64,000 nt of DNA from the NCBI GenBank assembly GCA_009841435.1, contig VXLW01000015.1, positions 1-64,000 on the forward strand, given 5' to 3'. The position numbers and the translations under genes were made by a program. Source of the DNA: Dehalococcoidia bacterium. Its GTDB lineage: Bacteria > Chloroflexota > Dehalococcoidia > Tepidiformales > Tepidiformaceae. This document shows, one piece after another, positions 1-64,000 of the stretch (positions within the stretch are counted from its first letter, which is position 1; each line of letters opens with the position of its first letter). The notes beneath the pieces were generated by a model, which searched no databases, had not been told where the DNA came from, and worked only from the letters and a program-made list of their open reading frames with translations.

Positions 1-770
1 GGGTGATGGGGGAGGCGATCCTGGCGGGGGCGCTTGACCGTGGGGTGGTCGCTGCGAGCGACGTGACGGTCGTCGAGCTGATCGCCGAACGCCGGGAGGA
101 CCTGGCGGCTCGCTACGGCGTCACCACGGCGGGCGAGGCCGGCGACGCGCTTGCCGGCGCCAGCCTCGTGCTGCTGGCCATCAAGCCACAGGAACTCCAC
201 AGCCTGTCCGGAAAGCTGGCGAGCGATGCGCTCCTGATATCGATCATGGCCGGCGTCCGGATCGCGAGCCTCGCGGAGCGCTTCGGGCACGACCGCATCG
301 TGCGCGTCATGCCCAACACTCCCGCCACCATCAACGCCGGCATGAGCGTCTGGACCGCGACTGAGTCGGTCGACGAGGGGCAGCGGGAGACCGTGCGCGA
401 GCTGCTGGGCGCGATCGGACAGGACCTCTACGTCGACGACGAGGGGAAGATCGACATGGCCACGGCGCTGAGCGGCAGCGGCCCCGCCTACGTGTTCCTG
501 TTCATCGAGGCGCTCATCGACGCGGGCGTGGCGATCGGCCTGACCCATGAGGAAGCGGAGGCGATGACGATGCAGACGCTTGCCGGCTCAGCCGCCTACG
601 CCCAGATCAGCGAGTACCCGCCGGCGACGCTGCGCGAGCGCGTCACCTCGAAGGGTGGCACCACGGCGGCGGGGCTGGCAGAGCTAGACCGCGGCGAATT
701 CCGGGCGCTCATCGAGGCGTGCGTACGCGCCGCCTGCGAGCGCTCGCGCGAGTTGGGAGCGGCCCAGTGA
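1..770 (+). CDS. proC: Pyrroline-5-carboxylate reductase (5' end outside window)
   Basis: Catalyses the last step of proline biosynthesis, NAD(P)H-dependent reduction of 1-pyrroline-5-carboxylate to proline, in the cytoplasm. The visible 255 residues begin inside the N-terminal Rossmann fold: the family normally starts with about 10 more residues ending in a GxGxMG motif, and only the VMGEAI end of it is present. So the gene is cut by the window edge and the GTG/ATG at 3-8 is not the true start. The C-terminal family signature is intact (GSGPAYVF near residue 156 and SKGGTTAAGL near 217). The stop overlaps the GTG start of the next gene (GTGA), the common proC-yggT arrangement. Confidence 0.95.
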   Translation, partial: VMGEAILAGALDRGVVAASDVTVVELIAERREDLAARYGVTTAGEAGDALAGASLVLLAIKPQELHSLSGKLASDALLISIMAGVRIASLAERFGHDRIVRVMPNTPATINAGMSVWTATESVDEGQRETVRELLGAIGQDLYVDDEGKIDMATALSGSGPAYVFLFIEALIDAGVAIGLTHEEAEAMTMQTLAGSAAYAQISEYPPATLRERVTSKGGTTAAGLAELDRGEFRALIEACVRAACERSRELGAAQ

Positions 771-1024
771 ACCCTGTTATCGCCGACCTGTTCCGGGCCT
801 TCCTCTACATCCTCATCGCGGCGATCGTGGCGCGGGCGCTGCTGAGCTGGTTCCCGATCTCGCGCACAAATCCGCTCATTCGGATCGTCCACCAGATCAC
901 GGATCCGCTGATCGACCCGGTGCGCCGCGCCATGCCACGCACGGGGATGATCGACCTTAGCCCGATGATCGTCATTATCGTGCTCTGGCTGATGATCTGG
1001 GTCGTGAACCGCGTCTCGAACTGA
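767..1024 (+). CDS. YggT family membrane protein
   Basis: An 85-residue integral membrane protein with two hydrophobic segments (roughly residues 5-28 and 60-82) separated by the conserved polar stretch NPLIRIVHQITDPLIDPVRR, diagnostic of YggT/YlmG proteins. Family members are linked to cell division, osmotic tolerance or membrane-complex assembly; no biochemical activity is settled. I chose the GTG at 767, which overlaps the proC stop by 4 bases, over an upstream ATG at 719 that lies inside proC. Translational coupling to proC is likely. Confidence 0.85.
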   Translation: MNPVIADLFRAFLYILIAAIVARALLSWFPISRTNPLIRIVHQITDPLIDPVRRAMPRTGMIDLSPMIVIIVLWLMIWVVNRVSN

Positions 1025-1037
1025 GGCTCGGCGCCCG

Positions 1038-3476
1038 CTAGACGACGACGTTGAGCAGCTTGCCGGGCACGTAGATCACGCGGCGCGGCTCCTTGCCCTC
1101 GACCCAACCCTGCACCCGGTCGCTCGCCAGCGCACCGGCGAGCGCGTCGTCCTCGCCGGCGTCTACGGGGAGGGTGACGTGGTCCCGCACCTTGCCGTTG
1201 ACCTGCACGACAATCTCGACCGTCTCCTCGGCGACGAGCGACTCGTCGAACTCGGGCCAGGCCTGCTGGTGGACGCTGTAGGGCTTGCCGCGCTGGTCCC
1301 AGAGCTCCTCGGCGATGTGGGGGGCGAGGGGGGCCGTCAGCAGGATGAGCGTCTCGACGGAGCGCTCCCAGGTGGCTCCGTCGACGCCTCCCGACTCACG
1401 CGCACGCGAGAGGGCGGTCGTTAGCTCCATCAGGCGCGCGATGGCGGTGTTGAAGCGAAACTCCTCGATGTCGTTGCTGACGTCGCGGATGGTGCGATGG
1501 GTGGCGGCCACGAGCTCCCGCGACACGGCGCCGTCGCCGGCTTCGGGAGGGGCTTCGGTCGCAACGGACCAGAGGCGGTTGAGCCAGCGCACGATGCCGG
1601 GCATGCCGCTCGGGTTGTAGGGCCCGCCCTGGTCCCAGGGGCCAACGAACATGAGCTGGCAGCGGAAGGCGTCGGCGCCGTGCTGCGCAACCAGGTCGTC
1701 GGGCGCGACGACGTTGCCGCGGCTCTTGGACATGCGGTTGCCGTCGGGGCCGAGGATGACGCCCTGGTTGAAGAGGCGCTTCATCGGCTCGTCGCCCTCG
1801 ACAATGCCCATGTCGCGCGCCGCCTTCCAGAAGAAGCGCGTGTAGAGGAGGTGCATGACCGCGTGCTCGGCGCCGCCCGTGTAGAGGTCGACCGGGAGCC
1901 ACTGGCGCATCGCTTCCGCCGAGAAGGGGCGCTCGGGGTTGTGGGGGTCGACGTAGCGCATCTGGTACCAGCTCGAGCACATGAAGGTGTCGAGCGTGTC
2001 TGTCTCGCGGCGGGCGGTGGCGTCACACTGCGGACAGTCGACGTTGACCCACTCCTCGATCTGCGTCAGAGGCGATTGACCGGTCGGCTCGAAGTGCACG
2101 TCGTCAGGAAGGACGACGGGGAGGTCGTCCTCGGGCACGGGCACCACGCCGCAAGAGTCGCAGTGAATCATGGGGATCGGCGTGCCCCAGTAGCGCTGGC
2201 GCGAGATGAGCCAGTCGCGCAGGCGGTAAGTGATCGCCCCCGTGCCGGCGCCTTCCGCCTCGGCGTGGGCGATGACAGCGGGGATGGCCTCGCTCGCAGG
2301 GGTCCCGTCGAAGGGGCCCGAGTTGATCATCGCGCCGCCCTGCGTGAAGGCCGCCTCAAGGGGAACGTCCACATCGATCTCGGGGTGGTCGAAGACCGGA
2401 ACGACATCGAGCCCGTGGTCGCGGGCGAATTCGAAGTCGCGCTCGTCGTGCGCGGGGACGGCCATGATCGCACCGGTCCCGTAGGTCACGAGCACGTAGT
2501 CGGCGATCCAGATGGGGATGCGCTCGCCGTTGAACGGGTTGACGGCGTAGGCCCCGGTGAATACGCCCGTCTTCTCCCGCTCGGTGGAGAGCCGCTCAAC
2601 CTCGGCGACACGCGACGTGGCAGCGACGTACGCCTCGACAGCCTCGCGCTGCCCGTCGGTGGTGATGCGCTCGACGAGCTCGTGCTCCGGCGCGAGCACC
2701 ATGAAGGTGGCCCCGTAGACGGTGTCGGGACGGGTCGTGAAGACGGTCAGAGCCTCGTCAACGCCCTCGACATCGACGGGGAAGCGCAGGTTGGCCCCCT
2801 CGGAGCGGCCGATCCAGTTCCGCTGCATGGTGGTGACGCGCTCGGGCCAGTCCATGCCGCCGAAGTCCAGCAGTTCCTCGGCGTAGGCGGTGATACGGAA
2901 GAACCACTGCGTGAGGAAGCGGCGCTCGACGGGGTCGTCGGAGCGCTCACAGAGGCCGTCGAGCACCTGCTCGTTGGCGAGCACGGTCTGGCAGCCGGGG
3001 CACCAGTTGGCGGCGGCCTCGGCGCGGTAGGCAAGGCCCTGCTCGTACAGCTTCAGGAACCACCACTGGGTCCAGCGGTAGTAGTCGGGGTCGCAGGTGA
3101 CGATCTCGCGCTCCCAGTCGAAGCTGGCGCCCATCGAGCGGAGCTGCTGGCGCATGCGCTCGATGTTCCCGTAGGTCCACTCCTTCGGGTCGACGCCGCG
3201 CTGGATGGCAGCGTTCTCGGCGGGCAGGCCGAAGGCGTCGAAACCGATAGGGAAGAGCACGTTGTACCCCTGCATGCGGCGGAAACGGGCGAAGGAGTCG
3301 GGGGGCGTCATGGCGTACCAGTGGCCCGTGTGGAAGTCGCCCGAGGGGTAGGGGAACATCGTGAGCACGTACCACGGCGGGCGCTCGTCGTCGTCGCTGG
3401 CGTGGTCGATGCCATCGGCTTGCCAGCGTTCGCGCCACTTCGGCTCGATGGTGTGCGGGTCGTAGCGATCTACCAT
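1038..3476 (-). CDS. leuS: Leucyl-tRNA synthetase
   Basis: Class I aminoacyl-tRNA synthetase charging tRNA-Leu. The 812-residue length is normal for bacterial LeuRS. The HIGH signature appears as HTGH at residues 49-52 (usually HVGH or HMGH). The CP1 editing domain follows, with the T-rich TTRPDT motif. The second catalytic signature reads RMSKS (KMSKS type) in the context GNRMSKSRGN. The C-terminal anticodon-binding region is present and ends with the usual QVNGKVR tail domain. A GAGGAG Shine-Dalgarno sequence lies just upstream of the ATG. The gene is convergent with yggT, and its 178-base leader contains two hairpins (listed separately). Confidence 0.97.
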   Translation of the reverse strand: MVDRYDPHTIEPKWRERWQADGIDHASDDDERPPWYVLTMFPYPSGDFHTGHWYAMTPPDSFARFRRMQGYNVLFPIGFDAFGLPAENAAIQRGVDPKEWTYGNIERMRQQLRSMGASFDWEREIVTCDPDYYRWTQWWFLKLYEQGLAYRAEAAANWCPGCQTVLANEQVLDGLCERSDDPVERRFLTQWFFRITAYAEELLDFGGMDWPERVTTMQRNWIGRSEGANLRFPVDVEGVDEALTVFTTRPDTVYGATFMVLAPEHELVERITTDGQREAVEAYVAATSRVAEVERLSTEREKTGVFTGAYAVNPFNGERIPIWIADYVLVTYGTGAIMAVPAHDERDFEFARDHGLDVVPVFDHPEIDVDVPLEAAFTQGGAMINSGPFDGTPASEAIPAVIAHAEAEGAGTGAITYRLRDWLISRQRYWGTPIPMIHCDSCGVVPVPEDDLPVVLPDDVHFEPTGQSPLTQIEEWVNVDCPQCDATARRETDTLDTFMCSSWYQMRYVDPHNPERPFSAEAMRQWLPVDLYTGGAEHAVMHLLYTRFFWKAARDMGIVEGDEPMKRLFNQGVILGPDGNRMSKSRGNVVAPDDLVAQHGADAFRCQLMFVGPWDQGGPYNPSGMPGIVRWLNRLWSVATEAPPEAGDGAVSRELVAATHRTIRDVSNDIEEFRFNTAIARLMELTTALSRARESGGVDGATWERSVETLILLTAPLAPHIAEELWDQRGKPYSVHQQAWPEFDESLVAEETVEIVVQVNGKVRDHVTLPVDAGEDDALAGALASDRVQGWVEGKEPRRVIYVPGKLLNVVV

Positions 3477-3501
3477 GAAGCTCCTCGTTCAGCGGGAGGG
3501 T

Positions 3502-3579
3502 CCGGCCCACATCGGGCCGGGCAGCAGGACACAGGGGCAGGTCTGGGGAGAGGCCTCGCCGGCTATGCGCCGCGAGGCC
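3502..3579 (-). promoter_or_regulatory. Possible structured 5' leader of leuS
   Basis: The 178-base gap upstream of leuS holds two inverted repeats: CCGGCCC/GGGCCGG (3502-3508 and 3514-3520, 5-nt loop) and GGCCTCGC/GCGAGGCC (3552-3559 and 3572-3579, 12-nt loop). I found no T-box antiterminator motif and no U-run after either stem. They may be leader hairpins or chance palindromes in high-GC DNA. No clear promoter hexamers were recognised in the gap. Confidence 0.25.
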
Positions 3580-3654
3580 GTCGAAGGGCGAGCCTTGAGC
3601 CGGGCCACATCGAATGCATCGTGTTCACGATGGTAGCGAAGCCTGCGGTGAGCG

Positions 3655-4224
3655 TCATCCCGCGTCCCTGGTTGCGGGGCGCTTCGGGTAGTGCGCGACG
3701 AAGAGCGTCTCGAAGTTGCGTTCCGAGGAGCAGGTCTGGCAGGTGAGATACCAGACCCAGATGGCGGCGGGATTGCGGCCGTAACGCTCCCGAGCCATGT
3801 CGCGGGTTTCCTTCACGATGGTCTTCATCTGGCCCCAGGGGGCGGGCAACAGCCGGGTGAAGACGACGCCGCCGGGGGTCACGATGTCGCGACGGGAGGT
3901 GTCAGCGTCCTCAACCTCCATCATGACCGTACGGCGCAGGCGTCCAGGACCCATGATCAGCATCGCGTCCTCGGGGACGTGGCCGGCAGCCTCGGCGCGG
4001 GCGACCAGCTTGCGCCGGTTGGCCCAGAAGCCAATGGGGACGCCGAGGAAAGCGGGGATGCCTATCTTCGCGAAAGTGATGTCGCTCCAGTCGCTCTCCA
4101 CCTCGTGCCACTCGTTGCGGTCGAGTTGCGGGCAGTCGCAGGGCTCTGGACCTCCAGGATCGATTGGGGACGGGCGGCTCCTGCCGACCTGATCAACGGG
4201 AACGCGGCGGCGCTCCTCGGTCAT
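3655..4224 (-). CDS. Conserved-looking protein of unknown function
   Basis: A 189-residue soluble protein that I cannot assign to a family. It has an N-terminal CDCPQLDRNEWHE segment, a hydrophobic stretch near residues 50-68 (IGIPAFLGVPIGFWANR), which is too short and mixed to be a confident membrane segment, and a C-terminal CQTC motif. The four cysteines could bind metal or form disulfides. The start overlaps the stop of the upstream gene by 4 bases (ATGA), so the pair is probably co-translated. It sits downstream of argG on the same strand. Codon use looks like that of its neighbours. Confidence 0.6.
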   Translation of the reverse strand: MTEERRRVPVDQVGRSRPSPIDPGGPEPCDCPQLDRNEWHEVESDWSDITFAKIGIPAFLGVPIGFWANRRKLVARAEAAGHVPEDAMLIMGPGRLRRTVMMEVEDADTSRRDIVTPGGVVFTRLLPAPWGQMKTIVKETRDMARERYGRNPAAIWVWYLTCQTCSSERNFETLFVAHYPKRPATRDAG

Positions 4225-4574
4225 GACGCGCCGGACGCGAGGCTGCGGGCCACGGCGACGAGCTCGGGACGCTCGGCGAGGGTCGCGGCGGAGATCACGA
4301 CGATGGAGTCGACTCGCCCCTCGCGCTCGACCTGCGCCTCCAGCCAGGCCTCGCCCACGGCGCGAGCGGCCTCGGCGCGGAAGTCGGCACCGTCCTCAGC
4401 GGAGGCCGCCTGCGCAAGCGCCTCGGCGGCGGCATCCTGCAGGAGGACGGCGACCTCGCGGGCGGGGCGGTTGGGCCAGTCGAGGACGAAGTCGGCCTGG
4501 GTTCCGCCCCAGAGCTCGGCGCCATCGCCGGGGCCGTGGTAGGTGATCGTGGTCGTCTCGGACGCTGCGCTCAC
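4221..4574 (-). CDS. Small hypothetical protein
   Basis: A 117-residue, Ala/Glu-rich soluble protein of unknown function. The N-terminal part is beta-rich (TTTITYHGPGDGAELWGG) and the middle is predicted helical (AAAEALAQAASAED). It overlaps argG upstream by 4 bases and the 189-residue gene downstream by 4 bases, so all three probably belong to one transcript. No motif is recognised. The tight coupling to argG is the only functional hint and may be coincidental. Confidence 0.55.
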   Translation of the reverse strand: MSAASETTTITYHGPGDGAELWGGTQADFVLDWPNRPAREVAVLLQDAAAEALAQAASAEDGADFRAEAARAVGEAWLEAQVEREGRVDSIVVISAATLAERPELVAVARSLASGAS

Positions 4575-5815
4575 TCTGAGGCCTCCTCGCGGGGCTGGGC
4601 GATGCGGAGAGCCTGGGGCAGCTGGTCGAGCAGCTGCTGGCGGGCCTGTACGCGCGTCTGCAGCCCCCAGATGTCGATGAAGCCGACCGCCGAGGCATGG
4701 TCGAACGCGTCCTCGCGGTCGTAGGTAGCGAGAGCCCGGTCGTACAGCGAGGACTCGGCGCGGCGGCCGGTCACGGTGACGGCGCCACGGTGGAGGCGCA
4801 GACGCACCTGCCCGCTGACGAAGCGCTGGGTGCTGGCCGTATAGGCAGCAAGATCCTGGTGGTGGGCGCTGAACCAGAGCCCGTCGTAGATGAGCTCGGC
4901 GTACTGGGCGGCAATCTCGCGCTTCAGCTTCTGCTGCTGTCTCGAGAGGGTCATCGTCTCCAGCGCACGGTGGGCGGCGAAGAGGACGGTCGCGGCGGGC
5001 GCCTCGTAAATCTCGCGGCTCTTGATGCCGACGAGGCGGTCCTCAATGTGATCGACGCGACCGACGCCGTGCTGACCGCCAAGGTCGTTGAGACGCTCAA
5101 CGAGGGCGACCGGGTCGAGTGCCTCGCCGTCGACGGTGGTGGGGAAGCCCTTGTCGAAGCCGATCTCGACGTCGACGCCCTGGTCGGGGGCGTCCTCGGG
5201 GGCGGTCGTCCAGACGTAGGCCTCGGGCGGAGGCGCGGTCCAGGGGTCTTCGAGCACGCCGGCCTCGACGCTGCGGCCCCAGATGTTCTCGTCGATGCTG
5301 AAAGAGCCCTTCACCTCCCAGGCGAGGGCGATGCCGTGCTCCTGGAGGTACTCGATCTCCATCTCGCGCGACATCGCCTCCTCGCGCGTTGGGGCGACGA
5401 TGGCGAGGGCGGGGTCGAGGGTGCGGATGCCGACGTCGAAGCGGACCTGGTCGTTGCCCTTGCCCGTGCAGCCGTGGGCGACGGCGACGGCGCCCTCGTC
5501 GTGCGCGACATCGACGAGCAGCTTGGCCATGAGCGGTCGCGCGAGGGCGGTAGCGAGGGGATAGGCGTCCTGGTAGAGGGCGCCGGCGGCAAGGGCTGGG
5601 AAGGCGAAGTAGCGTAGGAAGTCCTCGCGCGCGTCCTCGACAATGACCTTGGCGGCGCCGGCGGCGAGGCCGCGCTCCTCGAGCACGGCCTGCTCGCGGC
5701 TCATGCCCACATCGATGTTGAGAGCGACGACGTCGTAGCCGCGCTCCTTCGTGAGCCAGGTGATGGCCGTCGTGGTATCAAGGCCGCCGCTATAGGCGAG
5801 AACGAGTTTGGGCAC
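4571..5815 (-). CDS. argG: Argininosuccinate synthase
   Basis: Ligates citrulline and aspartate with ATP hydrolysis to AMP, the penultimate step of arginine synthesis. The protein is 414 residues, the usual size. The N-terminal PP-loop ATP pyrophosphatase motif AYSGGLDTT lies at residues 7-15. Further family motifs are the HGCTGKGNDQVRFD segment near residue 115 and the EDRLVGIKSREIYE segment in the C-terminal half. The start is GTG (MPKLVLAYSGG). It is the last biosynthetic gene of the argC-J-B-D-G block. The first steps and argG are here, but argF and argH are not in the window. Confidence 0.97.
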   Translation of the reverse strand: MPKLVLAYSGGLDTTTAITWLTKERGYDVVALNIDVGMSREQAVLEERGLAAGAAKVIVEDAREDFLRYFAFPALAAGALYQDAYPLATALARPLMAKLLVDVAHDEGAVAVAHGCTGKGNDQVRFDVGIRTLDPALAIVAPTREEAMSREMEIEYLQEHGIALAWEVKGSFSIDENIWGRSVEAGVLEDPWTAPPPEAYVWTTAPEDAPDQGVDVEIGFDKGFPTTVDGEALDPVALVERLNDLGGQHGVGRVDHIEDRLVGIKSREIYEAPAATVLFAAHRALETMTLSRQQQKLKREIAAQYAELIYDGLWFSAHHQDLAAYTASTQRFVSGQVRLRLHRGAVTVTGRRAESSLYDRALATYDREDAFDHASAVGFIDIWGLQTRVQARQQLLDQLPQALRIAQPREEASE

Positions 5816-5875
5816 GCGGGCCTGCCTTTCCGTCTAGTCCCCCAAAGCGTAGCGCGCCCGCCGCTCGTGCGGCAG

Positions 5876-6154
5876 TCAGAGCACCCGCCGGAGCACCGTC
5901 CAGGCCCCGACAGTGCTTGCGAGCGCGACCATGACCAGCACGAACACGACCACGCCAAGGGCGGTGGGGAGCGACCCAACCAGGGCGAAGGGGGTGAAGG
6001 CAAGGCCGATGGCGCCGGCCGCCACGCTTCCCAGGATGAGGGTGGCAGGCGGGGCGATGGCGGCGTCGGCAGCGCGGGCGGCGAGCAGCAGTCGCAAACC
6101 CACACCCGCCACGCCGACGGACGCGAGCGTGCCGACGGCAAGGAGCAGACCCAT
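5876..6154 (-). CDS. Small membrane protein inside the arginine operon
   Basis: A 92-residue, strongly hydrophobic protein with about three membrane segments (residues 3-27, 35-55 and 62-85) and few charged residues. No family recognised. Its ATG overlaps the argD stop by one base (TAATG), so it is very likely translated with argD, and argG follows 60 bases later. A role in transport or membrane anchoring of arginine metabolism would be speculation. Confidence 0.6.
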   Translation of the reverse strand: MGLLLAVGTLASVGVAGVGLRLLLAARAADAAIAPPATLILGSVAAGAIGLAFTPFALVGSLPTALGVVVFVLVMVALASTVGAWTVLRRVL

Positions 6155-7344
6155 TACGAGGTCGCTAACTGGATGGCCTCCTCGAGGATGTCGCAGGCGC
6201 GGTCGATCTCGTCGTCTTCGACGATGAGGGCGGGCATCAGGCGGATGCGGTCGGGGCGCACGTTGTTCACGAGCAGGCCCCGCTCGCGGCAGAGCGTGAC
6301 GACCCCGGCGGCAGCCTCGCTGGAGAGGCTGACGGCGAGCAGCAGGCCACGGCCGCGCACCTCCGTTACGGCGGGGAGGCTGTCTTCCATCGCCCTCAGG
6401 CGGGCGACGAGCCGGTCGGAAGCGCGGCGGGCGGCGGCGAGCACGTCGTTCTCGAAGATCTGCCGAAGAACGGCGACGCCGGCCGCGGTGGCGACGGGGT
6501 TCGCGCCGAAGGTCGTGCCGTGGTCACCGGGGACGAGGTGGCCGGCAAGCTCCTCGCGGGCGAGGACGGCGCCGATGGGCAGACCGCCGGCGAGGCCCTT
6601 GGCCACGCACATGATGTCGGGCTCGATGCCGTCCTGCTCGTGCGCCCACAGGGTTCCGGTGCGCCCGATGCCGGACTGGATCTCATCGAGGATGAGGAGC
6701 AGGCCGTTCTCGTCGCACCAGTCGCGGACGCCCTGCAGATAGCCGGGGGCGGGAGCGTTCACGCCGCCCTCACCCTGAATGGGCTCCATGAGGACGGCCA
6801 CGGTGTTGTCGTCGGTGGCGGCCTTGAGGGCGTCGAGGTCGTTCCAGGGGACGTGCGAGAAGCCGGTGGGGAGGGGCTCGAAGGGCTCACGGTAACGAGC
6901 GGTGCCGGTGGCCGCGAGGGCGCCGAGGCTGCGTCCGTGGAAGCCGTCCTGCATAGCGATGATGCCGTGCTTTCCACCCTGCTCGTCGTGCCCCCAGCGG
7001 CGGGCGACCTTGATGGCGGCCTCGATCGCCTCGGCGCCGGAGTTGCAGAAGAAGACCCGGTCGAGGGGCGAGTTCTCCACGAGCAGCTCGGCCAGCTCGA
7101 TCATCGGGGTGGTGTAGTAGAGGTTGGAGACGTGGATGAGCTGCTCCGCCTGGGCGGCGGCGGCAGCGGCGACAGCGGGGTGGGAGTGGCCCAGCGAGGT
7201 GACGGCAAGGCCACCGACGAAGTCGAGGTACTCGTTGCCCTCGCTGTCCCAGACGCGCGATCCCTCGCCGCGCTCAAGCACGATCGGCTGGCGGCCGTAG
7301 TTCTGAAAGAGGTACTTGCTGTCGCGTTCGATCCAGTCGCTCAT
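6154..7344 (-). CDS. argD: Acetylornithine aminotransferase
   Basis: PLP-dependent class III aminotransferase converting N-acetylglutamate semialdehyde to N-acetylornithine. The 396 residues match the family length. The pyridoxal lysine lies in the CVAKGLAGGLPIGAV segment, preceded by the conserved LILDEIQSGIGRTG motif and the GAEAIEAAIKVARR motif near residue 108. I set the start at the ATG giving MSDWIERDSKY because an upstream open frame running into argB lacks family similarity. It lies between argB and the small membrane gene, all on the minus strand. Confidence 0.97.
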   Translation of the reverse strand: MSDWIERDSKYLFQNYGRQPIVLERGEGSRVWDSEGNEYLDFVGGLAVTSLGHSHPAVAAAAAAQAEQLIHVSNLYYTTPMIELAELLVENSPLDRVFFCNSGAEAIEAAIKVARRWGHDEQGGKHGIIAMQDGFHGRSLGALAATGTARYREPFEPLPTGFSHVPWNDLDALKAATDDNTVAVLMEPIQGEGGVNAPAPGYLQGVRDWCDENGLLLILDEIQSGIGRTGTLWAHEQDGIEPDIMCVAKGLAGGLPIGAVLAREELAGHLVPGDHGTTFGANPVATAAGVAVLRQIFENDVLAAARRASDRLVARLRAMEDSLPAVTEVRGRGLLLAVSLSSEAAAGVVTLCRERGLLVNNVRPDRIRLMPALIVEDDEIDRACDILEEAIQLATS

Positions 7345-7421
7345 GCCGTTGGGGCTCCTGTCGGGATGATGTTGAGGTCGGGATGGGGATTGTACGCGGC
7401 GCCCGTGTACGGGCCCTGCGG

Positions 7422-8201
7422 TCAGGGACGGGCAGGCGGGAAGACAGTCCCGAGGCCCTCGCGGGCGAGCAGGGCGCCGGGGACGCGCCCATCGATGATG
7501 TGGCTGGGGACGCCGAGCTCGGCGGCGAGCAGACAGGCGTCGGTCTTGGGGATCATGCCGCCGGCGATGACGCCCGATTCGCGCAGCGCGCCCACCGCAG
7601 CAGCATCGAGTTCGGGGATGACGGCGCCGTCTTCGCCGCGCACACCCTCGACATCGGTCAGGAAGACCAGCTCGCGGGCGTCGACGGCGCTGGCAATCCA
7701 GCCCGCGGCCTCGTCGGCGTTCACGTTCACGAGCTGGTCGCCGTCTTCGCCGGGTACGTAGCCGACTGGGCTGACGACGGGCACGAAACCGGCGTCGCGA
7801 AGGGCGAGCACGGCCTCGGGATGGGCCGCGACGGGCGTCCCGACGAAACCCAACTCGGGGCGCCGCTGCTCGCACTCGAGCGTGCGTCCATCGGCGCCGG
7901 AGAGCCCGGCTGCGCGGGCGCCGGCGGCGTTCAGAGCGGAGACGATGCGCTTGTTCACAAGTCCGGCGAAGACGGCCACGATGACCGGTAGGGCGCGCTC
8001 GTCGGTGGCGCGCAGGCCGTCGATGAAGCGGCTCTCGATACCGATCGCGTCGAGCCAGCGGCTGGCTTCGGCGCCGCCGCCGTGGACAACGATGGGACGT
8101 TCGCCGGCGCGGTCGAGGGCGGCGATGTCGTGGAAGGTCGTGTCGGCGGCACCGAGGGTGCTGCCACCCACTTTGATGACGAGGGGCCGCGTTTCGCTCA
8201 C
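7422..8201 (-). CDS. argB: Acetylglutamate kinase
   Basis: Phosphorylates N-acetylglutamate, the second step of arginine biosynthesis. The 259 residues show the amino acid kinase fold: KVGGS at residues 10-14, the HGGGAEAS substrate loop near residue 40, the VNVNADEAAG motif and the AGGMIPKTDA loop near the C-terminus. It is slightly short relative to arginine-inhibited hexameric enzymes and lacks an obvious N-terminal extension helix, so it may be a dimeric, arginine-insensitive form (inference). Its start overlaps the argJ stop by 4 bases. Confidence 0.96.
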   Translation of the reverse strand: MSETRPLVIKVGGSTLGAADTTFHDIAALDRAGERPIVVHGGGAEASRWLDAIGIESRFIDGLRATDERALPVIVAVFAGLVNKRIVSALNAAGARAAGLSGADGRTLECEQRRPELGFVGTPVAAHPEAVLALRDAGFVPVVSPVGYVPGEDGDQLVNVNADEAAGWIASAVDARELVFLTDVEGVRGEDGAVIPELDAAAVGALRESGVIAGGMIPKTDACLLAAELGVPSHIIDGRVPGALLAREGLGTVFPPARP

Positions 8202-9397
8202 GTCGTGTAGTCGGCGTTGATGCGGATGTAGTCGGCGCTGAGGTCGCAGGTCCAGCCGGTGGCGCTTTCATCACCGGCGCCGAGGGAGACCTCGATCGAG
8301 ACCTCGTCGCCGGACATGGCGCGCGAGACCTCGGCCTCCTCGTACGGAATGGGCACAGTGCGCTCGAAGAGCTGGTGGCCGCAGACGGCCACGGTCACGG
8401 CTTCCTCAACGATGGCGACATCGGAGCGCCCAATGACGCCGACGATGCGCCCCCAGTTGGGGTCGGCGCCGTGGACCGCGGTCTTGACCAGGGGGGAGGT
8501 GCCGATATCGCGCACGAGGCGGCGGGCATCCTCGTCCGAGGCAGCGCCATTGACGGTTATCTCAATGAGCTTCGTCGCGCCCTCGCCGTCGCGGGCAATG
8601 GCCTTCGCGAGGTGGATGCAGACGGCGTCGAGGGCCTCGCGGAAGGCTTCGTAGTGCTCGCTGCCGGGGGTGATCGTCTCGCCACCGGCGGCGCCGTTCG
8701 CGAACAGCAGGACGGTGTCGCTGGGGCTCGTGTCGCCGTCGACGGTGATGAGGTTGAAGCTGCGGTCCGCCGCCTCGGAGAGGGCCGCCTGGAGGGTGTC
8801 CTGGCCGATGGGGGCATCGGTCGTGAGGTAGGCAAGCATGGTCGCCATGTTCGGGTGGATCATGCCCGAGCCCTTGGCGCAGCCACCAAGGGTGTACGGC
8901 CCGAAGCGCACCGAACAATGCTTGGGAACGAGGTCGGTCGTCATGACCGCGCGGGCGAAGTCGGGGCCGGCATCATCGGACAGCTCCACGGCCTCGATGC
9001 CCGCCTCGATCTTGTCCATGGGCAGGTAGTGGCCGATTACGCCGGTGTGGCAGACGAACATCGCTTCGGCGGGTATTCCCACTTTCCCGGCGGCCAGCTC
9101 AGCCATGCGGTAGGCGTCGCGCACACCGCGCTCGCCGGTGCTGTCGTTGGCATTGCCGCTGTTTACGACGACCGCTCTTCCTTTGCCACCCGCGAGCCGC
9201 TCTCGGTCCACGTCGATGGCAGCGCCATGGAGGCGTGTGACCGTGAAGACACCGGCCGCGGTGGCGGGGTGGTCGGATAGGAGGATGCCGAGGTCGAGCT
9301 TGTTCTCGCCGTAGGTCTTGATTCCGGCGTAGGTAGCGCCCGCGCGGTATCCCGCGGGGCTGGTCGCGCTCCCGGTCGGGTCGATCTCGATGCTCAC
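8198..9397 (-). CDS. argJ: Glutamate N-acetyltransferase / amino-acid acetyltransferase
   Basis: Recycles the acetyl group from N-acetylornithine to glutamate and, if bifunctional, also makes N-acetylglutamate from acetyl-CoA. The 399-residue precursor contains the autoproteolysis site KGSGMIHPNMATMLAYLTTD, where ArgJ proteins are cut before the catalytic Thr of MAT-ML to give alpha and beta chains. Other ArgJ motifs (NSGNAN, CHTGVIG, VDGDTSPSDT) are intact. It starts with GTG, overlapping argC by 4 bases. No separate argA or argE is seen, which fits the cyclic pathway. Confidence 0.96.
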   Translation of the reverse strand: MSIEIDPTGSATSPAGYRAGATYAGIKTYGENKLDLGILLSDHPATAAGVFTVTRLHGAAIDVDRERLAGGKGRAVVVNSGNANDSTGERGVRDAYRMAELAAGKVGIPAEAMFVCHTGVIGHYLPMDKIEAGIEAVELSDDAGPDFARAVMTTDLVPKHCSVRFGPYTLGGCAKGSGMIHPNMATMLAYLTTDAPIGQDTLQAALSEAADRSFNLITVDGDTSPSDTVLLFANGAAGGETITPGSEHYEAFREALDAVCIHLAKAIARDGEGATKLIEITVNGAASDEDARRLVRDIGTSPLVKTAVHGADPNWGRIVGVIGRSDVAIVEEAVTVAVCGHQLFERTVPIPYEEAEVSRAMSGDEVSIEVSLGAGDESATGWTCDLSADYIRINADYTT

Positions 9398-10419
9398 GGG
9401 TAGAGGGCCGGGCGGTCGAGCCCCGCCTGCTGGGGCAGGCCGAACATCAGGTTCATGTTCTCGATGGCGCTGCCGGCGGCGCCCTTCATGAGGTTGTCGA
9501 GTACGCCCACGGCGACCAGCGCGCCGTTGCGCTCGTCGACGGTGGGGTGCACGAGGCAGTCGTTACTGCCGTAGGTGTGCTTCGTGTGCGGGGGCGAGTC
9601 GGTCACGGAGGTGAAGGGCGCATCCGCATAGAAGTCGCGGTAGAGGGCGAGCGCCTGCGCGGGCGAGACGTCCTCCGCGAGGGGGGCGTAGCAGGTCGAG
9701 TGGATGCCGCGCGTCATGGGGACGAGGTGGGGCACGAAGGTAACGGCAACGTCCGGTCCCTCGCGCAACCGCGAGAGCTCCTGCGCCATCTCGGGCTGGT
9801 GGTTGTGGTTCGCGACGCGGTAGGCGGAAACGTCCTCGTTGACATCGCTGTAGCTGAAGCCGCCGCCCGTGCCACGGCCCGCACCGGAGATGCCCGACTT
9901 GGCATCGACGAACACGCGAGGCTCGACGATGCCGGCGGCAACGGCGGGGGCGAGGGCGAGGATGGTCGCGGCCGGGTAGCAGCCGGGGTTGGCGACAAGG
10001 TCGGCGCCGGCGATGTCGGTCGCGTACAACTCGGCGAGGCCGTAGACGGCACGACCGAGAAGGCCCGGAGCGGGGTGCTCGGCGCCGAACCACTGGGCGA
10101 ACGCTTCGGGCTCGCGCAGGCGGAAGTCGGCGGCGATGTCGATGACGCGCACGCCCTGCTCGACGAGCGGGGCACAGGCCTCGGCGCTCGCGCCGGTCGG
10201 CAGCGCCGAGAAGACGACGTCGACCTCAGCCTCAATCTCGCCCGTGATGGGGAAATCGGCGTAGGCGGCGAGGTGGGGGAAGGCTTCTCCCAGCTTCTGG
10301 CCCGCGAGGGAGCGGCCCGTGGCAGCGACGAGCTCGGCCTCGGGATGGTTCCAGAGCAGGCGCGCCGCTTCCATCCCCGCGAAACCGGTGACGTTGATGA
10401 TGCCTGCCCGAACCGTCAT
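9394..10419 (-). CDS. argC: N-acetyl-gamma-glutamyl-phosphate reductase
   Basis: NADPH-dependent reduction of N-acetylglutamyl phosphate to the semialdehyde, third step of arginine synthesis. The 341-residue protein begins MTVRAGIINVTGFAG (nucleotide-binding GxxGxxG-like loop) and has the active-site cysteine in ANPGCYPAATIL. I rejected a longer upstream frame because it runs into the divergent MBL gene and has no family similarity. It is the first gene of the arginine block. A GACAAT hexamer 6 nt upstream of the ATG could be the -10 of a leaderless transcript. Confidence 0.95.
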   Translation of the reverse strand: MTVRAGIINVTGFAGMEAARLLWNHPEAELVAATGRSLAGQKLGEAFPHLAAYADFPITGEIEAEVDVVFSALPTGASAEACAPLVEQGVRVIDIAADFRLREPEAFAQWFGAEHPAPGLLGRAVYGLAELYATDIAGADLVANPGCYPAATILALAPAVAAGIVEPRVFVDAKSGISGAGRGTGGGFSYSDVNEDVSAYRVANHNHQPEMAQELSRLREGPDVAVTFVPHLVPMTRGIHSTCYAPLAEDVSPAQALALYRDFYADAPFTSVTDSPPHTKHTYGSNDCLVHPTVDERNGALVAVGVLDNLMKGAAGSAIENMNLMFGLPQQAGLDRPALYP

Positions 10420-10488
10420 ATCCGCATTGTCTCGCCTGTTGCGGGCAGGCGCGAACGCGCCTCGCGCGGGCGCAGTAGGATGCCGGCC

Positions 10489-11214
10489 ATGTCGCTCGAC
10501 CTGACCTTCATCGGCACGGGGAACGCGTTCGCCGCCGGGGGACTCTGCTGGAACGGGTTCCTTGCGAACGGCCGCTACCTCTTCGAGGCGCCTCCGCAGG
10601 CCCTCATGTCGCTGCACCGCGTCGGCGTGGATCCGAACGGGGTCGAGGCGGTCGTGCTGAGCCACCACCACGGTGACCACTTCCTGGGCCTGCCGTTCCT
10701 GCTGCTGCACTGGAAGCACCAGGGCCGGGAGACCCCGGTCACGATCGTGGGCCCGCCGGAGACGGAGCGACTGGCCCGCGAGATCGGCGGGACCGTCTAC
10801 CCGGGGCTGTTCGAGGGCGACTTCGGCATCGAGTGGCGGGAACTGGCCGCCGGCGACTCCACCACGGTCGGGGACCTGACGGTCGAGGCGGTGGCGGTCG
10901 AGCACGACAACCGGCTGTCGCTCAACCTCGGGTACCAGGCCCGGCTGGAGGGCGAGCGCTTCGCGTACACGGGAGACACGCGCCTCTGCGACGCCGTTTT
11001 CGACCTGGCGCGCGAGGCGGACGTGCTCGTGGCCGAGTGCGCCTCACGCGACATCCCCATCCCGATCCACATGAACCTGGTCGACGACATCCCCGAGCTA
11101 CACGCGGCAATGCCCCCCTCGGCAAGGCTCGTGCTGACGCACGTCACGCCGGACGTGGAGACGGACCTGGCGCGCACGGTGGTCGCGAAGGACTACGAGA
11201 CCTACCGCTTCTAG
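10489..11214 (+). CDS. MBL-fold metallohydrolase (ribonuclease Z-like)
   Basis: A 241-residue metallo-beta-lactamase-fold hydrolase. The zinc-binding HxHxDH motif is present as SHHHGDHFLGL near residue 60; further ligands are plausible in EHDNR, YTGDTRLCD and LTHVTPD. The layout resembles RNase Z / PhnP-type phosphodiesterases rather than beta-lactamases, but the substrate is unknown. The start is supported by a -10-like TAGGAT at 10476-10481 followed by 7 nt and ATG. An in-frame ATG at 10480 would fall inside that hexamer. It is divergent from argC. Confidence 0.85.
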   Translation: MSLDLTFIGTGNAFAAGGLCWNGFLANGRYLFEAPPQALMSLHRVGVDPNGVEAVVLSHHHGDHFLGLPFLLLHWKHQGRETPVTIVGPPETERLAREIGGTVYPGLFEGDFGIEWRELAAGDSTTVGDLTVEAVAVEHDNRLSLNLGYQARLEGERFAYTGDTRLCDAVFDLAREADVLVAECASRDIPIPIHMNLVDDIPELHAAMPPSARLVLTHVTPDVETDLARTVVAKDYETYRF

Positions 11215-11258
11215 CCAGCGAGCGGCATACCGGAAGGGCCTGCGCTAGAATCGCGGCC

Positions 11259-12449
11259 ATGGCACATCGACTACGCGGCGCGTCCGCCATCACCGGTCTC
11301 GGCATTACGCCCATGGGGCGCATCTACGGCAAGAGCTCGACCGATTTTGCGGTCGATGCCGTACGCCTCGCCATCGCCGATGCAGGGCTCGAGAAGTCCG
11401 ACATCGACGGCCTGCTCATCAACGCCGGCATCACCGGGTTTTCCGGCCAGGGCGTGAGCCTTCAGCTCCAGAACGCCCTCGGCATGGGCAACCTCCGCCT
11501 TCTGAACCACATGAACGCGGCCGGTTCGACGGCGGCGCAGATGGTGCAGTACGCGACGATGGCAATCGACGCGGGCATGGCCACGCACGTGGTCTGCGTC
11601 TTCGCCGACGCTCCCCTGCAGCAGGGCGGTTCCTCGGCTGCGGCCTATGGCAACGCCGGTCGCCGGGCGGGTCCGACTGGCATCCTCGGGCTCTCGGCGG
11701 GCGCGGGGCACTTCGGCGCCAACACCTCGTACGCGCTTGCCGCCCGACGGCACATGTCGCTCTACGGCACGACGCAGGACCAGCTCGGGGCGATCGCCGT
11801 GGCGGAGCGCTCGTGGGCGACGATGAACCCGCACGCGAAGATGCGGGACCCGCTCACGCTGGAGGAGTACCACGCCTCCCGCTGGATCGTGGAGCCGCTC
11901 CACCTGCTCGACTGTTGCCTCGTCTCGAACGGCGCGGTGGCGGTGATCGTGAGCCCGCCGGAGCAGGCGAAGGACATGCCGCAGCCGCCCGTGTACGTCC
12001 ATGGGATGGGCCAGGGGCACCCGGGCGACAGCAGGCACGCGGGCGACTCGCCTGAGACGGAGACCGGGGCGCGACTGGCCGCGGAGACGGTCTTCGGCAT
12101 GGCGGGCGTGGGCCCCGAGGACATCGATGTCTGCGAGCTGTACGACTGCTACACCTACACCGTGCTCGTCACGCTCGAGGACTACGGCTTCTGCAAGAAG
12201 GGCGAGGGCGGCGCCTTCGTGGAGGACGGCAAGCTCGGCCCGGGGGGCTCACTCCCGACCAACACGGGCGGCGGGCAGCTCTCGGCCTACTACATGTGGG
12301 GCATGACCCCCCTGAGCGAAGCGATCATCCAGGGACGGGGTCAGGGCGGGGAGCGCCAGGTCGAGAAGAACGACCTCATCCTTTCGACGGGCAACGGGGG
12401 GGCGCTGAGCTATCACGCCTCGCTCATCCTGAGCCCGCACGCGAACTGA
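11259..12449 (+). CDS. Thiolase-like protein (SCP-x / Ltp2 type)
   Basis: A 396-residue thiolase-superfamily protein of the SCP2-thiolase-like branch. The catalytic cysteine motif of true thiolases (CxSG) is replaced by NAAGST near residue 88, and the usual C-terminal GH motif is replaced by SAYYMWG. The conserved CELYDCYTYT and TNTGGG segments remain. Loss of the nucleophile together with an adjacent DUF35 partner is the arrangement of Ltp2-type aldolases, which cleave acyl-CoA side chains (known for steroid degradation). That role here is inference. TAGAAT lies 7 nt before the ATG, consistent with a leaderless mRNA. Confidence 0.85.
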   Translation: MAHRLRGASAITGLGITPMGRIYGKSSTDFAVDAVRLAIADAGLEKSDIDGLLINAGITGFSGQGVSLQLQNALGMGNLRLLNHMNAAGSTAAQMVQYATMAIDAGMATHVVCVFADAPLQQGGSSAAAYGNAGRRAGPTGILGLSAGAGHFGANTSYALAARRHMSLYGTTQDQLGAIAVAERSWATMNPHAKMRDPLTLEEYHASRWIVEPLHLLDCCLVSNGAVAVIVSPPEQAKDMPQPPVYVHGMGQGHPGDSRHAGDSPETETGARLAAETVFGMAGVGPEDIDVCELYDCYTYTVLVTLEDYGFCKKGEGGAFVEDGKLGPGGSLPTNTGGGQLSAYYMWGMTPLSEAIIQGRGQGGERQVEKNDLILSTGNGGALSYHASLILSPHAN

Positions 12450-12460
12450 GGCGACGCACG

Positions 12461-12874
12461 ATGGCCGACTCCCCACCCGTGAAGCCCGTCTCCCAGCCCG
12501 ATGAGCTGACGGAACCCTTCTTCGCCGCCGGCAAGGAGGGCCGCCTGCTGCTCGCCACCTGCGACATGTGCGGCGAGATGCGCCTCCCCACGTCCCCTAC
12601 CTGCCCCACCTGCCTCGCCGAGGGGATCAGCTGGAAAGAGGTGAGCGGGCGCGGGACCGTCTACACGTTCGGGATCATGCACCAGCGCTACCACCCCGCC
12701 TGGGAACCGGACTTGCCCTACAACATCGCGGTCGTGGAGCTGGACGAAGGGCCGCGCATGCCCGCGAACATCATCGGCGTCCCGAACGACGAGATCGTCG
12801 TCGGCATGCCCGTCGAGGTGGTGTGGGAGCACGAAGGGGAGGCGCCCGTCCCCCGCTTCCGCCCCGTGGCCTGA
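12461..12874 (+). CDS. Zn-ribbon / OB-fold protein (DUF35)
   Basis: A 137-residue DUF35 protein. The N-terminal rubredoxin-like zinc ribbon has cysteines in CDMCGEMRLP and CPTCLAEG, followed by an OB-fold (SGRGTVYTFGIMH onward). Such proteins act as acyl-CoA-binding partners of thiolase-like or MaoC-like enzymes. It starts 11 bases after the thiolase-like gene, so the two are almost certainly co-transcribed and probably form a complex. Family assignment is firm; substrate unknown. Confidence 0.85.
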   Translation: MADSPPVKPVSQPDELTEPFFAAGKEGRLLLATCDMCGEMRLPTSPTCPTCLAEGISWKEVSGRGTVYTFGIMHQRYHPAWEPDLPYNIAVVELDEGPRMPANIIGVPNDEIVVGMPVEVVWEHEGEAPVPRFRPVA

Positions 12875-12879
12875 CGCCC

Positions 12880-13275
12880 ATGCCGCAGGGGGCACTCAGC
12901 ATCGTCCTCTGGGCGACCGACTTGAATGGCTTCGCGGCGTTCCTGACCGACGTTGCCGGTGCGACGCTGGAGACACGCCACCCCGGCTTCGCCGGGCTCG
13001 CCCTGCAAGGCGCGGAGATCCAACTGCACTCGGACGAGTCGTACGAGGGGCACCCGTGGCGTCAGGCGCTCGCCAACGAGGGGGCGGCGCGGGGTATCGG
13101 GGCGGAGGTGCGAATCCAGGTGGACGCGATCGACGCGCGGCACCGGAAGGCAATCGAGATGGGCTACGTCAGCATCCAGCCGCCGCACGACGACGGGACG
13201 GGGCGGACGTGCCAGATCATGGGGCCGGACGGGTACTTCTTCACGCTCTGGGAGCCGCAGATCGGCGGGACGTAG
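12880..13275 (+). CDS. VOC / glyoxalase-fold protein
   Basis: A 131-residue vicinal-oxygen-chelate fold protein. It has the typical opening strand (ALSIVLWATDLNGFAAFLTD), a metal-region segment (AEIQLHSDESY) and the closing GPDGYFFTLWEP motif of the family. The specific reaction (lyase, isomerase, dioxygenase or binding) cannot be told. It starts 5 bases after the DUF35 gene, so it is the third gene of that small operon. It is convergent with the SDR gene that follows. Confidence 0.75.
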   Translation: MPQGALSIVLWATDLNGFAAFLTDVAGATLETRHPGFAGLALQGAEIQLHSDESYEGHPWRQALANEGAARGIGAEVRIQVDAIDARHRKAIEMGYVSIQPPHDDGTGRTCQIMGPDGYFFTLWEPQIGGT

Positions 13276-13280
13276 GGCGG

Positions 13281-14075
13281 CTACCAGGCCGTCCAGCCGC
13301 CGTCGACGAGGATCGTCTGGCCGGTGACGAAGTCGCTGGCGTCGCTCGCGAGAAAGATGACGGCCCCCGCCAACTCGTGGGGCTGTCCCCAGCGGCCCAT
13401 GGGCGTGCGGTCTTCGATGAAGGCCTTGCGTTCGGGGTCTTCGTAAAGCGGGCGGGTCAGGTCCGTCTCGAAATAGGTGGGGGCGAGACCGTTCACCTGG
13501 ACTGTGGCGTCGGCCCACTCAATCGCGAGCACCTTCGTGAGCTGGTCAATGGCGCCCTTGGACGAGGCGTAGGCGGCCTGGTTCGGCAGGGCGACGCTGC
13601 CAAGGATGCTGGAGACGTTGATGAGCTTCCCGGAGCCCTGCGCGACGAAATGCCGGCCCGCTGCCCGGGCGCCGTTGTAGTAGCCCTTCAGGTTGACCTG
13701 AAGGACGGAGTCGAACTCGTCCGGAGTGAGCTCGAGGGCCGGTTTGCGGACGTTCATGCCGGCGTTGTTCACAAGGATGTCGAGGCGGCCGAGGCGCTCG
13801 ACAGTCGTCGAAACAAGCACTTCGCACGCCTCGGGAGAGGTCACGTCGGTGGGAACGGCGATGGCGCGCCGGCCGAGCGCCTCTACCTCTTCGACCAGGG
13901 ACTCGAGCTCCGAGGCGGTGCGGCTGGCGAGGGCGAGATCGGCTCCCGCGGCGGCCAGCGCGAGGGCCATCGTCCGGCCGAGGCCGCGCCCGGCGCCCGT
14001 CATGATGGCGACGCGTCCGGTGAGGTCGAAGAGCTGCGTACCGCGCAGCTCGGGGCGGTCGTTCGGGGGGCTCAT
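13281..14075 (-). CDS. Short-chain dehydrogenase/reductase
   Basis: A 264-residue classical SDR. It carries the TGAGRGLG nucleotide loop (residues 26-33), NNAG near 107, Ser in NVSSILGS and the YASSKGA catalytic Tyr-Lys pair. The C-terminus ends with the QTILVDGGW motif common to 3-oxoacyl-ACP reductase / gluconate 5-dehydrogenase-like enzymes. The N-terminal LFDLTGRVAIMTGAGRGLG pattern most resembles gluconate 5-dehydrogenase-type SDRs, but the substrate is uncertain. The start overlaps the ABC permease stop by 4 bases. Confidence 0.85.
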   Translation of the reverse strand: MSPPNDRPELRGTQLFDLTGRVAIMTGAGRGLGRTMALALAAAGADLALASRTASELESLVEEVEALGRRAIAVPTDVTSPEACEVLVSTTVERLGRLDILVNNAGMNVRKPALELTPDEFDSVLQVNLKGYYNGARAAGRHFVAQGSGKLINVSSILGSVALPNQAAYASSKGAIDQLTKVLAIEWADATVQVNGLAPTYFETDLTRPLYEDPERKAFIEDRTPMGRWGQPHELAGAVIFLASDASDFVTGQTILVDGGWTAW

Positions 14076-17000
14076 TCGTAGCGGAGGGCCTCGGCGACGG
14101 CAACGCGGGAGGCGCTCTGGGCAGGGAACCAGGTCATGATCATCGAGGCTCCAAAGGCGATTCCGCAGATGACGATAAGTTGGAGCCAGGGAACGATGAA
14201 GTCCCCGCCCTCGGAGGCTTCACCAATACCACCGGAGGTAAAGAGAACCCACGAGAGGGAGACCCCGAGCACGGCCCCCAGGATGATCCCGGAGAGGGCA
14301 ACGAAGCCGGACTCGAAGACGAAGCTGAGGGCGACCATCGAGCGCTGGTAGCCGATGGCGCGGAGCATGCCGATCTGCTGGCGGCGCTCGACGACGGCGC
14401 GGAAGGCGATTACGCCGAGCGCGGCGATGCCGATAATCAGGCCGAGCCCCATGAATCCCTGGAAGAGCAGGAGGAAGCCCTGCGAGGCGGCGCGCTGGTC
14501 GTCGAGCAGCTTCTGGAACGACTCGGCCGAAGCCTGGGGCAGGCCCGATTCGATGGACTTGGCGAAGGCTTCCTGGTCGGTTCCGTCACGGTTCTTGAGG
14601 ACGAAGCGCTGGGAGTCGGAGTCGGGGAAGGCGGCGACGACGGTGTCGCGCTGCACGATGATGCCGTTCCAGAAGATGTCGCCGGGGTCGTCCATTTGTC
14701 CGATCACGGTGACGGAGGTGTTGAGGTCGGTCCCGGGTGCGTGGAGATGCAGCGTGAACGGTTCGAAGCCCTCCCCCACAAGGGCGGGGTCGAGCGTGAG
14801 CAGTGCGAACTCGGAGAATTCGGCGCCCGCGGCGTCCGTGAGCTCGCCCGGGATGACGGCAAGGGTGGGGTCGCTGGCCACCGCGGCCCAGACCTCTTCG
14901 TCGCTTCCGTAGCCGGCAGCGCGCCGCTTGAGCTCGAACTCGTTCGTGGCGAAGAAGGCGGCGTCGGCGCCGATCACGGTGAAGGTGCCGGCAACGCCGG
15001 GGCCAGACGGGGCATCGACGAATATTTCGGTCTCGCCCGCCCAGGCGATACGTTGCTCGCTGACGGCGACGATGGGCGTGGTGTCGACGCCGTTCTCCTC
15101 CAACGTCGCCACAAGGTCATCCGTGCGGTTGTTGCTGTTGACGAAGACGATCGTGTCGAAGCCGCCCTTCGCGTCGTCGGAGAGGAAGATGTTGGTGAAG
15201 TTGTCGTTGACGGTGGAGAACATGACGAGGGAGAAGGTGATGAGGCCAATCATCATGATCGTCATGCCGGTCCTCATACGGGCGGTAAGGGGGTAAGCGA
15301 CGGCGGTCTTGACAGCGGGCACGATGCGTCCCAGCCGCGCCCCCAGGGTGGCGATGGGCGGGAGCAGGATGTCGGCGTTGTAGACGACGAGGAAGGTGCC
15401 GCAGGCGACCATGACGATACCGCTGAGGAAGAAGAGCTCGGGCCCCCCCTCGAGGTCGCCGATGATGAAGTCGAGGGCGCCGGCGGGGGATACGTACCAG
15501 AAGGCAAGCAGCAAGCAGGCGAGGATCGTGAACGAGATGCGTTCGTGGAGGCGGAAGTAGCGCAGCGTGAAGGCGGCCCAGCCGAAGGCGAGTGACATTC
15601 CGCCAGCGAAGAAGAAATAGCTGTTGGAGGAGAAGGCCCACTCCATGAAGAGCGCGGCGAGGGCCAGCCCCACGACCCCGAAACCGGCACCCCACGCGAT
15701 CGGCCGGTCACGGTCCTGGGAGGCAATCAGGACGAGGCCGACGGGAGGCAGGAGGATGCCGAAGACGATGAGCCAGAAGCTCACCTGCGGGTTGCGATCA
15801 CGCATGACGCGGACGATCAGCAGCGCGACGACGTAGAAGGGAATCAGGGGGACGAGCAAGAACGGCCACAGGGGTATGCGCTGCCCGGCGATGCGCTCGT
15901 GCCGCGGCGCGCCAAAGTTCTGCCGCCGGAGCATGTGGACGTACGGCCCGACAAGCCCGAACAGAAGGGCGATCGAGAACAGCGGCGCGAAGTCTGGGAG
16001 GCGGTAGAGGGCGAAGACGCTCACGGCGATGGCCCCGCCGGCAACCGCCGCGTTGAGCACGGCCCGTGCGTATCCCCTCCAGGTTGCCGCCTCGGGATTC
16101 GTGGCGATGGGCTCCGGGAGGTCGCGGATGGCGGCCACGATGTTGAGGCGGCTGGCGCGCACGGCAGCGAAGAAGATAACGACGAAGGTCGAGATGACGC
16201 CGAGGCAGAAAGCGACGACGAGACTGCGCGGCGTGAGGTTCGTGCGCAGCTCAAGGCCAAGCCCTGCTTCGGCGAAGGCGTTGATGAGCGCCACCATGCC
16301 GAACGTCACGAAGACGCCCGCGACAAGGCCGACGACGGCGGCGCCGAGGTCGTAGCCCATGCCCTCGGCGAGGAAGGACTCGACAAGATGCCGGCGCTTG
16401 GCGCCGACTGCGCGGGCCATGCCCATCTCCGGCTTCCGTTCGGCCGCCAGCATGATGAAGATGAGGAAGATGAGGAGGATGCCGGCGGCGATCGAGAACA
16501 ACCCAAAGATGATGAAGACGGTGGTGAAGACGCTGCCGACGAGCTTGGCGATCTCGATTGCGTCTTTTTTCAGGGGCTGGACCTCGTAGGGCGTGCCATC
16601 GATGACCTCGTTGAGCTTCTCCTCCACCACATCAGAGCGTTCCAGCCCATCGCGCACGCCGCCCGCGTTCGTGACGACGACGGCATAGGCGACCTCGTCC
16701 AATTCGAGGATCCCGGAGAGGAAGTCGAAGCTGACCGTGCCGCCCGGGTACTCCGAAGCGCCGATGTTGAAGGTGCCGCTGAGGAAGCTGTTGGGAGCGA
16801 TCGCGGCGACGACGACCTCCACCGGGTAGCCGCCCAGGAGCAGCACGAGTGTCTGCCCAACCTCCGCGTCGATCTCGCCGGCAAGGTCCTCGTTGACGAC
16901 GATCTCGTTACCGCTGACCGTCACCACGTTCCCGTTGAGGTCGCGGAGCGAGCCGAAGGGCGCTGCCGCGGTGGTGTCGTAGGCGACGATGGTGGCGCCG

Positions 17001-17455
17001 GCCTCGTTCAGGCCTGTGGCCGTGTTGATAACGGGGAGCGTCTCCAAAAGGATTGGCAGGAAGCCATCGATATCGGGGTCGTTGGCGAATCGCTCCTCCC
17101 AGGCGGCAACTTCCTCGAGGGGAATGACGCGCTCGTCCTCGGGGCGCGGGCTGCCTTCCTCGTCCCAGACGATGAGCATGTCGGTCTCGCCGGCGAGCTG
17201 GTAGATATCGTCGGTGACCGTGCTCGAGACGGTGTCGCCGGTGCCGAAAGCGACGGTCATGATGACAGTCGCAAGCATGAGGCCGAAGACGATGAGGGTG
17301 GTCTGGGCGCGGCGGCGGGGGATGTTGCGCAGGCCCGTCTTGAACATCACCGGGTTGCGGAAGGCCACCCACGCCAGCAGCACGAGGATGGCGAGCGTGA
17401 TGATGACCACCACCACGGCGATCGTGTTCATGGAGACGCCGAACAGTTCGTCCAT
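14072..17455 (-). CDS. Large FtsX/MacB-type ABC transporter permease
   Basis: An 1127-residue permease with two MacB/FtsX-type halves. After an N-terminal membrane helix (residues 8-30) there is an extracytoplasmic MacB core-like domain (about 60-300), then three to four helices (about 305-440). A middle block of several extra helices spans about 465-700. A second extracytoplasmic domain precedes a final FtsX helix cluster (about 1000-1127). The second half (AFRAVVERRQQIGMLRAIGY) carries the typical FtsX motif. It works with the ATPase encoded 9 bases upstream. Likely an exporter of lipids, lipoproteins or peptides; substrate unknown. Confidence 0.85.
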   Translation of the reverse strand: MDELFGVSMNTIAVVVVIITLAILVLLAWVAFRNPVMFKTGLRNIPRRRAQTTLIVFGLMLATVIMTVAFGTGDTVSSTVTDDIYQLAGETDMLIVWDEEGSPRPEDERVIPLEEVAAWEERFANDPDIDGFLPILLETLPVINTATGLNEAGATIVAYDTTAAAPFGSLRDLNGNVVTVSGNEIVVNEDLAGEIDAEVGQTLVLLLGGYPVEVVVAAIAPNSFLSGTFNIGASEYPGGTVSFDFLSGILELDEVAYAVVVTNAGGVRDGLERSDVVEEKLNEVIDGTPYEVQPLKKDAIEIAKLVGSVFTTVFIIFGLFSIAAGILLIFLIFIMLAAERKPEMGMARAVGAKRRHLVESFLAEGMGYDLGAAVVGLVAGVFVTFGMVALINAFAEAGLGLELRTNLTPRSLVVAFCLGVISTFVVIFFAAVRASRLNIVAAIRDLPEPIATNPEAATWRGYARAVLNAAVAGGAIAVSVFALYRLPDFAPLFSIALLFGLVGPYVHMLRRQNFGAPRHERIAGQRIPLWPFLLVPLIPFYVVALLIVRVMRDRNPQVSFWLIVFGILLPPVGLVLIASQDRDRPIAWGAGFGVVGLALAALFMEWAFSSNSYFFFAGGMSLAFGWAAFTLRYFRLHERISFTILACLLLAFWYVSPAGALDFIIGDLEGGPELFFLSGIVMVACGTFLVVYNADILLPPIATLGARLGRIVPAVKTAVAYPLTARMRTGMTIMMIGLITFSLVMFSTVNDNFTNIFLSDDAKGGFDTIVFVNSNNRTDDLVATLEENGVDTTPIVAVSEQRIAWAGETEIFVDAPSGPGVAGTFTVIGADAAFFATNEFELKRRAAGYGSDEEVWAAVASDPTLAVIPGELTDAAGAEFSEFALLTLDPALVGEGFEPFTLHLHAPGTDLNTSVTVIGQMDDPGDIFWNGIIVQRDTVVAAFPDSDSQRFVLKNRDGTDQEAFAKSIESGLPQASAESFQKLLDDQRAASQGFLLLFQGFMGLGLIIGIAALGVIAFRAVVERRQQIGMLRAIGYQRSMVALSFVFESGFVALSGIILGAVLGVSLSWVLFTSGGIGEASEGGDFIVPWLQLIVICGIAFGASMIMTWFPAQSASRVAVAEALRYE

Positions 17456-17464
17456 GGCCGTTCG

Positions 17465-18208
17465 CTACGCGGGGGCGGGGGCGAGGGGGCGGATCGCTTC
17501 CTCGCGTTCAATGAGGCCGTCGGCCATGTAGATGGTGCGGTGACAGCGGGCCGCTACCTCGGGGGCGTGGGTGACGATGACCTGGGTCTGGTTGCTCTGC
17601 CCGTTCAGCTCGACGAGGAGGTCCATGATGCCCCCGGCGGTCGTCGAGTCGAGGGCGCCGGTGGGCTCGTCCGCCCAGACGATGGAGGGGCTGTTGACGA
17701 CGGCGCGGGCAACGGTGACGCGTTGGCGCTGTCCGCCCGATAGCTGGGCGGGGCGGTGACCGGCGTACTGTCGCAGCTCGACCCGCTCGAGGGCGGCGAG
17801 TGCAAGCTCGCGAGCGTCGCGCGGCCTGGTTCCGGAGACGATGAGCGGCAACTCGACGTTCTCGACGGCGGAAAGGACGGGTAGGAGGTTGTACGTCTGG
17901 AAGACGAAACCCATGCCCTGCGCCCGGAACTCCGTCTTCTCGTTGTCGGCCATACGGGCGATGTCCTCGCCGTTGATGAGGACCTGGCCGTCATCGAAGG
18001 TGTCGAGCCCGGAGAGGCAGTTCAGGAGGGTCGTCTTGCCGCAGCCGGAGGGGCCCATGACGGCGACCATCTCGCCGCGGGGCACATAAAGGTCGACGCC
18101 ACGCAGGGCCTGGACCTGCACCTCACCGGTGTCGTACGTCTTCGTGACGCCTCTCGCGTCGATGACCAAGTCGTCCACACGCCCGTCAGCGGTCATTGCA
18201 GCTCCCAT
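17465..18208 (-). CDS. ABC transporter ATP-binding protein (MacB/LolD type)
   Basis: A 247-residue ATPase with all ABC motifs: Walker [10 protein letters not shown] near residue 54, Q-loop FVFQTYN, signature LSGGQRQRV, Walker [14 protein letters not shown] and the H-loop histidine in [13 protein letters not shown]. The LDS instead of LD after Walker B and the compact size match the LolD/MacB exporter family. The partner is the 1127-residue permease 9 bases downstream. An internal ATG (MTADGRV, 18196) is an equally plausible start. A CGCCTG/CAGGCG palindrome lies at 18211-18227, just upstream. Confidence 0.92.
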
Positions 18209-18332
18209 GACGCCTGTGTGTCAGGCGCCTCACCGAGCGTGGACGACGCACCGCACCCGATCAAGTTTCGACCGGCGCCAGCGGGGGTGCGCACACCTCG
18301 TTGGGGACGCAGAATGTGGGCGGGAGCACGGC

Positions 18333-18485
18333 ATGAGCGACACCGACGAAGGCACACCCGAAGTCGCGCCCGCGCACACGGACGTGCGGGCGCAGTTCAG
18401 CCTGTCCGACATCGCCCTGGTCATCGGGCTGGGCGCGGTGGCCATCATCGCGGGCACGGTCCTGGGGCTCGTCTTCACCACCTAG
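18333..18485 (+). CDS. Small single-span membrane protein
   Basis: A 50-residue ORF preceded by GGGAG about 7 bases upstream of the ATG. The first half is acidic and polar (SDTDEGTPEVAP), the second is one hydrophobic helix (residues 24-47, ALVIGLGAVAIIAGTVLG). It is divergent from the ABC exporter. No family recognised. The ribosome-binding site and clean topology support a real gene; otherwise function is unknown. Confidence 0.5.
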   Translation: MSDTDEGTPEVAPAHTDVRAQFSLSDIALVIGLGAVAIIAGTVLGLVFTT

Positions 18486-18553
18486 GCGAGAAGCCCACCC
18501 CGCTTCACGTAAGCGCACGGTCGAAGGCGATTGCGGCGGGGTATGATCGAGGC

Positions 18554-19048
18554 ATGAACGGCGCTCCCATCGCACGCGGCGATCCCTTGTTGCTGCGCGT
18601 CACCAAGTACGACGGCGAGGCGCACTGGATCCAGCACCTGCGTGTCCTATCGGACGACGGATCGCTGGTGCAGGCGCACGCCTCGGCGGGAAGCCCCATC
18701 TTCACCAGCCGCGGCGAGTTTCGCTCCCGCTACGAGAGCTACGTCCACTTCTGGCGGGACCGCTGGTACAACGTCTTTCGCCTGGCCGAACCGGGCGAGG
18801 AGACGGCGCTCTGGTACTGCAACGTCACGACCCCGCCCGAATTCGAGGACGGCGAGATCCGCTATATCGACCTCGACCTCGACGTGACGGTGCGAGCAGG
18901 CGGAACGATCGAGCTGCTCGATGCGGACGAGTTCGAGGAGCACCGGCTGAAGTACGGCTACCCGCCCGAGGTGGTGGAACACGCCCAGGCGGCAGTCGGC
19001 GAGCTCTCGGAGCTGGCGCAGCGCCACCAGTTCCCGTTCGACCTGTAG
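18554..19048 (+). CDS. DUF402 family protein (possible nucleoside di/triphosphatase)
   Basis: A 164-residue DUF402 protein. The conserved core covers WYCNVTTPPEFEDGEIRYIDLDLDV followed by DADEFEEHRLKYGYP, the acidic pattern that binds divalent metal in the SA1684/YgaC nucleoside phosphatase structures. Substrate unproven. The start is fixed by TATGAT at 18542-18547 followed by 6 nt and ATG, a likely leaderless promoter arrangement. It precedes argS by 43 bases with its own -10-like signal between them. Confidence 0.75.
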   Translation: MNGAPIARGDPLLLRVTKYDGEAHWIQHLRVLSDDGSLVQAHASAGSPIFTSRGEFRSRYESYVHFWRDRWYNVFRLAEPGEETALWYCNVTTPPEFEDGEIRYIDLDLDVTVRAGGTIELLDADEFEEHRLKYGYPPEVVEHAQAAVGELSELAQRHQFPFDL

Positions 19049-19091
19049 GACGCGACTCCCCCGGTGGGGCGAGAGGCGATACGCTTGGGCG

Positions 19092-20807
19092 GTGACTGAC
19101 ACCACGACGCTTCGGGACCGCGTAGGGGCGCTCGTCGCCGGGGCGACCCGGGCGGCAATCGAAGCGGGCACCCTTCCCGATGTGGCCCTGCCGGACGAGC
19201 TGGTCGAGCGGCCACGCGACGCGAGCCACGGCGACTACGCCAGCTCGCTTCCCCTGCGCCTCGCGCGCTCGGCGATGATGCCGCCACTGGCCATTGCCGA
19301 GGCGATCGCCGAGCACCTTCCTGCCAACGACGTCATCGACGCACCGCAGATCGCGCCGCCCGGTTTCATCAACCTGAGCCTGGCCGAGCACTTCGTGCAG
19401 GGCGAGATCGACCGCATCCTCGAGCAGGGCGCGGCGTTCGCCGACAGCACCCTCGGCCAGGGCAAGCGGGTGCAGCTCGAGTTCGTCTCGGCGAATCCCA
19501 CCGGGCCGCTGCACGTGGGAAACGGCCGCGGGGCGGCCATCGGAGACACGCTCGCGTCGGCGCTGGCGGCGGCAGGGTACGACGTCGAGAGGGAATATTA
19601 TGTGAATGACGCGGGCACGCAGACGGACGTGTTCGCGGAGACGCTATACGCGCGCTACCAGCAGCAGCACGGCCGCGACGTTCCGCTTCCCGAGGGCGGT
19701 TACCCGGGCGAGTACATGGTCGACCTGGCCATCGAGATGCGGGAGCGGGAGGGCGACCGCTTCCTCGCAGGGCCGGGCGAGCCGCCCCCTGCGGGCGTGC
19801 GGGAGATGGGCATCGAGCTCATCGTCGAGCAGATCCGGGACACGCTCGGCACCTTCGGCACCGCGTACGACCGCTGGTTCAGCGAGCGGTCGCTGTACGA
19901 GCCCACTGCAGACGGCGGCCCTTCCGCGTACGACGCGGCACTCGCGATCCTGCGCGAGAACGGCCACCTGGCCCAGCGCGAGGGCGCACTCTGGCTCACC
20001 TCCAGCAACCTGGGCGAGGACAAGGACAACGTGGTCGTGCGGTCGGACGGCCGACCGACCTACTTCGCGAGCGACATCGCCTACCACTACGACAAGTTCC
20101 TGACGCGGGGTTTCGACCAGGTCATCAACGTGTGGGGCGCGGATCACCACGGACACGTCTCGCGCCTGGAGGTCGGGACCGAGGCAGTCACCGGCAAGGG
20201 CGACGCCCTCCACCTGCTCCTCTACCAGCTGGTGACGCTGAAGCGGGGAAGCGAAACCGTGCGGCTCTCGAAGCGAGGCGGCGAGATCATCACCCTCGAC
20301 GAGCTGATCGAAGAGGTGGGGCCGGACGCAGCCCGCTTCTTCTTCCTGCTGCGGGCTCCCAGCTCCCAGATGGACTTCGACCTGGACCTCGCCGTGAAGC
20401 AGTCGAACGAGAATCCGGTGTTCTATATCCAGTACGCGCACGCGCGGCTGGCGAGCATCCTCGACCGGGCAGCTGGCGAGGGGCACACGCCGGACGGCGG
20501 CGACGTCGCGCTCCTGACGGCGCCGCACGAGCTGGCGCTGGTGCGGGAGATGCTGCGCCTGTCCGAGGTGATCGAACTGGTCGCGACGACGTACGAACCA
20601 CAGCACCTCGCGCACTACGGCATGGAGCTGGCGACGTCGTTCCACGCCTTCAACGACGCCTTCCGGCAGCAGGGGGACCCGAACCTGAAGGTGATCACGG
20701 ACGACGCGGCCCTGACGGCCGCGCGGCTGCGGCTGGTGCAGGCCGCGAAGATCGCCCTCGGCCGCGTGCTCGACCTGATGGGCATGACCGCACCGGAGCG
20801 GATGTAG
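19092..20807 (+). CDS. argS: Arginyl-tRNA synthetase
   Basis: Class I synthetase charging tRNA-Arg; 571 residues. The N-terminal Arg-tRNA-synthetase domain precedes the HIGH-type motif, here SANPTGPLHVGNGRG near residue 137. The second signature is the short VRLSKRGG (KMSK-like) near residue 390. A DALR anticodon-binding domain ends the protein (QYAHARLASI onward, typical of ArgRS). The start is GTG; TACGCT at 19080-19085 lies 6 nt upstream, suggesting a leaderless message. It is convergent with the DUF429 gene (4-base gap). Confidence 0.97.
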   Translation: MTDTTTLRDRVGALVAGATRAAIEAGTLPDVALPDELVERPRDASHGDYASSLPLRLARSAMMPPLAIAEAIAEHLPANDVIDAPQIAPPGFINLSLAEHFVQGEIDRILEQGAAFADSTLGQGKRVQLEFVSANPTGPLHVGNGRGAAIGDTLASALAAAGYDVEREYYVNDAGTQTDVFAETLYARYQQQHGRDVPLPEGGYPGEYMVDLAIEMREREGDRFLAGPGEPPPAGVREMGIELIVEQIRDTLGTFGTAYDRWFSERSLYEPTADGGPSAYDAALAILRENGHLAQREGALWLTSSNLGEDKDNVVVRSDGRPTYFASDIAYHYDKFLTRGFDQVINVWGADHHGHVSRLEVGTEAVTGKGDALHLLLYQLVTLKRGSETVRLSKRGGEIITLDELIEEVGPDAARFFFLLRAPSSQMDFDLDLAVKQSNENPVFYIQYAHARLASILDRAAGEGHTPDGGDVALLTAPHELALVREMLRLSEVIELVATTYEPQHLAHYGMELATSFHAFNDAFRQQGDPNLKVITDDAALTAARLRLVQAAKIALGRVLDLMGMTAPERM

Positions 20808-20811
20808 CCGC

Positions 20812-21579
20812 CTAGCGCAGCGCTCCCTGTTCGTCCATCTCGCGCGGAGCGACGATATAGCCGTTCAGATCGCCGATCGTTTCCCAACGATCGGGCTGCT
20901 CCCACAGGAGCCAGGCAGCGAGTGCACAGGTCAGCCCGTCGAGGGTGTCGTCGAGACGCTTCAGCGCGGCGCCCCGCGCACCCGCTGCGGTCTCGGGCGC
21001 GAGCGCCCGCTGGACTTCCGCGCTCTCCAGGACGCCCGGCGCCTCGCGTTCCAGCACCTCCCGCAGATAGCACTGATAGCGCTGCATGACCTCGCGGCGG
21101 AAAGCGACGCTGCGGCCGCCCCTGGGCTTGTAGGGAAGGCGCTCAGCGAGACCGAAGAGGCGCACGTGGACTGTGTGGGGGAAGACCTCGACGGCGAACC
21201 TGCCTTGCTCACCGCGCAGTAGCGTGGCCGGTTCGAGCTCGAAGCCGCGCGCTTCCAGCGCCTCGCCGAGGTCGATACCGGCGGTGTAGCCCTGCCGCAC
21301 GGCGTAGTGCGCCTGGTGCGGGGAGGCCTTGTAGCGACCGAATCGCCGTGCCACCTCCCGTTCGGCCCAGCGCTCGGGTGTGTAGAGCAGGGGTGCGTCG
21401 ATGGCGACGACAACCGGGCCTTCGACTGCCGCGATCTCGTCCGCGAGGTTCTCGGTGCCGCAGACGGCGGCCTCAAGGCGCGTGCAGCGCAGGTCCGCGG
21501 CGCTTTCACCCTCGAGCCAGCAGATGCCACTCTCGCGGTGGGATGTCCACGCGAGATCGAGGCCGACGAAGGTGGGCAT
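20812..21579 (-). CDS. DUF429 family protein
   Basis: A 255-residue protein of the DUF429 family (RNase H-like fold predicted). The N-terminal FVGLDLAWTS, VVVAIDAPLLY and C-terminal DDTLDGLTCALAAWL motifs carry the conserved aspartates of the family. Biochemical role unknown. It is convergent with argS and divergent from the nitroreductase gene. Confidence 0.8.
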   Translation of the reverse strand: MPTFVGLDLAWTSHRESGICWLEGESAADLRCTRLEAAVCGTENLADEIAAVEGPVVVAIDAPLLYTPERWAEREVARRFGRYKASPHQAHYAVRQGYTAGIDLGEALEARGFELEPATLLRGEQGRFAVEVFPHTVHVRLFGLAERLPYKPRGGRSVAFRREVMQRYQCYLREVLEREAPGVLESAEVQRALAPETAAGARGAALKRLDDTLDGLTCALAAWLLWEQPDRWETIGDLNGYIVAPREMDEQGALR

Positions 21580-21637
21580 GGCGCTTCACCCTAGCACCGG
21601 GGCCGGGAGGGTGGCACGATCGCGCGCCGGAGGGTGC

Positions 21638-22267
21638 ATGGCGGAGCTCATCGAAGCGCTGTCGGGGAGGCGGGCGCGGCGCGCGTTCGACCCCCGCGAG
21701 ATTCCGGCGGAGACGCAGGAACTGCTCTGGCTGGCGGCATCGGTCGCCCCGAGCCACGGCAACGTGCAGTCGGCGCGGCTGCTGGTGGCGCAGTCGGAGG
21801 GGGCGCGCGAGAAGCTCGTGGCGGCGCTTTCGGAGGGCAACCGGAACTGGGCGCCGGCGGCGCCCCTCCTCGTGGCGCTGGGTTCGATACCGGACCACGA
21901 GCACGCGGATTCGTACGGCGAGGAGCGCGCGCTCTGGTCGTTCCATGCGGGAATCGCGGCGGGGAACCTGATGGCGCAGGCGACGGCGCTCGGGCTGATC
22001 GCGCACCCCATGGCCGGCTTCGACGAAACGGCGGTGCGGGACGTCTTCGGCGCCCCCCTGGAGTTGCGGGTGCTGGTCGTATTCGCGATCGGGTATCCAG
22101 GACCGGTGGAATCGCTGCCCGAGGACCTGCAGCGTCGGGAACAGCGGGAACAGCGGCGTCAGCCGGTCGACCGGCTGGTCGCGGTCGACCGGTGGGCAGA
22201 AGGAAACAGCATGCCCGCGCGCGATCCCTCGCGGCGGAGCGGGCGGAGTGGCAAGCTAGACCGCTAA
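21638..22267 (+). CDS. Nitroreductase family protein
   Basis: A 209-residue FMN-dependent nitroreductase-fold protein. The opening SGRRARRAFDPREIP (Arg FMN-binding motif) and APSHGNVQSARLLVA are family hallmarks, and the C-terminal AIGYPG motif is present. The length is typical. Its tail is Arg/Gln-rich (EQREQRRQPVDR). The start is preceded by GGAGGG; the stop overlaps the next start (TAATG), so it is coupled to the DUF885 peptidase. The natural substrate is unknown. Confidence 0.85.
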   Translation: MAELIEALSGRRARRAFDPREIPAETQELLWLAASVAPSHGNVQSARLLVAQSEGAREKLVAALSEGNRNWAPAAPLLVALGSIPDHEHADSYGEERALWSFHAGIAAGNLMAQATALGLIAHPMAGFDETAVRDVFGAPLELRVLVVFAIGYPGPVESLPEDLQRREQREQRRQPVDRLVAVDRWAEGNSMPARDPSRRSGRSGKLDR

Positions 22268-23940
22268 TGTCAGCGATAACCGATCTCGGGGACACCTACG
22301 TCGAGGAGCTGGCGGCGCTTCACCCCAACGCCGCCACGAGCCTGGGCATCGCCGGGCACGAGGACGAGCTCACGGACTACTCGGTCGAGGGGTTCGAGGC
22401 ACGCGACCGGCTCACACGCGACACGCTCGCCCGGCTCGAAGGGCTGGCCGACGAAGCCGACGACGACCGCATCCTGCGGGAGGTGATGCGCGAGGCGCTC
22501 ACCGTGGACGCCGAGCTGCACGAGACAGGGGACTACCTCGCCGGACTCAACGTGCTGGCATCGCCGATGCAGGGGCTCCGGAGCACGTTCGACCTGATGC
22601 CAACCGCGGGCGAGGCCGAGTGGGCCACGATCGCCCGGCGCCTCGCACGCCTGCCCGCAGCGCTGGCCGGCTACCGGACCACGCTGGCAGCGGGGCTGGC
22701 GGGGGAGCGCGCCGCTGCCCGGCGGCAGGTCGAGGCGTGCGTGAAACAGTGCGAAACCTGGGCGGGCAACGGCGACGGCGGCTTCTTCGCGGAGTTCGTG
22801 GGGCGCGCCGGCGACGATCTTTCGGAAGGACTCCGGCGCGACCTTGATGGCGCGGCCACCGCGGCCGCGGAGAGCTATCGCGCCTTCGGGAGCTTCCTCC
22901 GCGACACGTACCTGCCTCGCGCTGCCGAGCGCGACGCCGTGGGAGAGGAGCGGTACGCCCGCTACGCGCGCTCCTACAACCGCTGCGATCTCGACCTGCG
23001 CGAGACCTACGCGTGGGGCTGGGACGAAATCCACCGTATCCAGCGAGAGATGGAGGAGGCGGCGGAGCAGATCGCCCCGGGCGAGGGCGTCGAAGCGGCC
23101 AAGAACGTGCTCGAAACGGATCCCGAGCGCGCCATCGAGGGGGTCGAGCCGTTCCGGCAGTGGATGCAGGACCTGCAGGACCGGACAATCGCGGACCTGA
23201 ACGGCACGCACTTCGACATTCCCGAGAAGCTGCAGCGCCTCGAGGCGATGATCGCGCCTCCGGGCGGCGCGCTGGCGATGTACTACACGAGCCCCTCCGA
23301 GGACTTCTCGCGGCCGGGGCGGACGTGGTACCCGACGGGCGGGAAGACGCGCTTCCCGCTCTGGGGCGAGGTCTCGATTGCGTACCACGAGGGCGTTCCG
23401 GGACACCACCTCGAGCGTGGCAACACGCGACTGCTCGACCTGTCGCGCTTCCAGCGGCTGATCGGAGACTGCTCGGGGTACGTCGAGGGCTGGGCGTTGT
23501 ACGCCGAGCGCCTCATGGGCGAGCTCGGATACCTGGAGGTGCCCGACTACAAAGTGGGGCTGCTGGCCTCGCAGGCGCTGCGCACGGTGCGGGTCATCAT
23601 CGATATCGGAATGCACCTGGAGCTCGCCATCCCGGAAGGGCAGCCGTTCCACCCCGGGGAGGTCTGGACGCCGGCGCTGGGCGACGAGTTCGCGAGAACC
23701 AGGAGCCACTTCCCGGCGGACTTCATCGCGAGCGAGATCGACCGCTACCTCGGGCTTCCGGGGCAGGCGATCAGCTACAAGGTGGGGGAGCGCTACTGGC
23801 TGGCCGCGCGGGAAGGGGCGCGCCAGAGCCTCGGCGACGCCTTCGACCTGACGACGTTCCACCGGGAGGCGCTCGCCATGGGGCCGATGGGGCTGGGGCT
23901 GCTCGCGCAGGAGAGCGCCCGGCTGGGGGACGGCGTATGA
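22267..23940 (+). CDS. DUF885 family metallopeptidase
   Basis: A 557-residue protein of the DUF885 family, related to zinc carboxypeptidases. The motif YHEGVPGHHLE supplies the HExxxGHHxE-type metal site, followed by a conserved GYVEGWALYAERLM segment where a further Glu ligand lies. No signal peptide, so probably cytoplasmic. The first half is helical and acidic. It overlaps both neighbours (TAATG with the nitroreductase, ATGA with the small membrane gene). Confidence 0.85.
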   Translation: MSAITDLGDTYVEELAALHPNAATSLGIAGHEDELTDYSVEGFEARDRLTRDTLARLEGLADEADDDRILREVMREALTVDAELHETGDYLAGLNVLASPMQGLRSTFDLMPTAGEAEWATIARRLARLPAALAGYRTTLAAGLAGERAAARRQVEACVKQCETWAGNGDGGFFAEFVGRAGDDLSEGLRRDLDGAATAAAESYRAFGSFLRDTYLPRAAERDAVGEERYARYARSYNRCDLDLRETYAWGWDEIHRIQREMEEAAEQIAPGEGVEAAKNVLETDPERAIEGVEPFRQWMQDLQDRTIADLNGTHFDIPEKLQRLEAMIAPPGGALAMYYTSPSEDFSRPGRTWYPTGGKTRFPLWGEVSIAYHEGVPGHHLERGNTRLLDLSRFQRLIGDCSGYVEGWALYAERLMGELGYLEVPDYKVGLLASQALRTVRVIIDIGMHLELAIPEGQPFHPGEVWTPALGDEFARTRSHFPADFIASEIDRYLGLPGQAISYKVGERYWLAAREGARQSLGDAFDLTTFHREALAMGPMGLGLLAQESARLGDGV

Positions 23941-24194
23941 CGGTGCGGCGAACGGTCGGCGGCGCGCTCATTGTGGTGCCCTCGCTCCTCTCGGGAGTGG
24001 GCATCGCCTTCATCCTCGCGGCCATCCTGGTGAACCACCAGATCATCCAGGACGCCTTCATGATCGTGGGCGCGGTGATGCTGTGGTTCGACTTCTTCGT
24101 GACGATGGCGATCATCCGCTACTCGCTGCGCAGCCTCGACCGGCGCATCGCCGTGATCGAAGAGCGCGGCGAGGACGAAGCGGACTCGAACTAG
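23937..24194 (+). CDS. Small two-span membrane protein
   Basis: An 85-residue protein with two hydrophobic helices (about residues 8-31 and 38-60) and a charged C-terminal tail (RSLDRRIAVIEERGEDEAD). Its ATG overlaps the stop of the DUF885 gene, so it is co-translated. No family recognised. It is convergent with the DinB-like gene, overlapping it by 4 bases at the stop codons. Confidence 0.55.
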   Translation: MTVRRTVGGALIVVPSLLSGVGIAFILAAILVNHQIIQDAFMIVGAVMLWFDFFVTMAIIRYSLRSLDRRIAVIEERGEDEADSN

Positions 24195-24721
24195 ATCGTC
24201 AGGCCACCCAGGCCGAGGATGCCGCGCGCGTACTCGATCTCGCCCACATGGCGGTAGCCGTGGCTCAGGCAGACGCCGTTCAGTCCCTGCCAGAGCGACA
24301 TCTCGCCGAGGGGCTTGATGGTGACGGTGCGGGTGTCGAACTCGGCGGGGGACATCTCGGCCAGGTAGTCGTCGGTGGCCTGCCAGACGCGGGGCTGGTA
24401 CTCGCGCCAGCCTTCCAGGTCGTTGAGCGTCATGGCCTTCGCCTCTTCCTCGGGCATGCCCGTGCCCTGGGAGGTGCGGTGCAGGCCGAAGCGCTCGTCG
24501 TACCCGCCCTCGAGCCAGACGGTGGGCCTGCCCCGGGCGATGAAGTTGACGATGTTGTCCTCGGTACGGACGTAGTGCCAGAGGCTGAAGAAGGGGCTGA
24601 GGCCGCCCTCGGTGGGGCGGAAGTTGAGCTGTTCGAGGGTCATGTCGCCGATGGCCTCGTCGAGGAGGGCGTGCATGGAGGTAAGTCCGGTGCGGAGGAT
24701 TTCGAGTGGGGTGGTGCTCAT
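24191..24721 (-). CDS. DinB-like four-helix protein
   Basis: A 176-residue DinB/YfiT-type putative metalloenzyme. Conserved histidines occur in SLWHYVRTEDN near residue 48 and in SHGYRHVGEIEYARG near the C-terminus, the usual three-His site of this family. Family members include thiol-dependent transferases; the role here is unknown. I chose the ATG giving MSTTPLEILR; the frame stays open a further 57 bases upstream without a better start. Confidence 0.75.
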   Translation of the reverse strand: MSTTPLEILRTGLTSMHALLDEAIGDMTLEQLNFRPTEGGLSPFFSLWHYVRTEDNIVNFIARGRPTVWLEGGYDERFGLHRTSQGTGMPEEEAKAMTLNDLEGWREYQPRVWQATDDYLAEMSPAEFDTRTVTIKPLGEMSLWQGLNGVCLSHGYRHVGEIEYARGILGLGGLTI

Positions 24722-24813
24722 GTCGGCCTCGCGGAAGGAAGTCCGCCGATCGTGCCTGCTCGTGGCGGTGGTGTCCAAGGCGCGCCGGTAGACTGCCCGC
24801 CGGAGGCACGTCC

Positions 24814-25326
24814 ATGTCCGCAGACACAGAGTCGCGTCCCTACCCGCCCCTCACCCCTTACCTGACGGTGAGCGACGCGGCGGCCGCGATCGCGTTCTAC
24901 GTGAAGGCGTTCGGGGCGGAGGAGATCGAGCGCGCGCTCACGCCGGACGGACAGAAAGTCATGCACGCCGAGGTGGCGGTGAACGGCGGGCTGATCATGC
25001 TCTCGGACGACTTCTCCGAGAGCCCTCAGCAGGGGTCGACCCCGGAAGCGCTGGGCGGGAGCCCAGTCACCATCCACCTCTCGGTCGAGGACGCGGAGGC
25101 GTTGTGGGAACGGGCGGTAGCGGCGGGGGCGGAGGTGACGATGCCGCTCGAGCGACAGTTCTGGGGGGCGCTCTACGGGCGGCTACGCGATCCGTTCGGG
25201 CACTACTGGTCGGTAATCTCCGAGATGGCCCCGGTTTCAGACGAGGAACTGCGTGAAGGCGCCTCGGAGGCGTTCCCGGATCACGCCGAGGGCTCGGCCC
25301 ACGGGGCTCCCCCCACGGGTCAATGA
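24814..25326 (+). CDS. VOC family protein (PhnB-like)
   Basis: A 170-residue PhnB/glyoxalase-like protein with the family opening LTPYLTVSDAAAAIAFYVKAFGA, the central MHAEVAVNGGLIMLSDD and the closing YGRLRDPFGHYWSV motifs. A GGAGG Shine-Dalgarno sequence lies about 10 bases before the ATG. The function is not specific: proteins of this fold bind or transform many small molecules. It is followed 3 bases later by an NTF2-like gene and may form an operon with it. Confidence 0.8.
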   Translation: MSADTESRPYPPLTPYLTVSDAAAAIAFYVKAFGAEEIERALTPDGQKVMHAEVAVNGGLIMLSDDFSESPQQGSTPEALGGSPVTIHLSVEDAEALWERAVAAGAEVTMPLERQFWGALYGRLRDPFGHYWSVISEMAPVSDEELREGASEAFPDHAEGSAHGAPPTGQ

Positions 25327-25329
25327 ACC

Positions 25330-25773
25330 ATGTACCATGCGCTGCCCATGCCCGACGAGTACACCGCCATCCGCCAGCTTGCCGAGCGCTACGTCGACGC
25401 CGTCAACCGCCGGAACCAGGACGCATGGCTGGCGACGTGGGCGCCGGACGGCGTGTTCGATTACGGGCACGACGATCCGCCCCGCAGCCACAACGCGCTG
25501 GCCCGCTTCTGGGACATGTCGGTGGAGGGGATGGAGGTGCTCATGTCCGTCACCTCCGGCGTCGTTGAGCGCGTCGAGGGCGATACAGCCAAGGCGCGTT
25601 GGTACCACACGGAGTACGTCCAGCGCGGCGACGACACGCCCCTGGCCGGCCTGACCCTGTACGAAGACGATGTTGTGCGCATCGACGGGGAGTGGCGCTT
25701 CGCGCTGCGAGAGCACTACGTGCTCTTCAGCGGCGAACTGGAGGGATCCTTCTACCCCTACGACCCGCGCTGA
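25330..25773 (+). CDS. NTF2-like / SnoaL-like protein A
   Basis: A 147-residue cone-shaped NTF2-fold protein (SnoaL-like), beginning with the family's IRQLAERYVDAVNRRNQDAW helix. Such proteins are isomerases, hydrolases, dehydratases or steroid-modifying enzymes; none can be named here. An internal ATG (MPDEYTAI, 25348) is a plausible alternative start because it aligns better with the paralogue 64 bases downstream. The two proteins share the pattern YTAIRxxAERYVDAVNR and the TWAPDG turn, so they are tandem duplicates. Confidence 0.75.
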   Translation: MYHALPMPDEYTAIRQLAERYVDAVNRRNQDAWLATWAPDGVFDYGHDDPPRSHNALARFWDMSVEGMEVLMSVTSGVVERVEGDTAKARWYHTEYVQRGDDTPLAGLTLYEDDVVRIDGEWRFALREHYVLFSGELEGSFYPYDPR

Positions 25774-25836
25774 ACGCGACCAACAGCGGCCCGCTGGCGC
25801 AGCGCGCGCAGGGCAAAATCAACCGGGAGAAACGCA

Positions 25837-26280
25837 ATGGGAAAGCCGACAGTTGAGGACTACACCGCCATCCGCATGGTGGCCGAGCGCTACGTCGATG
25901 CGGTTAACCGCTTCGACGCGGAGGCGTGGGGCCAGACGTGGGCGCCGGACGGCGAGTGGAACGTGGGCGAGGTCCATAAGGGCCGCGAGGTGATGGTGCC
26001 GCTGTGGACGCAGATCATGGGCAGCATCCCCAACGTCTACATGCACGTGTACTCGGGCGTCGTCGACGACGTGACGGGCGACACGGCGCGGGGCCGCTGG
26101 TACATGGGCGAGTTCCTGAACATGGCCGACGGTTCGCAGTCGATGAACTCGATCTGCTACGTGGACACGTACACGCGCATCGACGGGCAGTGGTACATCC
26201 AGACGCGGGAATTCCAGGCGCTGTACCGGGGCCCGGCCGACCTGAGCGGCGAGTTCGCGAAGATCGCGGTCCCGGTCTAG
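25837..26280 (+). CDS. NTF2-like / SnoaL-like protein B
   Basis: A 147-residue paralogue of the preceding NTF2-fold protein, with the same AERYVDAVNR helix and TWAPDG motif but a diverged C-terminal half (RGRWYMGEFLNMADG). A GGGAGAAA ribosome-binding site lies about 8 bases upstream. A hairpin just after its stop (26307-26332) may end transcription from both sides. Substrate unknown. Confidence 0.75.
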   Translation: MGKPTVEDYTAIRMVAERYVDAVNRFDAEAWGQTWAPDGEWNVGEVHKGREVMVPLWTQIMGSIPNVYMHVYSGVVDDVTGDTARGRWYMGEFLNMADGSQSMNSICYVDTYTRIDGQWYIQTREFQALYRGPADLSGEFAKIAVPV

Positions 26281-26306
26281 GGGCTCTTGCCCGACCCAAC
26301 CCTGAG

Positions 26307-26332
26307 CCTGAGCGGCCTCGCGGCCGCTCAGG
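26307..26332. terminator. Hairpin between convergent genes
   Basis: A perfect 11-bp stem CCTGAGCGGCC / GGCCGCTCAGG with a TCGC loop lies between the NTF2-like gene and the convergent TIMP-like gene. On the plus strand it is followed only by TTTGG, so it is not a classical intrinsic terminator with a U-tract; it overlaps the minus-strand stop codon. Position and symmetry suggest a bidirectional transcription end. Confidence 0.5.
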
Positions 26333-26912
26333 TTTGGCGTGCTCGGCGGCGGGCGACCCGGACCCCGGCTCCAGCCAGGAACAGCGCACCTGCCACGAGC
26401 AGACCAATCCCCCAGGCTGGCAACAACGGGGAGTCCTCGCTCAACCAGGCCTCCCGCAGTGCGAATGGGATCCCATTACTGGCGCCCGGCTCAGGAGGCT
26501 GGCCGTCCCCCAGGATCGCCAGGTCGCGCTGAGCGCGCCCTAGCGACATGTCCCGGTCGCAATACCCCGGGGCCTGCCACCCAGAGGGGACGTAGACGAG
26601 ATACTCCACGCCCTCGGTGTACCCGCCCTGGCACGGGCCGGGCCTGTGAGTAAGGTAGATGGTCTCAAGGGCCGGCCCCTTCCATACGGTAGAGACTCTG
26701 AACTCGGTAACCACCGTTGTTCGATATTCGTCTCCGAACTCGCGTTCCCGCACGACGGTACCAACGAAGACGGACTTGGCCTCCTCCAGGAATTCCTCAA
26801 TGGTTGGTGGGGGCCCGGCACACGAACACGCCATAGCTTGCTCCGGTCGCACCGCGGGCGGAAGGCCGACGAGCAGGGCGAGGGCGACGAGGCGCAGGAG
26901 CCAACGGCACAT
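26328..26912 (-). CDS. Secreted TIMP/NTR-like protein with C-terminal membrane anchor
   Basis: A 194-residue protein with a signal peptide (hydrophobic residues 4-20) cleaved before or near the N-terminal CSC cysteine motif (ACSCAGPP). The pattern CSC..VFVGTV...VWKG...C...YLVYV is that of bacterial proteins resembling tissue inhibitors of metalloproteinases (NTR fold). A C-terminal helix (WGIGLLVAGALFLAGAG) followed by Arg residues anchors it to the membrane. Function in bacteria is unknown. I used the ATG giving MCRWLLRLVAL; the longer frame upstream crosses the transposon end. Confidence 0.7.
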   Translation of the reverse strand: MCRWLLRLVALALLVGLPPAVRPEQAMACSCAGPPPTIEEFLEEAKSVFVGTVVREREFGDEYRTTVVTEFRVSTVWKGPALETIYLTHRPGPCQGGYTEGVEYLVYVPSGWQAPGYCDRDMSLGRAQRDLAILGDGQPPEPGASNGIPFALREAWLSEDSPLLPAWGIGLLVAGALFLAGAGVRVARRRARQT

Positions 26913-26931
26913 GGGGGCAGGGTAGCGCTGC

Positions 26932-26939
26932 GAGTCAAG
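26932..26939. repeat. Target site duplication, left copy
   Basis: GAGTCAAG immediately flanks the left terminal inverted repeat, and the identical octamer follows the right end at 29568-29575. Eight-base duplications are characteristic of the IS1595 family. The identity of both copies indicates a recent or at least intact insertion. Confidence 0.95.
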
Positions 26940-26962
26940 GGGGATTATAAAGGTAACTTGAC
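26940..26962 (+). repeat. Left terminal inverted repeat of the transposon
   Basis: A 23-bp end starting GGGGATTATAAAGG and ending in TTGAC; it is identical, in reverse complement, to 29545-29567. The TTGAC at its inner edge serves as the -35 hexamer of the passenger promoter (TTGACG, 26958-26963). Confidence 0.95.
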
Positions 26963-26987
26963 GGCGAGGGCAACGCGGGCCTACGCT
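26958..26987 (+). promoter_or_regulatory. Inward promoter of the methyltransferase-HNH gene
   Basis: TTGACG (26958-26963), 18-nt spacer, TACGCT (26982-26987), then 7 nt to the ATG at 26995. The -35 is the inner edge of the terminal repeat. With transcription starting about 7 nt after the -10, the mRNA would begin at the start codon, and there is no Shine-Dalgarno sequence. Assigned by pattern only. Confidence 0.5.
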
Positions 26988-26994
26988 CTCCCGC

Positions 26995-28200
26995 ATGCCG
27001 GAGCCGAACTTCGCGAGCCAGACGATCTGGACGGGTGACAACCTCCCGATCCTCCGGGGCCTCAACTCCGAGACGGTAGACCTCATCTACCTCGATCCCC
27101 CCTTCAACTCCAAGACTGACTACGCCGCGCCCATCGGCTCGCGCGCTGCGGGCGCAGCCTTCAAAGACACTTGGACGCTGCAAGACGTGGATGTCGCCTG
27201 GCTCGACCTCATCGAGGCGAAGCACCCGGCGCTCTGGCGCGTCGTGCAAGCCGCCATGACGCCGAGCGACAAGAGCTATCTCGTCTACATGGCGGCGCGG
27301 CTGCTGGAGATGCGGCGCATCCTCAAGCCGACCGGCTCGATCTTCCTCCACTGCGACCCGACGATGAGCCACTACCTCAAGCTCGTCATGGACGCGATTT
27401 ATGTCCGGGGGGGGGGCGCCTTCCGCAACGAGATCATCTGGTCTTACCGCCGCTGGCCATCGAAGCACTCGGACTTTCAACGGATGCACGATGTCATACT
27501 CCGCTACTCGCGCGGACCCGATGTCGTCTGGCACCAGCTCTTCGAGCCCGCCTCGGAGTCCTTCACGCGCCGATTCAAAGGCAAGGCCAATCGCCTCGAG
27601 CCAGGCGCGACCACAAAGCGCGCCGCAGAGCACGACACCCCCGGGCTTCCGATGCGCGACGTGTGGGACATCTCCATTCTCGCGGGCGCGTCCAAGGAGC
27701 GCGTCGGCTATCCGACGCAGAAACCTCGCGCGCTGTTGGAGCGGATCATCAAGGCGTCGAGCAATCCCGGCGAGGTCGTGTTGGATCCGTTCGCGGGCTG
27801 CGCGACCGCGTGCGTCGCCGCCGAGCTACTGGAGCGCCAGTGGGTAGGCATCGACATCTCGCCCAAGGCCGCGGACCTCGTGCGCGACCGGATGCAGCGC
27901 GAGGTCGGCATGTTCTACCGGGGCGCGACGCGCTCCGACGTGCCGCGCCGGACGGACATCGGGCGCGTGCCGGCCTACGGCTCGCGGGAGAACCGCGAGG
28001 CGCTCTACGGCCAGCAGGGGGGCCTCTGCAACGGGTGCCGCGAGCACTTCCGGCCTCAGCACCTGGAGGTCGACCACATCATCGCGCGGGCGCACGGCGG
28101 CACCGACCACATCGAGAATCTCCAGCTCTTGTGCGGGCACTGCAACCGCGTCAAGGGCGACCGGGGCCAGGAGTATCTGATCGCGAAGCTGGCGGCGTAG
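26995..28200 (+). CDS. DNA methyltransferase fused to HNH endonuclease
   Basis: A 401-residue fusion. Residues 1-310 form a beta-class DNA amino-methyltransferase: catalytic motif IV DPPF at 34-37 comes first and the AdoMet-binding DPFAGCATA motif comes late. DPPF points to N6-adenine methylation (inference). The last 75 residues are an HNH nuclease with zinc cysteines CNGC and CGHC around VDHIIARAHGGTDHIEN. So one polypeptide could both modify and cut DNA. A run of ten G (27407-27416) lies at codons 138-141; a slip of one base would truncate the protein. It is the passenger gene of the surrounding transposon, and the two small ORFs follow it closely. Confidence 0.9.
   Translation: MPEPNFASQTIWTGDNLPILRGLNSETVDLIYLDPPFNSKTDYAAPIGSRAAGAAFKDTWTLQDVDVAWLDLIEAKHPALWRVVQAAMTPSDKSYLVYMAARLLEMRRILKPTGSIFLHCDPTMSHYLKLVMDAIYVRGGGAFRNEIIWSYRRWPSKHSDFQRMHDVILRYSRGPDVVWHQLFEPASESFTRRFKGKANRLEPGATTKRAAEHDTPGLPMRDVWDISILAGASKERVGYPTQKPRALLERIIKASSNPGEVVLDPFAGCATACVAAELLERQWVGIDISPKAADLVRDRMQREVGMFYRGATRSDVPRRTDIGRVPAYGSRENREALYGQQGGLCNGCREHFRPQHLEVDHIIARAHGGTDHIENLQLLCGHCNRVKGDRGQEYLIAKLAA
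27407..27416 (+). repeat. G10 homopolymer inside the methyltransferase gene
   Basis: Ten consecutive G bases, read in frame as the end of Arg followed by Gly-Gly-Gly. It is the longest single-base run I noticed in the window. Such tracts in methyltransferase genes of other bacteria switch expression by slippage. In DNA this rich in G a chance origin is not excluded. Confidence 0.85.
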
Positions 28201-28208
28201 GGGGAAGC

Positions 28209-28454
28209 GTGACGAGCGACCGGCTCAGGAGTGACGACGCCCCGGGACTGCTGATGGTGATCGCGTTCTGTCTCACTCGCCGTCCGCGCGAGGAGTGGGA
28301 GCGTGTGCTGTCGAACATCGACACGGTGTCTGAGCTGCTAGCTTCGCAGTCTCGTCAAGAACGAGTGCTACGAACGATGCCGGAATGGTCAGCGTTCTTC
28401 CGTCGGCAGTGCGAGCTACTAGCGGAGATGGAGGTTCCCGATGAGCAACCATGA
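28209..28454 (+). CDS. Small transposon passenger ORF (81 residues)
   Basis: An 81-residue ORF beginning with GTG 8 bases after the methyltransferase-HNH stop, preceded by GGGGAAG. It is helical and Arg/Glu-rich (RRPREEWERVL, SRQERVLRTMPEW) with a hydrophobic LLMVIAFCL near residue 14. No family recognised. Close spacing suggests co-transcription with the methyltransferase fusion; it could be a specificity, immunity or regulatory partner, but nothing in the sequence proves this. Confidence 0.5.
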   Translation: MTSDRLRSDDAPGLLMVIAFCLTRRPREEWERVLSNIDTVSELLASQSRQERVLRTMPEWSAFFRRQCELLAEMEVPDEQP

Positions 28455-28623
28455 GCGGATCGTACCCGAGACGCGCAACCCCTACTACGGCGAGGCGACG
28501 GTCGAGGATGTCGCGCGCGCGGTGCTGCGCCCGCTACGACCGCGAGCCGTTCGGGAGCCCGTTGTCGGCGGTGAGGTCGGTGTAGAGAAGCCGACGCCCG
28601 ACGAGAGCGGCGACCACGTGTGA
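28441..28623 (+). CDS. Small transposon passenger ORF (60 residues)
   Basis: A 60-residue ORF whose ATG lies inside the end of the preceding 81-residue ORF (14-base overlap). The first half (RIVPETRNPYYGEATVEDVARAVLRP) looks like a genuine small soluble protein. The second half lies opposite the last 90 bases of the transposase gene, so its sequence is constrained by that gene. No family recognised; the reading frame may really end in a shared region. Confidence 0.4.
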   Translation: MSNHERIVPETRNPYYGEATVEDVARAVLRPLRPRAVREPVVGGEVGVEKPTPDESGDHV

Positions 28624-29514
28624 CATCTGCGCGAGGGTGTCCGCCTCGCGCAGATTGTGCTTCCCCGCGAACTGGCGCACGTAGCGGTCGAGATGCTTCG
28701 GGCTCATCTTGTGGTAGGTGCCCGCGTAAGCGCGCTTGAGCATCGACCAGAAGCTCTCGATGCCGTTCGTGTGCGCTTGCTCGACAACGTAGGTGCCGAC
28801 CGAGTGCTGCACCGCCGCGTGGCGGTACTCGCCGTCGAGGCGGGTGTAGGCGGCGTGGCCGTCGGAGTAGACCTGGGCGCCGCTCTCGGTGTGGCGGCGG
28901 ACGAAGCCGCGCAGCGTCGGGCCGTCGGTCGCGGCGATGGCGCGAGCGCGGACCTCGCCGGTCTCGCGGTCCTTGATGCCGACGACGGGGGCCTTGGCCG
29001 GAGTGTCGCCGCGCTCGCGGATGCGGTCGCGGTGCGAGGCGTGCTTGTTCTTCTCCAGCCCGCCGATGTACGTCTCATCGACCTCGACGGGACCGGCGAG
29101 CTGGCCGTCCGCCGGACCGGCCCACGCCTCGCGGATGCGGTGGAGCATGAACCACGCGGTCGGCTGCGAGACCTTGATGTCGCGCCGGAGCTTCATGCTC
29201 GACACGCCCTTGAGGCTCGTCATTTCGAGGTAGATCGCGATCGCCCACTTGCGCATCGGCACCTTGGAGTGCGAGAGCGCCGTGCCCGTCCGCACCGAGA
29301 AGTAGGAGCGGCAGTCGGTGCACCAGTAGGGCATCGGCTTCGCGTTCGGCACATCGCGGGTGGCGAGCGAGCCGCAGTGCCCGCAAGCGCGATCGTTCGG
29401 CCACACGAGACCCTCGAACCAGTCGGTCGCGGTGCTCTCGTCGGGGAACATCTCCATCAGCTCGATGAGGCTGATCCCCTCGCGGTAGGCCTTGCCGGGT
29501 GCGTTGTGTGTCAT
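28534..29514 (-). CDS. IS1595 family (ISXO2-like) transposase
   Basis: A 326-residue transposase. The N-terminal zinc ribbon has CGHC at residues 44-47 and CTDC at 65-68. The ISXO2-like DDE domain has Asp146 in VEVDETYIGG, Asp218 in VYSDGH and Glu253 in NGIESFW. All catalytic residues are present, so it appears active. It catalyses cut-and-paste or replicative movement of the surrounding element. The start codon is 6 nt after a TACACT -10 hexamer and there is no Shine-Dalgarno sequence. Its 3' end overlaps the 60-residue ORF on the other strand. Confidence 0.95.
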   Translation of the reverse strand: MTHNAPGKAYREGISLIELMEMFPDESTATDWFEGLVWPNDRACGHCGSLATRDVPNAKPMPYWCTDCRSYFSVRTGTALSHSKVPMRKWAIAIYLEMTSLKGVSSMKLRRDIKVSQPTAWFMLHRIREAWAGPADGQLAGPVEVDETYIGGLEKNKHASHRDRIRERGDTPAKAPVVGIKDRETGEVRARAIAATDGPTLRGFVRRHTESGAQVYSDGHAAYTRLDGEYRHAAVQHSVGTYVVEQAHTNGIESFWSMLKRAYAGTYHKMSPKHLDRYVRQFAGKHNLREADTLAQMSHVVAALVGRRLLYTDLTADNGLPNGSRS

Positions 29515-29520
29515 GGTCAG

Positions 29521-29549
29521 AGTGTAGGGGATGGGGCCCGCTGTGTCAA
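29521..29549 (-). promoter_or_regulatory. Inward promoter of the transposase gene
   Basis: Read on the minus strand: TTGACA (29544-29549), exactly 17 nt, TACACT (29521-29526), 6 nt, ATG. The consensus -35 is made by the last five bases of the terminal repeat plus one more. The layout mirrors the left-end promoter and predicts a leaderless transposase mRNA, a way to keep expression low and independent of the insertion site (inference). Confidence 0.6.
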
Positions 29550-29567
29550 GTTACCTTTATAATCCCC
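29545..29567 (-). repeat. Right terminal inverted repeat of the transposon
   Basis: A 23-bp sequence identical to the left end when read on the minus strand (GGGGATTATAAAGG...TTGAC). No mismatch between the two ends. Confidence 0.95.
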
Positions 29568-29575
29568 GAGTCAAG
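29568..29575. repeat. Target site duplication, right copy
   Basis: GAGTCAAG, identical to 26932-26939. Removing the element and one copy restores a compact divergent intergenic region between the TIMP-like gene and the gene at 29609. Confidence 0.95.
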
Positions 29576-29608
29576 GGCTCCGCTTCCCTGCATATACTGG
29601 CGCCCGCC

Positions 29609-30091
29609 ATGACGAGCCCCGAGCAGCACCGCAAGACCATCTACCTGGCGAGCCCGTACGGGTTCTCGGAGCAGCAGCGGACGCTGCTGCTGCCGCAGCT
29701 CGTGGCGGCGCTGGAAGGGCTGGGGCTGGAGGTGTGGGAGCCGTTCGCCCGAAACAACCAGATCGACCGTACCCAGCCGGATTGGGCGTGGCGCATCGGG
29801 CAGGCGGACTTTGAGGACGTGCGGGAGGCGGACGCCATCTTCGCGGTGGTGAACGGGGCGCCGCCGGACGAGGGGGTGATGGTGGAGCTGGGGATGGCGA
29901 TCGCGCTGGGGAAGCCGACGTTCCTGTTCCGCGACGACTTCCGTCGCGTGACGGACAGCGAGCACTACCCGCTCAACCTGATGCTGTTCACGGGGCTGCC
30001 GCGCGAGGGCTGGCGCGACTGGTACTACGAGTCGATCGGAGCGCTTGGCGACCCGGAGAAGGCGCTCGCGCGCTGGGCGGACGAGGGGTAA
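29609..30091 (+). CDS. Nucleoside 2-deoxyribosyltransferase family protein
   Basis: A 160-residue protein of the nucleoside 2-deoxyribosyltransferase fold: opening IYLASPYGFSEQQR, then ADAIFAVVNGAPPDEGVMVELGMAIALGKPT, which holds the catalytic Glu of the family in the DxGxxxExG pattern. It would exchange or hydrolyse bases on (deoxy)nucleosides; the exact substrate is unknown. TATACT (29593-29598) lies 10 nt before the ATG. The transposon insertion leaves only 33 bases of native upstream DNA, so its -35 region has been replaced. Confidence 0.8.
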   Translation: MTSPEQHRKTIYLASPYGFSEQQRTLLLPQLVAALEGLGLEVWEPFARNNQIDRTQPDWAWRIGQADFEDVREADAIFAVVNGAPPDEGVMVELGMAIALGKPTFLFRDDFRRVTDSEHYPLNLMLFTGLPREGWRDWYYESIGALGDPEKALARWADEG

Positions 30092-30103
30092 CGGGCCCCC
30101 ACG

Positions 30104-30868
30104 CTACGGTTTCTTCGCTTCGATGAGGTACAGGGCGGCGTGGAAGGACAGATCCTCGCCCGCTTCCAGTCTCTGCTGGAGGGCGAGCAGGTAGCGCAGG
30201 TGGGTCTTCACGGTGAACCCGGACACCTCCCAGGGCGTGGCCTTGAGGTAGTAGACGATTGCGCCCACATCGGTGAACGCGAGCCTGCCTTCCCACTCCT
30301 CGACGTTCTGAATGGTGAGGCCGGCCGCTTCCAGCAGTGGCGCGTACTTGGCCGGTGTAGCGTCTGGCCACTGGGGCGTCGCGTCGAAGGCGGCGAGCAG
30401 GTCCCAGGCCCACATCCCGTGAACCTGCTGAGTGAGGAAGGAGCCGCCGCTTGCCAGAATGCGGGCCACTTCGCGGGCGTTGAAGGCAGCATGCCGGTTC
30501 AGCACGAGGACGAACTCGCCGTCGGCGAAGGGCACGGCCGCCGTGTCGGAGACAGGCGTTCTCACAACCGTCGCGCCAAGGGGTGATAGCCGTTCGGAGG
30601 CGAGTTCGTAGTTGGGCGCGTAGTCCTCGGTGGCGACGACCCTCGGGGGCCAGTGCTCCCGCAACGCAAGGAGCTTCTCGCCGCCGCCGGTATCCAGGTC
30701 CAGGACCGAGGACGACTGTGCCATCAGCTCGGCTGCACGGTCGAGATAGGACCAGGGCTCCTGCTCCACGATCATGCGCCCGTCGAGGTGCGAGAAATCC
30801 CAGCCGGTGAATGGCTGCTGCTCGTCGCGCAGCCAGCCGTCGATCAGCTCGTCTGGCGAGACGGCCAT
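30104..30868 (-). CDS. Class I SAM-dependent methyltransferase
   Basis: A 254-residue methyltransferase with the AdoMet-binding motif VLDLDTGGGEKLL near residue 55 (the usual GxGxG reads DTGGGE) and post-motif acidic residue in VVATEDYAPN. The substrate is unknown. I chose the ATG giving MAVSPDELIDGW; the frame extends 39 bases further upstream without support. It is convergent with the deoxyribosyltransferase gene and lies 16 bases after the GPP34 gene on the same strand. Confidence 0.8.
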   Translation of the reverse strand: MAVSPDELIDGWLRDEQQPFTGWDFSHLDGRMIVEQEPWSYLDRAAELMAQSSSVLDLDTGGGEKLLALREHWPPRVVATEDYAPNYELASERLSPLGATVVRTPVSDTAAVPFADGEFVLVLNRHAAFNAREVARILASGGSFLTQQVHGMWAWDLLAAFDATPQWPDATPAKYAPLLEAAGLTIQNVEEWEGRLAFTDVGAIVYYLKATPWEVSGFTVKTHLRYLLALQQRLEAGEDLSFHAALYLIEAKKP

Positions 30869-30884
30869 GGGGCGCAGCCGCCGC

Positions 30885-31541
30885 TTAGTAGAGCATCCGC
30901 CCTTCAATCTGAGCGGTTGTGATCCAGACCTCGATGTCGCGGATGGCCTGGGCCATGGCCTGGCCGATCAGGTCGAGCTTGCGCACCTGCTCGATGCGCG
31001 GGGTGACCTGCTCCAGCTCCCGCTTGGAGAGGAGCTCGCGGAAGATGCGGCAGGCGTCGACGAGGCAGATGATGACGACATCGCGCGGGTCGGGGATCTC
31101 TTCGCTGAAGAGGATGCCCATGATGCGCAGCTTCACTTCGCGCTCGGCCTTCCCGTCGACCATGGGGTAGCGGCGGGAGCGGAAGACCCAGAGGAAACGA
31201 TCGTCCTGGCGCTCGAGGATGCCGCCGTCGACGAGGCGCGTGAGCGCCTCCTCACGAATCTCGGGGGCGCGCTGGGCCACGTGCTCAACCCAGTAGCGGG
31301 GATCGCGGGTTTCGTCGGAGGCGATTTCGGCGAGGGTGGGGTCGAGGAGGGTGTCGCCGATCGGGGTGGAGTCGACCAGGATGAGGTTCTCGAGGTCGGT
31401 GTCGATTCGGTTCTCCATCGCCAGATCCATGAGCACGGCGCCGGCGATGGCGCGGTCCATCGACCAGTTAGGCACGTGGACGAAGGTGCCGTCCTCGTCG
31501 CGGAGCAAAAGCAGGATGATCTCTTCGGCGAATCTCAGCAT
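30885..31541 (-). CDS. GPP34 / GOLPH3-like protein
   Basis: A 218-residue protein of the GPP34 family (Golgi phosphoprotein 3/Vps74 fold), whose eukaryotic members bind phosphatidylinositol 4-phosphate at Golgi membranes. Family signs are the N-terminal FAEEIILLLLRDEDGTF, GAVLMDLAMENRI and the EIPDPRDVVIICLVDACRIF segment near residue 150. The last segment is nearly identical in pattern to the N-terminal domain of the P450 fusion at 47215-49239, so the two are paralogous modules. A bacterial role, possibly membrane-lipid association, is unknown. Confidence 0.85.
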   Translation of the reverse strand: MLRFAEEIILLLLRDEDGTFVHVPNWSMDRAIAGAVLMDLAMENRIDTDLENLILVDSTPIGDTLLDPTLAEIASDETRDPRYWVEHVAQRAPEIREEALTRLVDGGILERQDDRFLWVFRSRRYPMVDGKAEREVKLRIMGILFSEEIPDPRDVVIICLVDACRIFRELLSKRELEQVTPRIEQVRKLDLIGQAMAQAIRDIEVWITTAQIEGRMLY

Positions 31542-31638
31542 GAGTGTCTAACCCCTCCCTGACGCGCCCATGCTACACGGCCAGCCCGTTGGGTTCGGTA
31601 GCGCGGGATGTAAGCGGCCTGACCGGCGGGGGGCGCGA

Positions 31639-32046
31639 TCAGCCAGTCGCGGGCAGGAGCTCGACCGTGGCATCACAACCAGGAACGCCCGCGAGCGCCG
31701 AGTCGCATGTGAGGACGGGAACATCGAGGGCTTCGGCCAGGGCGAGGTAGAGGCCGTCGTAGATGGTGACGTTGTCGCGGAGCTCGAAGGCGCGAGGCAA
31801 GAGCCATCCGTGGGGATAGCGGCGAATCGGAAGGTTAACCAGGGGGCCGAGGGAGGCGCGTGCCCTCGAGGCTGACATCTGCCGCCGAAGCACCATGCGG
31901 CGCAGGACCTGTGCGACCTCGGCTTCCAGCAAATGAGGGGCACAGACCTCCTCATCTCCTTCGATCCGCATACCCAGGGCGACACCCGCCTGTGCGTCGC
32001 GGTTCAGGAGCATCTCCACGACAACGGAGGCGTCAGCGACGATCAC
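31639..32046 (-). CDS. VapC-type PIN domain toxin
   Basis: A 135-residue PIN-domain ribonuclease, probably the toxin of a type II pair. Acidic metal ligands are visible: Asp5 in MIVADASVVVEML, Glu in LLEAEVAQVL, Asp in TIYDGLYLALAE and Asp in TCDSALAG. It starts with GTG that overlaps the antitoxin stop (GTGA), the usual coupled order antitoxin then toxin. It would cleave tRNA, rRNA or mRNA if active; target unknown. Confidence 0.88.
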   Translation of the reverse strand: MIVADASVVVEMLLNRDAQAGVALGMRIEGDEEVCAPHLLEAEVAQVLRRMVLRRQMSASRARASLGPLVNLPIRRYPHGWLLPRAFELRDNVTIYDGLYLALAEALDVPVLTCDSALAGVPGCDATVELLPATG

Positions 32047-32273
32047 CGCGCGTCGCGTTCCGCCCGGATCATCTCAGCTGGCGTCTCGCTGGGATGGATA
32101 GGTTCCAGCGCCCTTATCCGCGCCATCAATTCTTCGATGTCGGGAGCCTCAAGGGACCGCCTAATCTCCCGCAGCAGATAGTCCGAGAGGGTCATGCCCG
32201 CTTTCGCGGCCCTTATCTTCGCTTCCCGATGCAGTTCATCGGGCACGTTGCGGATCTGGATCATCTTCGACAT
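32043..32273 (-). CDS. FitA/VapB-like ribbon-helix-helix antitoxin
   Basis: A 76-residue antitoxin. The N-terminal IQIRNVPDELHREAKIRAAKAGMTLSDYLL is a ribbon-helix-helix DNA-binding domain of FitA/VapB type; the C-terminal tail (ETPAEMIRAERDAR) would wrap the toxin. I set the start at 32273 (MSKMIQ) because the longer frame (to 32303) runs through the palindromic operator. A TGATAAT-like -10 lies between the operator arms close to the start, so the mRNA may be leaderless. Confidence 0.85.
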   Translation of the reverse strand: MSKMIQIRNVPDELHREAKIRAAKAGMTLSDYLLREIRRSLEAPDIEELMARIRALEPIHPSETPAEMIRAERDAR

Positions 32274-32303
32274 GTGCAGCACATTATCACATGTGCTGCA
32301 CAT
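32272..32303. promoter_or_regulatory. Double palindromic operator of the toxin-antitoxin pair
   Basis: ATGTGCAGCACAT (32272-32284) and ATGTGCTGCACAT (32291-32303) are perfect reverse complements separated by 6 bases. Each arm is also a palindrome (ATGTGC-N-GCACAT). Centres are 19 bp apart, near two helical turns, fitting a tetrameric antitoxin bound to both sites. The arms overlap the antitoxin start and surround the likely -10 (GATAAT on the minus strand), so binding would block transcription. Confidence 0.75.
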
Positions 32304-32315
32304 GCAGGGTGGGGC

Positions 32316-33746
32316 TCAGGCCTCGGCTGGAGCCTCCTCCGGCTCCGGAGGCGGCGGCGACTCAGGCAGCGAGAAGTCGTCGGGCATGAGGACGAACTCG
32401 GGGTAGGCCTCGATGCCAAGCTCGCCCGCATCCTGACCGAGCTGCTCCACCTCTGGGGAGACGCGCGCCTGGACGGTCATCGCCAGCCCCTTCCAGAGGA
32501 CGAACGAGACCGTGAACACAAACGCTCCGATGGCGGCGACGCCCGCGATCTGGGCGCCGAAGTCGCCCCCGGCGGCGATACAGACGGCGAGCGTGCCCCA
32601 GATGCCGGCGAAGAGGTGGGCGGGGACGGCGCCGACAACATCGTCGAGCTTGAGCTTCTCCAGCCCCTTGATTCCGAGCGTGCAGATGACGCCGCCGATG
32701 GCACCGATGACGATGGCCCACCAGTGCTCGGTCATTGTGGGGCCGGCGGTGATGGAGACGAGCCCGGCGATGGCGCCGTTCAGGCCTGTGATCAGGTCGA
32801 TGCGCCCGAAGACAAACCGCGAGAGAGCGAGGGCGGCCATGACGCCGGCGGCGGCGGCGAGGTTCGTGTTGACGAGCACGTGGCTCATGGAAACGGCGTC
32901 GAGCGTGCTGGCAAGCGCCAACTGGGAGCCGCCGTTGAAGCCGAACCACCCCAGCCAGAGGATGAAGACGCCAAGGGTGACGACAAGCACGTTCGAGGGT
33001 GGCGTTGGCCTGACGGCGCCGTCGGCGCGGAACTTTCCGAGCCGCGGACCGACGACGAGGATGCCGGCGAGCGCGGCCCAGCCGCCCACGCCGTGCACGA
33101 TGGTGGAGCCGGCGAAGTCCTGGAAGCCGAGCTCGGCGAGCCAGCCGCCGCCCCACGTCCAGGCGCCGACGATCGGGTAGATGACGGCCGTTAGGGCCAG
33201 CGTGAAGAAGAAGAACGGCCACATCTTGACCCGTTCGGCCAGGGCGCCCGAGACGATCGAGGCGGCGGTGGCCACGAAGACCATCTGGAAGAACCAGTCG
33301 GACATGGTGGCGTAGGACTCATCGGCGAGGACGGCTTCGGCAGTGCCCTCACCTTCGATGAGGGCGAGCTCAACGTCGGAGGCCTCGTAGAGGAGGTTGA
33401 AGGAGCCGATGAAGTCGCCGACGACATCGACGTACATGAGGTTGTAGCCGATGACGAAATAGGCGAGGCCGGCGATCGAGTAGATGCCGATGTTCTTCAG
33501 GCAGATCATCGAGGCGTTCTTGGTGCGGACGGAGCCAGACTCGAGCATCGTGAATCCGGCGCACATCCACATCACGAGCGCGCCCCAGATGAGGAAGGCG
33601 AAGGTGTTCAGGACGAACTCGGTTTCGCCATCGACCGCGGCAGCTTCGGCAATGGCGGGGCGGCCGAGGAAGATGGCGGCCGCTCCGATGGCGGTTATTG
33701 CGAGGATGATCGCGGGACGGCGATAGGGACGGAGTTTCGCGACCAT
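32316..33746 (-). CDS. amt: Ammonium transporter (Amt family)
   Basis: A 476-residue Amt/Rh channel conducting ammonium or ammonia into the cell. After an N-terminal signal-like helix it has about eleven membrane spans. Family landmarks visible are DSYATMSDWFFQMVFVATAASIVSGALAERV (extracellular binding region), GSTIVHGVGGWAAL (first twin His region) and VGAVPAHLFAGIWGTLAV (second His). The C-terminal tail is acidic and Pro-rich (ESPPPPEPEEAPAEA). No GlnK gene is adjacent. An imperfect inverted repeat with a CACGTC/GACGTG core lies at 33756-33783, just upstream. Confidence 0.95.
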   Translation of the reverse strand: MVAKLRPYRRPAIILAITAIGAAAIFLGRPAIAEAAAVDGETEFVLNTFAFLIWGALVMWMCAGFTMLESGSVRTKNASMICLKNIGIYSIAGLAYFVIGYNLMYVDVVGDFIGSFNLLYEASDVELALIEGEGTAEAVLADESYATMSDWFFQMVFVATAASIVSGALAERVKMWPFFFFTLALTAVIYPIVGAWTWGGGWLAELGFQDFAGSTIVHGVGGWAALAGILVVGPRLGKFRADGAVRPTPPSNVLVVTLGVFILWLGWFGFNGGSQLALASTLDAVSMSHVLVNTNLAAAAGVMAALALSRFVFGRIDLITGLNGAIAGLVSITAGPTMTEHWWAIVIGAIGGVICTLGIKGLEKLKLDDVVGAVPAHLFAGIWGTLAVCIAAGGDFGAQIAGVAAIGAFVFTVSFVLWKGLAMTVQARVSPEVEQLGQDAGELGIEAYPEFVLMPDDFSLPESPPPPEPEEAPAEA

Positions 33747-33755
33747 TCGCAGGCC

Positions 33756-33783
33756 TCCCAGACACGTCGGAGACGTGCCGGGA
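33756..33783. promoter_or_regulatory. Inverted repeat upstream of the ammonium transporter
   Basis: TCCC-AGA-CACGTC-GGA-GACGTG-CC-GGGA: a perfect 6-bp core with 3-nt loop and a near-symmetrical outer 4-bp arm, 9-37 bases upstream of the ATG. It may be an operator or leader hairpin. No other feature is visible in the 146-base gap 33747-33892. Confidence 0.3.
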
Positions 33784-33892
33784 GCCTACACGAACGGGAA
33801 TAGCCCGGGAGTGACCCCGCTCACGCCCTGGCCGTGCCCGGAAAGAGCGTCCCGCGGCCGGGCCAGGAGGGGCCGGAAGCGAGCGCCGGCGG

Positions 33893-35416
33893 CTAGCGCG
33901 GGTTCCGCACCGCCAGGTGGCGGTTACCTTCGTAGCGGCCGGCCTGGACTTCCCAGATGCCCCTCGCCGGTCGCTGCGGCGGTGTCTCGAAGAACGGGCG
34001 GACGTGGTCCTGCATCAGCTGTTCGACCACCCCTGCATAGGAGGGATCCGCAACGACGTTCCAGTTCTCGTCGGGATCCTCCTGGAAGTCGAAGAGCTGT
34101 ACGGGCTCCTGCGTGTCCTCGAAGACGACGAGCTTATAGCGGTCGGTCGCGAACATGCCAAACCCGTAGTTCTCGCTGTGGGCGACATCGCGGGTGGGGC
34201 CGGCGCCGCTGCCGTCGACGTGGCCGACAAGCGAATTGCCCTCGTTGCCCGGGAGGGGCGCAATGCCCGTCAGGGCCTCGATGGTGGCGGTCACGTCCAC
34301 GTGCTCGACGATGCCGTCGACGGTGCAGGCCTCCATGCCGGCGGGTGGCCGAATGATGAGGGGCACGGTTGCCGACTGCTCGTAGAACAGCATCTTCCAG
34401 AGCATCCAGTGGTCGCCCATCATCTCGCCGTGGTCCGCCGTGTAGATGATCCAGGTGTTGTCGAGGATGCCCTTGCGCTCGAGGGCCTCGACGATCTGCC
34501 CGACCTGGTCGTCTATGGCGGTGATGTTAGCGTAGTAGTAGCGCGTGAGCAGCTCGACGATGTCGTCGGTGAGCCCCTCCCACTGGGCCGTGGTCTGGAG
34601 CCAGCGCATGAGGGTGTGGAGCGGTCCCGACTCGGGCACCTGGGGGGGAATGCGCTCCCCGACGGGGATCTCGACCCGGCGGTAGAGGTCGACGTAGTCG
34701 CTCGGGGCGTCGTGCGGCTCGTGCGGCCCGGGGAACCCGACCCACTGGAAGAACGGCTGGTCACCGTCGTACCCGTCGATCCAGTCGACAACCTGCTGCC
34801 CGGTCCAGGTATCGAGGTAGGCGTCGTTTGGCAGGGGCGTTGACTCGGGGAACCACATGGGCAGTCCGAGGTGGTCGCGCGTCTTCTTGGGGTAGGCGCG
34901 CAGGTGGAACCACTCCCCGTACATTTCGAAGAGGTCCCGTTCCTTCAGGTGGTCGACGTACTCGCAGTCGAGGCCCATGACGCCATTCTTCTCCGGCCCC
35001 GGGTGCGGCTCATCGAAGCCGACCGCTCGATAGCGCGCCGTCACACTCGGGTCGGACACCATGTCCGGCCTTCCGCAGACGAGCGTCTCGTCGGCGAAGA
35101 GGTGCATCTTGCCGATGCAGCTCGTGTAGTAGCCGGCCTGCTGGAGGTGCTGGGCGAGGTTGGGGATGTCCTGGGTCATGTCCCAGTCGTTCTCGAACAC
35201 GCCATGGTCGCGGACATACCGCCCCGTCAGCAGCGACCAGCGGGCGGGCATGCAGAGCGGCCCTTGGCAGAAGGCCCGGCCGAAACGCGCGCCCTCGGCC
35301 GCGAGGCGGTCGATGTTGGGCGTGCGGATGATGTCGTTGCCGTAGCAGCCCAGCGCGTCGGCGCGGTGCTGGTCGGCCATGATGACGACGATGTTGGGCC
35401 GGGAGTCAGCAGGCAT
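33893..35416 (-). CDS. Type I sulfatase (507 residues)
   Basis: Sulfate ester hydrolase of the alkaline phosphatase fold. The formylglycine site is Cys55 in CMPAR (CxPxR), which must be oxidised by the formylglycine-generating enzyme encoded at 39153. Metal ligands DQ at 15-16 in IMADQHRAD and the later TADHGEMMGDH are in place. No signal peptide is seen, so the enzyme may act inside the cell. It lies 48 bases after the DppC-like permease on the same strand, suggesting co-expression with a solute importer. The natural sulfated substrate is unknown. Confidence 0.9.
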   Translation of the reverse strand: MPADSRPNIVVIMADQHRADALGCYGNDIIRTPNIDRLAAEGARFGRAFCQGPLCMPARWSLLTGRYVRDHGVFENDWDMTQDIPNLAQHLQQAGYYTSCIGKMHLFADETLVCGRPDMVSDPSVTARYRAVGFDEPHPGPEKNGVMGLDCEYVDHLKERDLFEMYGEWFHLRAYPKKTRDHLGLPMWFPESTPLPNDAYLDTWTGQQVVDWIDGYDGDQPFFQWVGFPGPHEPHDAPSDYVDLYRRVEIPVGERIPPQVPESGPLHTLMRWLQTTAQWEGLTDDIVELLTRYYYANITAIDDQVGQIVEALERKGILDNTWIIYTADHGEMMGDHWMLWKMLFYEQSATVPLIIRPPAGMEACTVDGIVEHVDVTATIEALTGIAPLPGNEGNSLVGHVDGSGAGPTRDVAHSENYGFGMFATDRYKLVVFEDTQEPVQLFDFQEDPDENWNVVADPSYAGVVEQLMQDHVRPFFETPPQRPARGIWEVQAGRYEGNRHLAVRNPR

Positions 35417-35464
35417 GGGGTGTTCCTCCTGGGGTGTGCGGGCGCTCCATCGGCATGATGGCCG

Positions 35465-36367
35465 TCATCGACGCCTCTGGTAGGGGCTCGATGCTTCGTT
35501 GATCGCGTCGGAGAGGAGGTTGAGACAGAAGAGGAGGAGAGCGAAGACGGCCCCCGGGCAGACGGCGTACCACCAGGCCTCGCGCAGGTACTGGCGGCTG
35601 ACGTTGAGGAGGCCGCCCAACGACGGCGCGGGGGGATTGTCGCCCAGGCCGAGGAAGCTGAGGGCGGCGGTGATGAGCACGGCCACGGCCATCAGCAGGG
35701 CCATCTGGGTGAGGAGTGGCGGGAAGGCGTTGATGGCGATGTGGCGGAAGATGATGCGCACTGGACGGGCGCCCAGCGCCTGCGACGCGAGCACATAGTC
35801 CTTGTTCTTCTCGGCGAGCATCTGGGCGCGGGCCAGCCTCGCGAAGGCGGGGATGGTGAAGAACGCGATCGCGATCCCGATGCTCCGTACACCGGGCCCG
35901 AGGATGTTGAGGATGGCCAGAGCGGCGATGAGGCCGGGAAACGCCAGCAAGGCATCGACGAGGCGCATGGCCGCGGCTTCGAGAATCCCGCCGATGAAGC
36001 CGGCAAGGAAGCCGATCGTCACACCGATGGACGTACCGACGGCGACGCTGATGAGGCTCACGGCCAGGGATGCTCGCAAGCCGAAGAGGGTGCGGGAGAA
36101 CAGGTCGCGGCGGAGCTCGTCCGTGCCGAACCAGTTCTCGGTCGAGGGACTGAGGAATCGCCCGGCGGAATCCTGCGCGATGGGGTCGTGTTGAGCGATG
36201 ACCGGAGCGCCCACGGCCCCAACGACCAGCAGGACAAGCCCGAGGATCGCGACCATGCCCTGGGGGTTGCGGATGATCCCGTTGATGGTCGAGAAGAGCA
36301 GCGACTCGCGGGTCTTGCGCCCCCACCACGAGAGCTGGACCTCGGTGTCCAACGTGACCGCGCTCAT
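35465..36367 (-). CDS. Peptide/nickel-type ABC permease (DppC family)
   Basis: A 300-residue inner-membrane permease with an N-terminal helix and about five further spans. The ENWFGTDELRRDLFSRTLFGLRAS segment and the EAA-type loop ALGARPVRIIFRHI are DppC hallmarks. It pairs with the DppB-like permease directly upstream (4-base overlap) and the lipoprotein binding protein. No ATPase gene (DppD/F type) is found nearby. Substrate unknown; proximity to a sulfatase suggests a sulfated or peptide-like compound (inference). Confidence 0.92.
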   Translation of the reverse strand: MSAVTLDTEVQLSWWGRKTRESLLFSTINGIIRNPQGMVAILGLVLLVVGAVGAPVIAQHDPIAQDSAGRFLSPSTENWFGTDELRRDLFSRTLFGLRASLAVSLISVAVGTSIGVTIGFLAGFIGGILEAAAMRLVDALLAFPGLIAALAILNILGPGVRSIGIAIAFFTIPAFARLARAQMLAEKNKDYVLASQALGARPVRIIFRHIAINAFPPLLTQMALLMAVAVLITAALSFLGLGDNPPAPSLGGLLNVSRQYLREAWWYAVCPGAVFALLLFCLNLLSDAINEASSPYQRRR

Positions 36368-37308
36368 CGTCCGCGCACCCGGGGATCGAGGAAGCCGTAG
36401 GCGATATCGGCAGCCAGGTTGGCCCCGATGAAGACCGTCACGAGGATGATGAGGGTGCTCTGGACGACGAGGTAGTCGCGCGCCTGGATGGCGTTCACAA
36501 CCAGGCGGCCGAGACCGGGGCGGGTGAACACCTGCTCGACGATGACGGCCCCCACGAGCAGCCCGCCAACCTGGAGCGCCATGACCGTGACGACGGGGAT
36601 CATCGAATTGCGGAGGGCGTGGCGGACGACGACGCGGCTCTCGGCCAGCCCCTTCGCACGGGCCGTACGCACGTAGTCGTTCCCCATCACCTCCGCGATC
36701 GTCGTGCGCGTGTAGCGGGCAAGAACGGCGGCCACACCCACCCCCGTTGCGACTGCTGGCAGGGCGAGGTGACGGAGCGACTCGACGGGATCATCGAGGA
36801 TGGATACCGCGCCGAACACCGGGAACCAGTCGAGCCTGACGCTGAAGACCCAGAGCATGATGATGCCGAGAAGGAAACCGGGGATGCCGATGGCCACGAG
36901 CGTGAAGCCCGAGAGCGTCCAGTCCCATCCCGAACGGGGACGGATACCTCCCAGGATCCCGAGGGGAATGCCGACCACGACGGCGACCAGATAGGCAGCC
37001 ACCGCAAGCTCGACCGTGGGCGGGATGGCGGTGCGCAGCATCCTGCTGACGGGCAGGCCACGGGCGAAGGAAACGCCGAGGTCTCCCTGGAAGATGTCCC
37101 CGAGCCAGCTAACGTACTGCTCGGGGAGGGAGTCGTTCAGGCCGAGCTGCTCACGGATCCTGGCGACGTCTTCGTCGGTGCCGTCCTGGCCCGCGAGCAA
37201 CTCGGCAGGATCCCCCGGCACAAGCCGGAGCATCAGGAAGACCGCGATGCTCGCCAGAACGAGGACGGGTATCGCCTGCAGGAAGCGGGCGAAGACGTAC
37301 GCGAGCAA
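36364..37308 (-). CDS. Peptide/nickel-type ABC permease (DppB family)
   Basis: A 314-residue permease with the DppB opening FARFLQAIPVLVLASIAVFLM, the large periplasmic loop containing PGDPAELL, and the EAA loop ending RTARAKGLAESRVVVRHALRN. The start is TTG, three bases after the TAA of the binding protein gene and in the same reading frame. So translation may depend on termination-reinitiation at the upstream stop. The stop overlaps the DppC start. Confidence 0.92.
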   Translation of the reverse strand: MLAYVFARFLQAIPVLVLASIAVFLMLRLVPGDPAELLAGQDGTDEDVARIREQLGLNDSLPEQYVSWLGDIFQGDLGVSFARGLPVSRMLRTAIPPTVELAVAAYLVAVVVGIPLGILGGIRPRSGWDWTLSGFTLVAIGIPGFLLGIIMLWVFSVRLDWFPVFGAVSILDDPVESLRHLALPAVATGVGVAAVLARYTRTTIAEVMGNDYVRTARAKGLAESRVVVRHALRNSMIPVVTVMALQVGGLLVGAVIVEQVFTRPGLGRLVVNAIQARDYLVVQSTLIILVTVFIGANLAADIAYGFLDPRVRGR

Positions 37309-37311
37309 GAG

Positions 37312-39039
37312 TTACGCCTCGAGCCAGACCTTCGCCAGGTTCGGCTGCTCGAAGATCGTGACGAAGTGCTCGTCGTAGCCCTTCACGTTGGCGTTGGCCA
37401 CCTCGATTCGCTGGTTGGTATGCACGGGCAGGAGCCAGGGATCCTCGAGCCACATCCGGTTGAAGCGGGCGTACTGCTCCTTCGCCTCCTCGCCGAGCGG
37501 GTCCAGCCGCTCGAGGTTGGCGATGATGTCGAGGTACGTCTCCGTCTCGTAGTAGCTCGGGTTGCCCAGGCGGTACGGGAAGGTCTGCTGCATGGTGGTG
37601 AGCGGCGAGAGGTTCGAGAACTTGTGGGGGGCGACCCACAGGTCGACGAATCCGCGCTGCCGCAGCTTGCCTACCCAGACGCCGATCTCCTGGGTGACGA
37701 TCTCGACCTCGACGCCGATGTCGGCGAAGTTGCTCTTCAGGATCTCCGCGGTCACTTCCGTGCCGGGGATCGGCTCGATCATCAAGGGCGAGTCCTGCGA
37801 CCAGCCCGCTTCCGCGAGGAGGGCGCGCGCGCGGTCGGGCTCGTAGAGCTCGCTCTCGAGGTCGGGGTCGAAGGCGGGTGAGGAGCTCGGCCACGGCTGG
37901 GCGGTGAGGTCGCCGAAACCCTCCCGCAGCTCCTCCGTCATGCGCCGCCGGTCGATGGCGTAGAGGAGGGCCTGGCGCACGCGCGGGTCCACCAGCTTGG
38001 GGCTGTTGGTCACACAGCCGACGTAGACGATTCCGGCCTTCGGGGCGAGGAAGCCCTGCCCCGTGCGTCTGGCGACCGTGGGCGACACGCCGAGCGACCA
38101 GTCGATGTCGCCTGCTTCGAGGGCCAGCCCCAGGGATTCCGTGTCGGGGAAGTTCTGGAGCTCGATGCGATCGACGTAGGGACCGCCCTCGACGGCGGAC
38201 TGATGCCAGTTGCGGTTAGCCACGAAGCTGGCGCCAACGTCCGGGGTCCACTGCTCGAAGGCGAAGGGGCCGGTGCCCTGGATGTTCTGGCCTTCCTGCA
38301 GCTCGCGGTAGGTGCCCTTCTTCGTGACCAGGAGCTGGGCGAAGAAGTCGGTCATGTTCGGGCGGGGCTTGTCGAACTCGAACTCCATCGTGCGCGAGTC
38401 GATCGCCTCCCAACGCGTGAGCGTCACTGCGAACGAGCTGATCTGGAAACGCCCTGCGATGCCCCACGGCTCCGGGTCGAGCATCACCTCGATGCCGTGG
38501 AACACATCCTCGGGGGTGACGGGCGAGCCGTCGTGGAACTCGAGATCGGGCTTCAGGGTGACCGTCAGCTTGCTGCGGTCGTCGTTGTACTCGAAGCGCT
38601 CCGCCAGGACGGGGAACGGATCGAGGCTGTCCCGGTAGCGGACGAGCGGCTCGAGGACGGAGAAGTAGGGCTCGTTCTCCCAGGTAAAGGAGAAGGGGAA
38701 GCCCGTGTTCCAGATGAACGTCGGAGCGGAACCGCGCAGCGTTCCGCCGGTCTGGGGGCCGCCCTCGGCGGGGGCTTCCGTGGCCGCGGCCTCGGTCGCA
38801 GCTGCTTCCGTAGCCGCTGCTTCGGTCGCGGCTGCCTCGGTTGCGGCAGCTTCGGTCGCGGCTGCCTCAGTGGCAGCAGCCTCGGTGGCCGCTGCGCGGG
38901 TGGCGGCCGGTGCGGGCGCCTCGTCGTCGTCGTCGTCGCCGCAGCCCACCAGGGCCGCTGCCCCGATGCCTGCCGCGGCAGCACCGCTGCCGGCCAGCAA
39001 GGCCCGGCGGCTAATCCTTCGATCCTTCAGAGATGTCAT
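37312..39039 (-). CDS. ABC transporter substrate-binding lipoprotein (family 5)
   Basis: A 575-residue SBP_bac_5 protein that delivers peptides, oligosaccharides or metal complexes to the downstream permeases. The N-terminus has a twin-Arg motif (SRRALLAG) and a lipobox ending at Cys33, so it may be exported folded by Tat and lipidated. A tether follows, with nine 15-base repeats encoding ATEAA (residues about 45-90). The binding domain starts at about residue 105. GGGAGGGGAAC before the ATG is a strong ribosome-binding site; I rejected an upstream in-frame start at 39075. Confidence 0.92.
   Translation of the reverse strand: MTSLKDRRISRRALLAGSGAAAAGIGAAALVGCGDDDDDEAPAPAATRAAATEAAATEAAATEAAATEAAATEAAATEAAATEAAATEAPAEGGPQTGGTLRGSAPTFIWNTGFPFSFTWENEPYFSVLEPLVRYRDSLDPFPVLAERFEYNDDRSKLTVTLKPDLEFHDGSPVTPEDVFHGIEVMLDPEPWGIAGRFQISSFAVTLTRWEAIDSRTMEFEFDKPRPNMTDFFAQLLVTKKGTYRELQEGQNIQGTGPFAFEQWTPDVGASFVANRNWHQSAVEGGPYVDRIELQNFPDTESLGLALEAGDIDWSLGVSPTVARRTGQGFLAPKAGIVYVGCVTNSPKLVDPRVRQALLYAIDRRRMTEELREGFGDLTAQPWPSSSPAFDPDLESELYEPDRARALLAEAGWSQDSPLMIEPIPGTEVTAEILKSNFADIGVEVEIVTQEIGVWVGKLRQRGFVDLWVAPHKFSNLSPLTTMQQTFPYRLGNPSYYETETYLDIIANLERLDPLGEEAKEQYARFNRMWLEDPWLLPVHTNQRIEVANANVKGYDEHFVTIFEQPNLAKVWLEA
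38774..38908 (-). repeat. Nine 15-bp tandem repeats (lipoprotein tether)
   Basis: Nine degenerate copies of a 15-base unit (plus-strand pattern GCYTCSGTSGCSGCN) encode eight ATEAA units and one ATRAA. Third-position differences show they are not freshly duplicated. This is a flexible linker between lipid anchor and binding domain; copy number could vary between strains. Confidence 0.9.
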
Positions 39040-39152
39040 GAGTGTTCCCCTCCCGCAGGCGAACGCCTGCTCCAACTCCTCGGTTCCAGCATTCCTTGAC
39101 TGGGAATGTGGAGTGGCGGGATTCTACGACACAAGCGCCCCATGCGGGCGCG

Positions 39153-40181
39153 ATGGAGGCATGGGTGGCACACGAGCCGGGGGATGCCTGCTGCACGCCC
39201 AGCACCACGTCGTGGGCGCCATCCCGCTCGGACTCGGAGCCGGCGGATGCAGCGCAGCCAACCCGGGCCGCGGCAGCGACGGGCGGGATTCAGCCGCTCC
39301 CGGAGCCATCGGTCAACGGCGCCGTTGAACTGCCGGGCGGCTCGTTCCTGATGGGGACGCCCCCCAACGGCGAACCCGACCACGACGGCGAGGGGCCAGT
39401 ACGGGAGGTGACCCTGCGACCTTTCGCGATCGATGCGCACGCCGTTACGAACGCGCAGTTCGCAGCCTTCATCGAGACCACTGGGTACGTGACGGAAGCG
39501 GAGCGGTTCGGGTGGTCGTTCGTCTTCCGGCGGCACCTCTCGCGACAGATGGCGCGGCGCCTGGAGAAGACGAACGCGGTGGTGCAGGCCCCCTGGTGGC
39601 TGGCGGTTCCCGGCGCGCGCTGGGACCTGCCCGAGGGACCCGGACGCGACCTCCGTGGCCGCGAGCAGCATCCGGCCGTGCACGTCTCCTGGAACGACGC
39701 GCAGGCGTACTGCGAGTGGGCGGCGGCGCGTCTCCCGACCGAAGCGGAGTGGGAGTACGCCGCCCGCGGCGGGCTCGAGCAGGCGGTCTACCCGTGGGGC
39801 GACGAGCTCGAGCCTGGTGGGGAGCATCGCTGCAATATCTGGCAGGGCGCCTTCCCCGACCACGACACCGGCGCCGACGGCTTCACCGGAACCTGTCCCG
39901 TCGACAGCTTCGAACCGAACGGCTACGGGCTCTACAACTGCTCCGGGAATGTGTGGGAGTGGACGGCTGACTGGTTCAGCCCCGACTACCACCAGCACGA
40001 AGCAGAGGGGACGCGCGAGAACCCCACGGGCCCGCCCACGGGCACGCATCGCGTCCAGCGGGGCGGCTCGTTCCTCTGCCACGTGTCGTACTGCAACCGC
40101 TACCGGGTGGCGGCGCGCACGGGCAATACCCCCGACTCCTCCACGGCTAACTCGGGCTTCCGCTGCGTCCGCGACCTGTAG
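39153..40181 (+). CDS. Formylglycine-generating enzyme (sulfatase-modifying factor)
   Basis: Oxidises the CxPxR cysteine of sulfatases to formylglycine using O2 and copper. The 342-residue protein has the FGE-sulfatase domain from GGSFLMGTPPNGEPDHDGEGPVR onward. Its C-terminal active site SFLCHVSYCNRYR contains both cysteines of the copper site (about 309 and 314) followed by NTPDSSTANSGFRC. The N-terminal CCTP motif is typical of actinobacterial-type FGEs. I chose ATG 39153 because the longer frame reads into the promoter region shared with the divergent binding protein. Two Cys-type sulfatases flank it. Confidence 0.93.
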   Translation: MEAWVAHEPGDACCTPSTTSWAPSRSDSEPADAAQPTRAAAATGGIQPLPEPSVNGAVELPGGSFLMGTPPNGEPDHDGEGPVREVTLRPFAIDAHAVTNAQFAAFIETTGYVTEAERFGWSFVFRRHLSRQMARRLEKTNAVVQAPWWLAVPGARWDLPEGPGRDLRGREQHPAVHVSWNDAQAYCEWAAARLPTEAEWEYAARGGLEQAVYPWGDELEPGGEHRCNIWQGAFPDHDTGADGFTGTCPVDSFEPNGYGLYNCSGNVWEWTADWFSPDYHQHEAEGTRENPTGPPTGTHRVQRGGSFLCHVSYCNRYRVAARTGNTPDSSTANSGFRCVRDL

Positions 40182-40194
40182 GGGAACGCGGGGC

Positions 40195-41034
40195 CTAGCG
40201 GGCGAACGTATCGACCACGAGCCACGCCACGACCAGCAGCAGCGTCGTCGAGAGGACGCGCAGAATCACGGCGCCGCGGACCCTGGAGGCGACTCGGGCC
40301 CCCGCCTGCGCACCAACGACCGCGCCGATAGCGATGAACCCCGCCTCGGCCAGGTGCTCATCCAGGCGGAAGCCTCCGGTCACGGAGTGGACAACCGTCG
40401 CCTCGAGGGCGATGAGCGCGTAGGCGAACTGGCTGGTTGCCGTGGCGATGTGGACGGGAAAGCGCAGGACGATTGTGAGCAGCGGCACCTGGAGGACACC
40501 GCCGCCCGCCCCCAGCAGCCCGGAGACGAACCCCATTGCTCCGGCGACCGAGAGGCCGTGCCAGAGGCGGAAGGTGTAGAAGAAGTTCTGCCCCTCGCGG
40601 TCGCGGATGCGACGGGAAATGGCCCCGGGGCCCGTGATTGGTTCCCGGAGGCCGGTGGCCTGGCGGCGCAGGATGAGGTGCGTCGCGACGCCCGCCAGCG
40701 CCACGGCGAACACGACGACGAAGACATCGCGCGGGATGATGCCGACGAGGAGCGCGCCGCCCAGAGCGCCCGGGATAGCGGCCAGCGCCCACCAGATGCC
40801 GCTGCGGTAGTCGATGCGCTTCTGGTAGGCGTAGGCGATGGCGCCGGAAGTCGCGTTCGCGAATACCGCCGCGAGCGAGATCGCCGTGACCGTGGCGGGG
40901 TCGCGGTCGGGGTAGACCACCAGCAGGATGGGGACGAGGAGGAAACCCCCTCCGGCGCCGATGATCGCGCCGAAGATGCCCACGCCCAGCCCCAGCAGGA
41001 TGAGCAGGACCGCCTCTAGCACGTCAGGCTCCAC
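40195..41034 (-). CDS. TauE/SafE family sulfite/organosulfonate exporter
   Basis: A 279-residue membrane protein with about eight spans arranged as two repeats. The motif GAIIGAGGGFLLVPILL near residue 24 and GLLGAGGGVLQVPLL near 175 are the duplicated signature of the family. It may export sulfite, sulfate or another sulfur anion released by the adjacent sulfatases (inference from context). It is convergent with the formylglycine-generating enzyme gene and follows the 749-residue sulfatase on the same strand. Confidence 0.9.
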   Translation of the reverse strand: MEPDVLEAVLLILLGLGVGIFGAIIGAGGGFLLVPILLVVYPDRDPATVTAISLAAVFANATSGAIAYAYQKRIDYRSGIWWALAAIPGALGGALLVGIIPRDVFVVVFAVALAGVATHLILRRQATGLREPITGPGAISRRIRDREGQNFFYTFRLWHGLSVAGAMGFVSGLLGAGGGVLQVPLLTIVLRFPVHIATATSQFAYALIALEATVVHSVTGGFRLDEHLAEAGFIAIGAVVGAQAGARVASRVRGAVILRVLSTTLLLVVAWLVVDTFAR

Positions 41035-41177
41035 CTGCCGCGCCGGGCGGCACCGTTGATCGGGCTAGCGCTGGTGATGGCCGGCAAACCCCGAACGCGA
41101 GTCACAGCCGCACGATACGCCCGGCACGGCCGCGGGCCCGCCTCCCGGCGGAGAAGGGACAGCGGCGGCTATCGCCG

Positions 41178-43427
41178 CTACTCGGCGATGATGCGACCGC
41201 GCAGTTCGGCCTCGCGATCCAGCACCTGGTTGGAACCCAGCTCGATCCGCACCCCTGCAATAGCGCCGGAGAAGGCGAACGGCACCTCGTAGTCCTCGCT
41301 GACGGGCGTGTAGAGGTCCTGCCCAACGTCGAGACCCTCGATCGCGAACATCCCACCGAGCGTGGCAGGGAGATCTCCACTTCCAACCTGGCGGCCGTTC
41401 ATCGTGAGAATGGCCGTTCCCGCCAGTTCGTTGGTCTTCGTGAACTCGAACGTCACGACCGACCCCCCAATTGGAACGTCCGTATCGGAGACGATGCGAT
41501 AGCGCTCGCCGACGTAGCTGTACTCGTGCACCAGACGGTTGTCCTTGATGAACAGGGAGTACCCACCGGTGATCCCGCCGTGGGCGATGAGCACACCCTC
41601 ATCCGCCTCGGTCTCCCGGGTCAGCTCGACGGTGATGGTGTAGTCGCGGTTGCGGACATCGGCAGCGGCATTCGTCGGCGTGTGGGCCATGCCCTGGCGG
41701 TAGACGAAGCTCGTGCGGTCTTGGGGAGAGCCCTTCTTGGGAGGCGTACCCCGGGCCCCGCGGAGCCCGTCTTCGAGCGGCAGCACGTCGTACTTGGCCG
41801 CCTCGATCCACCAGTGCTCGATCATCTCCTTCAGCTTCTCCGGCTCGGACTCGGCGAGGTCGTTGCACTCGGAGAAGTCCTCATCGAGGTGATAGAGCTC
41901 CCACTGATCGTCCTCGAAGGAACCCCCCGGCGCGTGGAAGGTGACCGCCTTCCAGCCGTCGTGCCAGATGCCCCGATGGCCGAACATCTCGAAGTGCTGG
42001 TTCCGCTTGCGAGTGGGCTCATCACCCGAGTCGAAGGTGTAGAGCATGCTCGTACCATGGATGGGGAGCTGGGGAACTCCCTGATGCATCTCCGGCGCCT
42101 CGACGCCGAGCACCTCCAGCACCGTGGGGACGATGTCGGAGATGTGGTGGAACTGTGGGCGGATTGCCCCGGCGTCCTTGATGCGATCGGGCCAGTGGAT
42201 GATGAGCGGGTCGCGGATGCCGCCCCCGTGGGTGTTTTGCTTGTAGCGCTTGAGCGGGGTGTTTCCGACCTGCGCCCAGCCCCAGGGGTAGTTCGTGTGG
42301 GACCTGGGGCCACCGATCTCATCGATGTTGGCCTGGTTGTACTCCTCGCTCGCGGGAACCTGGTTATAGAAGCGGCCCTCGTTGACGACACCGAGGGGAC
42401 CACCCTCCTGGCTCGCGCCGTTGTCGGAGACGACGACGAAGAGTGTGTTATCGAGCTCGTCGACCTCCTCGAGGTAGTCGGCGAGCCGCCCGATCTGGTG
42501 GTCCATGTGGTCGAGCATGGCCGCGAACGCTTCCTGCAGGCGGGCGCGGACGCGCTGTTCGTCTTCGGAAAGGTCATCCCAGGCGGGGACGCCGTTGTTG
42601 CGAGGGGCGAGCTGCGTGCCTTCGGGGACGATGCCGAGCTCCAGCTGGCGCTGGAACCAGGCCTCGCGCGTGGCATCCCAGCCCTGGTCGAATTTGCCGC
42701 GGTACTTGTCGAGGTACTCCTGCGGGGCCTGGTGGGGGGAATGGCAGGCTCCGAAGGCGACGTAGAGAAAGAAGGGAGTGGTCGAGAGCGAGGTCTGGTC
42801 GCGGACGAATTCGATGGCCTCGTCGACGATAGCCTCACTCAGGTGGTAGTCCGGGTCGGAGGGCGAGGGGATGTGGCGGTTGTCGAGGATGAGTTCGGGG
42901 GCGAACTGGTCGGTGAGCGCATCGAGGAATCCGTAGTAGCGCTCGAAGCCCTTTTGCAGCGGCCAGCCGGTAAAGGGACCGACAGCCGAGCCATCGGCCA
43001 TCGGGGCAAGGTGCCACTTGCCGAAGGCGGCCGTGTTGTAGCCCGTCTGCTGGAGCATCTGCGCGATCGTGGCCGCGCTCGGAGAGATCGCGCCGCGAGC
43101 ACTGGGGAAGCCCGTGTCGTAATTGGAGATCGTGCGCATGCCGACGGAGTGGTGGTTCCGCCCCGTGAGCAAGCACGCGCGCGACGGGGAGCAAATGGTG
43201 GTGGTGTGGAAGTTCCGGTAGCGAATCCCGTTGGCCGCGAGGCGATCCATGGCAGGGGTATCGATCGAGGAGCCGTAGCACCCGAGGTGCCCGAAACCAA
43301 CGTCATCGAGCATGATGAAGACGACGTTGGGGCTTCCCGGCGCCGGCTTCGGAGGCTCGGGCCACCACGGCGTCGACTCGCTCGTGTAGCGCCCGATATG
43401 ACCCTGGAAATACGGTTCGCTGCTCAT
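41178..43427 (-). CDS. Type I arylsulfatase (749 residues)
   Basis: Large sulfatase. The formylglycine site is Cys79 in CSPSR; metal ligands DD at 41-42 in MLDDVGFG are present. The N-terminal HIGRYTSESTPWWPEPPK stretch is typical of the long arylsulfatase subfamily. After the catalytic domain (to about residue 560), a beta-rich C-terminal domain resembling LamG folds occupies about 590-740. No signal peptide is recognised. It is likely matured by the FGE encoded about 1 kb away; substrate unknown. Confidence 0.92.
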   Translation of the reverse strand: MSSEPYFQGHIGRYTSESTPWWPEPPKPAPGSPNVVFIMLDDVGFGHLGCYGSSIDTPAMDRLAANGIRYRNFHTTTICSPSRACLLTGRNHHSVGMRTISNYDTGFPSARGAISPSAATIAQMLQQTGYNTAAFGKWHLAPMADGSAVGPFTGWPLQKGFERYYGFLDALTDQFAPELILDNRHIPSPSDPDYHLSEAIVDEAIEFVRDQTSLSTTPFFLYVAFGACHSPHQAPQEYLDKYRGKFDQGWDATREAWFQRQLELGIVPEGTQLAPRNNGVPAWDDLSEDEQRVRARLQEAFAAMLDHMDHQIGRLADYLEEVDELDNTLFVVVSDNGASQEGGPLGVVNEGRFYNQVPASEEYNQANIDEIGGPRSHTNYPWGWAQVGNTPLKRYKQNTHGGGIRDPLIIHWPDRIKDAGAIRPQFHHISDIVPTVLEVLGVEAPEMHQGVPQLPIHGTSMLYTFDSGDEPTRKRNQHFEMFGHRGIWHDGWKAVTFHAPGGSFEDDQWELYHLDEDFSECNDLAESEPEKLKEMIEHWWIEAAKYDVLPLEDGLRGARGTPPKKGSPQDRTSFVYRQGMAHTPTNAAADVRNRDYTITVELTRETEADEGVLIAHGGITGGYSLFIKDNRLVHEYSYVGERYRIVSDTDVPIGGSVVTFEFTKTNELAGTAILTMNGRQVGSGDLPATLGGMFAIEGLDVGQDLYTPVSEDYEVPFAFSGAIAGVRIELGSNQVLDREAELRGRIIAE

Positions 43428-43614
43428 CTCTCACACCTCGGCTGACACGGGAGCGCCGTCCTTGAGGGAGAGCGCCTCGTGACACAAGTTCGCGCAGTAT
43501 AGCGGCAGCCCCTGACAAGGCGGCCAGGGAGCAGCACCTGCCCCGGAGAGCCCTCCCAAGGGCGGGAAGCGAGCCGACACGCAGCGGGGAGCCGCTTCGC
43601 TAGAATGGCGAGCG

Positions 43615-46092
43615 ATGAGCCGCGTTCTCGAGAGGTTGAGCTGGCTGGTTACCGTCCGGCCGTACATCACGATCGCCATCCTCCTCGTCATTACCGTCGT
43701 CCTGGCCATGGGCGCGGGGCGGCGCGCGGAGGTGATCGAAGGCGCGGCCCTGGCATTCCTTCCCCCGGGGAACGACGTCGCCGATGCGATCAATGAGATA
43801 GACGAGCTCTTCTCGGAGTCGGGCGACGTCCGGGTCGTGACCCTCGTCTTCCGGGGCGAAGCATTCACCCCCGACGGGCTCTCACAGATGGACGCCCTGA
43901 TGGATGGCCTCCTTGGCGACCCAGCGATCGGCAGCCTGCTAGCGCCCGGCGACGCGGCGATCGCACCCATGTTCCTCATCGGAACGGTGCTCCAGACCGA
44001 CAGCTTCGAATCGGTCACGCAGGCAGAGATTGACTCTGCCCGCGGCGTGCCCGACATCGCCGCCGGGCTTGCCGCAATGACGGGGACCGACGAGGACGGC
44101 ACAGCCGTCGCGATCGCCACCATCAGGCTGATCGACACCGGCGACGAGCGAATTCAGGAGGCTGAACGCTCGATCAACGAGCTGGCGACCGACGACGAAG
44201 GCCCGCTGCGCGTAAGCAGCGTCTCGCCCGTGGTAATCGAGGATGAGTACAAGAAAGCCACGGAAGAGGGGCTGTTGCCGCTGATCGGGCTGGCCCTGCT
44301 CCTGATCCTCGCCCTGATCCTGGTGTTCCTGCGAACGCTCTCCGACCTGCTGCTCACGCTGGCCGGTCTGCTGATTTCACTGATCTGGGTCATCGGCGTG
44401 GAGGGCTGGCTCGGGCCGGACGCGCTCGATCTCATCGGCCCGCCGAGCTCGCTCACGGCCATGGTCCCAATCATCGTCATCAGCCTCACGGTGGACTACG
44501 CCATCCAGGCCGTCTCGCACTACCGCGAGCAGCGAACCGCCGGCGTCTCGGTCGTCGACGCGGTCAGGACGGGATTGCGCAACGTGACGATTCCGCTCGT
44601 GCTGGCCGCCGTCACGACGATCGTGAGCCTTCTGGCGAACCTGTTCTCGCCAATCTCCGTGGTGAGGGATTTCGGCATCGTGGCGGGGCTGGGCGTGGGC
44701 ATGAGCCTGATCGTGATGCTGACGCTGCTCCCGGCAGCGCGGACCATCATCGACCGGCGGCGCGAGGCGCGGGGCAAGCTGACGCCACCCCGACCGGTTG
44801 CGAACGCGCTGCCCGGCATCGGCCGCCTGGCGGAGGTGCTGGGAACATCAGTCGCGCGCCGGCCGGCACCCTACTTCATCGTCATTCTGGCGATCACGAT
44901 CGGGCTCGGATTCTCCGCCACGAGGCTCGAGTCCGGGTTTGACATCCGCGACATCTTGCCCCAGGGCGGAACCGTCCTGGAGGACATCGAGACCCTCGAG
45001 ACAGCCGTCGGCGGTTCGACGGAGATGGTCACTGTCCTGGTGAAAGCAGAAGCGACGGAGACGCGGACGTACCTGAACCTCCACGACCTCAGGGAGGCCT
45101 TCGACGATGAGGATCGCCGCCCGCGGGCGGCGGCAGGGCCCATCCAGATGTCGTATGAGCTGATCGTGCGCGACTGGACGACGGACAGCGGGCAGCCGGG
45201 CGACAACTACGACCCCGAGCTGGCCGCGCTTTTCCACGAAGCTTCCGCGGGGGTGGAGCTCGACCCAGAGCTGCTGCAGGAGTTCCTCGACCGGCTCAAG
45301 GAGCTGGAACCCGCTGTTGCTCATGCGCTGGTCGACGATCCGGACGGTATCGATTCACTGCTGGTCCAGTTCCCCGCCTTCTCGGGTGATCCGGATACGA
45401 CGAGGGCGCTCCAGGAGGACCTGGAGGCCCTCTGGTTCGGCGAGGACGGAACGGTCACGGCAACATCGGGGAGCATCATCTCTATCGCAGTCACGGACGA
45501 GATTACCGGTCGCCAGACCGAGGCGATCAGCACGACCATCGCGATGGCGTTCGGCATCCTCGCCATCTTCTTCTGGGTCACGTTGCGGCAGCCGGTACTG
45601 GCCTTTATCGCGGTGGCGCCGGTCATACTGGTGCTCATCTGGGTGCTGGGCACGATGGCCCTGATCGGCATTCCCTACACGCTGGTCACCGCAATCATCA
45701 CGGCGCTCTCGATCGGAATCGGCGTTGACTACACGATCCACGTGATTCATCGCTACCGGGAGGAGTTCGCCCACCTGCGCAATCCCGAGCAAGCGGCAAT
45801 CCGAACGCTAGCGACCACGGGATCGGCGCTGCTCGGGTCGGCCCTGACGACCGCCCTCGGACTCGGAGCGCTGGTGCTCTCGCCCACGCTCGCGTCTCAG
45901 GAGTTCGGCATCACGGCCGCGATCACGATCGCGTACGCGCTCATCGTGTCCATCCTGCTGGTCCCGCCCGCGATGACTGTCTGGGGCGCGTACCAGAACA
46001 TGAAGCTGCGCTCGATGGTGGAGCGGGTGTGGGAGGAGCTCGACGTGGCGATCGAGGGCGTCCACGAGCAGTACGAGCAGGAGTCGTCGTAG
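43615..46092 (+). CDS. RND/MMPL family transporter (HpnN/Patched-like)
   Basis: An 825-residue RND exporter with two homologous halves. Each has one helix, a periplasmic loop and five more helices; the conserved helix-4 motifs read LTVDYAIQAVSHYREQ and IGVDYTIHVIHRYREE with the proton-relay Asp. The family moves lipids: hopanoids (HpnN), mycolates (MmpL) and sterols (BstA, NPC1/Patched relatives). TAGAAT at 43601-43606 is 8 nt upstream of the ATG. It is convergent with the sterol methyltransferase-like gene, so a lipid-type cargo from that locus is plausible (inference). Confidence 0.9.
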   Translation: MSRVLERLSWLVTVRPYITIAILLVITVVLAMGAGRRAEVIEGAALAFLPPGNDVADAINEIDELFSESGDVRVVTLVFRGEAFTPDGLSQMDALMDGLLGDPAIGSLLAPGDAAIAPMFLIGTVLQTDSFESVTQAEIDSARGVPDIAAGLAAMTGTDEDGTAVAIATIRLIDTGDERIQEAERSINELATDDEGPLRVSSVSPVVIEDEYKKATEEGLLPLIGLALLLILALILVFLRTLSDLLLTLAGLLISLIWVIGVEGWLGPDALDLIGPPSSLTAMVPIIVISLTVDYAIQAVSHYREQRTAGVSVVDAVRTGLRNVTIPLVLAAVTTIVSLLANLFSPISVVRDFGIVAGLGVGMSLIVMLTLLPAARTIIDRRREARGKLTPPRPVANALPGIGRLAEVLGTSVARRPAPYFIVILAITIGLGFSATRLESGFDIRDILPQGGTVLEDIETLETAVGGSTEMVTVLVKAEATETRTYLNLHDLREAFDDEDRRPRAAAGPIQMSYELIVRDWTTDSGQPGDNYDPELAALFHEASAGVELDPELLQEFLDRLKELEPAVAHALVDDPDGIDSLLVQFPAFSGDPDTTRALQEDLEALWFGEDGTVTATSGSIISIAVTDEITGRQTEAISTTIAMAFGILAIFFWVTLRQPVLAFIAVAPVILVLIWVLGTMALIGIPYTLVTAIITALSIGIGVDYTIHVIHRYREEFAHLRNPEQAAIRTLATTGSALLGSALTTALGLGALVLSPTLASQEFGITAAITIAYALIVSILLVPPAMTVWGAYQNMKLRSMVERVWEELDVAIEGVHEQYEQESS

Positions 46093-46102
46093 GCGCCAGG
46101 GC

Positions 46103-47137
46103 CTAGAGAGGCTTTCGAGCCAGAAAACAGTACAGCGGCGTGTAGATCCCGGTCTTGCCACCTGCGACGTAGGCATCCGCGGTCCGATCCAGGAGCCGGA
46201 TGACTTCCGCGGAGCCCTTGGGGAACAGCCGCACCGTTTCGGCCAGCTTGACTCCTCCGATTATCGCTTTGCGGCCCCACGGGAGCCTGCGCACCGCGCT
46301 CCCCGGCGTTCCCTGGCGAGTCTCCATGGGCTGATACCAGGGTGTGGATGGCCCCTCCTGGACATCCCGATCCATCCCCTCGATGACCTCGAACCCGACC
46401 GCTTCAAGCGCGTGATTCACTTCCGCAAAGGTCGCGATGTCGTTCAGCGCGATGCCGAGCATGAGCTCTTGCTTGATGGCCCTGTGGCGGCTGTCGTTCG
46501 GGTCGAACTTCTCCGTCAGGCACATCTCCTGGCCCCAGAGGAGGGCTCCCGGTTTCAGCACGCGGAAGATCTCGGCGAACGCGCCCTGCTTGTCCGGCGC
46601 GTGGCAGGTTGACTCGATGGCGTACCCCCGGTCGAAGGCGCCGTCCGGGATGCCGCTCATATCCATGAAGCTGCACGTCTCGTAGTCGACCATGTGGTCG
46701 AGTCCCGCCTCGGCAGTTAGCTGCTTCGCCATCGCCAGCTGGATTTCGTTGATGTTGACTCCTGAGACGCGGACGCCGGCCTCACGGACAACCCGGCGCA
46801 TGGGGCCGCCGATTCCACATCCGACGTCGACCACGGTCATGCCCTCTTCCAACTCCAGCTTGGAGATCATCAACCGCTGGTGCCGTTCCTGTGACTGCTC
46901 CAGGCTCTCCGTGGGCTTGAGCGGCGCGAAGTGCAGGGATTCGCTCCAGCCCCAGACCATGAACGCCGTGCACAGGTCGTAGTACTCCTTCGCCGTTTCG
47001 CTATGGGAGTAATCGCTCGACCCATCGGCGGCCATCGCCGCGACATCGGTCCACTTGTTGAAGTCTCGCACGCGACCGGCGACGTCGGAGCCGCGGTACG
47101 AGTGGTTCAGCTCTTTCAGGAGTGTCCCTAGCTGCAC
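46103..47137 (-). CDS. Sterol C-24 methyltransferase-like protein
   Basis: A 344-residue AdoMet methyltransferase with recognisable versions of all four sterol methyltransferase signature regions: WGWSESLHF (62-70, sterol region I), DVGCGIGGP (104-112, AdoMet site), ESTCHAP (175-181) and WGQEMCLTEKFDPND. These define the Erg6/SMT family, which alkylates sterol side chains at C-24. The C-terminal domain is also of SMT type. A true sterol substrate is inference; related triterpenoids are possible. The start is GTG. It lies 77 bases after the GPP34-P450 gene on the same strand. Confidence 0.88.
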   Translation of the reverse strand: MQLGTLLKELNHSYRGSDVAGRVRDFNKWTDVAAMAADGSSDYSHSETAKEYYDLCTAFMVWGWSESLHFAPLKPTESLEQSQERHQRLMISKLELEEGMTVVDVGCGIGGPMRRVVREAGVRVSGVNINEIQLAMAKQLTAEAGLDHMVDYETCSFMDMSGIPDGAFDRGYAIESTCHAPDKQGAFAEIFRVLKPGALLWGQEMCLTEKFDPNDSRHRAIKQELMLGIALNDIATFAEVNHALEAVGFEVIEGMDRDVQEGPSTPWYQPMETRQGTPGSAVRRLPWGRKAIIGGVKLAETVRLFPKGSAEVIRLLDRTADAYVAGGKTGIYTPLYCFLARKPL

Positions 47138-47214
47138 GACGTGGGGTTCCCCCTTGCCTTTCGTCTATGGCCGGCTGACAAATTGCCAAACGGAGTCCGA
47201 AGAGAACCAGCGCC

Positions 47215-49239
47215 TCAGGTTGGGATTTCGCGCCTCTTCTCGGCGATCACAAACTTGATCTTCTTGCTGATGGAGAGCGAGGGGAACGGGTTAATCCGCA
47301 GGGGCTTGTTTTCGGGCGACACCTTGATGGTGAAGTAGTGCGCGAGCATCAGCAGATTGGCGCTGAGCTGCAGCTCCATCCAGCGCGAGCCGAGGCAGGT
47401 GTGCGTACCCAGCCCGTACGGGGCGTAGCCGGGACCGCGATGCTCGTCTCGCGGAGGCAGGTAGCGGTCGATGTCGAACTTCTCGGGATCGGGGAACACA
47501 TCGCTCATGTAGTGCGAGGCCGTCTGGGCGATGTGGATCTCCGATCCCTCGGGGAGCTCGTAGCCCTCCACCACGCAGGCGTTCATCACGGTCCGGATCG
47601 ACACAGGGACGATCGGGTAGATGCGCATGGACTCCATGATGAAACGGTGGGTGGTGTCGATGGCTTCCAGGGTGAAGTCCTCGGGGGCGGGATCGCCGTC
47701 AGCGAAGAGGGCATCCGCTTCGGCGCGGATCCGCTCATAGAGATCGGGCTGGGTGGCCATGGCGTAGAGCGCGAAGCTGAGCCCGTCGCCGAGGTACACG
47801 CTCGCAATCAGCGGCGCCGAAAGGGCGAAGCGCAGATTCGACTCGGGGAGGAACTGCGGATCGCTCGCGTGCAGGCTGAGCAGGTCGTCGGCAAGGTCGC
47901 GGGGACATCCGGCCCGCTGGGCGGGGGTGTGGATGCCCTGGACGCGGTCCAGCAACGTCTCGATGCCTTTCGCCTTCCGCTTCATGCCCGGTGTGCTCAG
48001 CATGAACTTGGGCAGCACCTTCACGACTCGCGTGGCGAGCGCTCGTTCCTTGTAGACACTCAAGTCGTCGAGGAGGTCCTGCGACTGCACGCTGAGCATG
48101 AGCGGCGAAATCTGGGAATTGATCAACTTCCGGGACATGGGGCATGCGGGGAAGGCGTCCCCGACCTTCCAGCTCGCCATGTGCGCACGGGCGTTGTCGA
48201 AGACAGTGTCCAGCTGCCCTTCCAGCCGCGCACGGGAGTAGGCCGGCTGCATGGACTTGCGGAAGCGGAAGTGGTCGGCGCCATCGAGGGAGGGGAGGAT
48301 TCCGGACGCGCCGTAGACCTTCTCGAACTCCTGGAGGTAGTCCTTGGCCCGCAGGAACGTGCGCCCGTGCCGGTGAGCCCAGCGATTGGTTTCGGGACCG
48401 GCGAGGAACGTCATGGTGTCGAGGAACGGCGGGTTGAGCCTGAACACGGGGCCGTACTCTTCTGCGAGATCGGCGAAGAGCCCCGGCAGGTTGCCTCTCC
48501 GGAGATGTCGGTTGAGCAACACCTTGCGCAGCGGAACCGTGGGGATCTCCTTGGTCAGCGTGGCGCGCCGGAGCAGCGGGCCGGCCAGGTTGTTGGCGAC
48601 CGCATCAGCGATCGCCCGGCCGATCAGGTCCATCCTGCAGATGAGTTCGACGCGCTCCTCATGCTCTTCCTCGATAGGGAAGACGAAGCGGAGGACGTCG
48701 CAAGTGTTCGCGAGCGCGATGATGATGACATCCCGCGGGTCGGGAATCTCGTTGTTGTAGAGCACGTTGCCGATACGCGTCGTCACGAACTCGGTCGAGC
48801 CATTCTGCGAATCGCCCGTTTCTGCGCGCTGCCACGCGATGCGCGACAGGGTCCAGAACTCGCCGTCGTGGTACTGGAGGATCTGCATCGCCACCAGACG
48901 CTCCAGGGTCACATCGATGATCGACTCCGCATGGGGCGCGAGGCGCTCGATCCAGTACTGGGCGTTTTGCTGAGCCGGTTCGTCGGCGATTTCCCGCAGG
49001 ATGTCGTCAAGGGCGGCGTCTCCTGTAGGGGTCTTGTCCAGGAGGATGAGCGAGTCCATGTCGGTATCGATGCGGGAGATGAGGGACAGCTCCGCGAGCA
49101 CCGCCCCGACCACTGCACAGTTCAGGTCCCACCCGGGTACCTGGCGAAAGTAGCCGCTGTCCTCATTGAGGAGCATCAGGAGGAGTTCATCGGGCAGAGT
49201 GAGCGCTCGCGTTGCGACGCGTTCCGTAGCGAGAGTCAT
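47215..49239 (-). CDS. GPP34-cytochrome P450 fusion
   Basis: A 674-residue fusion. Residues about 10-225 form a GPP34 (GOLPH3-like) domain, with LPDELLLMLLNEDSGYF and EIPDPRDVIIIALANTCDVLRF. Residues about 240-674 form a cytochrome P450: ExxR in ESMRIYP, FDIDRY, and the heme motif YGLGTHTCLG with Cys about 615. The I-helix reads YLGDGLSFAL, lacking the usual (A/G)Gx(D/E)TT. GPP34 may hold the P450 at a lipid surface (inference). I chose ATG 49239 (MTLATERV). The methyltransferase follows; the Rieske gene is divergent. Confidence 0.9.
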   Translation of the reverse strand: MTLATERVATRALTLPDELLLMLLNEDSGYFRQVPGWDLNCAVVGAVLAELSLISRIDTDMDSLILLDKTPTGDAALDDILREIADEPAQQNAQYWIERLAPHAESIIDVTLERLVAMQILQYHDGEFWTLSRIAWQRAETGDSQNGSTEFVTTRIGNVLYNNEIPDPRDVIIIALANTCDVLRFVFPIEEEHEERVELICRMDLIGRAIADAVANNLAGPLLRRATLTKEIPTVPLRKVLLNRHLRRGNLPGLFADLAEEYGPVFRLNPPFLDTMTFLAGPETNRWAHRHGRTFLRAKDYLQEFEKVYGASGILPSLDGADHFRFRKSMQPAYSRARLEGQLDTVFDNARAHMASWKVGDAFPACPMSRKLINSQISPLMLSVQSQDLLDDLSVYKERALATRVVKVLPKFMLSTPGMKRKAKGIETLLDRVQGIHTPAQRAGCPRDLADDLLSLHASDPQFLPESNLRFALSAPLIASVYLGDGLSFALYAMATQPDLYERIRAEADALFADGDPAPEDFTLEAIDTTHRFIMESMRIYPIVPVSIRTVMNACVVEGYELPEGSEIHIAQTASHYMSDVFPDPEKFDIDRYLPPRDEHRGPGYAPYGLGTHTCLGSRWMELQLSANLLMLAHYFTIKVSPENKPLRINPFPSLSISKKIKFVIAEKRREIPT

Positions 49240-49350
49240 GAGTCCAGTCCCCGAGGCGCGGGCTATCTCGCAGGAGGCGCCCGACCTCAAAAGCAAGTGT
49301 ATCGCAAGCGAATCCAGGGGGGGCAACCAATCCCGAGAGAAAGGATCGGT

Positions 49351-49374
49351 TCAGGTGTGAGTGTGCTCACCTGA
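49351..49374. promoter_or_regulatory. Palindromic operator candidate between P450 and Rieske genes
   Basis: TCAGGTG (49351-49357) and CACCTGA (49368-49374) form a perfect 7-bp inverted repeat, with a GTGAG/CTCAC core inside. It lies in the 223-base divergent gap, a position suited to co-regulation of both genes by one repressor. No regulator gene is adjacent. A loose -35 (CTGACG) overlaps its right arm on the plus strand. Confidence 0.45.
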
Positions 49375-49462
49375 CGTAAGATTCGCGTGCCCCTACCGTA
49401 AATGGTGACTCTTCGGCGAAGGGGATCCGTTAGTCGAGATTCCAGGTGAGGAGTGTCGGACG

Positions 49463-50599
49463 ATGCCAGCGCCACGTCCCGAGGCCGCCAACGACACGCT
49501 TTCGCCCTTTCCCGAGGGCTGGTACTTCCTCGCGAGCCGCGAGGCCATCGAAAAAGCCGGACTCATCGAGAAGACCTGGATGGGCGAAGAGATCGTGATC
49601 TGGTGCGATGAGGACGGTCGGGTCTGCGTCGCGGAGTCGGTCTGTCCGCACCTCGGCTCGGCGCTCGGGCCCTCCGCAGGGGGGCGCATCTGCGAGGGAC
49701 GGGTGGTCTGTCCGTTCCATGGCTTCGAGTTCGATACCAGCGGGCAGTGCGTGGCCACGCCCTTCGCCCCCCCGCCGCGATCGGCGAGGCTGCGAGTCTT
49801 CGAGACGTACGAGGTCGCGGGGCTGATCTTCGCCTGGTGGGGTATCGAGGGCCGGCCCTCCCAGTGGAGCCTGCCGGACGACGCCACCGACCAGGAAGGG
49901 TGGAGCGACCTCCGCATCCAGACCCTGCGCTTCCCCGGTCATCCCCAGGAGACGACGGAGAACTCGGTCGACATCGCCCACCTGCGCTACGTGCATGGCT
50001 ACGACAACGTGGACCGCACCCACCCAATCGAAGTAGACGGGCCACTCTTCGTGAGCCGCTGGGACTTCCGGAGTGTGCGGAAGATCGCCGGGATCGTCAG
50101 GCTCACGCTCGACCTCTCCGCCCACACCCGCATCTTCGGGTTCGGCTACTCCCTTGTGGAGGTCCGCGAGCACTCGATCCCAATGGACATGCGTCTGTGG
50201 ATCCTGGCGACACCCGTGGACGGCAGGCTTATCGACATGTCGCTGGTCTCTCAGGTGCGAGTGGAACCGAGGACCAGGCGGTTCATCGCGGGCGCGGGGT
50301 TTCTCCCGCATCGGCTGCGGGCTCAAGTTGTCAACAGGTTCCTGAGCCCCATGCAGAAGATGGACGTGCTGCAGGACGTGGTGATCTGGCGCCGCAAGCA
50401 GTACCGCTCGCGCCCACGCCTCAACCGGGCCGACGGGGAGATCACGATGTTCCGGGACTACTGCGCCCAGTTCTATCCGGACGCGGCGGGCGTCGCGAAT
50501 CGGCTTCCCGAGCCCGATCGTGCAGTTCGGCAAGCGGATGCGGGGTTACGCGTTCCGGAATCGCCAGCCGTAGAGGATGCCCCCGTAGTAGTTGAATGA
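49463..50599 (+). CDS. Rieske non-heme iron oxygenase (sterol 7-desaturase-like)
   Basis: A 378-residue Rieske oxygenase. The [2Fe-2S] ligands are Cys61, His63, Cys83 and His86; the 19-residue spacing and CPHLGSALG wording resemble DAF-36/Neverland cholesterol 7-desaturases rather than KshA. The mononuclear iron ligands are Asp170, His173 and His178 in ENSVDIAHLRYVH, again with the sterol-desaturase pattern. GAGGAG precedes the ATG. The 3' end overlaps the convergent FAD gene by 54 bases. No ferredoxin or reductase gene is nearby. Sterol substrate is inference. Confidence 0.9.
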   Translation: MPAPRPEAANDTLSPFPEGWYFLASREAIEKAGLIEKTWMGEEIVIWCDEDGRVCVAESVCPHLGSALGPSAGGRICEGRVVCPFHGFEFDTSGQCVATPFAPPPRSARLRVFETYEVAGLIFAWWGIEGRPSQWSLPDDATDQEGWSDLRIQTLRFPGHPQETTENSVDIAHLRYVHGYDNVDRTHPIEVDGPLFVSRWDFRSVRKIAGIVRLTLDLSAHTRIFGFGYSLVEVREHSIPMDMRLWILATPVDGRLIDMSLVSQVRVEPRTRRFIAGAGFLPHRLRAQVVNRFLSPMQKMDVLQDVVIWRRKQYRSRPRLNRADGEITMFRDYCAQFYPDAAGVANRLPEPDRAVRQADAGLRVPESPAVEDAPVVVE

Positions 50600-51901
50600 A
50601 CGCCTGGCGGCGTCGTCCTCGAAGGGGTAGTCCGCCCCGAGCTGCCGGGCGGCGGCGAGGCCCGTCACGAAGCAGGTCTCCTGGGCGTTGACCAGCGTGT
50701 GGGCGCCGCAGTGCCACGTTCGCCGCTTACCCTGGATGAAGCGGAAGATGTTCGCCGTCACCGCAACGTGACGCACGTCGTGAACGATGTGCTGGAACCA
50801 CCACTTCTTCACGACCTTGCTTTCGTCGATAGGGCTGATCGGGTTGTAGGTCACGAGGCAGGGCTTGTCGGACTCCTGAGCCCACGGCTGCTGGTTGTGC
50901 ATGATGTAGGTGATCTCGTAGTTGTCCGGCCTCGCACCGTACTGCTCGATGTGATTGCTCCGGGTCGTCAGGGGCTTGACCTCGTTGTCAGGGAGGACAG
51001 AGGCGTCGGAGTGGACGACCGTGTGGTTGTGGAGCTCACTCTCGTAGCGGATCGACGAGAGGATGGAGCGCTCGAGGAAGGTGGGCCTGTCGAGGAGCAT
51101 CAGGGTCTGGTTGGCGTTGCAGGCGAAGATGACGTCGTCGAACGCCTCGCGCACGCCGTTCTCGTCCTCCACCACGACGCCGATCTTTTCCCGATAGACC
51201 TTGCGGACGGGCCGGCCGAGGAAGATCTTGTCACGGAAGCCGGCCGATAGCTCTTCGTAGATACGGCGCGTGCCCTGGTCCCACGTCTGCATGGGCGTGG
51301 CGGTTTCAATGTCGAAGAACTCGAGGTAGCGGGAGAAGAGCGCCGCGGGCATGTCGAAGACGTTCGTCGCCATCAGGAAATTGACGAACATCGGCTTCAG
51401 GACCTTGTAGCGAAACTCCCCGGAGAAGCCTCCCAGGTTGAGCACCGTCCCCATGCTTATGTAATTGAACGGATTGAGGGCGTTGAGGAACTTCGACTGC
51501 TTCCGGGTCAGCCAGCCGATGCGGTGCAGGCGCCGCAACATGCGCTGGAACTTCGCAATCTCGGGCTGCAGCTGCTGCCGGATGTTGGAGTCAAAGTCGT
51601 GCGCATAGAGGCGGTCCTGGTACTTCACGCTGTAGCTGAACCTGGTATCGACGAGGTCGATGCCGAAGCGCTCCATCAACAGGACGATGTGGTGGTAGAT
51701 GGAGGGGATACAGGCGGTGACGGAGATGTCGAAGGGGATGGAGCCGCCGCCATCCTGGGGCATATCGGCCGTAATGGCGTTCCCGCCGACCTGTTCCTGG
51801 GCCTCGAACAGGCGGAAGTCGAAGCGATCGGGGTGATGGTTCAGCGCCCAGGCAGCGCCAAGCCCAGAGATGCCTCCGCCAACGATGGCAATTCGCCGCA
51901 T
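50546..51901 (-). CDS. FAD-dependent amine oxidase-type oxidoreductase
   Basis: A 451-residue flavoprotein. The N-terminal dinucleotide motif AIVGGGISGLGAAWAL (residues 4-19) and acidic end of the second strand (LFEAQEQVGGNA) define the GxGxxG FAD fold of the NAD(P)/FAD oxidoreductase / amine oxidase group. The C-terminal part contains WHCGAHTLVNAQETCFVTGLAAARQL. Relatives act on lipids or carotenoid-like compounds. It lies next to P450 and Rieske genes, so a redox step on the same molecule is plausible (inference). Its end overlaps the Rieske gene on the opposite strand. Confidence 0.85.
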   Translation of the reverse strand: MRRIAIVGGGISGLGAAWALNHHPDRFDFRLFEAQEQVGGNAITADMPQDGGGSIPFDISVTACIPSIYHHIVLLMERFGIDLVDTRFSYSVKYQDRLYAHDFDSNIRQQLQPEIAKFQRMLRRLHRIGWLTRKQSKFLNALNPFNYISMGTVLNLGGFSGEFRYKVLKPMFVNFLMATNVFDMPAALFSRYLEFFDIETATPMQTWDQGTRRIYEELSAGFRDKIFLGRPVRKVYREKIGVVVEDENGVREAFDDVIFACNANQTLMLLDRPTFLERSILSSIRYESELHNHTVVHSDASVLPDNEVKPLTTRSNHIEQYGARPDNYEITYIMHNQQPWAQESDKPCLVTYNPISPIDESKVVKKWWFQHIVHDVRHVAVTANIFRFIQGKRRTWHCGAHTLVNAQETCFVTGLAAARQLGADYPFEDDAARRSFNYYGGILYGWRFRNA

Positions 51902-51908
51902 GTCCGTC

Positions 51909-53735
51909 TTACTCCTCCTCCGGGAGCAGCACGATGTGGATGTAGCGGTCGTCAAGCAGGTAGCGCCGGGCAGCGGCCGCGACCTCCTCCAGCGTCAGCG
52001 CCTCCAGCCGCTCGTCGAAGCCGTTGATCTCGCCGAGCGACTCACCCCGCTGCGTTGCGTCTTGGATCTGGTTCAGCCAGAAGCTGTTCTCGCGGAGCTG
52101 CTCCTCGCGAGAGGTCCGGAGCTGCTCCTTGACGGAGTCCAGGTAGCTCTGCTCGCCGCCGTCGCGGAGCCAGGCGACTTCCACCGCGACCTCTGCGGTC
52201 AGCTCCTCCACACGGGCGGGGTCGCTGCCAAAGAGGACGTACAGGAGGTACTCGGAGTCGGGGATGGAACTGATGCTGGCTCTAACGCCGATGGCGTACG
52301 TGCCGCCCAGCGCCTCGCGCACGCGCTCGCGCAGGCGGGTGCCGAGAATTTCCCCGGCCACCGTTGCCGTGAGAGCCTCCTCGCGGGTCCACAGCGCCTC
52401 TCCCGCGTAGATGAGGATCGTCTGGCTACGCGGTTCGATGCCCTTACGGACGACGTGTTCTTCCACCCCGGGTGGAGGGTCTACGTCGTGGTCGACCCAC
52501 TGCTCGACCCGTCCGGTGGTCGGGAGGCTGGCGAGGTAGCGGGAGGCAAGGTCCCGCAGTTCATCCCAGTCGAAGGCGCCAACGAACACGAAGGTCGCAT
52601 CGCTGAAGTCCGCGAAGCGCTCGGCATAGACCGCCGTCGCCCGATCGAGGTCGAGCTCCTCGAGGACGTCGAGGGAGAGGGGTCGGGCCCGGTGGTGGTT
52701 CTGGGCGAGGACCATGTTCGCCTTGTCGAAGAACACGGAGTCCGGGTCGGTCGCTCGCCTCTCAGCACTGGTACGCAACCTCGCCTCATACGTCGAGAAG
52801 TAGGCCGGATCGAACCGCGGCTCGGTGACGTAAAGCGTAATCAGCTGGAACAGGGTCTCCAGGTCTTCGGGCGAGGCGTTCCCGCTGAGCCCTTCGTAGA
52901 GCGCGCTGATGTAGGGGGCAACCGACACCCGCTTGCCGGCCAGCAGCTTGTCGAGAGTGACGCTGTCGTGCAGGCCGACGCCGCTGCCGGAGGCGATGTC
53001 GTCGGCATACAGGGCAGACACGTGGTCCTCGTCGGAGACGAGGGAGTGGCCGCCCGGGCTGAAGGCCGTGAACAGCACCTCGTCGTTCTGGAAGTCCGTC
53101 TGCTTGGCGACGACGGTCACACCGTTCGAGAGGGTCCACCGCACCGCATCGATCGAAGCGACCGGTTCCTCCGCGGTGATGCTCCCCGGCGTCGGGAGCG
53201 TTGCCATGAGAGGGAGGTCGTCGAACTCGTCTTCGTACGCCTCCACCTGGAGCGCGTCTGCCCCCTCGATCTGCGCAAGCATGGCCGTGCTCAGGACCTC
53301 ATCGGAGCTGGCCTCGGGGTCCTCGGGCCGGATGACGAACAGCACGGTGTCTCCCGAGTCCGACCAGGATGCCCCCAGCAGATCGACTTCGCCCAGCGAG
53401 ACTTCCGGAATCAGTCGCTGGTACAGCTCCCACTCCGCTTCGATGCCCGGAGCCGGAACCCCTGAGAGGAAGTGCGTGCGGTACTCGCCTGCCAGCACTT
53501 CGGAATCGCGCTGGTCGCGCTCCTTGTAGAGGCTCTCCACCGAGCTCAGCAGGTTGACCTTCTCCCGAGCCAGCTCGGAGGCGGTGAAGCCGTGCTGGCG
53601 CACGCGCTGCAACTCCTCCAGAAGTGCCGCGAAACCCAACTCGAGACCATCTTGCTCAGTCACGACCGAAAACTGCACGATGTCGGTGGGCCTTACGAAC
53701 GCTCCACCCGCGCTTCCCGCCCACAGCCAGGGGGA
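51909..53735 (-). CDS. M16 metallopeptidase, C-terminal part (downstream of frameshift)
   Basis: About 607 residues that continue the M16 peptidase after a frameshift at a run of five C (plus-strand G5, 53730-53734). The joined product would read ADPP-WLWAGSAGG, the expected sequence of PqqL-like zinc proteases. This part holds the rest of the first half and the inactive second M16 half (WTLSNGVTVVAKQTDFQ onward), ending LLPEEE. Adding one base to the run restores a single frame of about 1004 residues. The gene lies 7 bases upstream of the FAD gene. Confidence 0.8.
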   Translation of the reverse strand, partial: SPWLWAGSAGGAFVRPTDIVQFSVVTEQDGLELGFAALLEELQRVRQHGFTASELAREKVNLLSSVESLYKERDQRDSEVLAGEYRTHFLSGVPAPGIEAEWELYQRLIPEVSLGEVDLLGASWSDSGDTVLFVIRPEDPEASSDEVLSTAMLAQIEGADALQVEAYEDEFDDLPLMATLPTPGSITAEEPVASIDAVRWTLSNGVTVVAKQTDFQNDEVLFTAFSPGGHSLVSDEDHVSALYADDIASGSGVGLHDSVTLDKLLAGKRVSVAPYISALYEGLSGNASPEDLETLFQLITLYVTEPRFDPAYFSTYEARLRTSAERRATDPDSVFFDKANMVLAQNHHRARPLSLDVLEELDLDRATAVYAERFADFSDATFVFVGAFDWDELRDLASRYLASLPTTGRVEQWVDHDVDPPPGVEEHVVRKGIEPRSQTILIYAGEALWTREEALTATVAGEILGTRLRERVREALGGTYAIGVRASISSIPDSEYLLYVLFGSDPARVEELTAEVAVEVAWLRDGGEQSYLDSVKEQLRTSREEQLRENSFWLNQIQDATQRGESLGEINGFDERLEALTLEEVAAAARRYLLDDRYIHIVLLPEEE

Positions 53736-54925
53736 TCGGCCGCCTGGCCCCGTTCGAATAGCCGCGCGTTCAGCATCATGAAGGCCAGTTGCTGCGTTAC
53801 GGAGCGCTTGAACCACGCAAGGTCCTGGCCGGCCTCCGGGGCAATCTTGCGGACGAGGATGAGCTGGGTCCCGGGCGCCTCGGGGTCGGTGAAGATGTCT
53901 ATTCGCGGTTCCTCGTGTCCGGGAACGTCGAACGTGGGCAAGGTCGTCGGGGGCGCAATGGCCGCCCGTTCCTGCTGTGCTTCGCCCTCGGGGGGTGGTG
54001 CGAAGTGCTGCTTGATCTTGGCCTCGATGAGGGCGGGGTCGAGGTCGCCCACCGCTACCAGGGCCATCAACTCGGGCCGGTACCAGCGCTCGTAATAGGC
54101 GCGCAGCTGCTCGACCGGGGCGGTCTCGACGACCTCGGGCAGGCCGATCGGGGCCCGTTCGGAATAGCGGGAGGCGCCGAACAGGGCCCGATAGAGACCG
54201 TCCCGCCAGCGGGAATCGAAGCCCTGGCCGAGGCGCCACTCCTCGAGCACCACACCACGTTCCAGCTCGACCTCCTCCGGTTCGAAGCTGATGGCGTAGG
54301 CCCAGTCGCTGAGGATCTGGAACGCCTTCTCGAGGATCTCCGGATCGTCGGTCGGGATTTCGAGGAAGTAGACCGTCTCGTCGTAGCTCGTGTAGGCGTT
54401 CAGGTGGGCGCCAAAACTGGATCCGATGGACTCGAGGTAGTCGACGATCTCCTGCTTGGCGAAGCGCTCCGTGCCGTTGAACGCCATGTGCTCGACGAAG
54501 TGGGCCAGCCCCCGCTGCTCCTCCTCCTCGTGAACGGACCCGGCCTTGACGACGAGAGACAGGTGCAAACGCTCGCGCGGTTCCTCGTTGTGCCTGATGT
54601 AGTACGAGAGCCCGTTGCTGAGCGTTCCCCGCACCACCGCGGGGTCGAAGATGAGGTTCCCGTCCGGGCCGAGGACTTCCACCGGGGCGGGGGTGGCGGT
54701 GGGCTCCGGGGTCGGTGTGGGCGTCTCCGCCACACGAGTGGCGGTCGCTGTCGCCGTGGCGGTTGCTGCTGGTGACGGGGTTGCGGTCGGCGTGGGGCCA
54801 TCGGGGGCGGCGGTGGCGGTGCCGGTCGGCGAGGGCTCAGTGCTGGGGGAATCGGAGCCGCATGCCGTCAGCGCAACCGACAGCAACGCGATGCAGAGCA
54901 GGACTACCGCTGACTTCAGGGTCAC
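53693..54925 (-). CDS. M16 metallopeptidase lipoprotein, N-terminal part (frameshifted)
   Basis: N-terminal portion of an M16 (PqqL-like) zinc peptidase, ending in an out-of-frame tail after the C5 run at 53730-53734. It starts with GTG, has a lipoprotein signal with Cys22 (VALTAC), a long Thr/Pro/Ala tether (residues 25-82), and the inverted zinc motif HFVEH at residues 142-146, with the distal Glu in ELERGVVLEEW. The enzyme would degrade peptides at the outer face of the membrane. Whether the shift is a real mutation, an assembly error or recoding cannot be told here. Confidence 0.85.
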   Translation of the reverse strand: MTLKSAVVLLCIALLSVALTACGSDSPSTEPSPTGTATAAPDGPTPTATPSPAATATATATATRVAETPTPTPEPTATPAPVEVLGPDGNLIFDPAVVRGTLSNGLSYYIRHNEEPRERLHLSLVVKAGSVHEEEEQRGLAHFVEHMAFNGTERFAKQEIVDYLESIGSSFGAHLNAYTSYDETVYFLEIPTDDPEILEKAFQILSDWAYAISFEPEEVELERGVVLEEWRLGQGFDSRWRDGLYRALFGASRYSERAPIGLPEVVETAPVEQLRAYYERWYRPELMALVAVGDLDPALIEAKIKQHFAPPPEGEAQQERAAIAPPTTLPTFDVPGHEEPRIDIFTDPEAPGTQLILVRKIAPEAGQDLAWFKRSVTQQLAFMMLNARLFERGQAADPPGCGREARVERS

Positions 54926-55098
54926 GTCTTTTCTATCTCGCTTCGTGAGGTGTGTCCGCGGGAGCACATGAACGGAAGGTCGACGGGGCGAACGCGGCTG
55001 GCCGCATTCTTCCCAACCGGCGGCCTACGCGCAGCCCTGCGGGATCGAGGACAAAGGTGAGCGACCCCATCGGGAGTTAGTCGGCCAGAGGCAGTGGC

Positions 55099-55554
55099 CT
55101 AGCTTCCGCCCGCCGAGCCCTGGGTCCAGATGTGGTCGATGCGCGTGCGGTGGATGAACCACTCGCCGTCGACCTTCTTGTAGACGTCGTTGTAGACGCC
55201 GAGGAGACCGACGGGGTTGGGGTTGTCGCCCATGCCGAGGTCGAGCAGGAACCAGCTACCGGTCGCGCTATCCGAGCCCGTGAGCTCGACCCAGCCGTTG
55301 GTCGTCGCGTGCATGAACGAGAAGGGCTTGGGGCTGTGCCCGGCGACCTCCTTGTACTGCCTGCGAATCTCGTCGCGGCCGACCCAGTCGCCGTAGGGCA
55401 GGTCATCGCTAAATTCGCAGACGGCGTCTTCCGTGAACAGCATTGCCATCTCGTCCGTGCGGTGGCTGTCGAACAACTGCGAGTAGAGCACGCGCAGCTG
55501 CTTGATGGCTTCGATCTCGAGATGCTCTTCGAGGGTTGGTGGCTTCACGCCCAT
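55099..55554 (-). CDS. NTF2-like / SnoaL-like protein
   Basis: A 151-residue NTF2-fold protein with the opening helix IEAIKQLRVLYSQLFDSHRTDEMAMLF, the DAVCEF strand and the closing WFIHRTRIDHIW. The His/Asp/Tyr arrangement resembles SnoaL-like dehydratases or isomerases, including scytalone dehydratase-like forms; substrate unknown. GGGGAG lies before the ATG. It follows two SDR genes on the same strand and may belong to one catabolic operon with them. Confidence 0.78.
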   Translation of the reverse strand: MGVKPPTLEEHLEIEAIKQLRVLYSQLFDSHRTDEMAMLFTEDAVCEFSDDLPYGDWVGRDEIRRQYKEVAGHSPKPFSFMHATTNGWVELTGSDSATGSWFLLDLGMGDNPNPVGLLGVYNDVYKKVDGEWFIHRTRIDHIWTQGSAGGS

Positions 55555-55608
55555 GGCAGATCGCTCCCCTTGAGATGTGGTGTTCAGGATACCGCCGTCG
55601 GGCGCGGG

Positions 55609-56373
55609 CTAACCGCCGGTGACCGAAAGCGTCGCGCCCGTGACCCAGGAAGCGGCGGGCGAGGAGAGGTAAACGACGGCGGCGGCAACGTCCTCGGGCT
55701 CGCCGATGCGCTGGAGGGGCAGCATCGCGCCGAGCCCCTGCCGCAGCTGCTCCTCGCTCATGCCGGTGTATTCGATCATGACTTCCGTGGGGATGGGGCC
55801 GGGGGAGACGCCCACGACCCGCACCCTTGGCGCGAGCTCGCGGGCGAGCGTCATGGTCAGGCTGTTCACGCCGAACTTGGCGGCGGCGTAGGGGCCGTTC
55901 ATCGGGGACGGCTGCGTAGCGGCAGCGGAGGAGATGTTGACGACCACGCCGCCCTCTTCGCCCATGACCCGGTTGGCAGCCCTCGCGCCGGCCCAGACGG
56001 ACTTGAGGTTGAGGGCGATCTGGTTGTCCCACGCCTTCTCGGGCGTGCCGAGGATCGTGCGAGCGGTACGGTCCTGGGCGCCACCGACGTTGTTGACCCA
56101 GATGGTGAGCTTGCCAAACTCGGCAACAGCGGCATCGGCGAGCGCCTCGATCTGGTCGACTTCGAGGAAGTCCGTGGTCCGCGCCATGGCCTGACCGCCT
56201 GTGGCCCGGATCTTCTCCGCGACTGCTTCGATCTCGTGTGTGCGGCGCGCGGCCACGACGACCGCGGCGCCGGCCTCGGCGAGGCCGACGGCGATGCCTT
56301 CGCCAATGCCCCGGCCGGAGCCCGTGACGACCGCTACCTGCCCATCGAGTCGAAAGAGGTCGAGGATGCTCAC
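55609..56373 (-). CDS. Short-chain dehydrogenase/reductase
   Basis: A 254-residue classical SDR. It has TGSGRGIGEGIA (cofactor loop), NNVGG in place of the usual NNAGG, catalytic Ser in NISSAAATQP and YAAAKFG for the Tyr-Lys pair. The start is GTG overlapping the upstream SDR stop (GTGA), giving SILDLFRLDGQVAVVTG, which aligns residue for residue with the neighbour's VGVLDQFRLDGHVAVVTG. So the two genes are a tandem duplication. Substrate unknown; the likely coenzyme (NAD or NADP) is not decided. Confidence 0.87.
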   Translation of the reverse strand: MSILDLFRLDGQVAVVTGSGRGIGEGIAVGLAEAGAAVVVAARRTHEIEAVAEKIRATGGQAMARTTDFLEVDQIEALADAAVAEFGKLTIWVNNVGGAQDRTARTILGTPEKAWDNQIALNLKSVWAGARAANRVMGEEGGVVVNISSAAATQPSPMNGPYAAAKFGVNSLTMTLARELAPRVRVVGVSPGPIPTEVMIEYTGMSEEQLRQGLGAMLPLQRIGEPEDVAAAVVYLSSPAASWVTGATLSVTGG

Positions 56374-57152
56374 ATTTCCCTCGTTCCCGTGGGCCCGCCG
56401 CTGACGGCCAACGTCTGACCCGTGATCCACTCGGCCGCCGGGGAGCAGAAGTAGACCGCCGCGGCGCCAATGTCCTCGGGCTTGCCGGCGCGTCCGGCCG
56501 GCAACTGCGAGCCCATGTTCTCGACCGCGGCTTCGTCCACCTTCATGGTCTCGAAGAACATCTCGGTCGGTACGAGGCCCGGCGCGATGCAGTTAACCCT
56601 GATCTTCTGCGGGGCCAGCTCCATCGCGAGGGTCTTGGTCATGTTGATCATGGCGGACTTGGTGGCGGCGTAGGGCCCGGCGCTGGGGGAGGCGCCCCAG
56701 GCAGCCACCGAGGAGATGTTGATGATGTTGCCGCCCTCAGCCATCTGCTCGGCGGCGGCCTTCGCACCCCACCAGGCGCTCTTCAGGTTGAGGTCGACGA
56801 GGGTGTCCCAGACGTCCTCGGGCGTATCGACCAGGTTGCGCTGGGTGCGATCGAGATTGCCACCCGCGTTGTTGACCCAGATGGTGAGCTTGCCGAGCTC
56901 GGCGACGGTCGCCTCGGCGAGGCGGTCGTTGGCAGGCCAGTCGAGCACGTCCATGCCTACCGAGAGGGCCTGGCGCCCGAGCGCCCGCACCTCTTCCGCC
57001 ACGGCCTCGACCTCGTGCGCGCGGCGCGCGGCGACGGCGACGTCGGCTCCCGCTTCGGCGAAGGCCAGGGCGATGCCGCGGCCGATGCCGCGGCCTCCGC
57101 CCGTGACGACGGCCACGTGTCCATCAAGCCGGAACTGATCGAGAACGCCCAC
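56370..57152 (-). CDS. Short-chain dehydrogenase/reductase
   Basis: A 260-residue SDR with TGGGRGIGRGIA, NNAGGN, Ser in NISSVAAWG and YAATKSA. I place the start at the GTG at 57152 rather than the ATG at 57161. A TAGGAT hexamer (57160-57165) is then 7 nt upstream, the same leaderless layout as the MBL gene, and the N-terminus then aligns with the paralogue that follows. The ATG would lie partly inside that hexamer. It is the first gene of the SDR-SDR-NTF2 group. Confidence 0.86.
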   Translation of the reverse strand: MGVLDQFRLDGHVAVVTGGGRGIGRGIALAFAEAGADVAVAARRAHEVEAVAEEVRALGRQALSVGMDVLDWPANDRLAEATVAELGKLTIWVNNAGGNLDRTQRNLVDTPEDVWDTLVDLNLKSAWWGAKAAAEQMAEGGNIINISSVAAWGASPSAGPYAATKSAMINMTKTLAMELAPQKIRVNCIAPGLVPTEMFFETMKVDEAAVENMGSQLPAGRAGKPEDIGAAAVYFCSPAAEWITGQTLAVSGGPTGTREM

Positions 57153-57225
57153 GGCCGGCATCCTACGGGATTGGTGGTTTCGGGATACGCCGCGACGCCG
57201 GGACCAGCAGGACTGCTATGGGACC

Positions 57226-60200
57226 TCAGTGCCAGTCGTGCGCATCCGGCATGGGGACGCCCGTGCCCACCGGCTCGACGTGCGCAACGACGATGGTCGT
57301 GGTCCCGTCCCGGCACGAGACCTGTCCCCGGATCAGGAGCACCTCGCTCCGGAGCTCCTTGCGGTGGCGCGCGTAGACGCGGGGCCAGAGGATGACCTGC
57401 ACCTCCCCGCTCTCGTCTTCGATGGTGACGAAGACCGTCCCCTCCTGTCCGCGCGGGTGCTGCCGGGCGATGGGCCACCCCGCCACTCGCAGCGCCGTTC
57501 CGTCGGGCAGGCCCTCGACGTCGGCGCAGGGAGTCACGCCGGGGGGCAGTGAGGGCCGCACGAACTCCATCAGGTGGCCGCGGGGGTAGACCCCCAGCGT
57601 CCGGTACTCGCCCACCATCCTCTCGTATTCGCTGAAGTCCACAAGCGCTGGGACGCCCGCCGCCCCTGTCGTGGGGAAGGCGCGCTGCCCGTTCCGGGAT
57701 GGCGGGGTGGCGAGACCCGCGTCCCAGAGCGCCAGCCGGCGGCTCGGTTCGACGGCATCGAACGCCCCCGCCTCTACCAGCGACTGCGCCGCCTGCGGCT
57801 TCAGGCCCGTGCGGCGCACGAGGTCGCCGGCGCCGGCGTAGGGACCACGCCGCTCGCGCTCCGCCACGATCAGTTCCGCCGCGGCCTGTCCCACGTCCTT
57901 GACGATCTGGAGCCCCAGCCGCACGCAGCCGTTGTCGGGGATGGCGCGCGCCTCGCTCGTGTTCACGCAGGGGTTGAGGAAGGGCGCGTCGAAGCGGCGG
58001 GCATCCTCCTTGAGCGTCTCCAGCGGGTAGAAGCCCATGGGCTGGTTGTTGACGAGCGCGACAAAGAACTCGAGCGGGTGGTAGCGCTTCAGCCAGGCGG
58101 CCTGGTAGGCGGTGATGGCGAAGGCATGCGAGTGCGACTCCGGGAACATGTAATGGCCGTTGATCTTGGCGAAGATCGTGCGCGCCGTTTCCTCGGGCAC
58201 GCCCCGGCTCCGCGCCCCCTTCAGGAAGCGCTCCCACTGCATCTCGATCAGGTGCTCGCTCTGGGGGCGGGCGAAGGCGCGCCGCAGTTCGTCCGCCTCG
58301 GCGGCGGTCATCCCCGCCACGTCCATCACGAGTTGCACCACCTGCTCCTGCCAGACGATGACGCCGCAGCCCCGCTCCAGGGCGCGCTCCTCCAGCGGGT
58401 GGTCGTACGTCCACTCCGCTCCATGCCGGTAGCGGTCGATGAACTTCGAGACGGCGCTGCCCTGCACCCCCACCCCGGGCCGGATAAGCGCCACCTGGTA
58501 GGCCAGGTCGAGCAGGTTCCGGGAGCGGAGGCGCTGGGCGATCTTGAGCTGGGCGGGCGACTGGAGGAGGAACACACCCTTCCCCCGCCCCTCGTTGATG
58601 AGGTCGTACACGTTCGGGTCATCGGGGGCGATGCGACTCAGGTCGGGCCGCGTTCCCTCGCGCTCCTCGATCAGGTCGAGAGCTTCTTCGATCTGGTCGA
58701 GGACGGGCAGGGAGAGGAGGTCGATCTTGGCAAAGCCGGCATCGGCCACGCTGTCCTTGTTCCAATCCATGATGAAGCGGCCCGCGATCGCCCCCTCGCG
58801 GGTGGGGACCATCCCCGGGATGGGGCCGTCGCTCAGCACCAGGCCGCCGACATGCTGGCCCAGCCCCCGGGGCGCGTGCAGCAGCTGGGGCGCCAGCTCC
58901 GTCAGCTCGCGCCAGCCGGGGGCGTCGACCCGCTCGCGGAAGGCGGGCGCCTCCAGCATCGCCTCCCGCAGCCCCTCGCCGCCACGGGAGCGGAGCTGTT
59001 TCGAGAGCAGGCGCAGGTCCTCCCGCGGCAGGCCGAGGGCCTTGCCCAGGTCCTGGACAACGCCCTTGAGCGAGTAGGTCGCGATGGCTCCCGCGAGGAC
59101 GGCGTACTCCGCGCCGAAGTGCTGGTGCACCCGCACGATCAGCTCGTCGCGGAGGGCGCGGGGGAAGTCGAGGTCGATGTCGGGGAGGGTCTGCATGTCC
59201 TCGGGCATGAAGCGCTCGAGCGTGAGGTTCCAGCGCAGCGGGTCGACGTGGCTGATGCCGATCAGGTAGCCGACCAGCAGCGCCACCGAGGAGCCCCGCC
59301 CCCGTCCCGGCGGACGTTCCTCGATGGACGTGTCGGGATCGGCGAGCCCCCGCTCCTCCATGATCCGGCGGGCGAGGCGGACGATCTCCCGGTAGAGCAG
59401 GAGGAAGCCCGCCAGACGGTGGCGGTGGATGAGTCCGAACTCCTCGTCGAGGCGCTCTCGCACCTCTTCCGTGAGCGCGCCGTAGCGCCGCCGAGCGGCC
59501 TCCTCGCAGAGCCGCCGCAGGTAGCTCTCGGGCGTGTGGCCCGCGGGCACCGGGGGTTCGGGCAGGCGGTAGCCCAGATCGGTGCTGAGGTTGAAGCGGC
59601 ACTGCTCGGCGATGCGCAGGGTGTTGGCGACGGCCTCGGGGTAGTCGCGGAAGAGGCGCGCCATCTCCTCCGGTGGCTTCAGGGAGAAGTGGTCGTTGGG
59701 CCGGATGAAGGGCAGCGCCCGATCGATGGTGACATTGCGGCGAGCGGCCGCCAGCGCATGCTGCAGCCGGTAGCGGGCGGGGTCGTGGTAGCGCACGTCG
59801 TTCGTGGCTACCAGCGGAGCGCCCGCCTCCCGCGCGAGCTCCGCCAGCTCGCGGTTGCGGGTGGTATCGCCCTGGAGCAGGTTCTGCTGGAGCTCCACGT
59901 ACACGGAGTCCGGGCCGTACCACTCGCGGTAGCGGTCGAGTAGCTCCCCCGCCTCCCGCCGCCGACCTTCCAGGGCCAGCCGCGCGAGGCGCCCATCGCG
60001 TCCGCCGGTCAGCAGGAGCAGGCCCTCGGCGTGCTCGGGCAGGTGGGCGGGGTCGAGCCGCGGTTCGCGCCGATCGGCAGCGTTGGCGAAGGTGAACAGC
60101 TGCGAGAGGTTGGCGTAGCCCTCGCGCGTCTTCGCCAGCAGCACCATGCTGGAGCCATCCGCCAGCATCAGCTCCCCGCCGGTGACGGGCTGGACACCGA

Positions 60201-60372
60201 GGCTGTTGGCCAGGCGCGCGAACTCCAGCGCTCCGCAGAGGTTCGTATCGGTGAGGGCGAGGGCCGGACTGCCGTGCGCCTTCACGTGCGCCAGCAGCTC
60301 GTGGCCGTGCGAGGCTCCCTCCCCGAAGGAGTAGAAGCTCCGCGCGTGCAGCTCGACGTAGCCGGCGGACAC
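57226..60372 (-). CDS. dnaE2: Error-prone DNA polymerase III alpha subunit DnaE2
   Basis: Replicative-type C-family polymerase used for mutagenic lesion bypass; 1048 residues, the DnaE2 size. The PHP domain comes first (VELHARSFYSFGEGASHG). The catalytic Asp pair lies in LPDIDLDFPRALRDELI, and further polymerase motifs (RGRGSSVALLVGY, GLGQHVGG) are intact. A helix-hairpin-helix region and OB-fold with EDESGEVQVILWP follow. The start is GTG preceded by GGAG, 13 bases after imuB on the same strand, so both are driven by the SOS promoter upstream of imuB. Confidence 0.95.
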   Translation of the reverse strand: MSAGYVELHARSFYSFGEGASHGHELLAHVKAHGSPALALTDTNLCGALEFARLANSLGVQPVTGGELMLADGSSMVLLAKTREGYANLSQLFTFANAADRREPRLDPAHLPEHAEGLLLLTGGRDGRLARLALEGRRREAGELLDRYREWYGPDSVYVELQQNLLQGDTTRNRELAELAREAGAPLVATNDVRYHDPARYRLQHALAAARRNVTIDRALPFIRPNDHFSLKPPEEMARLFRDYPEAVANTLRIAEQCRFNLSTDLGYRLPEPPVPAGHTPESYLRRLCEEAARRRYGALTEEVRERLDEEFGLIHRHRLAGFLLLYREIVRLARRIMEERGLADPDTSIEERPPGRGRGSSVALLVGYLIGISHVDPLRWNLTLERFMPEDMQTLPDIDLDFPRALRDELIVRVHQHFGAEYAVLAGAIATYSLKGVVQDLGKALGLPREDLRLLSKQLRSRGGEGLREAMLEAPAFRERVDAPGWRELTELAPQLLHAPRGLGQHVGGLVLSDGPIPGMVPTREGAIAGRFIMDWNKDSVADAGFAKIDLLSLPVLDQIEEALDLIEEREGTRPDLSRIAPDDPNVYDLINEGRGKGVFLLQSPAQLKIAQRLRSRNLLDLAYQVALIRPGVGVQGSAVSKFIDRYRHGAEWTYDHPLEERALERGCGVIVWQEQVVQLVMDVAGMTAAEADELRRAFARPQSEHLIEMQWERFLKGARSRGVPEETARTIFAKINGHYMFPESHSHAFAITAYQAAWLKRYHPLEFFVALVNNQPMGFYPLETLKEDARRFDAPFLNPCVNTSEARAIPDNGCVRLGLQIVKDVGQAAAELIVAERERRGPYAGAGDLVRRTGLKPQAAQSLVEAGAFDAVEPSRRLALWDAGLATPPSRNGQRAFPTTGAAGVPALVDFSEYERMVGEYRTLGVYPRGHLMEFVRPSLPPGVTPCADVEGLPDGTALRVAGWPIARQHPRGQEGTVFVTIEDESGEVQVILWPRVYARHRKELRSEVLLIRGQVSCRDGTTTIVVAHVEPVGTGVPMPDAHDWH

Positions 60373-60385
60373 GGGGCGGCTCCGG

Positions 60386-61828
60386 CTAACAGGCCTGCCG
60401 GTACCAGCGCGCCTCGCGCCGGTCACGGAAGAGGGTGACCCGCCGCCCGTCCTCGCCACGGACGCGGTAGTAGTCGCGGCTCAGGGGCGCGGGCAGCCAC
60501 CAGAGGTCGAAGCTCCAGCAATCCTCGATGCGCGCGACCGGCCGCCAGCCCCGCTCCAGGCGTACGGCCAGGGGTTGCCCCTCCGGCCCCTCCTCCACCG
60601 CCACGGGGGCGGGCGGCGCGAGCGGACGCATGGCGGCGCGCGCGGCGGGGTCGATGGGCGCCTGCAGGACGCGCATCTCGGGGGCGGGGTGCCAGGGTGC
60701 GACGGAGGTCATCCGGTACAGCGCGGGACCGCCAAGACGGGCCCGGAGCTGCCGCTCGGCCTCCTCCAGGCGGCGCTCGCGCCCCGCGCGCACGTCGGGG
60801 AAGAGACCCAGTTGCTCGCCCACCCCCTCGCCCAGGTCGCCGAGCTCCAGCACGAGCTCCTCGACGGGGGCCTCGGGATGGTCGTGCTCCAGCCGCCGGC
60901 GGATCACGGGGGAGGCCTCCTCCCGGCTTCCCACGCCCCGCCGGAAGTGGAACGCCCGCTCCCAGGGGGGCGCCTCGTGCAGGAGACATGTCAGCTCGGC
61001 CCGGCCGGCGCGGCGCCCCCGCGCCGCGGGCCGCGCGAAGGCGCGCCTGAGGAGCGTGTCGACCCCGGTGAGCGCCAACTCCAGCGAGGCGGAGGCGAAG
61101 GGCAGGGGGATGCGCTCCACGACCGCCTCCTCGCTCTCGATGGGCAGCAGGGGGCGGTCGTCGATGCCCTGGCTGAGCTCCCAGGCGCGCCGTCCGTCGT
61201 TCCCGAACTGGTCGATGAGCAGCTCCGGCCGCATGGCGGCGACGGCGCCCATGGTGTGCAGCCCGAAGCGGAGCAGTCCGCCAAGCACGTCGCGGGAGAT
61301 GGGCAGCAGGTCAATCGGGTGGGGCGCGAGGAAGGGGGCAGGATCGGCAGAAACCGTGACGGCCTTGTGCGACCTGCCCGTGCGCGCGGCGACGAAGGCC
61401 GGGAACTTCGCCTCCGCGACCCCGATCCGGGGCTCCAGGTCGCGGGGGAGCGCCTCGCGCAGGGCGCGCACGAGCGCCGCCTCACCGCCGTGCAGGGACT
61501 CAAGTCCATCGAGGCCGACGTAGGCCGTGCCCAGCTCCGCGCCCTCCACCCGGTCGCTGACCCCCTGCAGGGCGGTGAGCGTCTGCCGGAACACGCGACG
61601 GTAGGCGGGCTCGTCCGCCTCCAGCACGATCACATCCGGGTGTCGCGAGAGCGCCTTGTCCAAGGACATACCCGCGAGCACCCCCGTCACGGCCGGGAAA
61701 GCGTCCACCACCCGTGGCCTGCCCGCGGAGCGGTCGGCGATCAGGGCGGGCCGCGCCCGCAGGTGGGGCTGCCGCCTCAGCTCGACCCTGGCCCTGAGGT
61801 GCGTGATGAGCACGCAGGCGATCCGCAC
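60386..61828 (-). CDS. imuB: ImuB-type Y-family polymerase-like protein
   Basis: A 480-residue adaptor of the mutasome that links DnaE2 to the beta clamp. It has the Y-family fold but lacks the catalytic acidic residues: the N-terminal strand reads ACVLITHLRARVELRR where active enzymes have DMDAFF, and the later DE pair is absent (YVGLDGLESLHGG). So it is probably inactive as a polymerase. The C-terminal tail (DCWSFDLWWLPAPLSRDYYRV) matches ImuB. GGGAGGA precedes the GTG start. No imuA-like gene is present beside it. Confidence 0.92.
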   Translation of the reverse strand: MRIACVLITHLRARVELRRQPHLRARPALIADRSAGRPRVVDAFPAVTGVLAGMSLDKALSRHPDVIVLEADEPAYRRVFRQTLTALQGVSDRVEGAELGTAYVGLDGLESLHGGEAALVRALREALPRDLEPRIGVAEAKFPAFVAARTGRSHKAVTVSADPAPFLAPHPIDLLPISRDVLGGLLRFGLHTMGAVAAMRPELLIDQFGNDGRRAWELSQGIDDRPLLPIESEEAVVERIPLPFASASLELALTGVDTLLRRAFARPAARGRRAGRAELTCLLHEAPPWERAFHFRRGVGSREEASPVIRRRLEHDHPEAPVEELVLELGDLGEGVGEQLGLFPDVRAGRERRLEEAERQLRARLGGPALYRMTSVAPWHPAPEMRVLQAPIDPAARAAMRPLAPPAPVAVEEGPEGQPLAVRLERGWRPVARIEDCWSFDLWWLPAPLSRDYYRVRGEDGRRVTLFRDRREARWYRQAC

Positions 61829-61874
61829 GGCGTCCTCCCGGTGGCGTCGTCGGCAGCGGTGGCTGCCGAGGCAC

Positions 61875-61902
61875 CTTATAGAACGTACGTTCTATTCGTC
61901 AA
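61875..61902 (-). promoter_or_regulatory. SOS promoter with LexA-type operator for imuB-dnaE2
   Basis: On the minus strand: TTGACG (-35, 61897-61902), 16-nt spacer, TATAAG (-10, 61875-61880). An 18-bp perfect palindrome ATAGAACGTACGTTCTAT (61878-61895) fills the spacer and overlaps the -10. Its core GAACGTACGTTC matches the GAACN4GTTC LexA box of Gram-positive and Chloroflexota-type SOS systems. LexA bound here would exclude RNA polymerase. A 46-nt leader follows to imuB. Confidence 0.88.
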
Positions 61903-62004
61903 CCGACTCTTTCGAGGAGGGGTGGGAGAGGGCGCCTCCCCGCGGAGTGATGCCACCACCGCATCGACCACCGTAAACGGGCCATCACCGCGGAGCGGTT
62001 CAGG

Positions 62005-62889
62005 CTACTCCTCTCCCTTTACGGGATGCTCGAACGACTCGCCCTTCACATGGCAGTAGATGGTGACGAGCACTCTCAGGTCGGGGCTGAGGTACTGCCC
62101 GGGACACCTGCAATGCCTCTGAATCGCACGCACGTACTCCCCGGAGGAGTCGACCAGCTCCTTAGTGACGATGACCGAGGGGGCAGTTGTACGGCGTTCG
62201 TAGTACTCACGTCTCTCCACCTCAACGACCACCTGGAGCCCGCCGGGCTTGATCTGGTAGTGGTAGAACGAAACCTGGGACTCCCAGACGTCCAAGCCAG
62301 ATACTGCTTTCGTCTCGCTCTCTCCCTCGTAGGCGGCTAGTTCCATCCCCTCGGGGATGACGATTCTGTACTCGCCCACCCGGTACGTTCCGGGACCGTT
62401 GTTCTCTTGAAGACGGGGCTCTTCCCCGGTGGCAGGCTTGGCACACTGACTCGTGGGAGTCCCCCTGACACTTGGGGGTGGTGTCTCGGTGGGCGGGGTA
62501 GGCGGTAAAGCGATGGGCTCGGGCTCCCCGTTCCCCTGCAGGATCACCAGGATGACGGCCAAGGCCGCTACGCCAGCCAGTGTCACGGCTCCCACTCCCG
62601 CCCACACAAGAGGGCGAGTGAGGGAGACGAAGCCGACTGGAGTCGCAAGCAGGGCCCGAAGCCGGCCTCGCTTGGCGGCGGCTTGCCAAGCAGCCAGCTG
62701 ATGCCGGTCATGAAGGGCGAGCTTCCCCAGCATGTTCGAGATGTGGTACTTGACTGCATCCGGACTGACCCCGAGGCGTACGGCGATCTCGGCGTTCGTT
62801 CCGCCCTTGCGCAACTCCTCAAGTACGCGCCACTCGGCGGGGGTCAGGATGTCAGGATGGCGTGGACGCCCGCCACGATTGCGCTCCAT
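62005..62889 (-). CDS. Membrane-anchored LuxR-type transcriptional regulator
   Basis: A 294-residue one-component regulator. Residues about 13-65 are a LuxR/GerE helix-turn-helix (LTPAEWRVLEELRKGGTNAEIAVRLGVS). One membrane helix lies at about 95-118 (AGVGAVTLAGVAALAVILVIL). A Pro/Thr linker and an extracytoplasmic domain of about 150 residues with four cysteines follow. This topology, DNA-binding domain inside and sensor outside, resembles CadC-like or anti-sigma-like membrane regulators. Ligand and targets unknown. It is convergent or neighbouring to no obvious target gene; the 176-base gap upstream of imuB separates them. Confidence 0.75.
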   Translation of the reverse strand: MERNRGGRPRHPDILTPAEWRVLEELRKGGTNAEIAVRLGVSPDAVKYHISNMLGKLALHDRHQLAAWQAAAKRGRLRALLATPVGFVSLTRPLVWAGVGAVTLAGVAALAVILVILQGNGEPEPIALPPTPPTETPPPSVRGTPTSQCAKPATGEEPRLQENNGPGTYRVGEYRIVIPEGMELAAYEGESETKAVSGLDVWESQVSFYHYQIKPGGLQVVVEVERREYYERRTTAPSVIVTKELVDSSGEYVRAIQRHCRCPGQYLSPDLRVLVTIYCHVKGESFEHPVKGEE

Positions 62890-62999
62890 AGGTCATCCTA
62901 TTGCGTGGCGTATGGGGGTTTCCCTACCCGACCAGGACGCGGGTGTCGTGGTCAGAGCCCGGCTGCGGGTTGGACGATGCTGCTCGTAGCAGAGCGGTA

Positions 63000-63071
63000 T
63001 ACCCCCGAGAGGACTCGAACCTCTGCCTTCGGCTCCGGAGGCCGACACTCTATCCGCTGAGCTACGGGGGC
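63000..63071 (-). tRNA. tRNA-Arg (anticodon CCG)
   Basis: A 72-nt cloverleaf on the minus strand: acceptor GCCCCCG/CGGGGGT (terminal G-U pair), D-arm GCTC...GAGT, anticodon stem TCGGC/GCCGA with loop CTCCGGA (anticodon CCG, reads CGG), four-base variable loop and T-arm AGAGG-TTCGAGT-CCTCT. No CCA is encoded after the A discriminator. Its ends could be off by one base. Confidence 0.93.
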
Positions 63072-63190
63072 CCGGCGAGGCTCGATGGTAGCGCGTCGGG
63101 GGCGCACTCGCACCAGCCTCGACCGCTCGGGCGGGAGTGCTACGATCGGGCGACACTTCGCGTCGTACCTCCGGAAGGGAGCCCTCCGCC

Positions 63191-63484
63191 ATGCCCATCT
63201 ACGAATTCAACTGCCCTTCGTGCGGACACGTTTTCGAGCGCAAGCGGCCAGTGACGAAGGCGGGCCAGGGGGCTCGCTGCCCGGAGTGCAACAAGATGGC
63301 GCAGCGCATCTTCGGCGCGGCGATCATCGGCGTGGGCGGTGGCGGCGACGATTTCGGCGACCTGAGTGATCTGGCCGGAATGCCGGATATGGCCGGAATG
63401 CCCGACATGGGTGGCGGCATGCCCGGTATGGGCGGCATGCCCGGCATGGACGGGCTCGACATGGGCGGCGACCTGGACTTCTAG
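63191..63484 (+). CDS. FmdB-like zinc ribbon protein
   Basis: A 97-residue protein. The N-terminal half is an FmdB-type zinc ribbon (MPIYEFNCPSCGHVFE, then CPEC), with two CxxC pairs. The C-terminal half is a Gly/Met/Asp-rich low-complexity tail (GMPDMAGMPDMGGGMPGMGGMPG), possibly metal-binding. Family members are putative regulatory proteins without an established role. GGAGGG-like GGAAGGGAG is found about 10 bases before the ATG. Confidence 0.85.
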   Translation: MPIYEFNCPSCGHVFERKRPVTKAGQGARCPECNKMAQRIFGAAIIGVGGGGDDFGDLSDLAGMPDMAGMPDMGGGMPGMGGMPGMDGLDMGGDLDF

Positions 63485-63502
63485 CGCCCCGGCACAGGCC
63501 CC

Positions 63503-64000
63503 CTAGTACGGGTCGCGGCGGGAAAAGACTCGCCGCGGGTTCTCCACCATCATCGCGTTGATCTGCGCCTCACTGACGCCACGCTCCCGTAGCGCCGGGA
63601 GCACGTCGTTGCTGATGTGGAGGTAGTGCCAGTTCGGCGCCCACTCCTGGGATGAGGCACGCGGCATCGTGTCCATGAAGCAGTTCGTGTCGTGCGAGAG
63701 AACCATGCCTTCGGCGTAACCCATCTCGCAGAGCTTGACGATGGTGTCGACACGGCCCGCAGTGTTGAGGGTGCGGTCGATGCCGAAGCGGTCCATGCCG
63801 ATGACGCTGCCGCGATCCATGATGCGGCTCAGGTAGCCGGTGTCGTCGCTGTCGCCAGAATGGCCGATCACGACGCGCGTCAGGTCGACGCCCTCGCTCT
63901 CGAACACGTCCTGCTGGGCGAGTCCCGACTCGGTGGAGACATCGGTATGGGTGCTGATGGGAACGCCCGTGCGGCGATGCGTACGGGCGCCCGCCCGCAG
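63503..64000 (-). CDS. Phosphotriesterase-family hydrolase (partial)
   Basis: C-terminal 165 residues of a phosphotriesterase/lactonase-family (PHP/amidohydrolase fold) protein; the gene continues beyond the right edge. The stretch TGVPISTHTDVSTESG contains one metal-ligand His, VVIGHSGDSDDTGY another, and SHDTNCFMD carries the active-site Asp. It ends NPRRVFSRRDPY. Members hydrolyse lactones or organophosphates; substrate unknown. No start codon is visible because it is outside the window. Confidence 0.9.
   Translation of the reverse strand: MRAGARTHRRTGVPISTHTDVSTESGLAQQDVFESEGVDLTRVVIGHSGDSDDTGYLSRIMDRGSVIGMDRFGIDRTLNTAGRVDTIVKLCEMGYAEGMVLSHDTNCFMDTMPRASSQEWAPNWHYLHISNDVLPALRERGVSEAQINAMMVENPRRVFSRRDPY

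What the first reader, a model, noticed from the sequence alone, without database searches (positions are those of the whole stretch)
26940..29567. Intact IS1595-type transposon carrying a methyltransferase-HNH nuclease fusion
The sequence shows perfect 23-bp ends, an 8-bp duplication, an intact DDE transposase and a passenger protein that joins a beta-class DNA methyltransferase (DPPF motif) to an HNH nuclease. In established systems modification and restriction are usually separate genes or larger type IIG proteins. A single small fused enzyme on an insertion sequence could act as a mobile restriction-modification or addiction device, or could modify the element's own ends. The role is inference.
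Basis: partly seen in the sequence, partly recalled or inferred. Interest (0 to 1): 0.82.

Follow-up and report, generated by a model that had tools for sequence, protein, structure and literature searches.

The report
Jumping gene carrying one-piece restriction-modification enzyme
A small, complete bacterial jumping gene carries a single protein that looks able both to mark DNA and to cut unmarked DNA; relatives in many phyla keep the marking core but swap the part that reads the DNA sequence and the kind of cutting domain, which suggests that this family of jumping genes spreads compact restriction-modification (DNA immunity) enzymes.

Summary
At 26940-29567 lies an intact IS1595-family transposon: identical 23-bp terminal repeats, 8-bp duplication GAGTCAAG, a DDE transposase, and an uninterrupted site in same-genus genomes. 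The passenger is a beta-class DNA methyltransferase fused to a C-terminal HNH nuclease, with the motifs of both intact.

It is not a one-off. 33 elements with terminal repeats and an 8-bp duplication carry this methyltransferase, in at least seven phyla; one genome has three copies at three sites. The same core is fused at its C-terminus to three unrelated nuclease folds: HNH, PD-(D/Q)XK (Mrr-like) and GIY-YIG-like. The nuclease is under purifying selection and evolves with the core. The target-recognition region is replaced wholesale (cores 96% identical, recognition regions 33%) and does not track the terminal repeats. IS1-family elements also carry the enzyme. Other IS1595 elements carry unrelated restriction-modification-like genes.

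Best reading: a mobile single-chain Type II (IIC-like) restriction-modification enzyme, a new variant of a known kind. Methylation of the element's own ends is unlikely. Addiction is possible but weakened because both activities sit on one chain. No activity has been measured. About half of intact homologues lie outside detectable transposons.

The parts
26932..26939 (.). Left copy of the 8-bp target site duplication GAGTCAAG
26940..26962 (+). Left terminal inverted repeat, 23 bp, GGGGATTATAAAGGTAACTTGAC
26995..28200 (+). Passenger ORF, 401 aa: beta-class DNA methyltransferase fused to C-terminal HNH nuclease
27436..27660 (+). Target-recognition region (residues 148-222), hypervariable and exchanged between relatives
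   Evidence: modal frequency 0.39 against 0.73/0.69 in the core; close pairs with replaced TRD
27976..28182 (+). HNH nuclease domain (residues 328-396), Zn-Cys4 plus Asp360/His361/Asn375
   Evidence: PF01844 1e-12; residue conservation in 53 homologues
28534..29514 (-). IS1595-family DDE transposase, 326 aa
29521..29549 (-). Promoter-like site TTGACA-17-TACACT for the transposase; its -35 box overlaps the inner end of the right TIR
   Evidence: 2 such sites found against 0.1 expected; consensus match only
29545..29567 (-). Right terminal inverted repeat, 23 bp, identical to the left
29568..29575 (.). Right copy of the target site duplication GAGTCAAG

Best explanation
The element is a self-contained IS1595-family transposon whose passenger is a single-chain Type II (IIC-like) restriction-modification enzyme. 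Shown: the transposon anatomy, the fusion, its recurrence in bracketed elements, the exchange of recognition region and nuclease fold, and purifying selection on the nuclease. Inferred: the methyltransferase half reads a short site through its variable recognition region and methylates it, probably at adenine-N6; the HNH half cuts DNA that carries the site unmethylated, giving the host, and with it the element, protection against phages and rival mobile DNA. Inferred: methylation appears before cutting in a naive cell, because methylation works as a monomer while two-strand cutting by one nuclease site needs transient dimers, so the module can establish itself after transposition or transfer. 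The transposase moves the unit with 8-bp target duplications.
For: Both catalytic motif sets are intact. The same MTase core is joined at the same C-terminal place to HNH, PD-(D/Q)XK and T5orf172/GIY-YIG domains, each in TIR/TSD-bracketed IS1595 elements. The nuclease has dN/dS 0.03-0.20 and its similarity tracks the core (rho 0.76). TRDs are replaced while the rest is kept, also between copies in one genome (L020/L047). 33 bracketed elements in seven or more phyla; three copies with three TSDs in one genome. Other IS1595 elements carry other restriction-modification-like gene pairs.
Against: No enzymatic activity, target motif or phage phenotype has been measured. The HNH part of the predicted structure is of low confidence. 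MTase-only members exist (L031, L030). About half of intact homologues are not in a detectable transposon.
Confidence: 0.72

Rival explanations
1. Addiction module: the enzyme mainly keeps the transposon in place, because cells that lose it can no longer protect their sites and are cut.
For: Restriction-modification genes are known to behave selfishly, and mobile units may be stabilised by them (PMC3031569). The gene is spread by transposition across phyla.
Against: Both activities are on one chain and dilute together after loss, which weakens killing (inference). In L089 and L010 the two halves are separate ORFs, but these are exceptions. It does not explain selection for new recognition regions as directly as defence does.
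Confidence: 0.13
2. The methyltransferase modifies the element's own ends or promoters and regulates transposition; the nuclease part assists transposition.
For: DNA methylation regulates some insertion sequences such as IS10 and IS50 (general knowledge). The transposase promoter-like site overlaps the right TIR.
Against: TRD similarity does not track TIR similarity (rho 0.08, p 0.15, 16 elements); L024/L028 share TIRs and cores but not TRDs; window/L012 the reverse. Many IS1595 elements move without this gene, and the gene also lives in IS1 elements and outside transposons.
Confidence: 0.06
3. Orphan-type protective methyltransferase (anti-restriction or regulation) in which the C-terminal domain only helps to bind DNA.
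For: MTase-only members exist (L030, L031). HNH residues alone do not prove cutting.
Against: Three unrelated nuclease folds occupy the same place; catalytic-type HNH residues are invariant or nearly so and the nuclease is under purifying selection.
Confidence: 0.09

Closest known systems
Type IIC/IIG single-chain restriction-modification enzymes (Eco57I, MmeI, BtgZI)
   Same: Methylation and nuclease domains in one polypeptide with, presumably, one recognition module; BtgZI also has an N-terminal MTase and a C-terminal nuclease, with Q for E as in the PD variants here (PMC4081073).
   Different: Those are described mostly as N-terminal PD-(D/E)XK plus gamma-class MTase; here a beta-class MTase is followed by HNH (or PD or GIY-YIG-like), the protein is only about 400 aa, and it rides in a unit transposon.
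IS1595-family transposons with passengers (tISCpe8, MTnSag1)
   Same: IS1595 DDE transposase, TIRs of about 25 bp, passenger gene inside (PMC5704250).
   Different: The named examples carry resistance or mobilisation functions; here a restriction-modification enzyme, recurrent in many elements.
Mobile restriction-modification units flanked by insertion sequences (PaeR7I movement and others)
   Same: Restriction-modification genes moving by transposition (PMC3031569).
   Different: Those described in that paper are composite, flanked by IS copies; here the enzyme is an internal passenger of a 2.6-kb unit transposon in a family found across phyla.
MboII-like systems (HNH REase with separate beta-class MTase)
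   Same: HNH nuclease paired with a beta-class MTase; M.MboIIA is among the closest solved structures.
   Different: Separate genes there, one fused protein here; HNH homology to MboII was not tested.

Membership tests
IS1595 family of insertion sequences/transposons | IS1595-type DDE transposase | tested here: met
   PF12762 1e-39; NF033547 178 bits against cut-off 75
IS1595 family of insertion sequences/transposons | N-terminal IS1595 zinc ribbon | tested here: inconclusive
   PF12760 21.3 bits, below the cut-off of 25.4; clear in the relative L098
IS1595 family of insertion sequences/transposons | Terminal inverted repeats and 8-bp target duplication | tested here: met
   uninterrupted site in congeners
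Type IIC (single-chain) restriction-modification enzyme | MTase and nuclease domains in one polypeptide with intact catalytic motifs | tested here: met
Type IIC (single-chain) restriction-modification enzyme | Common layout: N-terminal PD-(D/E)XK plus gamma-class MTase | tested here: not met
   Beta-class MTase first, HNH last. The source says 'the majority' and names BtgZI as an exception, so this lowers membership in the common subtype, not in the functional class.
Type IIC (single-chain) restriction-modification enzyme | Measured methylation and cleavage of the same site | not testable with these tools
   needs purified protein and methylome
beta-class N6/N4 DNA methyltransferase | Motif order IV (DPPF/Y), TRD, then X/I (DPF.G.GT-like) | tested here: met
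   DPPF 34-37 before DPFAGCAT 264-271; nearest solved structures RsrI, CcrM, M.BceJIV, MboIIA
RNA-guided HNH nucleases (IscB/Cas9) | IscB/Cas9 domain architecture with RuvC | tested here: not met
   Only the HNH stretch matches, 40 bits against a cut-off of 175; no RuvC domain in the Pfam scan

The most novel reading that the evidence does not exclude
IS1595 (and some IS1) elements are a dedicated class of immunity transposons: small DDE transposons across phyla that use a standard passenger slot for compact restriction-modification enzymes, in which recognition region and nuclease fold (HNH, PD-(D/E)XK, GIY-YIG) are exchanged as modules, so that new restriction specificities are generated and spread by transposition.
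Probability: 0.55. Interest if true: 0.82.

Novelty: new variant of a known kind. Interest (0 to 1): 0.7.

Why it matters
If true, new restriction specificities would be spread by ordinary 2-4 kb transposons and not only by islands, plasmids or composite IS units. The family also offers a natural set of one-chain enzymes in which the same methyltransferase is joined to three different nuclease folds, useful for learning how one recognition module drives both marking and cutting and for finding new compact restriction enzymes. It gives a concrete way to ask whether transposons carry immunity for their host's benefit or for their own.

Tried and rejected
Viral contigs: no close relative. Plasmids and phages: matches mainly to the MTase part, at most about 45% identical; none of the listed rows covers the HNH to its end. 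RNA-guided nuclease: only HNH superfamily similarity. Self-end modification: tested by TIR/TRD comparison and disfavoured. Chance insertion beside an unrelated gene: rejected by TIR/TSD and recurrence. PDB sequence search with the PD domain of L058: no hit, so that assignment rests on Pfam, the D-GIDG...QVK motif and the predicted fold. Papers defining the IS1595 family and mobile R-M flanked by inverted repeats were not held.

Full report
Observation. The finding is as described. The element spans 26940-29567 (2628 bp) with identical 23-bp terminal inverted repeats and an 8-bp duplication GAGTCAAG. It holds a 401-aa ORF on + (26995-28200) and a 326-aa transposase ORF on - (28534-29514). Pfam and NCBIfam assign the transposase to IS1595, and Pfam assigns the passenger to N6_N4_Mtase plus HNH, all above cut-off. 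It occurs once in its own genome. When the flanks are joined, same-genus genomes match straight across the junction; one aligns over 287 bases at 82% with a single GGGTCAAG at the site, so an uninterrupted state exists.

The passenger. The motif order (DPPF at 34-37, variable region, DPFAGCAT at 264-271) makes it a beta-class methyltransferase; the closest solved structures are M.RsrI, CcrM, M.BceJIV and M.MboIIA. The HNH domain has two CxxC pairs, Asp-His and Asn; across 53 intact homologues the four Cys, Asp360 and Asn375 are invariant and His361 is present in 51. The predicted structure is good for the MTase core and weak for the HNH part.

Not a one-off. A scan of one genome per species gave 72 loci. 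With loci from further genome searches and fetched stretches, a uniform search found 33 elements with TIR and exact 8-bp TSD around this methyltransferase; the same search on reversed sequences found 0 of 57. Three more from the window's phylum (L227, L228, L238) were found with the transposase as bait. Records with named organisms fall in seven phyla. One gammaproteobacterial chromosome has three copies of one element with three different duplications (L006-L008), direct evidence of recent movement. L025 is a 1322-bp TIR/TSD unit with the MTase-HNH gene and no transposase, a likely non-autonomous cassette. L010, L023, L031 and L093 lie between quite different ends (GGTAGTG...); L023 and L093 encode an IS1-type transposase by Pfam and L010 a relative of it. 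In the MTase tree the IS1 carriers fall in separate places, so the gene has moved between transposon families.

How often outside transposons. By my count, 17 of 39 intact MTase-HNH ORFs from the genome scan have an adjacent IS1595/IS1 transposase or a TIR/TSD bracket; with broken or split genes it is 24 of 46. The rest have no detectable element; L013, L015 and L036 share chromosomal neighbours. Contig ends and decay make this a lower bound.

Nuclease exchange. Outside the HNH group the same core carries an Mrr-like domain (17 by profile; motif D-GIDG...QVK, a PD-(D/Q)XK type) or a T5orf172 domain, which by general knowledge belongs to the GIY-YIG superfamily (L170, L171, L223). Elements with TIR and TSD exist for each: HNH many; PD in L058, L091, L098, L188; T5orf172 in L170. 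The T5orf172 rows are one clade inside the HNH-rich part of the tree. In L089 and L010 the MTase and HNH are separate neighbouring ORFs. Three unrelated nuclease folds at one place argue that cutting is the selected function of this end of the protein.

Recognition exchange. Residues 148-222 have modal frequency 0.39 against 0.73 and 0.69 in the flanking core and 0.65 in HNH; median pairwise identity is 0.17 against 0.60 for the core. Close pairs show replacement: L024/L028 core 96%, TRD 33%, nuclease 84%; L020/L047, in one genome, 92/36/89; L170/L171 91/42/75; L085/L086 90/39/85. The nuclease has dN/dS 0.03-0.20 where measurable. Core and HNH similarity are strongly correlated (rho 0.76), core and TRD weakly (0.28), TIR and TRD not detectably (0.08, p 0.15). 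This is what one expects of a restriction-modification enzyme whose specificity changes, and not of an enzyme tuned to the element's ends. The Mantel set has 16 elements, so weak correlations could be missed.

Other passengers. In genomes that hold an MTase locus, and in an even sample of the window's phylum, other IS1595 elements carry different restriction-modification-like genes: EcoRI-type MTase with a GmrSD_N-HNH protein (L181; L190 has TIRs but is cut by the contig end), N6_N4 MTase with an unassigned ORF (L189), a 1094-aa Eco57I-like protein (L215), D12 MTase with a PDDEXK_11 nuclease (L243). Others carry membrane or lipoprotein-like genes, or only the transposase (L185, L220). The first sample is biased toward MTase-bearing genomes.

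Mechanism. Most likely the protein methylates and restricts through one recognition module. A review notes that in Type IIC enzymes monomers should methylate before dimers cut, which would let such a gene enter a naive cell (PMC12707154; theoretical there as well). The transposase has a promoter-like site whose -35 box is inside the right TIR; the MTase has only a weak counterpart (TTGACG-18-TACGCT) by eye. Addiction is possible, but both activities dilute together.

Comparison. Type IIC enzymes are described as mostly N-terminal PD-(D/E)XK with a gamma-class MTase, with BtgZI (alpha-class MTase, C-terminal PD-(D/Q)XK) as an exception (PMC4081073). A beta-class MTase with C-terminal HNH is not named in the passages read. 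Passenger-carrying IS1595 elements are known (PMC5704250, PMC3129680), as are composite mobile restriction-modification units (PMC3031569). Searches of the held papers found no report of this combination, but the defining IS1595 paper was not held. I therefore rate it a new variant of a known kind.

Host setting. One record title names Candidatus Synechococcus spongiarum, and many isolate names resemble sponge metagenome projects; that is recall, not a test.

Noticed in passing
28209-28454 and 28441-28623 (+): Two small ORFs between the MTase-HNH gene and the transposase gene; no family match and, for the first, no homologue in the related loci searched, so they may be non-coding or orphan.
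   Followed up: partly
L225:3954-7476 (own genome contig C13): A second IS1595-type element with TIRs and 8-bp TSD in the window's genome, with a stop in its transposase frame and a SocA/Panacea antitoxin-like gene as passenger.
   Followed up: partly
L181, L189, L190, L215, L243: IS1595 elements with other restriction-modification-like passengers: EcoRI-type MTase plus GmrSD_N-HNH, N6_N4 MTase plus unknown ORF, Eco57I-like 1094-aa protein, D12 MTase plus PDDEXK_11 nuclease.
   Followed up: partly
L010:5743-5967, L023:5741-5959, L031:5754-5972: IS1-type carriers have a small ORF of about 75 aa just upstream of the MTase gene, similar at least between L010 and L023; no Pfam match for the L023 copy.
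   Followed up: no
L020, L026, L047, L064: Four MTase-HNH paralogues in one Poribacteria MAG (JAPPNK) without a detectable transposon; at least L020 and L047 have different recognition regions.
   Followed up: partly
L025:5935-7256 and L031:5692-7405: Units bounded by IS1595-type (L025, 8-bp TSD) or IS1-type ends (L031, no exact 8-bp TSD) that hold the MTase gene and no transposase; candidates for movement in trans.
   Followed up: partly

Follow-up and report, generated by a model that had tools for sequence, protein, structure and literature searches.

Five neighbouring genes, read in the original prediction as a pathway for sterol or triterpenoid modification and export, lie at positions 43615–51901 of the window (the whole stretch of 64,000 nucleotides analysed), which comes from a 90% complete Chloroflexota MAG (G000). 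All five open frames were found there with Pfam domains well above the cut-offs, confirming the predicted families, and the window holds no cyclase, as had been stated:

43615..46092, + strand, MMPL/HAE3-type RND transporter, 825 aa (PF03176, 155.8 bits)
46103..47137, − strand, sterol-methyltransferase-like protein SMT2, 344 aa, GTG start (PF08498, 61.7 bits)
47215..49239, − strand, GPP34–cytochrome P450 fusion, 674 aa from ATG (PF05719, 106.5 bits, and PF00067, 126.5 bits, in one frame)
49463..50599, + strand, Rieske oxygenase with KshA_C domain, 378 aa (PF00355, 64.3 bits, and PF19298, 78.3 bits)
50546..51901, − strand, LkcE-like FAD oxidoreductase, 451 aa from ATG (PF01593, Amino_oxidase, 48.9 bits)

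Given the strand order +, −, −, +, −, the five genes are not a single operon, and the 3' ends of the convergent Rieske and FAD genes overlap by 54 bases. The GPP34–P450 and FAD genes are predicted to start, probably, at the ATG codons at 49239 and 51901 rather than at the TTG codons of longer open frames at 49326 and 51955, because the longer TTG frames are not conserved. An upstream sulfatase was considered as a further member and dropped, no such family being recognised among those present in at least 5 of 80 related loci.

SMT2 combines a class-I methyltransferase domain with Sterol_MT_C (cut-off 21.7 bits), on which SMT1-type proteins score 78–94 bits. It shares the PF08498 family and the sponge symbiont setting with the SMT1-type sterol 24-C-methyltransferases of sponge symbionts, while differing from this SMT1 type (Brown et al., 2023, PMC10070321) in its separate clade, 36–43% identity, and altered regions I and III. 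In the tree, 71 SMT2 rows were split from 22 SMT1 rows and yeast Erg6 by a branch with SH-aLRT support of 100, so that the methyltransferase does group with sterol methyltransferases as anticipated, but as a sister clade within the SMT family and not inside the canonical clade that holds Erg6. The claim of four recognisable sterol signatures stood with a qualification, as regions I and III are present in altered form only. In region I, Met60 was found in 42/42 and Val61 in 35/42 SMT2 proteins, while Glu was found in 14/14 SMT1 proteins; the Tyr/Phe–Glu pair of Erg6 and SMT1 (Y81–E82 in yeast) is thus replaced in SMT2. In region III, SMT2 has Gln-Glu-Met where SMT1 has Tyr-Glu-Tyr/Trp.

The structure of SMT2 was predicted with a pLDDT of 88.5 from a 56-row alignment (44.4 when only 14 close sequences were used). 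Its nearest solved structures were the natural-product methyltransferases TleD, AtmM, MitM, SpnF, and RebM, not sterol enzymes, and since these matches are general class-I methyltransferases, the structure does not settle the substrate. The best solved relative of the FAD oxidoreductase was LkcE (E 7e-28), an amine oxidase of the same sequence family, for which functional equivalence is not implied. That natural-product enzymes (TleD, MitM, SpnF, LkcE) are closest to both proteins would suit a locus for an unrelated specialised metabolite, such as an alkaloid, polyketide, or linear terpenoid, with a methyltransferase that is merely SMT-like. However, SMT2 exceeds the PF08498 cut-off, none of the families present in at least 5 of 80 loci (some of them judged by eye) was recognised as scaffold-forming, and clusters for oxidosqualene cyclase (OSC) and ERG4/24 reductases do recur among the loci, making such a metabolite quite improbable.

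The catalytic motifs of the two oxygenases are intact. The ExxR and haem-Cys motifs of the GPP34–P450 were kept in 62 homologues; the enzyme is not close to CYP51, with 23–29% identity to the CYP51-type P450 of sterol clusters and only E ~1e-19 to solved CYP51 chains. The Rieske enzyme meets the KshA-type architecture, its Rieske and KshA_C domains having conserved ligands (CPH...CPFHG and ENSVD..H....H kept in 39 homologues), and resembles in architecture and ligand motifs the 3-ketosteroid 9alpha-hydroxylases, including the sponge-only cluster IV, as far as the consulted portion of the source describes them (PMC5790920). Solved KshA, although the best solved relative, matched with only E 1.8e-21. 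The DAF-36/Neverland-like ligand spacing named in the original prediction is a putative likeness, the enzyme scoring as KshA_C. The KshA_C domain, together with the sponge-only KshA cluster and the steroid degraders reported from sponges in that portion (Holert et al., 2018), could point to steroid catabolism, in which the Rieske enzyme, P450, and flavoprotein oxidise host sterols as an entry to degradation. However, TIGR03213 (the 2,3-dihydroxybiphenyl dioxygenase family), used as a proxy for ring cleavage, exceeded its cut-off in 0/37 genomes, with weaker matches in 11 and none in G000 at E 1e-3, so that this proxy gave no hint of catabolism. HsaC is presumably related to this family; the full kstD/hsa/ipd set was outside the search. 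As the methyltransferase, the ERG4/24 reductases, and the OSC linkage described below are anabolic features, catabolism is considered unlikely.

The transporter belongs by sequence to the HAE3-MMPL exporters, again without implied functional equivalence. Besides PF03176, it gave weaker Sterol-sensing and Patched matches, but it missed the cut-offs of the curated NCBIfam models HpnN (119.6 vs. 751.85 bits), BstA (32.8 vs. 1400), and MmpL3 (47.6 vs. 1400), as well as that of the curated HAE3 model. It adjoins SMT2 in 29/38 Chloroflexota loci vs. 0/42 other loci, and a role in export is inferred solely from its protein family and synteny.

The gene set recurs in other Chloroflexota at 62–84% protein identity, the FAD oxidoreductase being the most conserved gene (80–84%). 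Among 80 loci of relatives, which were fetched by the methyltransferase alone, SMT2, P450, Rieske, and FAD genes occurred together in 36 (26 of the 52 long loci), indicating that the grouping is not by chance. The module spans at least 11 named phyla, and the tree argues for lateral transfer between them, as judged from sequence. The bacteria that carry it are apparently mostly sponge symbionts, although the sponge origin of individual MAGs is unconfirmed.

The rest of the genome bore out the predicted triterpenoid context in part. HpnC and a squalene-hopene cyclase (SHC-type cyclase, 439 bits), an ERG4/ERG24-family reductase, a whole SdmB-like gene (294.8 bits, below the NCBIfam cut-off of 600), and an SdmA-like gene cut at about residue 246 and joined to other sequence (near base 12488 of contig C93, as either a true interruption of the sterol cluster or an assembly error) were present, while profile searches of G000 detected neither squalene epoxidase (SE) nor OSC, and no PF08498 protein besides SMT2. 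A hidden second cyclase was ruled out by the single PF13243 match. The SdmB gene and truncated SdmA gene share 97% DNA identity with the cluster for de novo sterol synthesis in a sister genome possessing both epoxidase and OSC; sister genomes, whose SMT is 94–98% identical, carry a fused epoxidase-OSC, CYP51, SdmA, SdmB, ERG24, and a canonical SMT, with OSC in all of G251–G253 and the fused SE in two of the three. ERG4/ERG24 exceeded its cut-off in 20/21 genomes with PF08498 vs. 0/8 without, the latter chosen by the analysts. OSC was absent from 19 of the 20 other Chloroflexota with PF08498, which are mostly 91–98% complete, so MAG incompleteness was rejected as the general cause; it was also absent from 33/47 module-family genomes. 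These results indicated that a de novo sterol supply is not general among the carriers.

Since G000 has HpnC and a squalene-hopene cyclase of its own, the module might instead modify and export hopanoids or another cyclic triterpenoid made by that cyclase. An SHC-type cyclase was found in 18/21 Chloroflexota genomes with PF08498, and the MMPL protein has its weak HpnN similarity. However, this similarity falls below the HpnN cut-off, the methyltransferase has an SMT domain architecture, module genes adjoin OSC clusters, and the entire module is present in G033 and G157 (98% complete), which have no SQHop cyclase of any type; we regard a substrate of this kind as very unlikely.

The linkage to OSC was observed in 10 of 15 OSC-bearing genomes, each of which has a module homologue no more than about 15 kb from the cyclase. 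SMT2 itself lies at this distance from SE-OSC in L131, L132, L136, L137/L231, and L143, the FAD gene lies near it in L230, L235, and L236, and GPP34–P450 homologues (46–54% identity) in L228, L232, and L233. Five of the ten genomes are Nitrospirota, so those cases are not independent. By Pfam and NCBIfam, the OSC neighbours were CYP51-type P450, SdmA, SdmB, ERG24, and SE-OSC. The adjoining OSC clusters in several lineages and the fused epoxidase-OSC of the sister genomes support the predicted sterol pathway, which would have been refuted by a genome without triterpenoid synthesis genes together with phylogenies placing the enzymes in non-sterol families; this was not found.

Based on the computed domains, intact motifs, conserved gene set, OSC-cluster linkage, separate SMT2 clade, and cross-phylum spread, the locus is best explained, with a probability of about three in four, as a sterol-tailoring and export module that bacteria, apparently sponge-associated, share by lateral transfer. 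The sterol substrate is inferred. It would be made within the carrier cell by a bacterial epoxidase-OSC/CYP51/SdmAB/ERG24 cluster, or be acquired from the host or from other symbionts nearby; as most module-bearing genomes lack OSC, they would act on host or neighbour sterols. SMT2 would transfer a methyl group from S-adenosylmethionine to an olefinic sterol side chain. Oxidation of the side chain and/or ring would fall to the GPP34–P450, whose GPP34 domain probably tethers it to the membrane, and to the KshA-like Rieske enzyme, and the flavoprotein may dehydrogenate or isomerise the oxidised intermediate. The product would leave through MMPL in Chloroflexota; in Gemmatimonadota and some Pseudomonadota, an AcrB-type RND system would take this role. 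The order and site of each reaction and the direction of transport are likewise inferred; neither product nor methylation site is shown, C-24 methylation and 3-ketosteroid 9alpha-hydroxylation need enzyme assays, and we know of no assay of any module enzyme.

For sponge symbionts, both SMT1 and sterol clusters are already in the literature. The clusters of steroid genes (CSG) of Ircinia symbionts, ERG24-CYP51-LSS often with SMT1, are taxonomically broad and horizontally transferred, and are the kind that adjoins module genes, while the text covered makes no mention of GPP34–P450, KshA-like Rieske, FAD enzyme, SMT2, or MMPL (Kelly et al., 2022, PMC9531527). Similarly, the msb cluster of a gammaproteobacterial Melophlus symbiont has SdmB/SdmA-like, ERG24-like, CYP51-like, SE-OSC, and SMT genes, its authors proposing that the core is possibly modified by other symbionts, and the sections available describe no GPP34–P450, FAD, or KshA-like tailoring genes (PMC7074536). 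Among open-licence PMC papers, no description of the module was found in the literature on sponge sterols, P450/Rieske, aplysterol SMTs, sponge Chloroflexota, or 24-isopropyl/26-methyl, and nothing relevant on bacterial GPP34–P450.

To our knowledge, the sterol clusters reported from symbionts to date end at a demethylated or C-24-alkylated core. The module, with its four tailoring enzymes and an exporter, is widely shared and open to expression and testing, and its close copies in many phyla, apparently mostly of sponge symbionts, may help explain the origin of unusual sponge sterols, whether by host or bacterial enzymes, a question relevant to the oldest animal fossils yet proposed (24-isopropyl- and 26-methyl-steranes). 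Its frequent presence without OSC makes communal sterol processing within one animal testable. In an available excerpt, Brown et al. (2023, PMC10070321), who tested 24 SMT enzymes, state that no enzyme is known for C-26 sterol methylation. It is possible, though doubtful at present, that SMT2 is a missing class of sterol methyltransferase acting away from C-24, e.g., at C-26, and that the module is a ‘sterol commons’, a toolkit exchanged among phyla within sponges, with which OSC-free symbionts remodel the sterols of the host or other symbionts; if true, this would be a source of odd oxidised and alkylated sponge sterols and, by extension, of some sterane fossils.

SMT2 and canonical SMT1 co-occur in several genomes. 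SMT2 was found without the other three core genes in 13/80 loci, and in two genomes (G042 and G218) it is located apart from the rest.

The five genes at 43615–51901 are best explained as a laterally shared sterol-tailoring and export module. The window is part of contig C4 of G000, a 2.7 Mb metagenome-assembled genome (MAG) of 127 contigs and 89.8% completeness, whose nearest named relatives are Chloroflexi/Dehalococcoidia MAGs. The originally predicted domains were borne out, namely MMPL, Sterol_MT_C (methyltransferase SMT2, also the name of its clade), GPP34 and P450 in a single frame, Rieske with KshA_C, and a flavin amine-oxidase-like enzyme (FAD); their assignment to a lipid (sterol or triterpenoid) pathway was also judged right. 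Among solved structures, the top sequence matches were KshA for the Rieske protein and LkcE for the flavoprotein, while the P450 domain matched a putative P450 first and then CYP51s, and the methyltransferase was best matched by SpnF/MitM/RebM-type enzymes. The genes are a neighbourhood and not one operon, because their strands alternate. The Rieske (49463–50599) and FAD (50546–51901) genes converge and share about 50 bases at their 3′ ends, and, by match coordinates, this convergent overlap is conserved in several relatives (loci L039, L041, L043, L045 and L046). Further features of the window are:

37312–39075, minus strand: family-5 solute-binding protein; close to its lipoprotein-like N-terminus it carries a long linker of low complexity, (ATEA)n
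41178–43427, minus strand: sulfatase of 749 aa (PF00884, 229 bits), directly upstream of the MMPL gene
57226–60459, minus strand: 1077-aa frame that resembles, by eye only, the alpha subunit of an error-prone DNA polymerase III (DnaE2 type)

Sponge sterols are frequently sulfated; the sulfatase was not seen to recur beside the module at other loci.

PF08498 was found in 21 of the 251 Chloroflexota genomes drawn for the search and was absent from a control set of 14 well-known genomes. In neighbourhoods of up to 20 kb around most of the Chloroflexota hits, wherever SMT2 was found the four other module genes usually adjoined it, at 62–84% identity and in variable order and orientation; the exceptions were genomes G042 and G218, where SMT2 had none of the four alongside. 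Scanning genome contigs with an SMT2 alignment gave 262 relatives among 337 candidate stretches, and the best 80 relatives were kept for locus counts. Among these best 80, GPP34-P450, Rieske and FAD genes lay beside SMT2 at 64, 54 and 39 loci, respectively, and all three together at 36, many loci being cut by contig ends; of the 52 loci spanning 19 kb or more, 26 carried all four core genes. Catalytic motifs were conserved across 62 P450, 39 Rieske and 38 FAD homologues. A second family of GPP34-P450 homologues, 40–50% identical, was seen near SMT2 or oxidosqualene cyclase (OSC) in other phyla (L123, L128, L148, L175, L184, L195 and others), which suggests a larger, uncharacterised GPP34-P450 family.

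By NCBI ranks taken from their titles, the same best 80 of 262 comprised 38 Chloroflexota, 11 Gemmatimonadota, 8 Pseudomonadota and 6 Nitrospirota loci, two each from Nitrospinota, Actinomycetota and Thermodesulfobacteriota, one each from Acidobacteriota, Latescibacterota, Myxococcota, Rhodothermota and Bacteroidota, and 6 unassigned, that is, 12 named groups, or 11 with Rhodothermota merged into Bacteroidota. When 71 SMT2 proteins, thinned of near-copies from 81 plus that of the window, were placed on a careful tree, Chloroflexota required 6 label changes and Gemmatimonadota 4, and monophyly of the ten Gemmatimonadota, the one group tested and chosen without a stated prior reason, was rejected (p-AU 8.6e-5). 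The simplest reading is lateral transfer, with the caveat that MAG contigs may be misbinned. MAG names began with RHO, COS, IRC or APA at 35 of the best 80 loci. The SB066x (16), MPM* and other bins are presumably of sponge origin too, by inference only. The four prefixes match host names given in the portion of PMC8163846 available (Rhopaloeides, Coscinoderma, Ircinia and Aplysina aerophoba); the sponge origin of these MAGs is likewise only inferred.

SMT2 was compared with SMT1, the canonical sterol 24-C-methyltransferases. In a quick tree of the 71 SMT2 with 22 SMT1 and one yeast Erg6 (a sequence not drawn from a database and on a long branch; no outside root), one branch with SH-aLRT 100 separated all SMT2 from SMT1 and Erg6. 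Across 42 SMT2 and 14 SMT1 sequences, SMT2 retains its SAM site as well as region II (IESTCHAP), whereas region I has Met60-Val61 instead of Tyr/Phe-Glu, and region III Gln-Glu-Met instead of Tyr-Glu-Tyr/Trp. The number of methyl groups added is governed by yeast Tyr81, in region I. From sequence alone, it is inferred that SMT2 may act at a changed sterol position or on a changed substrate. According to the accessible part of Brown et al. (PMC10070321), activity on the sterol side chain was found for 8 of 10 SMTs from symbionts and for 12 of 14 environmental ones, and the C-26 methylating enzyme is stated there to be unknown; SMT2 is a fair candidate for it, with no direct evidence showing such activity. 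In genome G093 (L042/L153), which lacks an OSC-type cyclase, SMT2 shares its contig with a canonical SMT1 some 6 kb away.

An OSC-type cyclase (176–196 bits) was found in 14 of the 47 module-family genomes searched, and an epoxidase of at least 75 bits in 13. With G218 added, OSC neighbourhoods were fetched directly for 12 of 15 genomes and seen within L131, L132 and L136 for the remaining three. In 10 of these 15, OSC had a module-gene homologue no farther than about 15 kb away: the Nitrospirota G262, G263, G264, G267 and G268, and G271, G293, G275, G257 and G253; in G253 and G257 the link rests solely on a GPP34-P450 homologue, about 50% identical. By our arithmetic, with four genes in 3 Mb, about 4% of genomes would be expected to show such proximity (15 kb) to a given gene. 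No linked module gene was found in G251 and G297 (short stretches), G252, G218 or G281. ERG4/ERG24-family reductases exceeded the cut-off in 20 of 21 PF08498 genomes vs. 0 of 8 without PF08498 (hand-picked, not drawn); reductase pairs adjoin the module at four Chloroflexota loci, and a single one stands at the end of a fifth. No TIGR03213 ring-cleavage enzyme exceeded the cut-off in 37 genomes, which weakens the reading that the module serves steroid catabolism, although this enzyme is only a proxy. An unrelated metabolite cannot be excluded as the module's product, although no scaffold enzyme was recognised among the gene families recurring at 5 or more of the best 80 loci.

In G000 itself, no PF08491 epoxidase was found, and the sole PF13243 cyclase is a squalene-hopene cyclase (TIGR01507, 729 bits) adjoining HpnC. 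The proposal that the module tailors hopanoids fails for G033 and G157, which carry the module without a cyclase of any kind. Among the nearest relatives of G000, G251, G252 and G253 (SMT2 identity 98, 94 and 87%, respectively) all have an OSC-type cyclase, fused to an epoxidase in two. The G251 cluster reads SdmB-SdmA-ERG24-CYP51-SE/OSC-SMT1 (SE, squalene epoxidase), with families assigned via the homologous cluster of L231, and G000 keeps part of it at 97% DNA identity:

G000 contig C93, about 10453–13600 (L248:5453–8578): sterol cluster remnant, with SdmB intact and SdmA cut at about residue 246

The SdmA remnant is fused in frame to unrelated sequence of 51–57% GC (vs. 64–68%), followed by an Eco57I-like DNA methylase; therefore, either an island broke the cluster or the contig is misassembled.

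OSC was not found in 33 of the 47 module-family genomes (completeness not given), nor in 19 of the 20 further PF08498-bearing Chloroflexota (mostly 91–98% complete). If the substrate is a sterol, such cells must acquire it. The available part of the Melophlus study (PMC7074536) raises the possibility that the sterol core made by one symbiont is modified by others, and the sterol-tailoring module is a candidate for such modification. Bacterial sterol clusters of sponge symbionts are already published (PMC9531527, PMC10070321); no description of the five-gene module was found in the literature searched, and its cross-phylum spread, physical link to OSC clusters, frequent OSC-free occurrence and distinct SMT2 clade are new.

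Pump genes recur beside SMT2, and export of the module product is therefore suggested, inferred from synteny without functional data. Among the best 80 of 262 relatives, MMPL adjoined SMT2 at 29 of 38 Chloroflexota loci and at none of the others, and an AcrB-type pump at 10 of the 11 loci from Gemmatimonadota and 5 of the 8 from Pseudomonadota, a split that in our reading fits one- vs. two-membrane cells. Adaptor genes were present at 11 and outer-membrane channel genes at 8 of these 80 loci.
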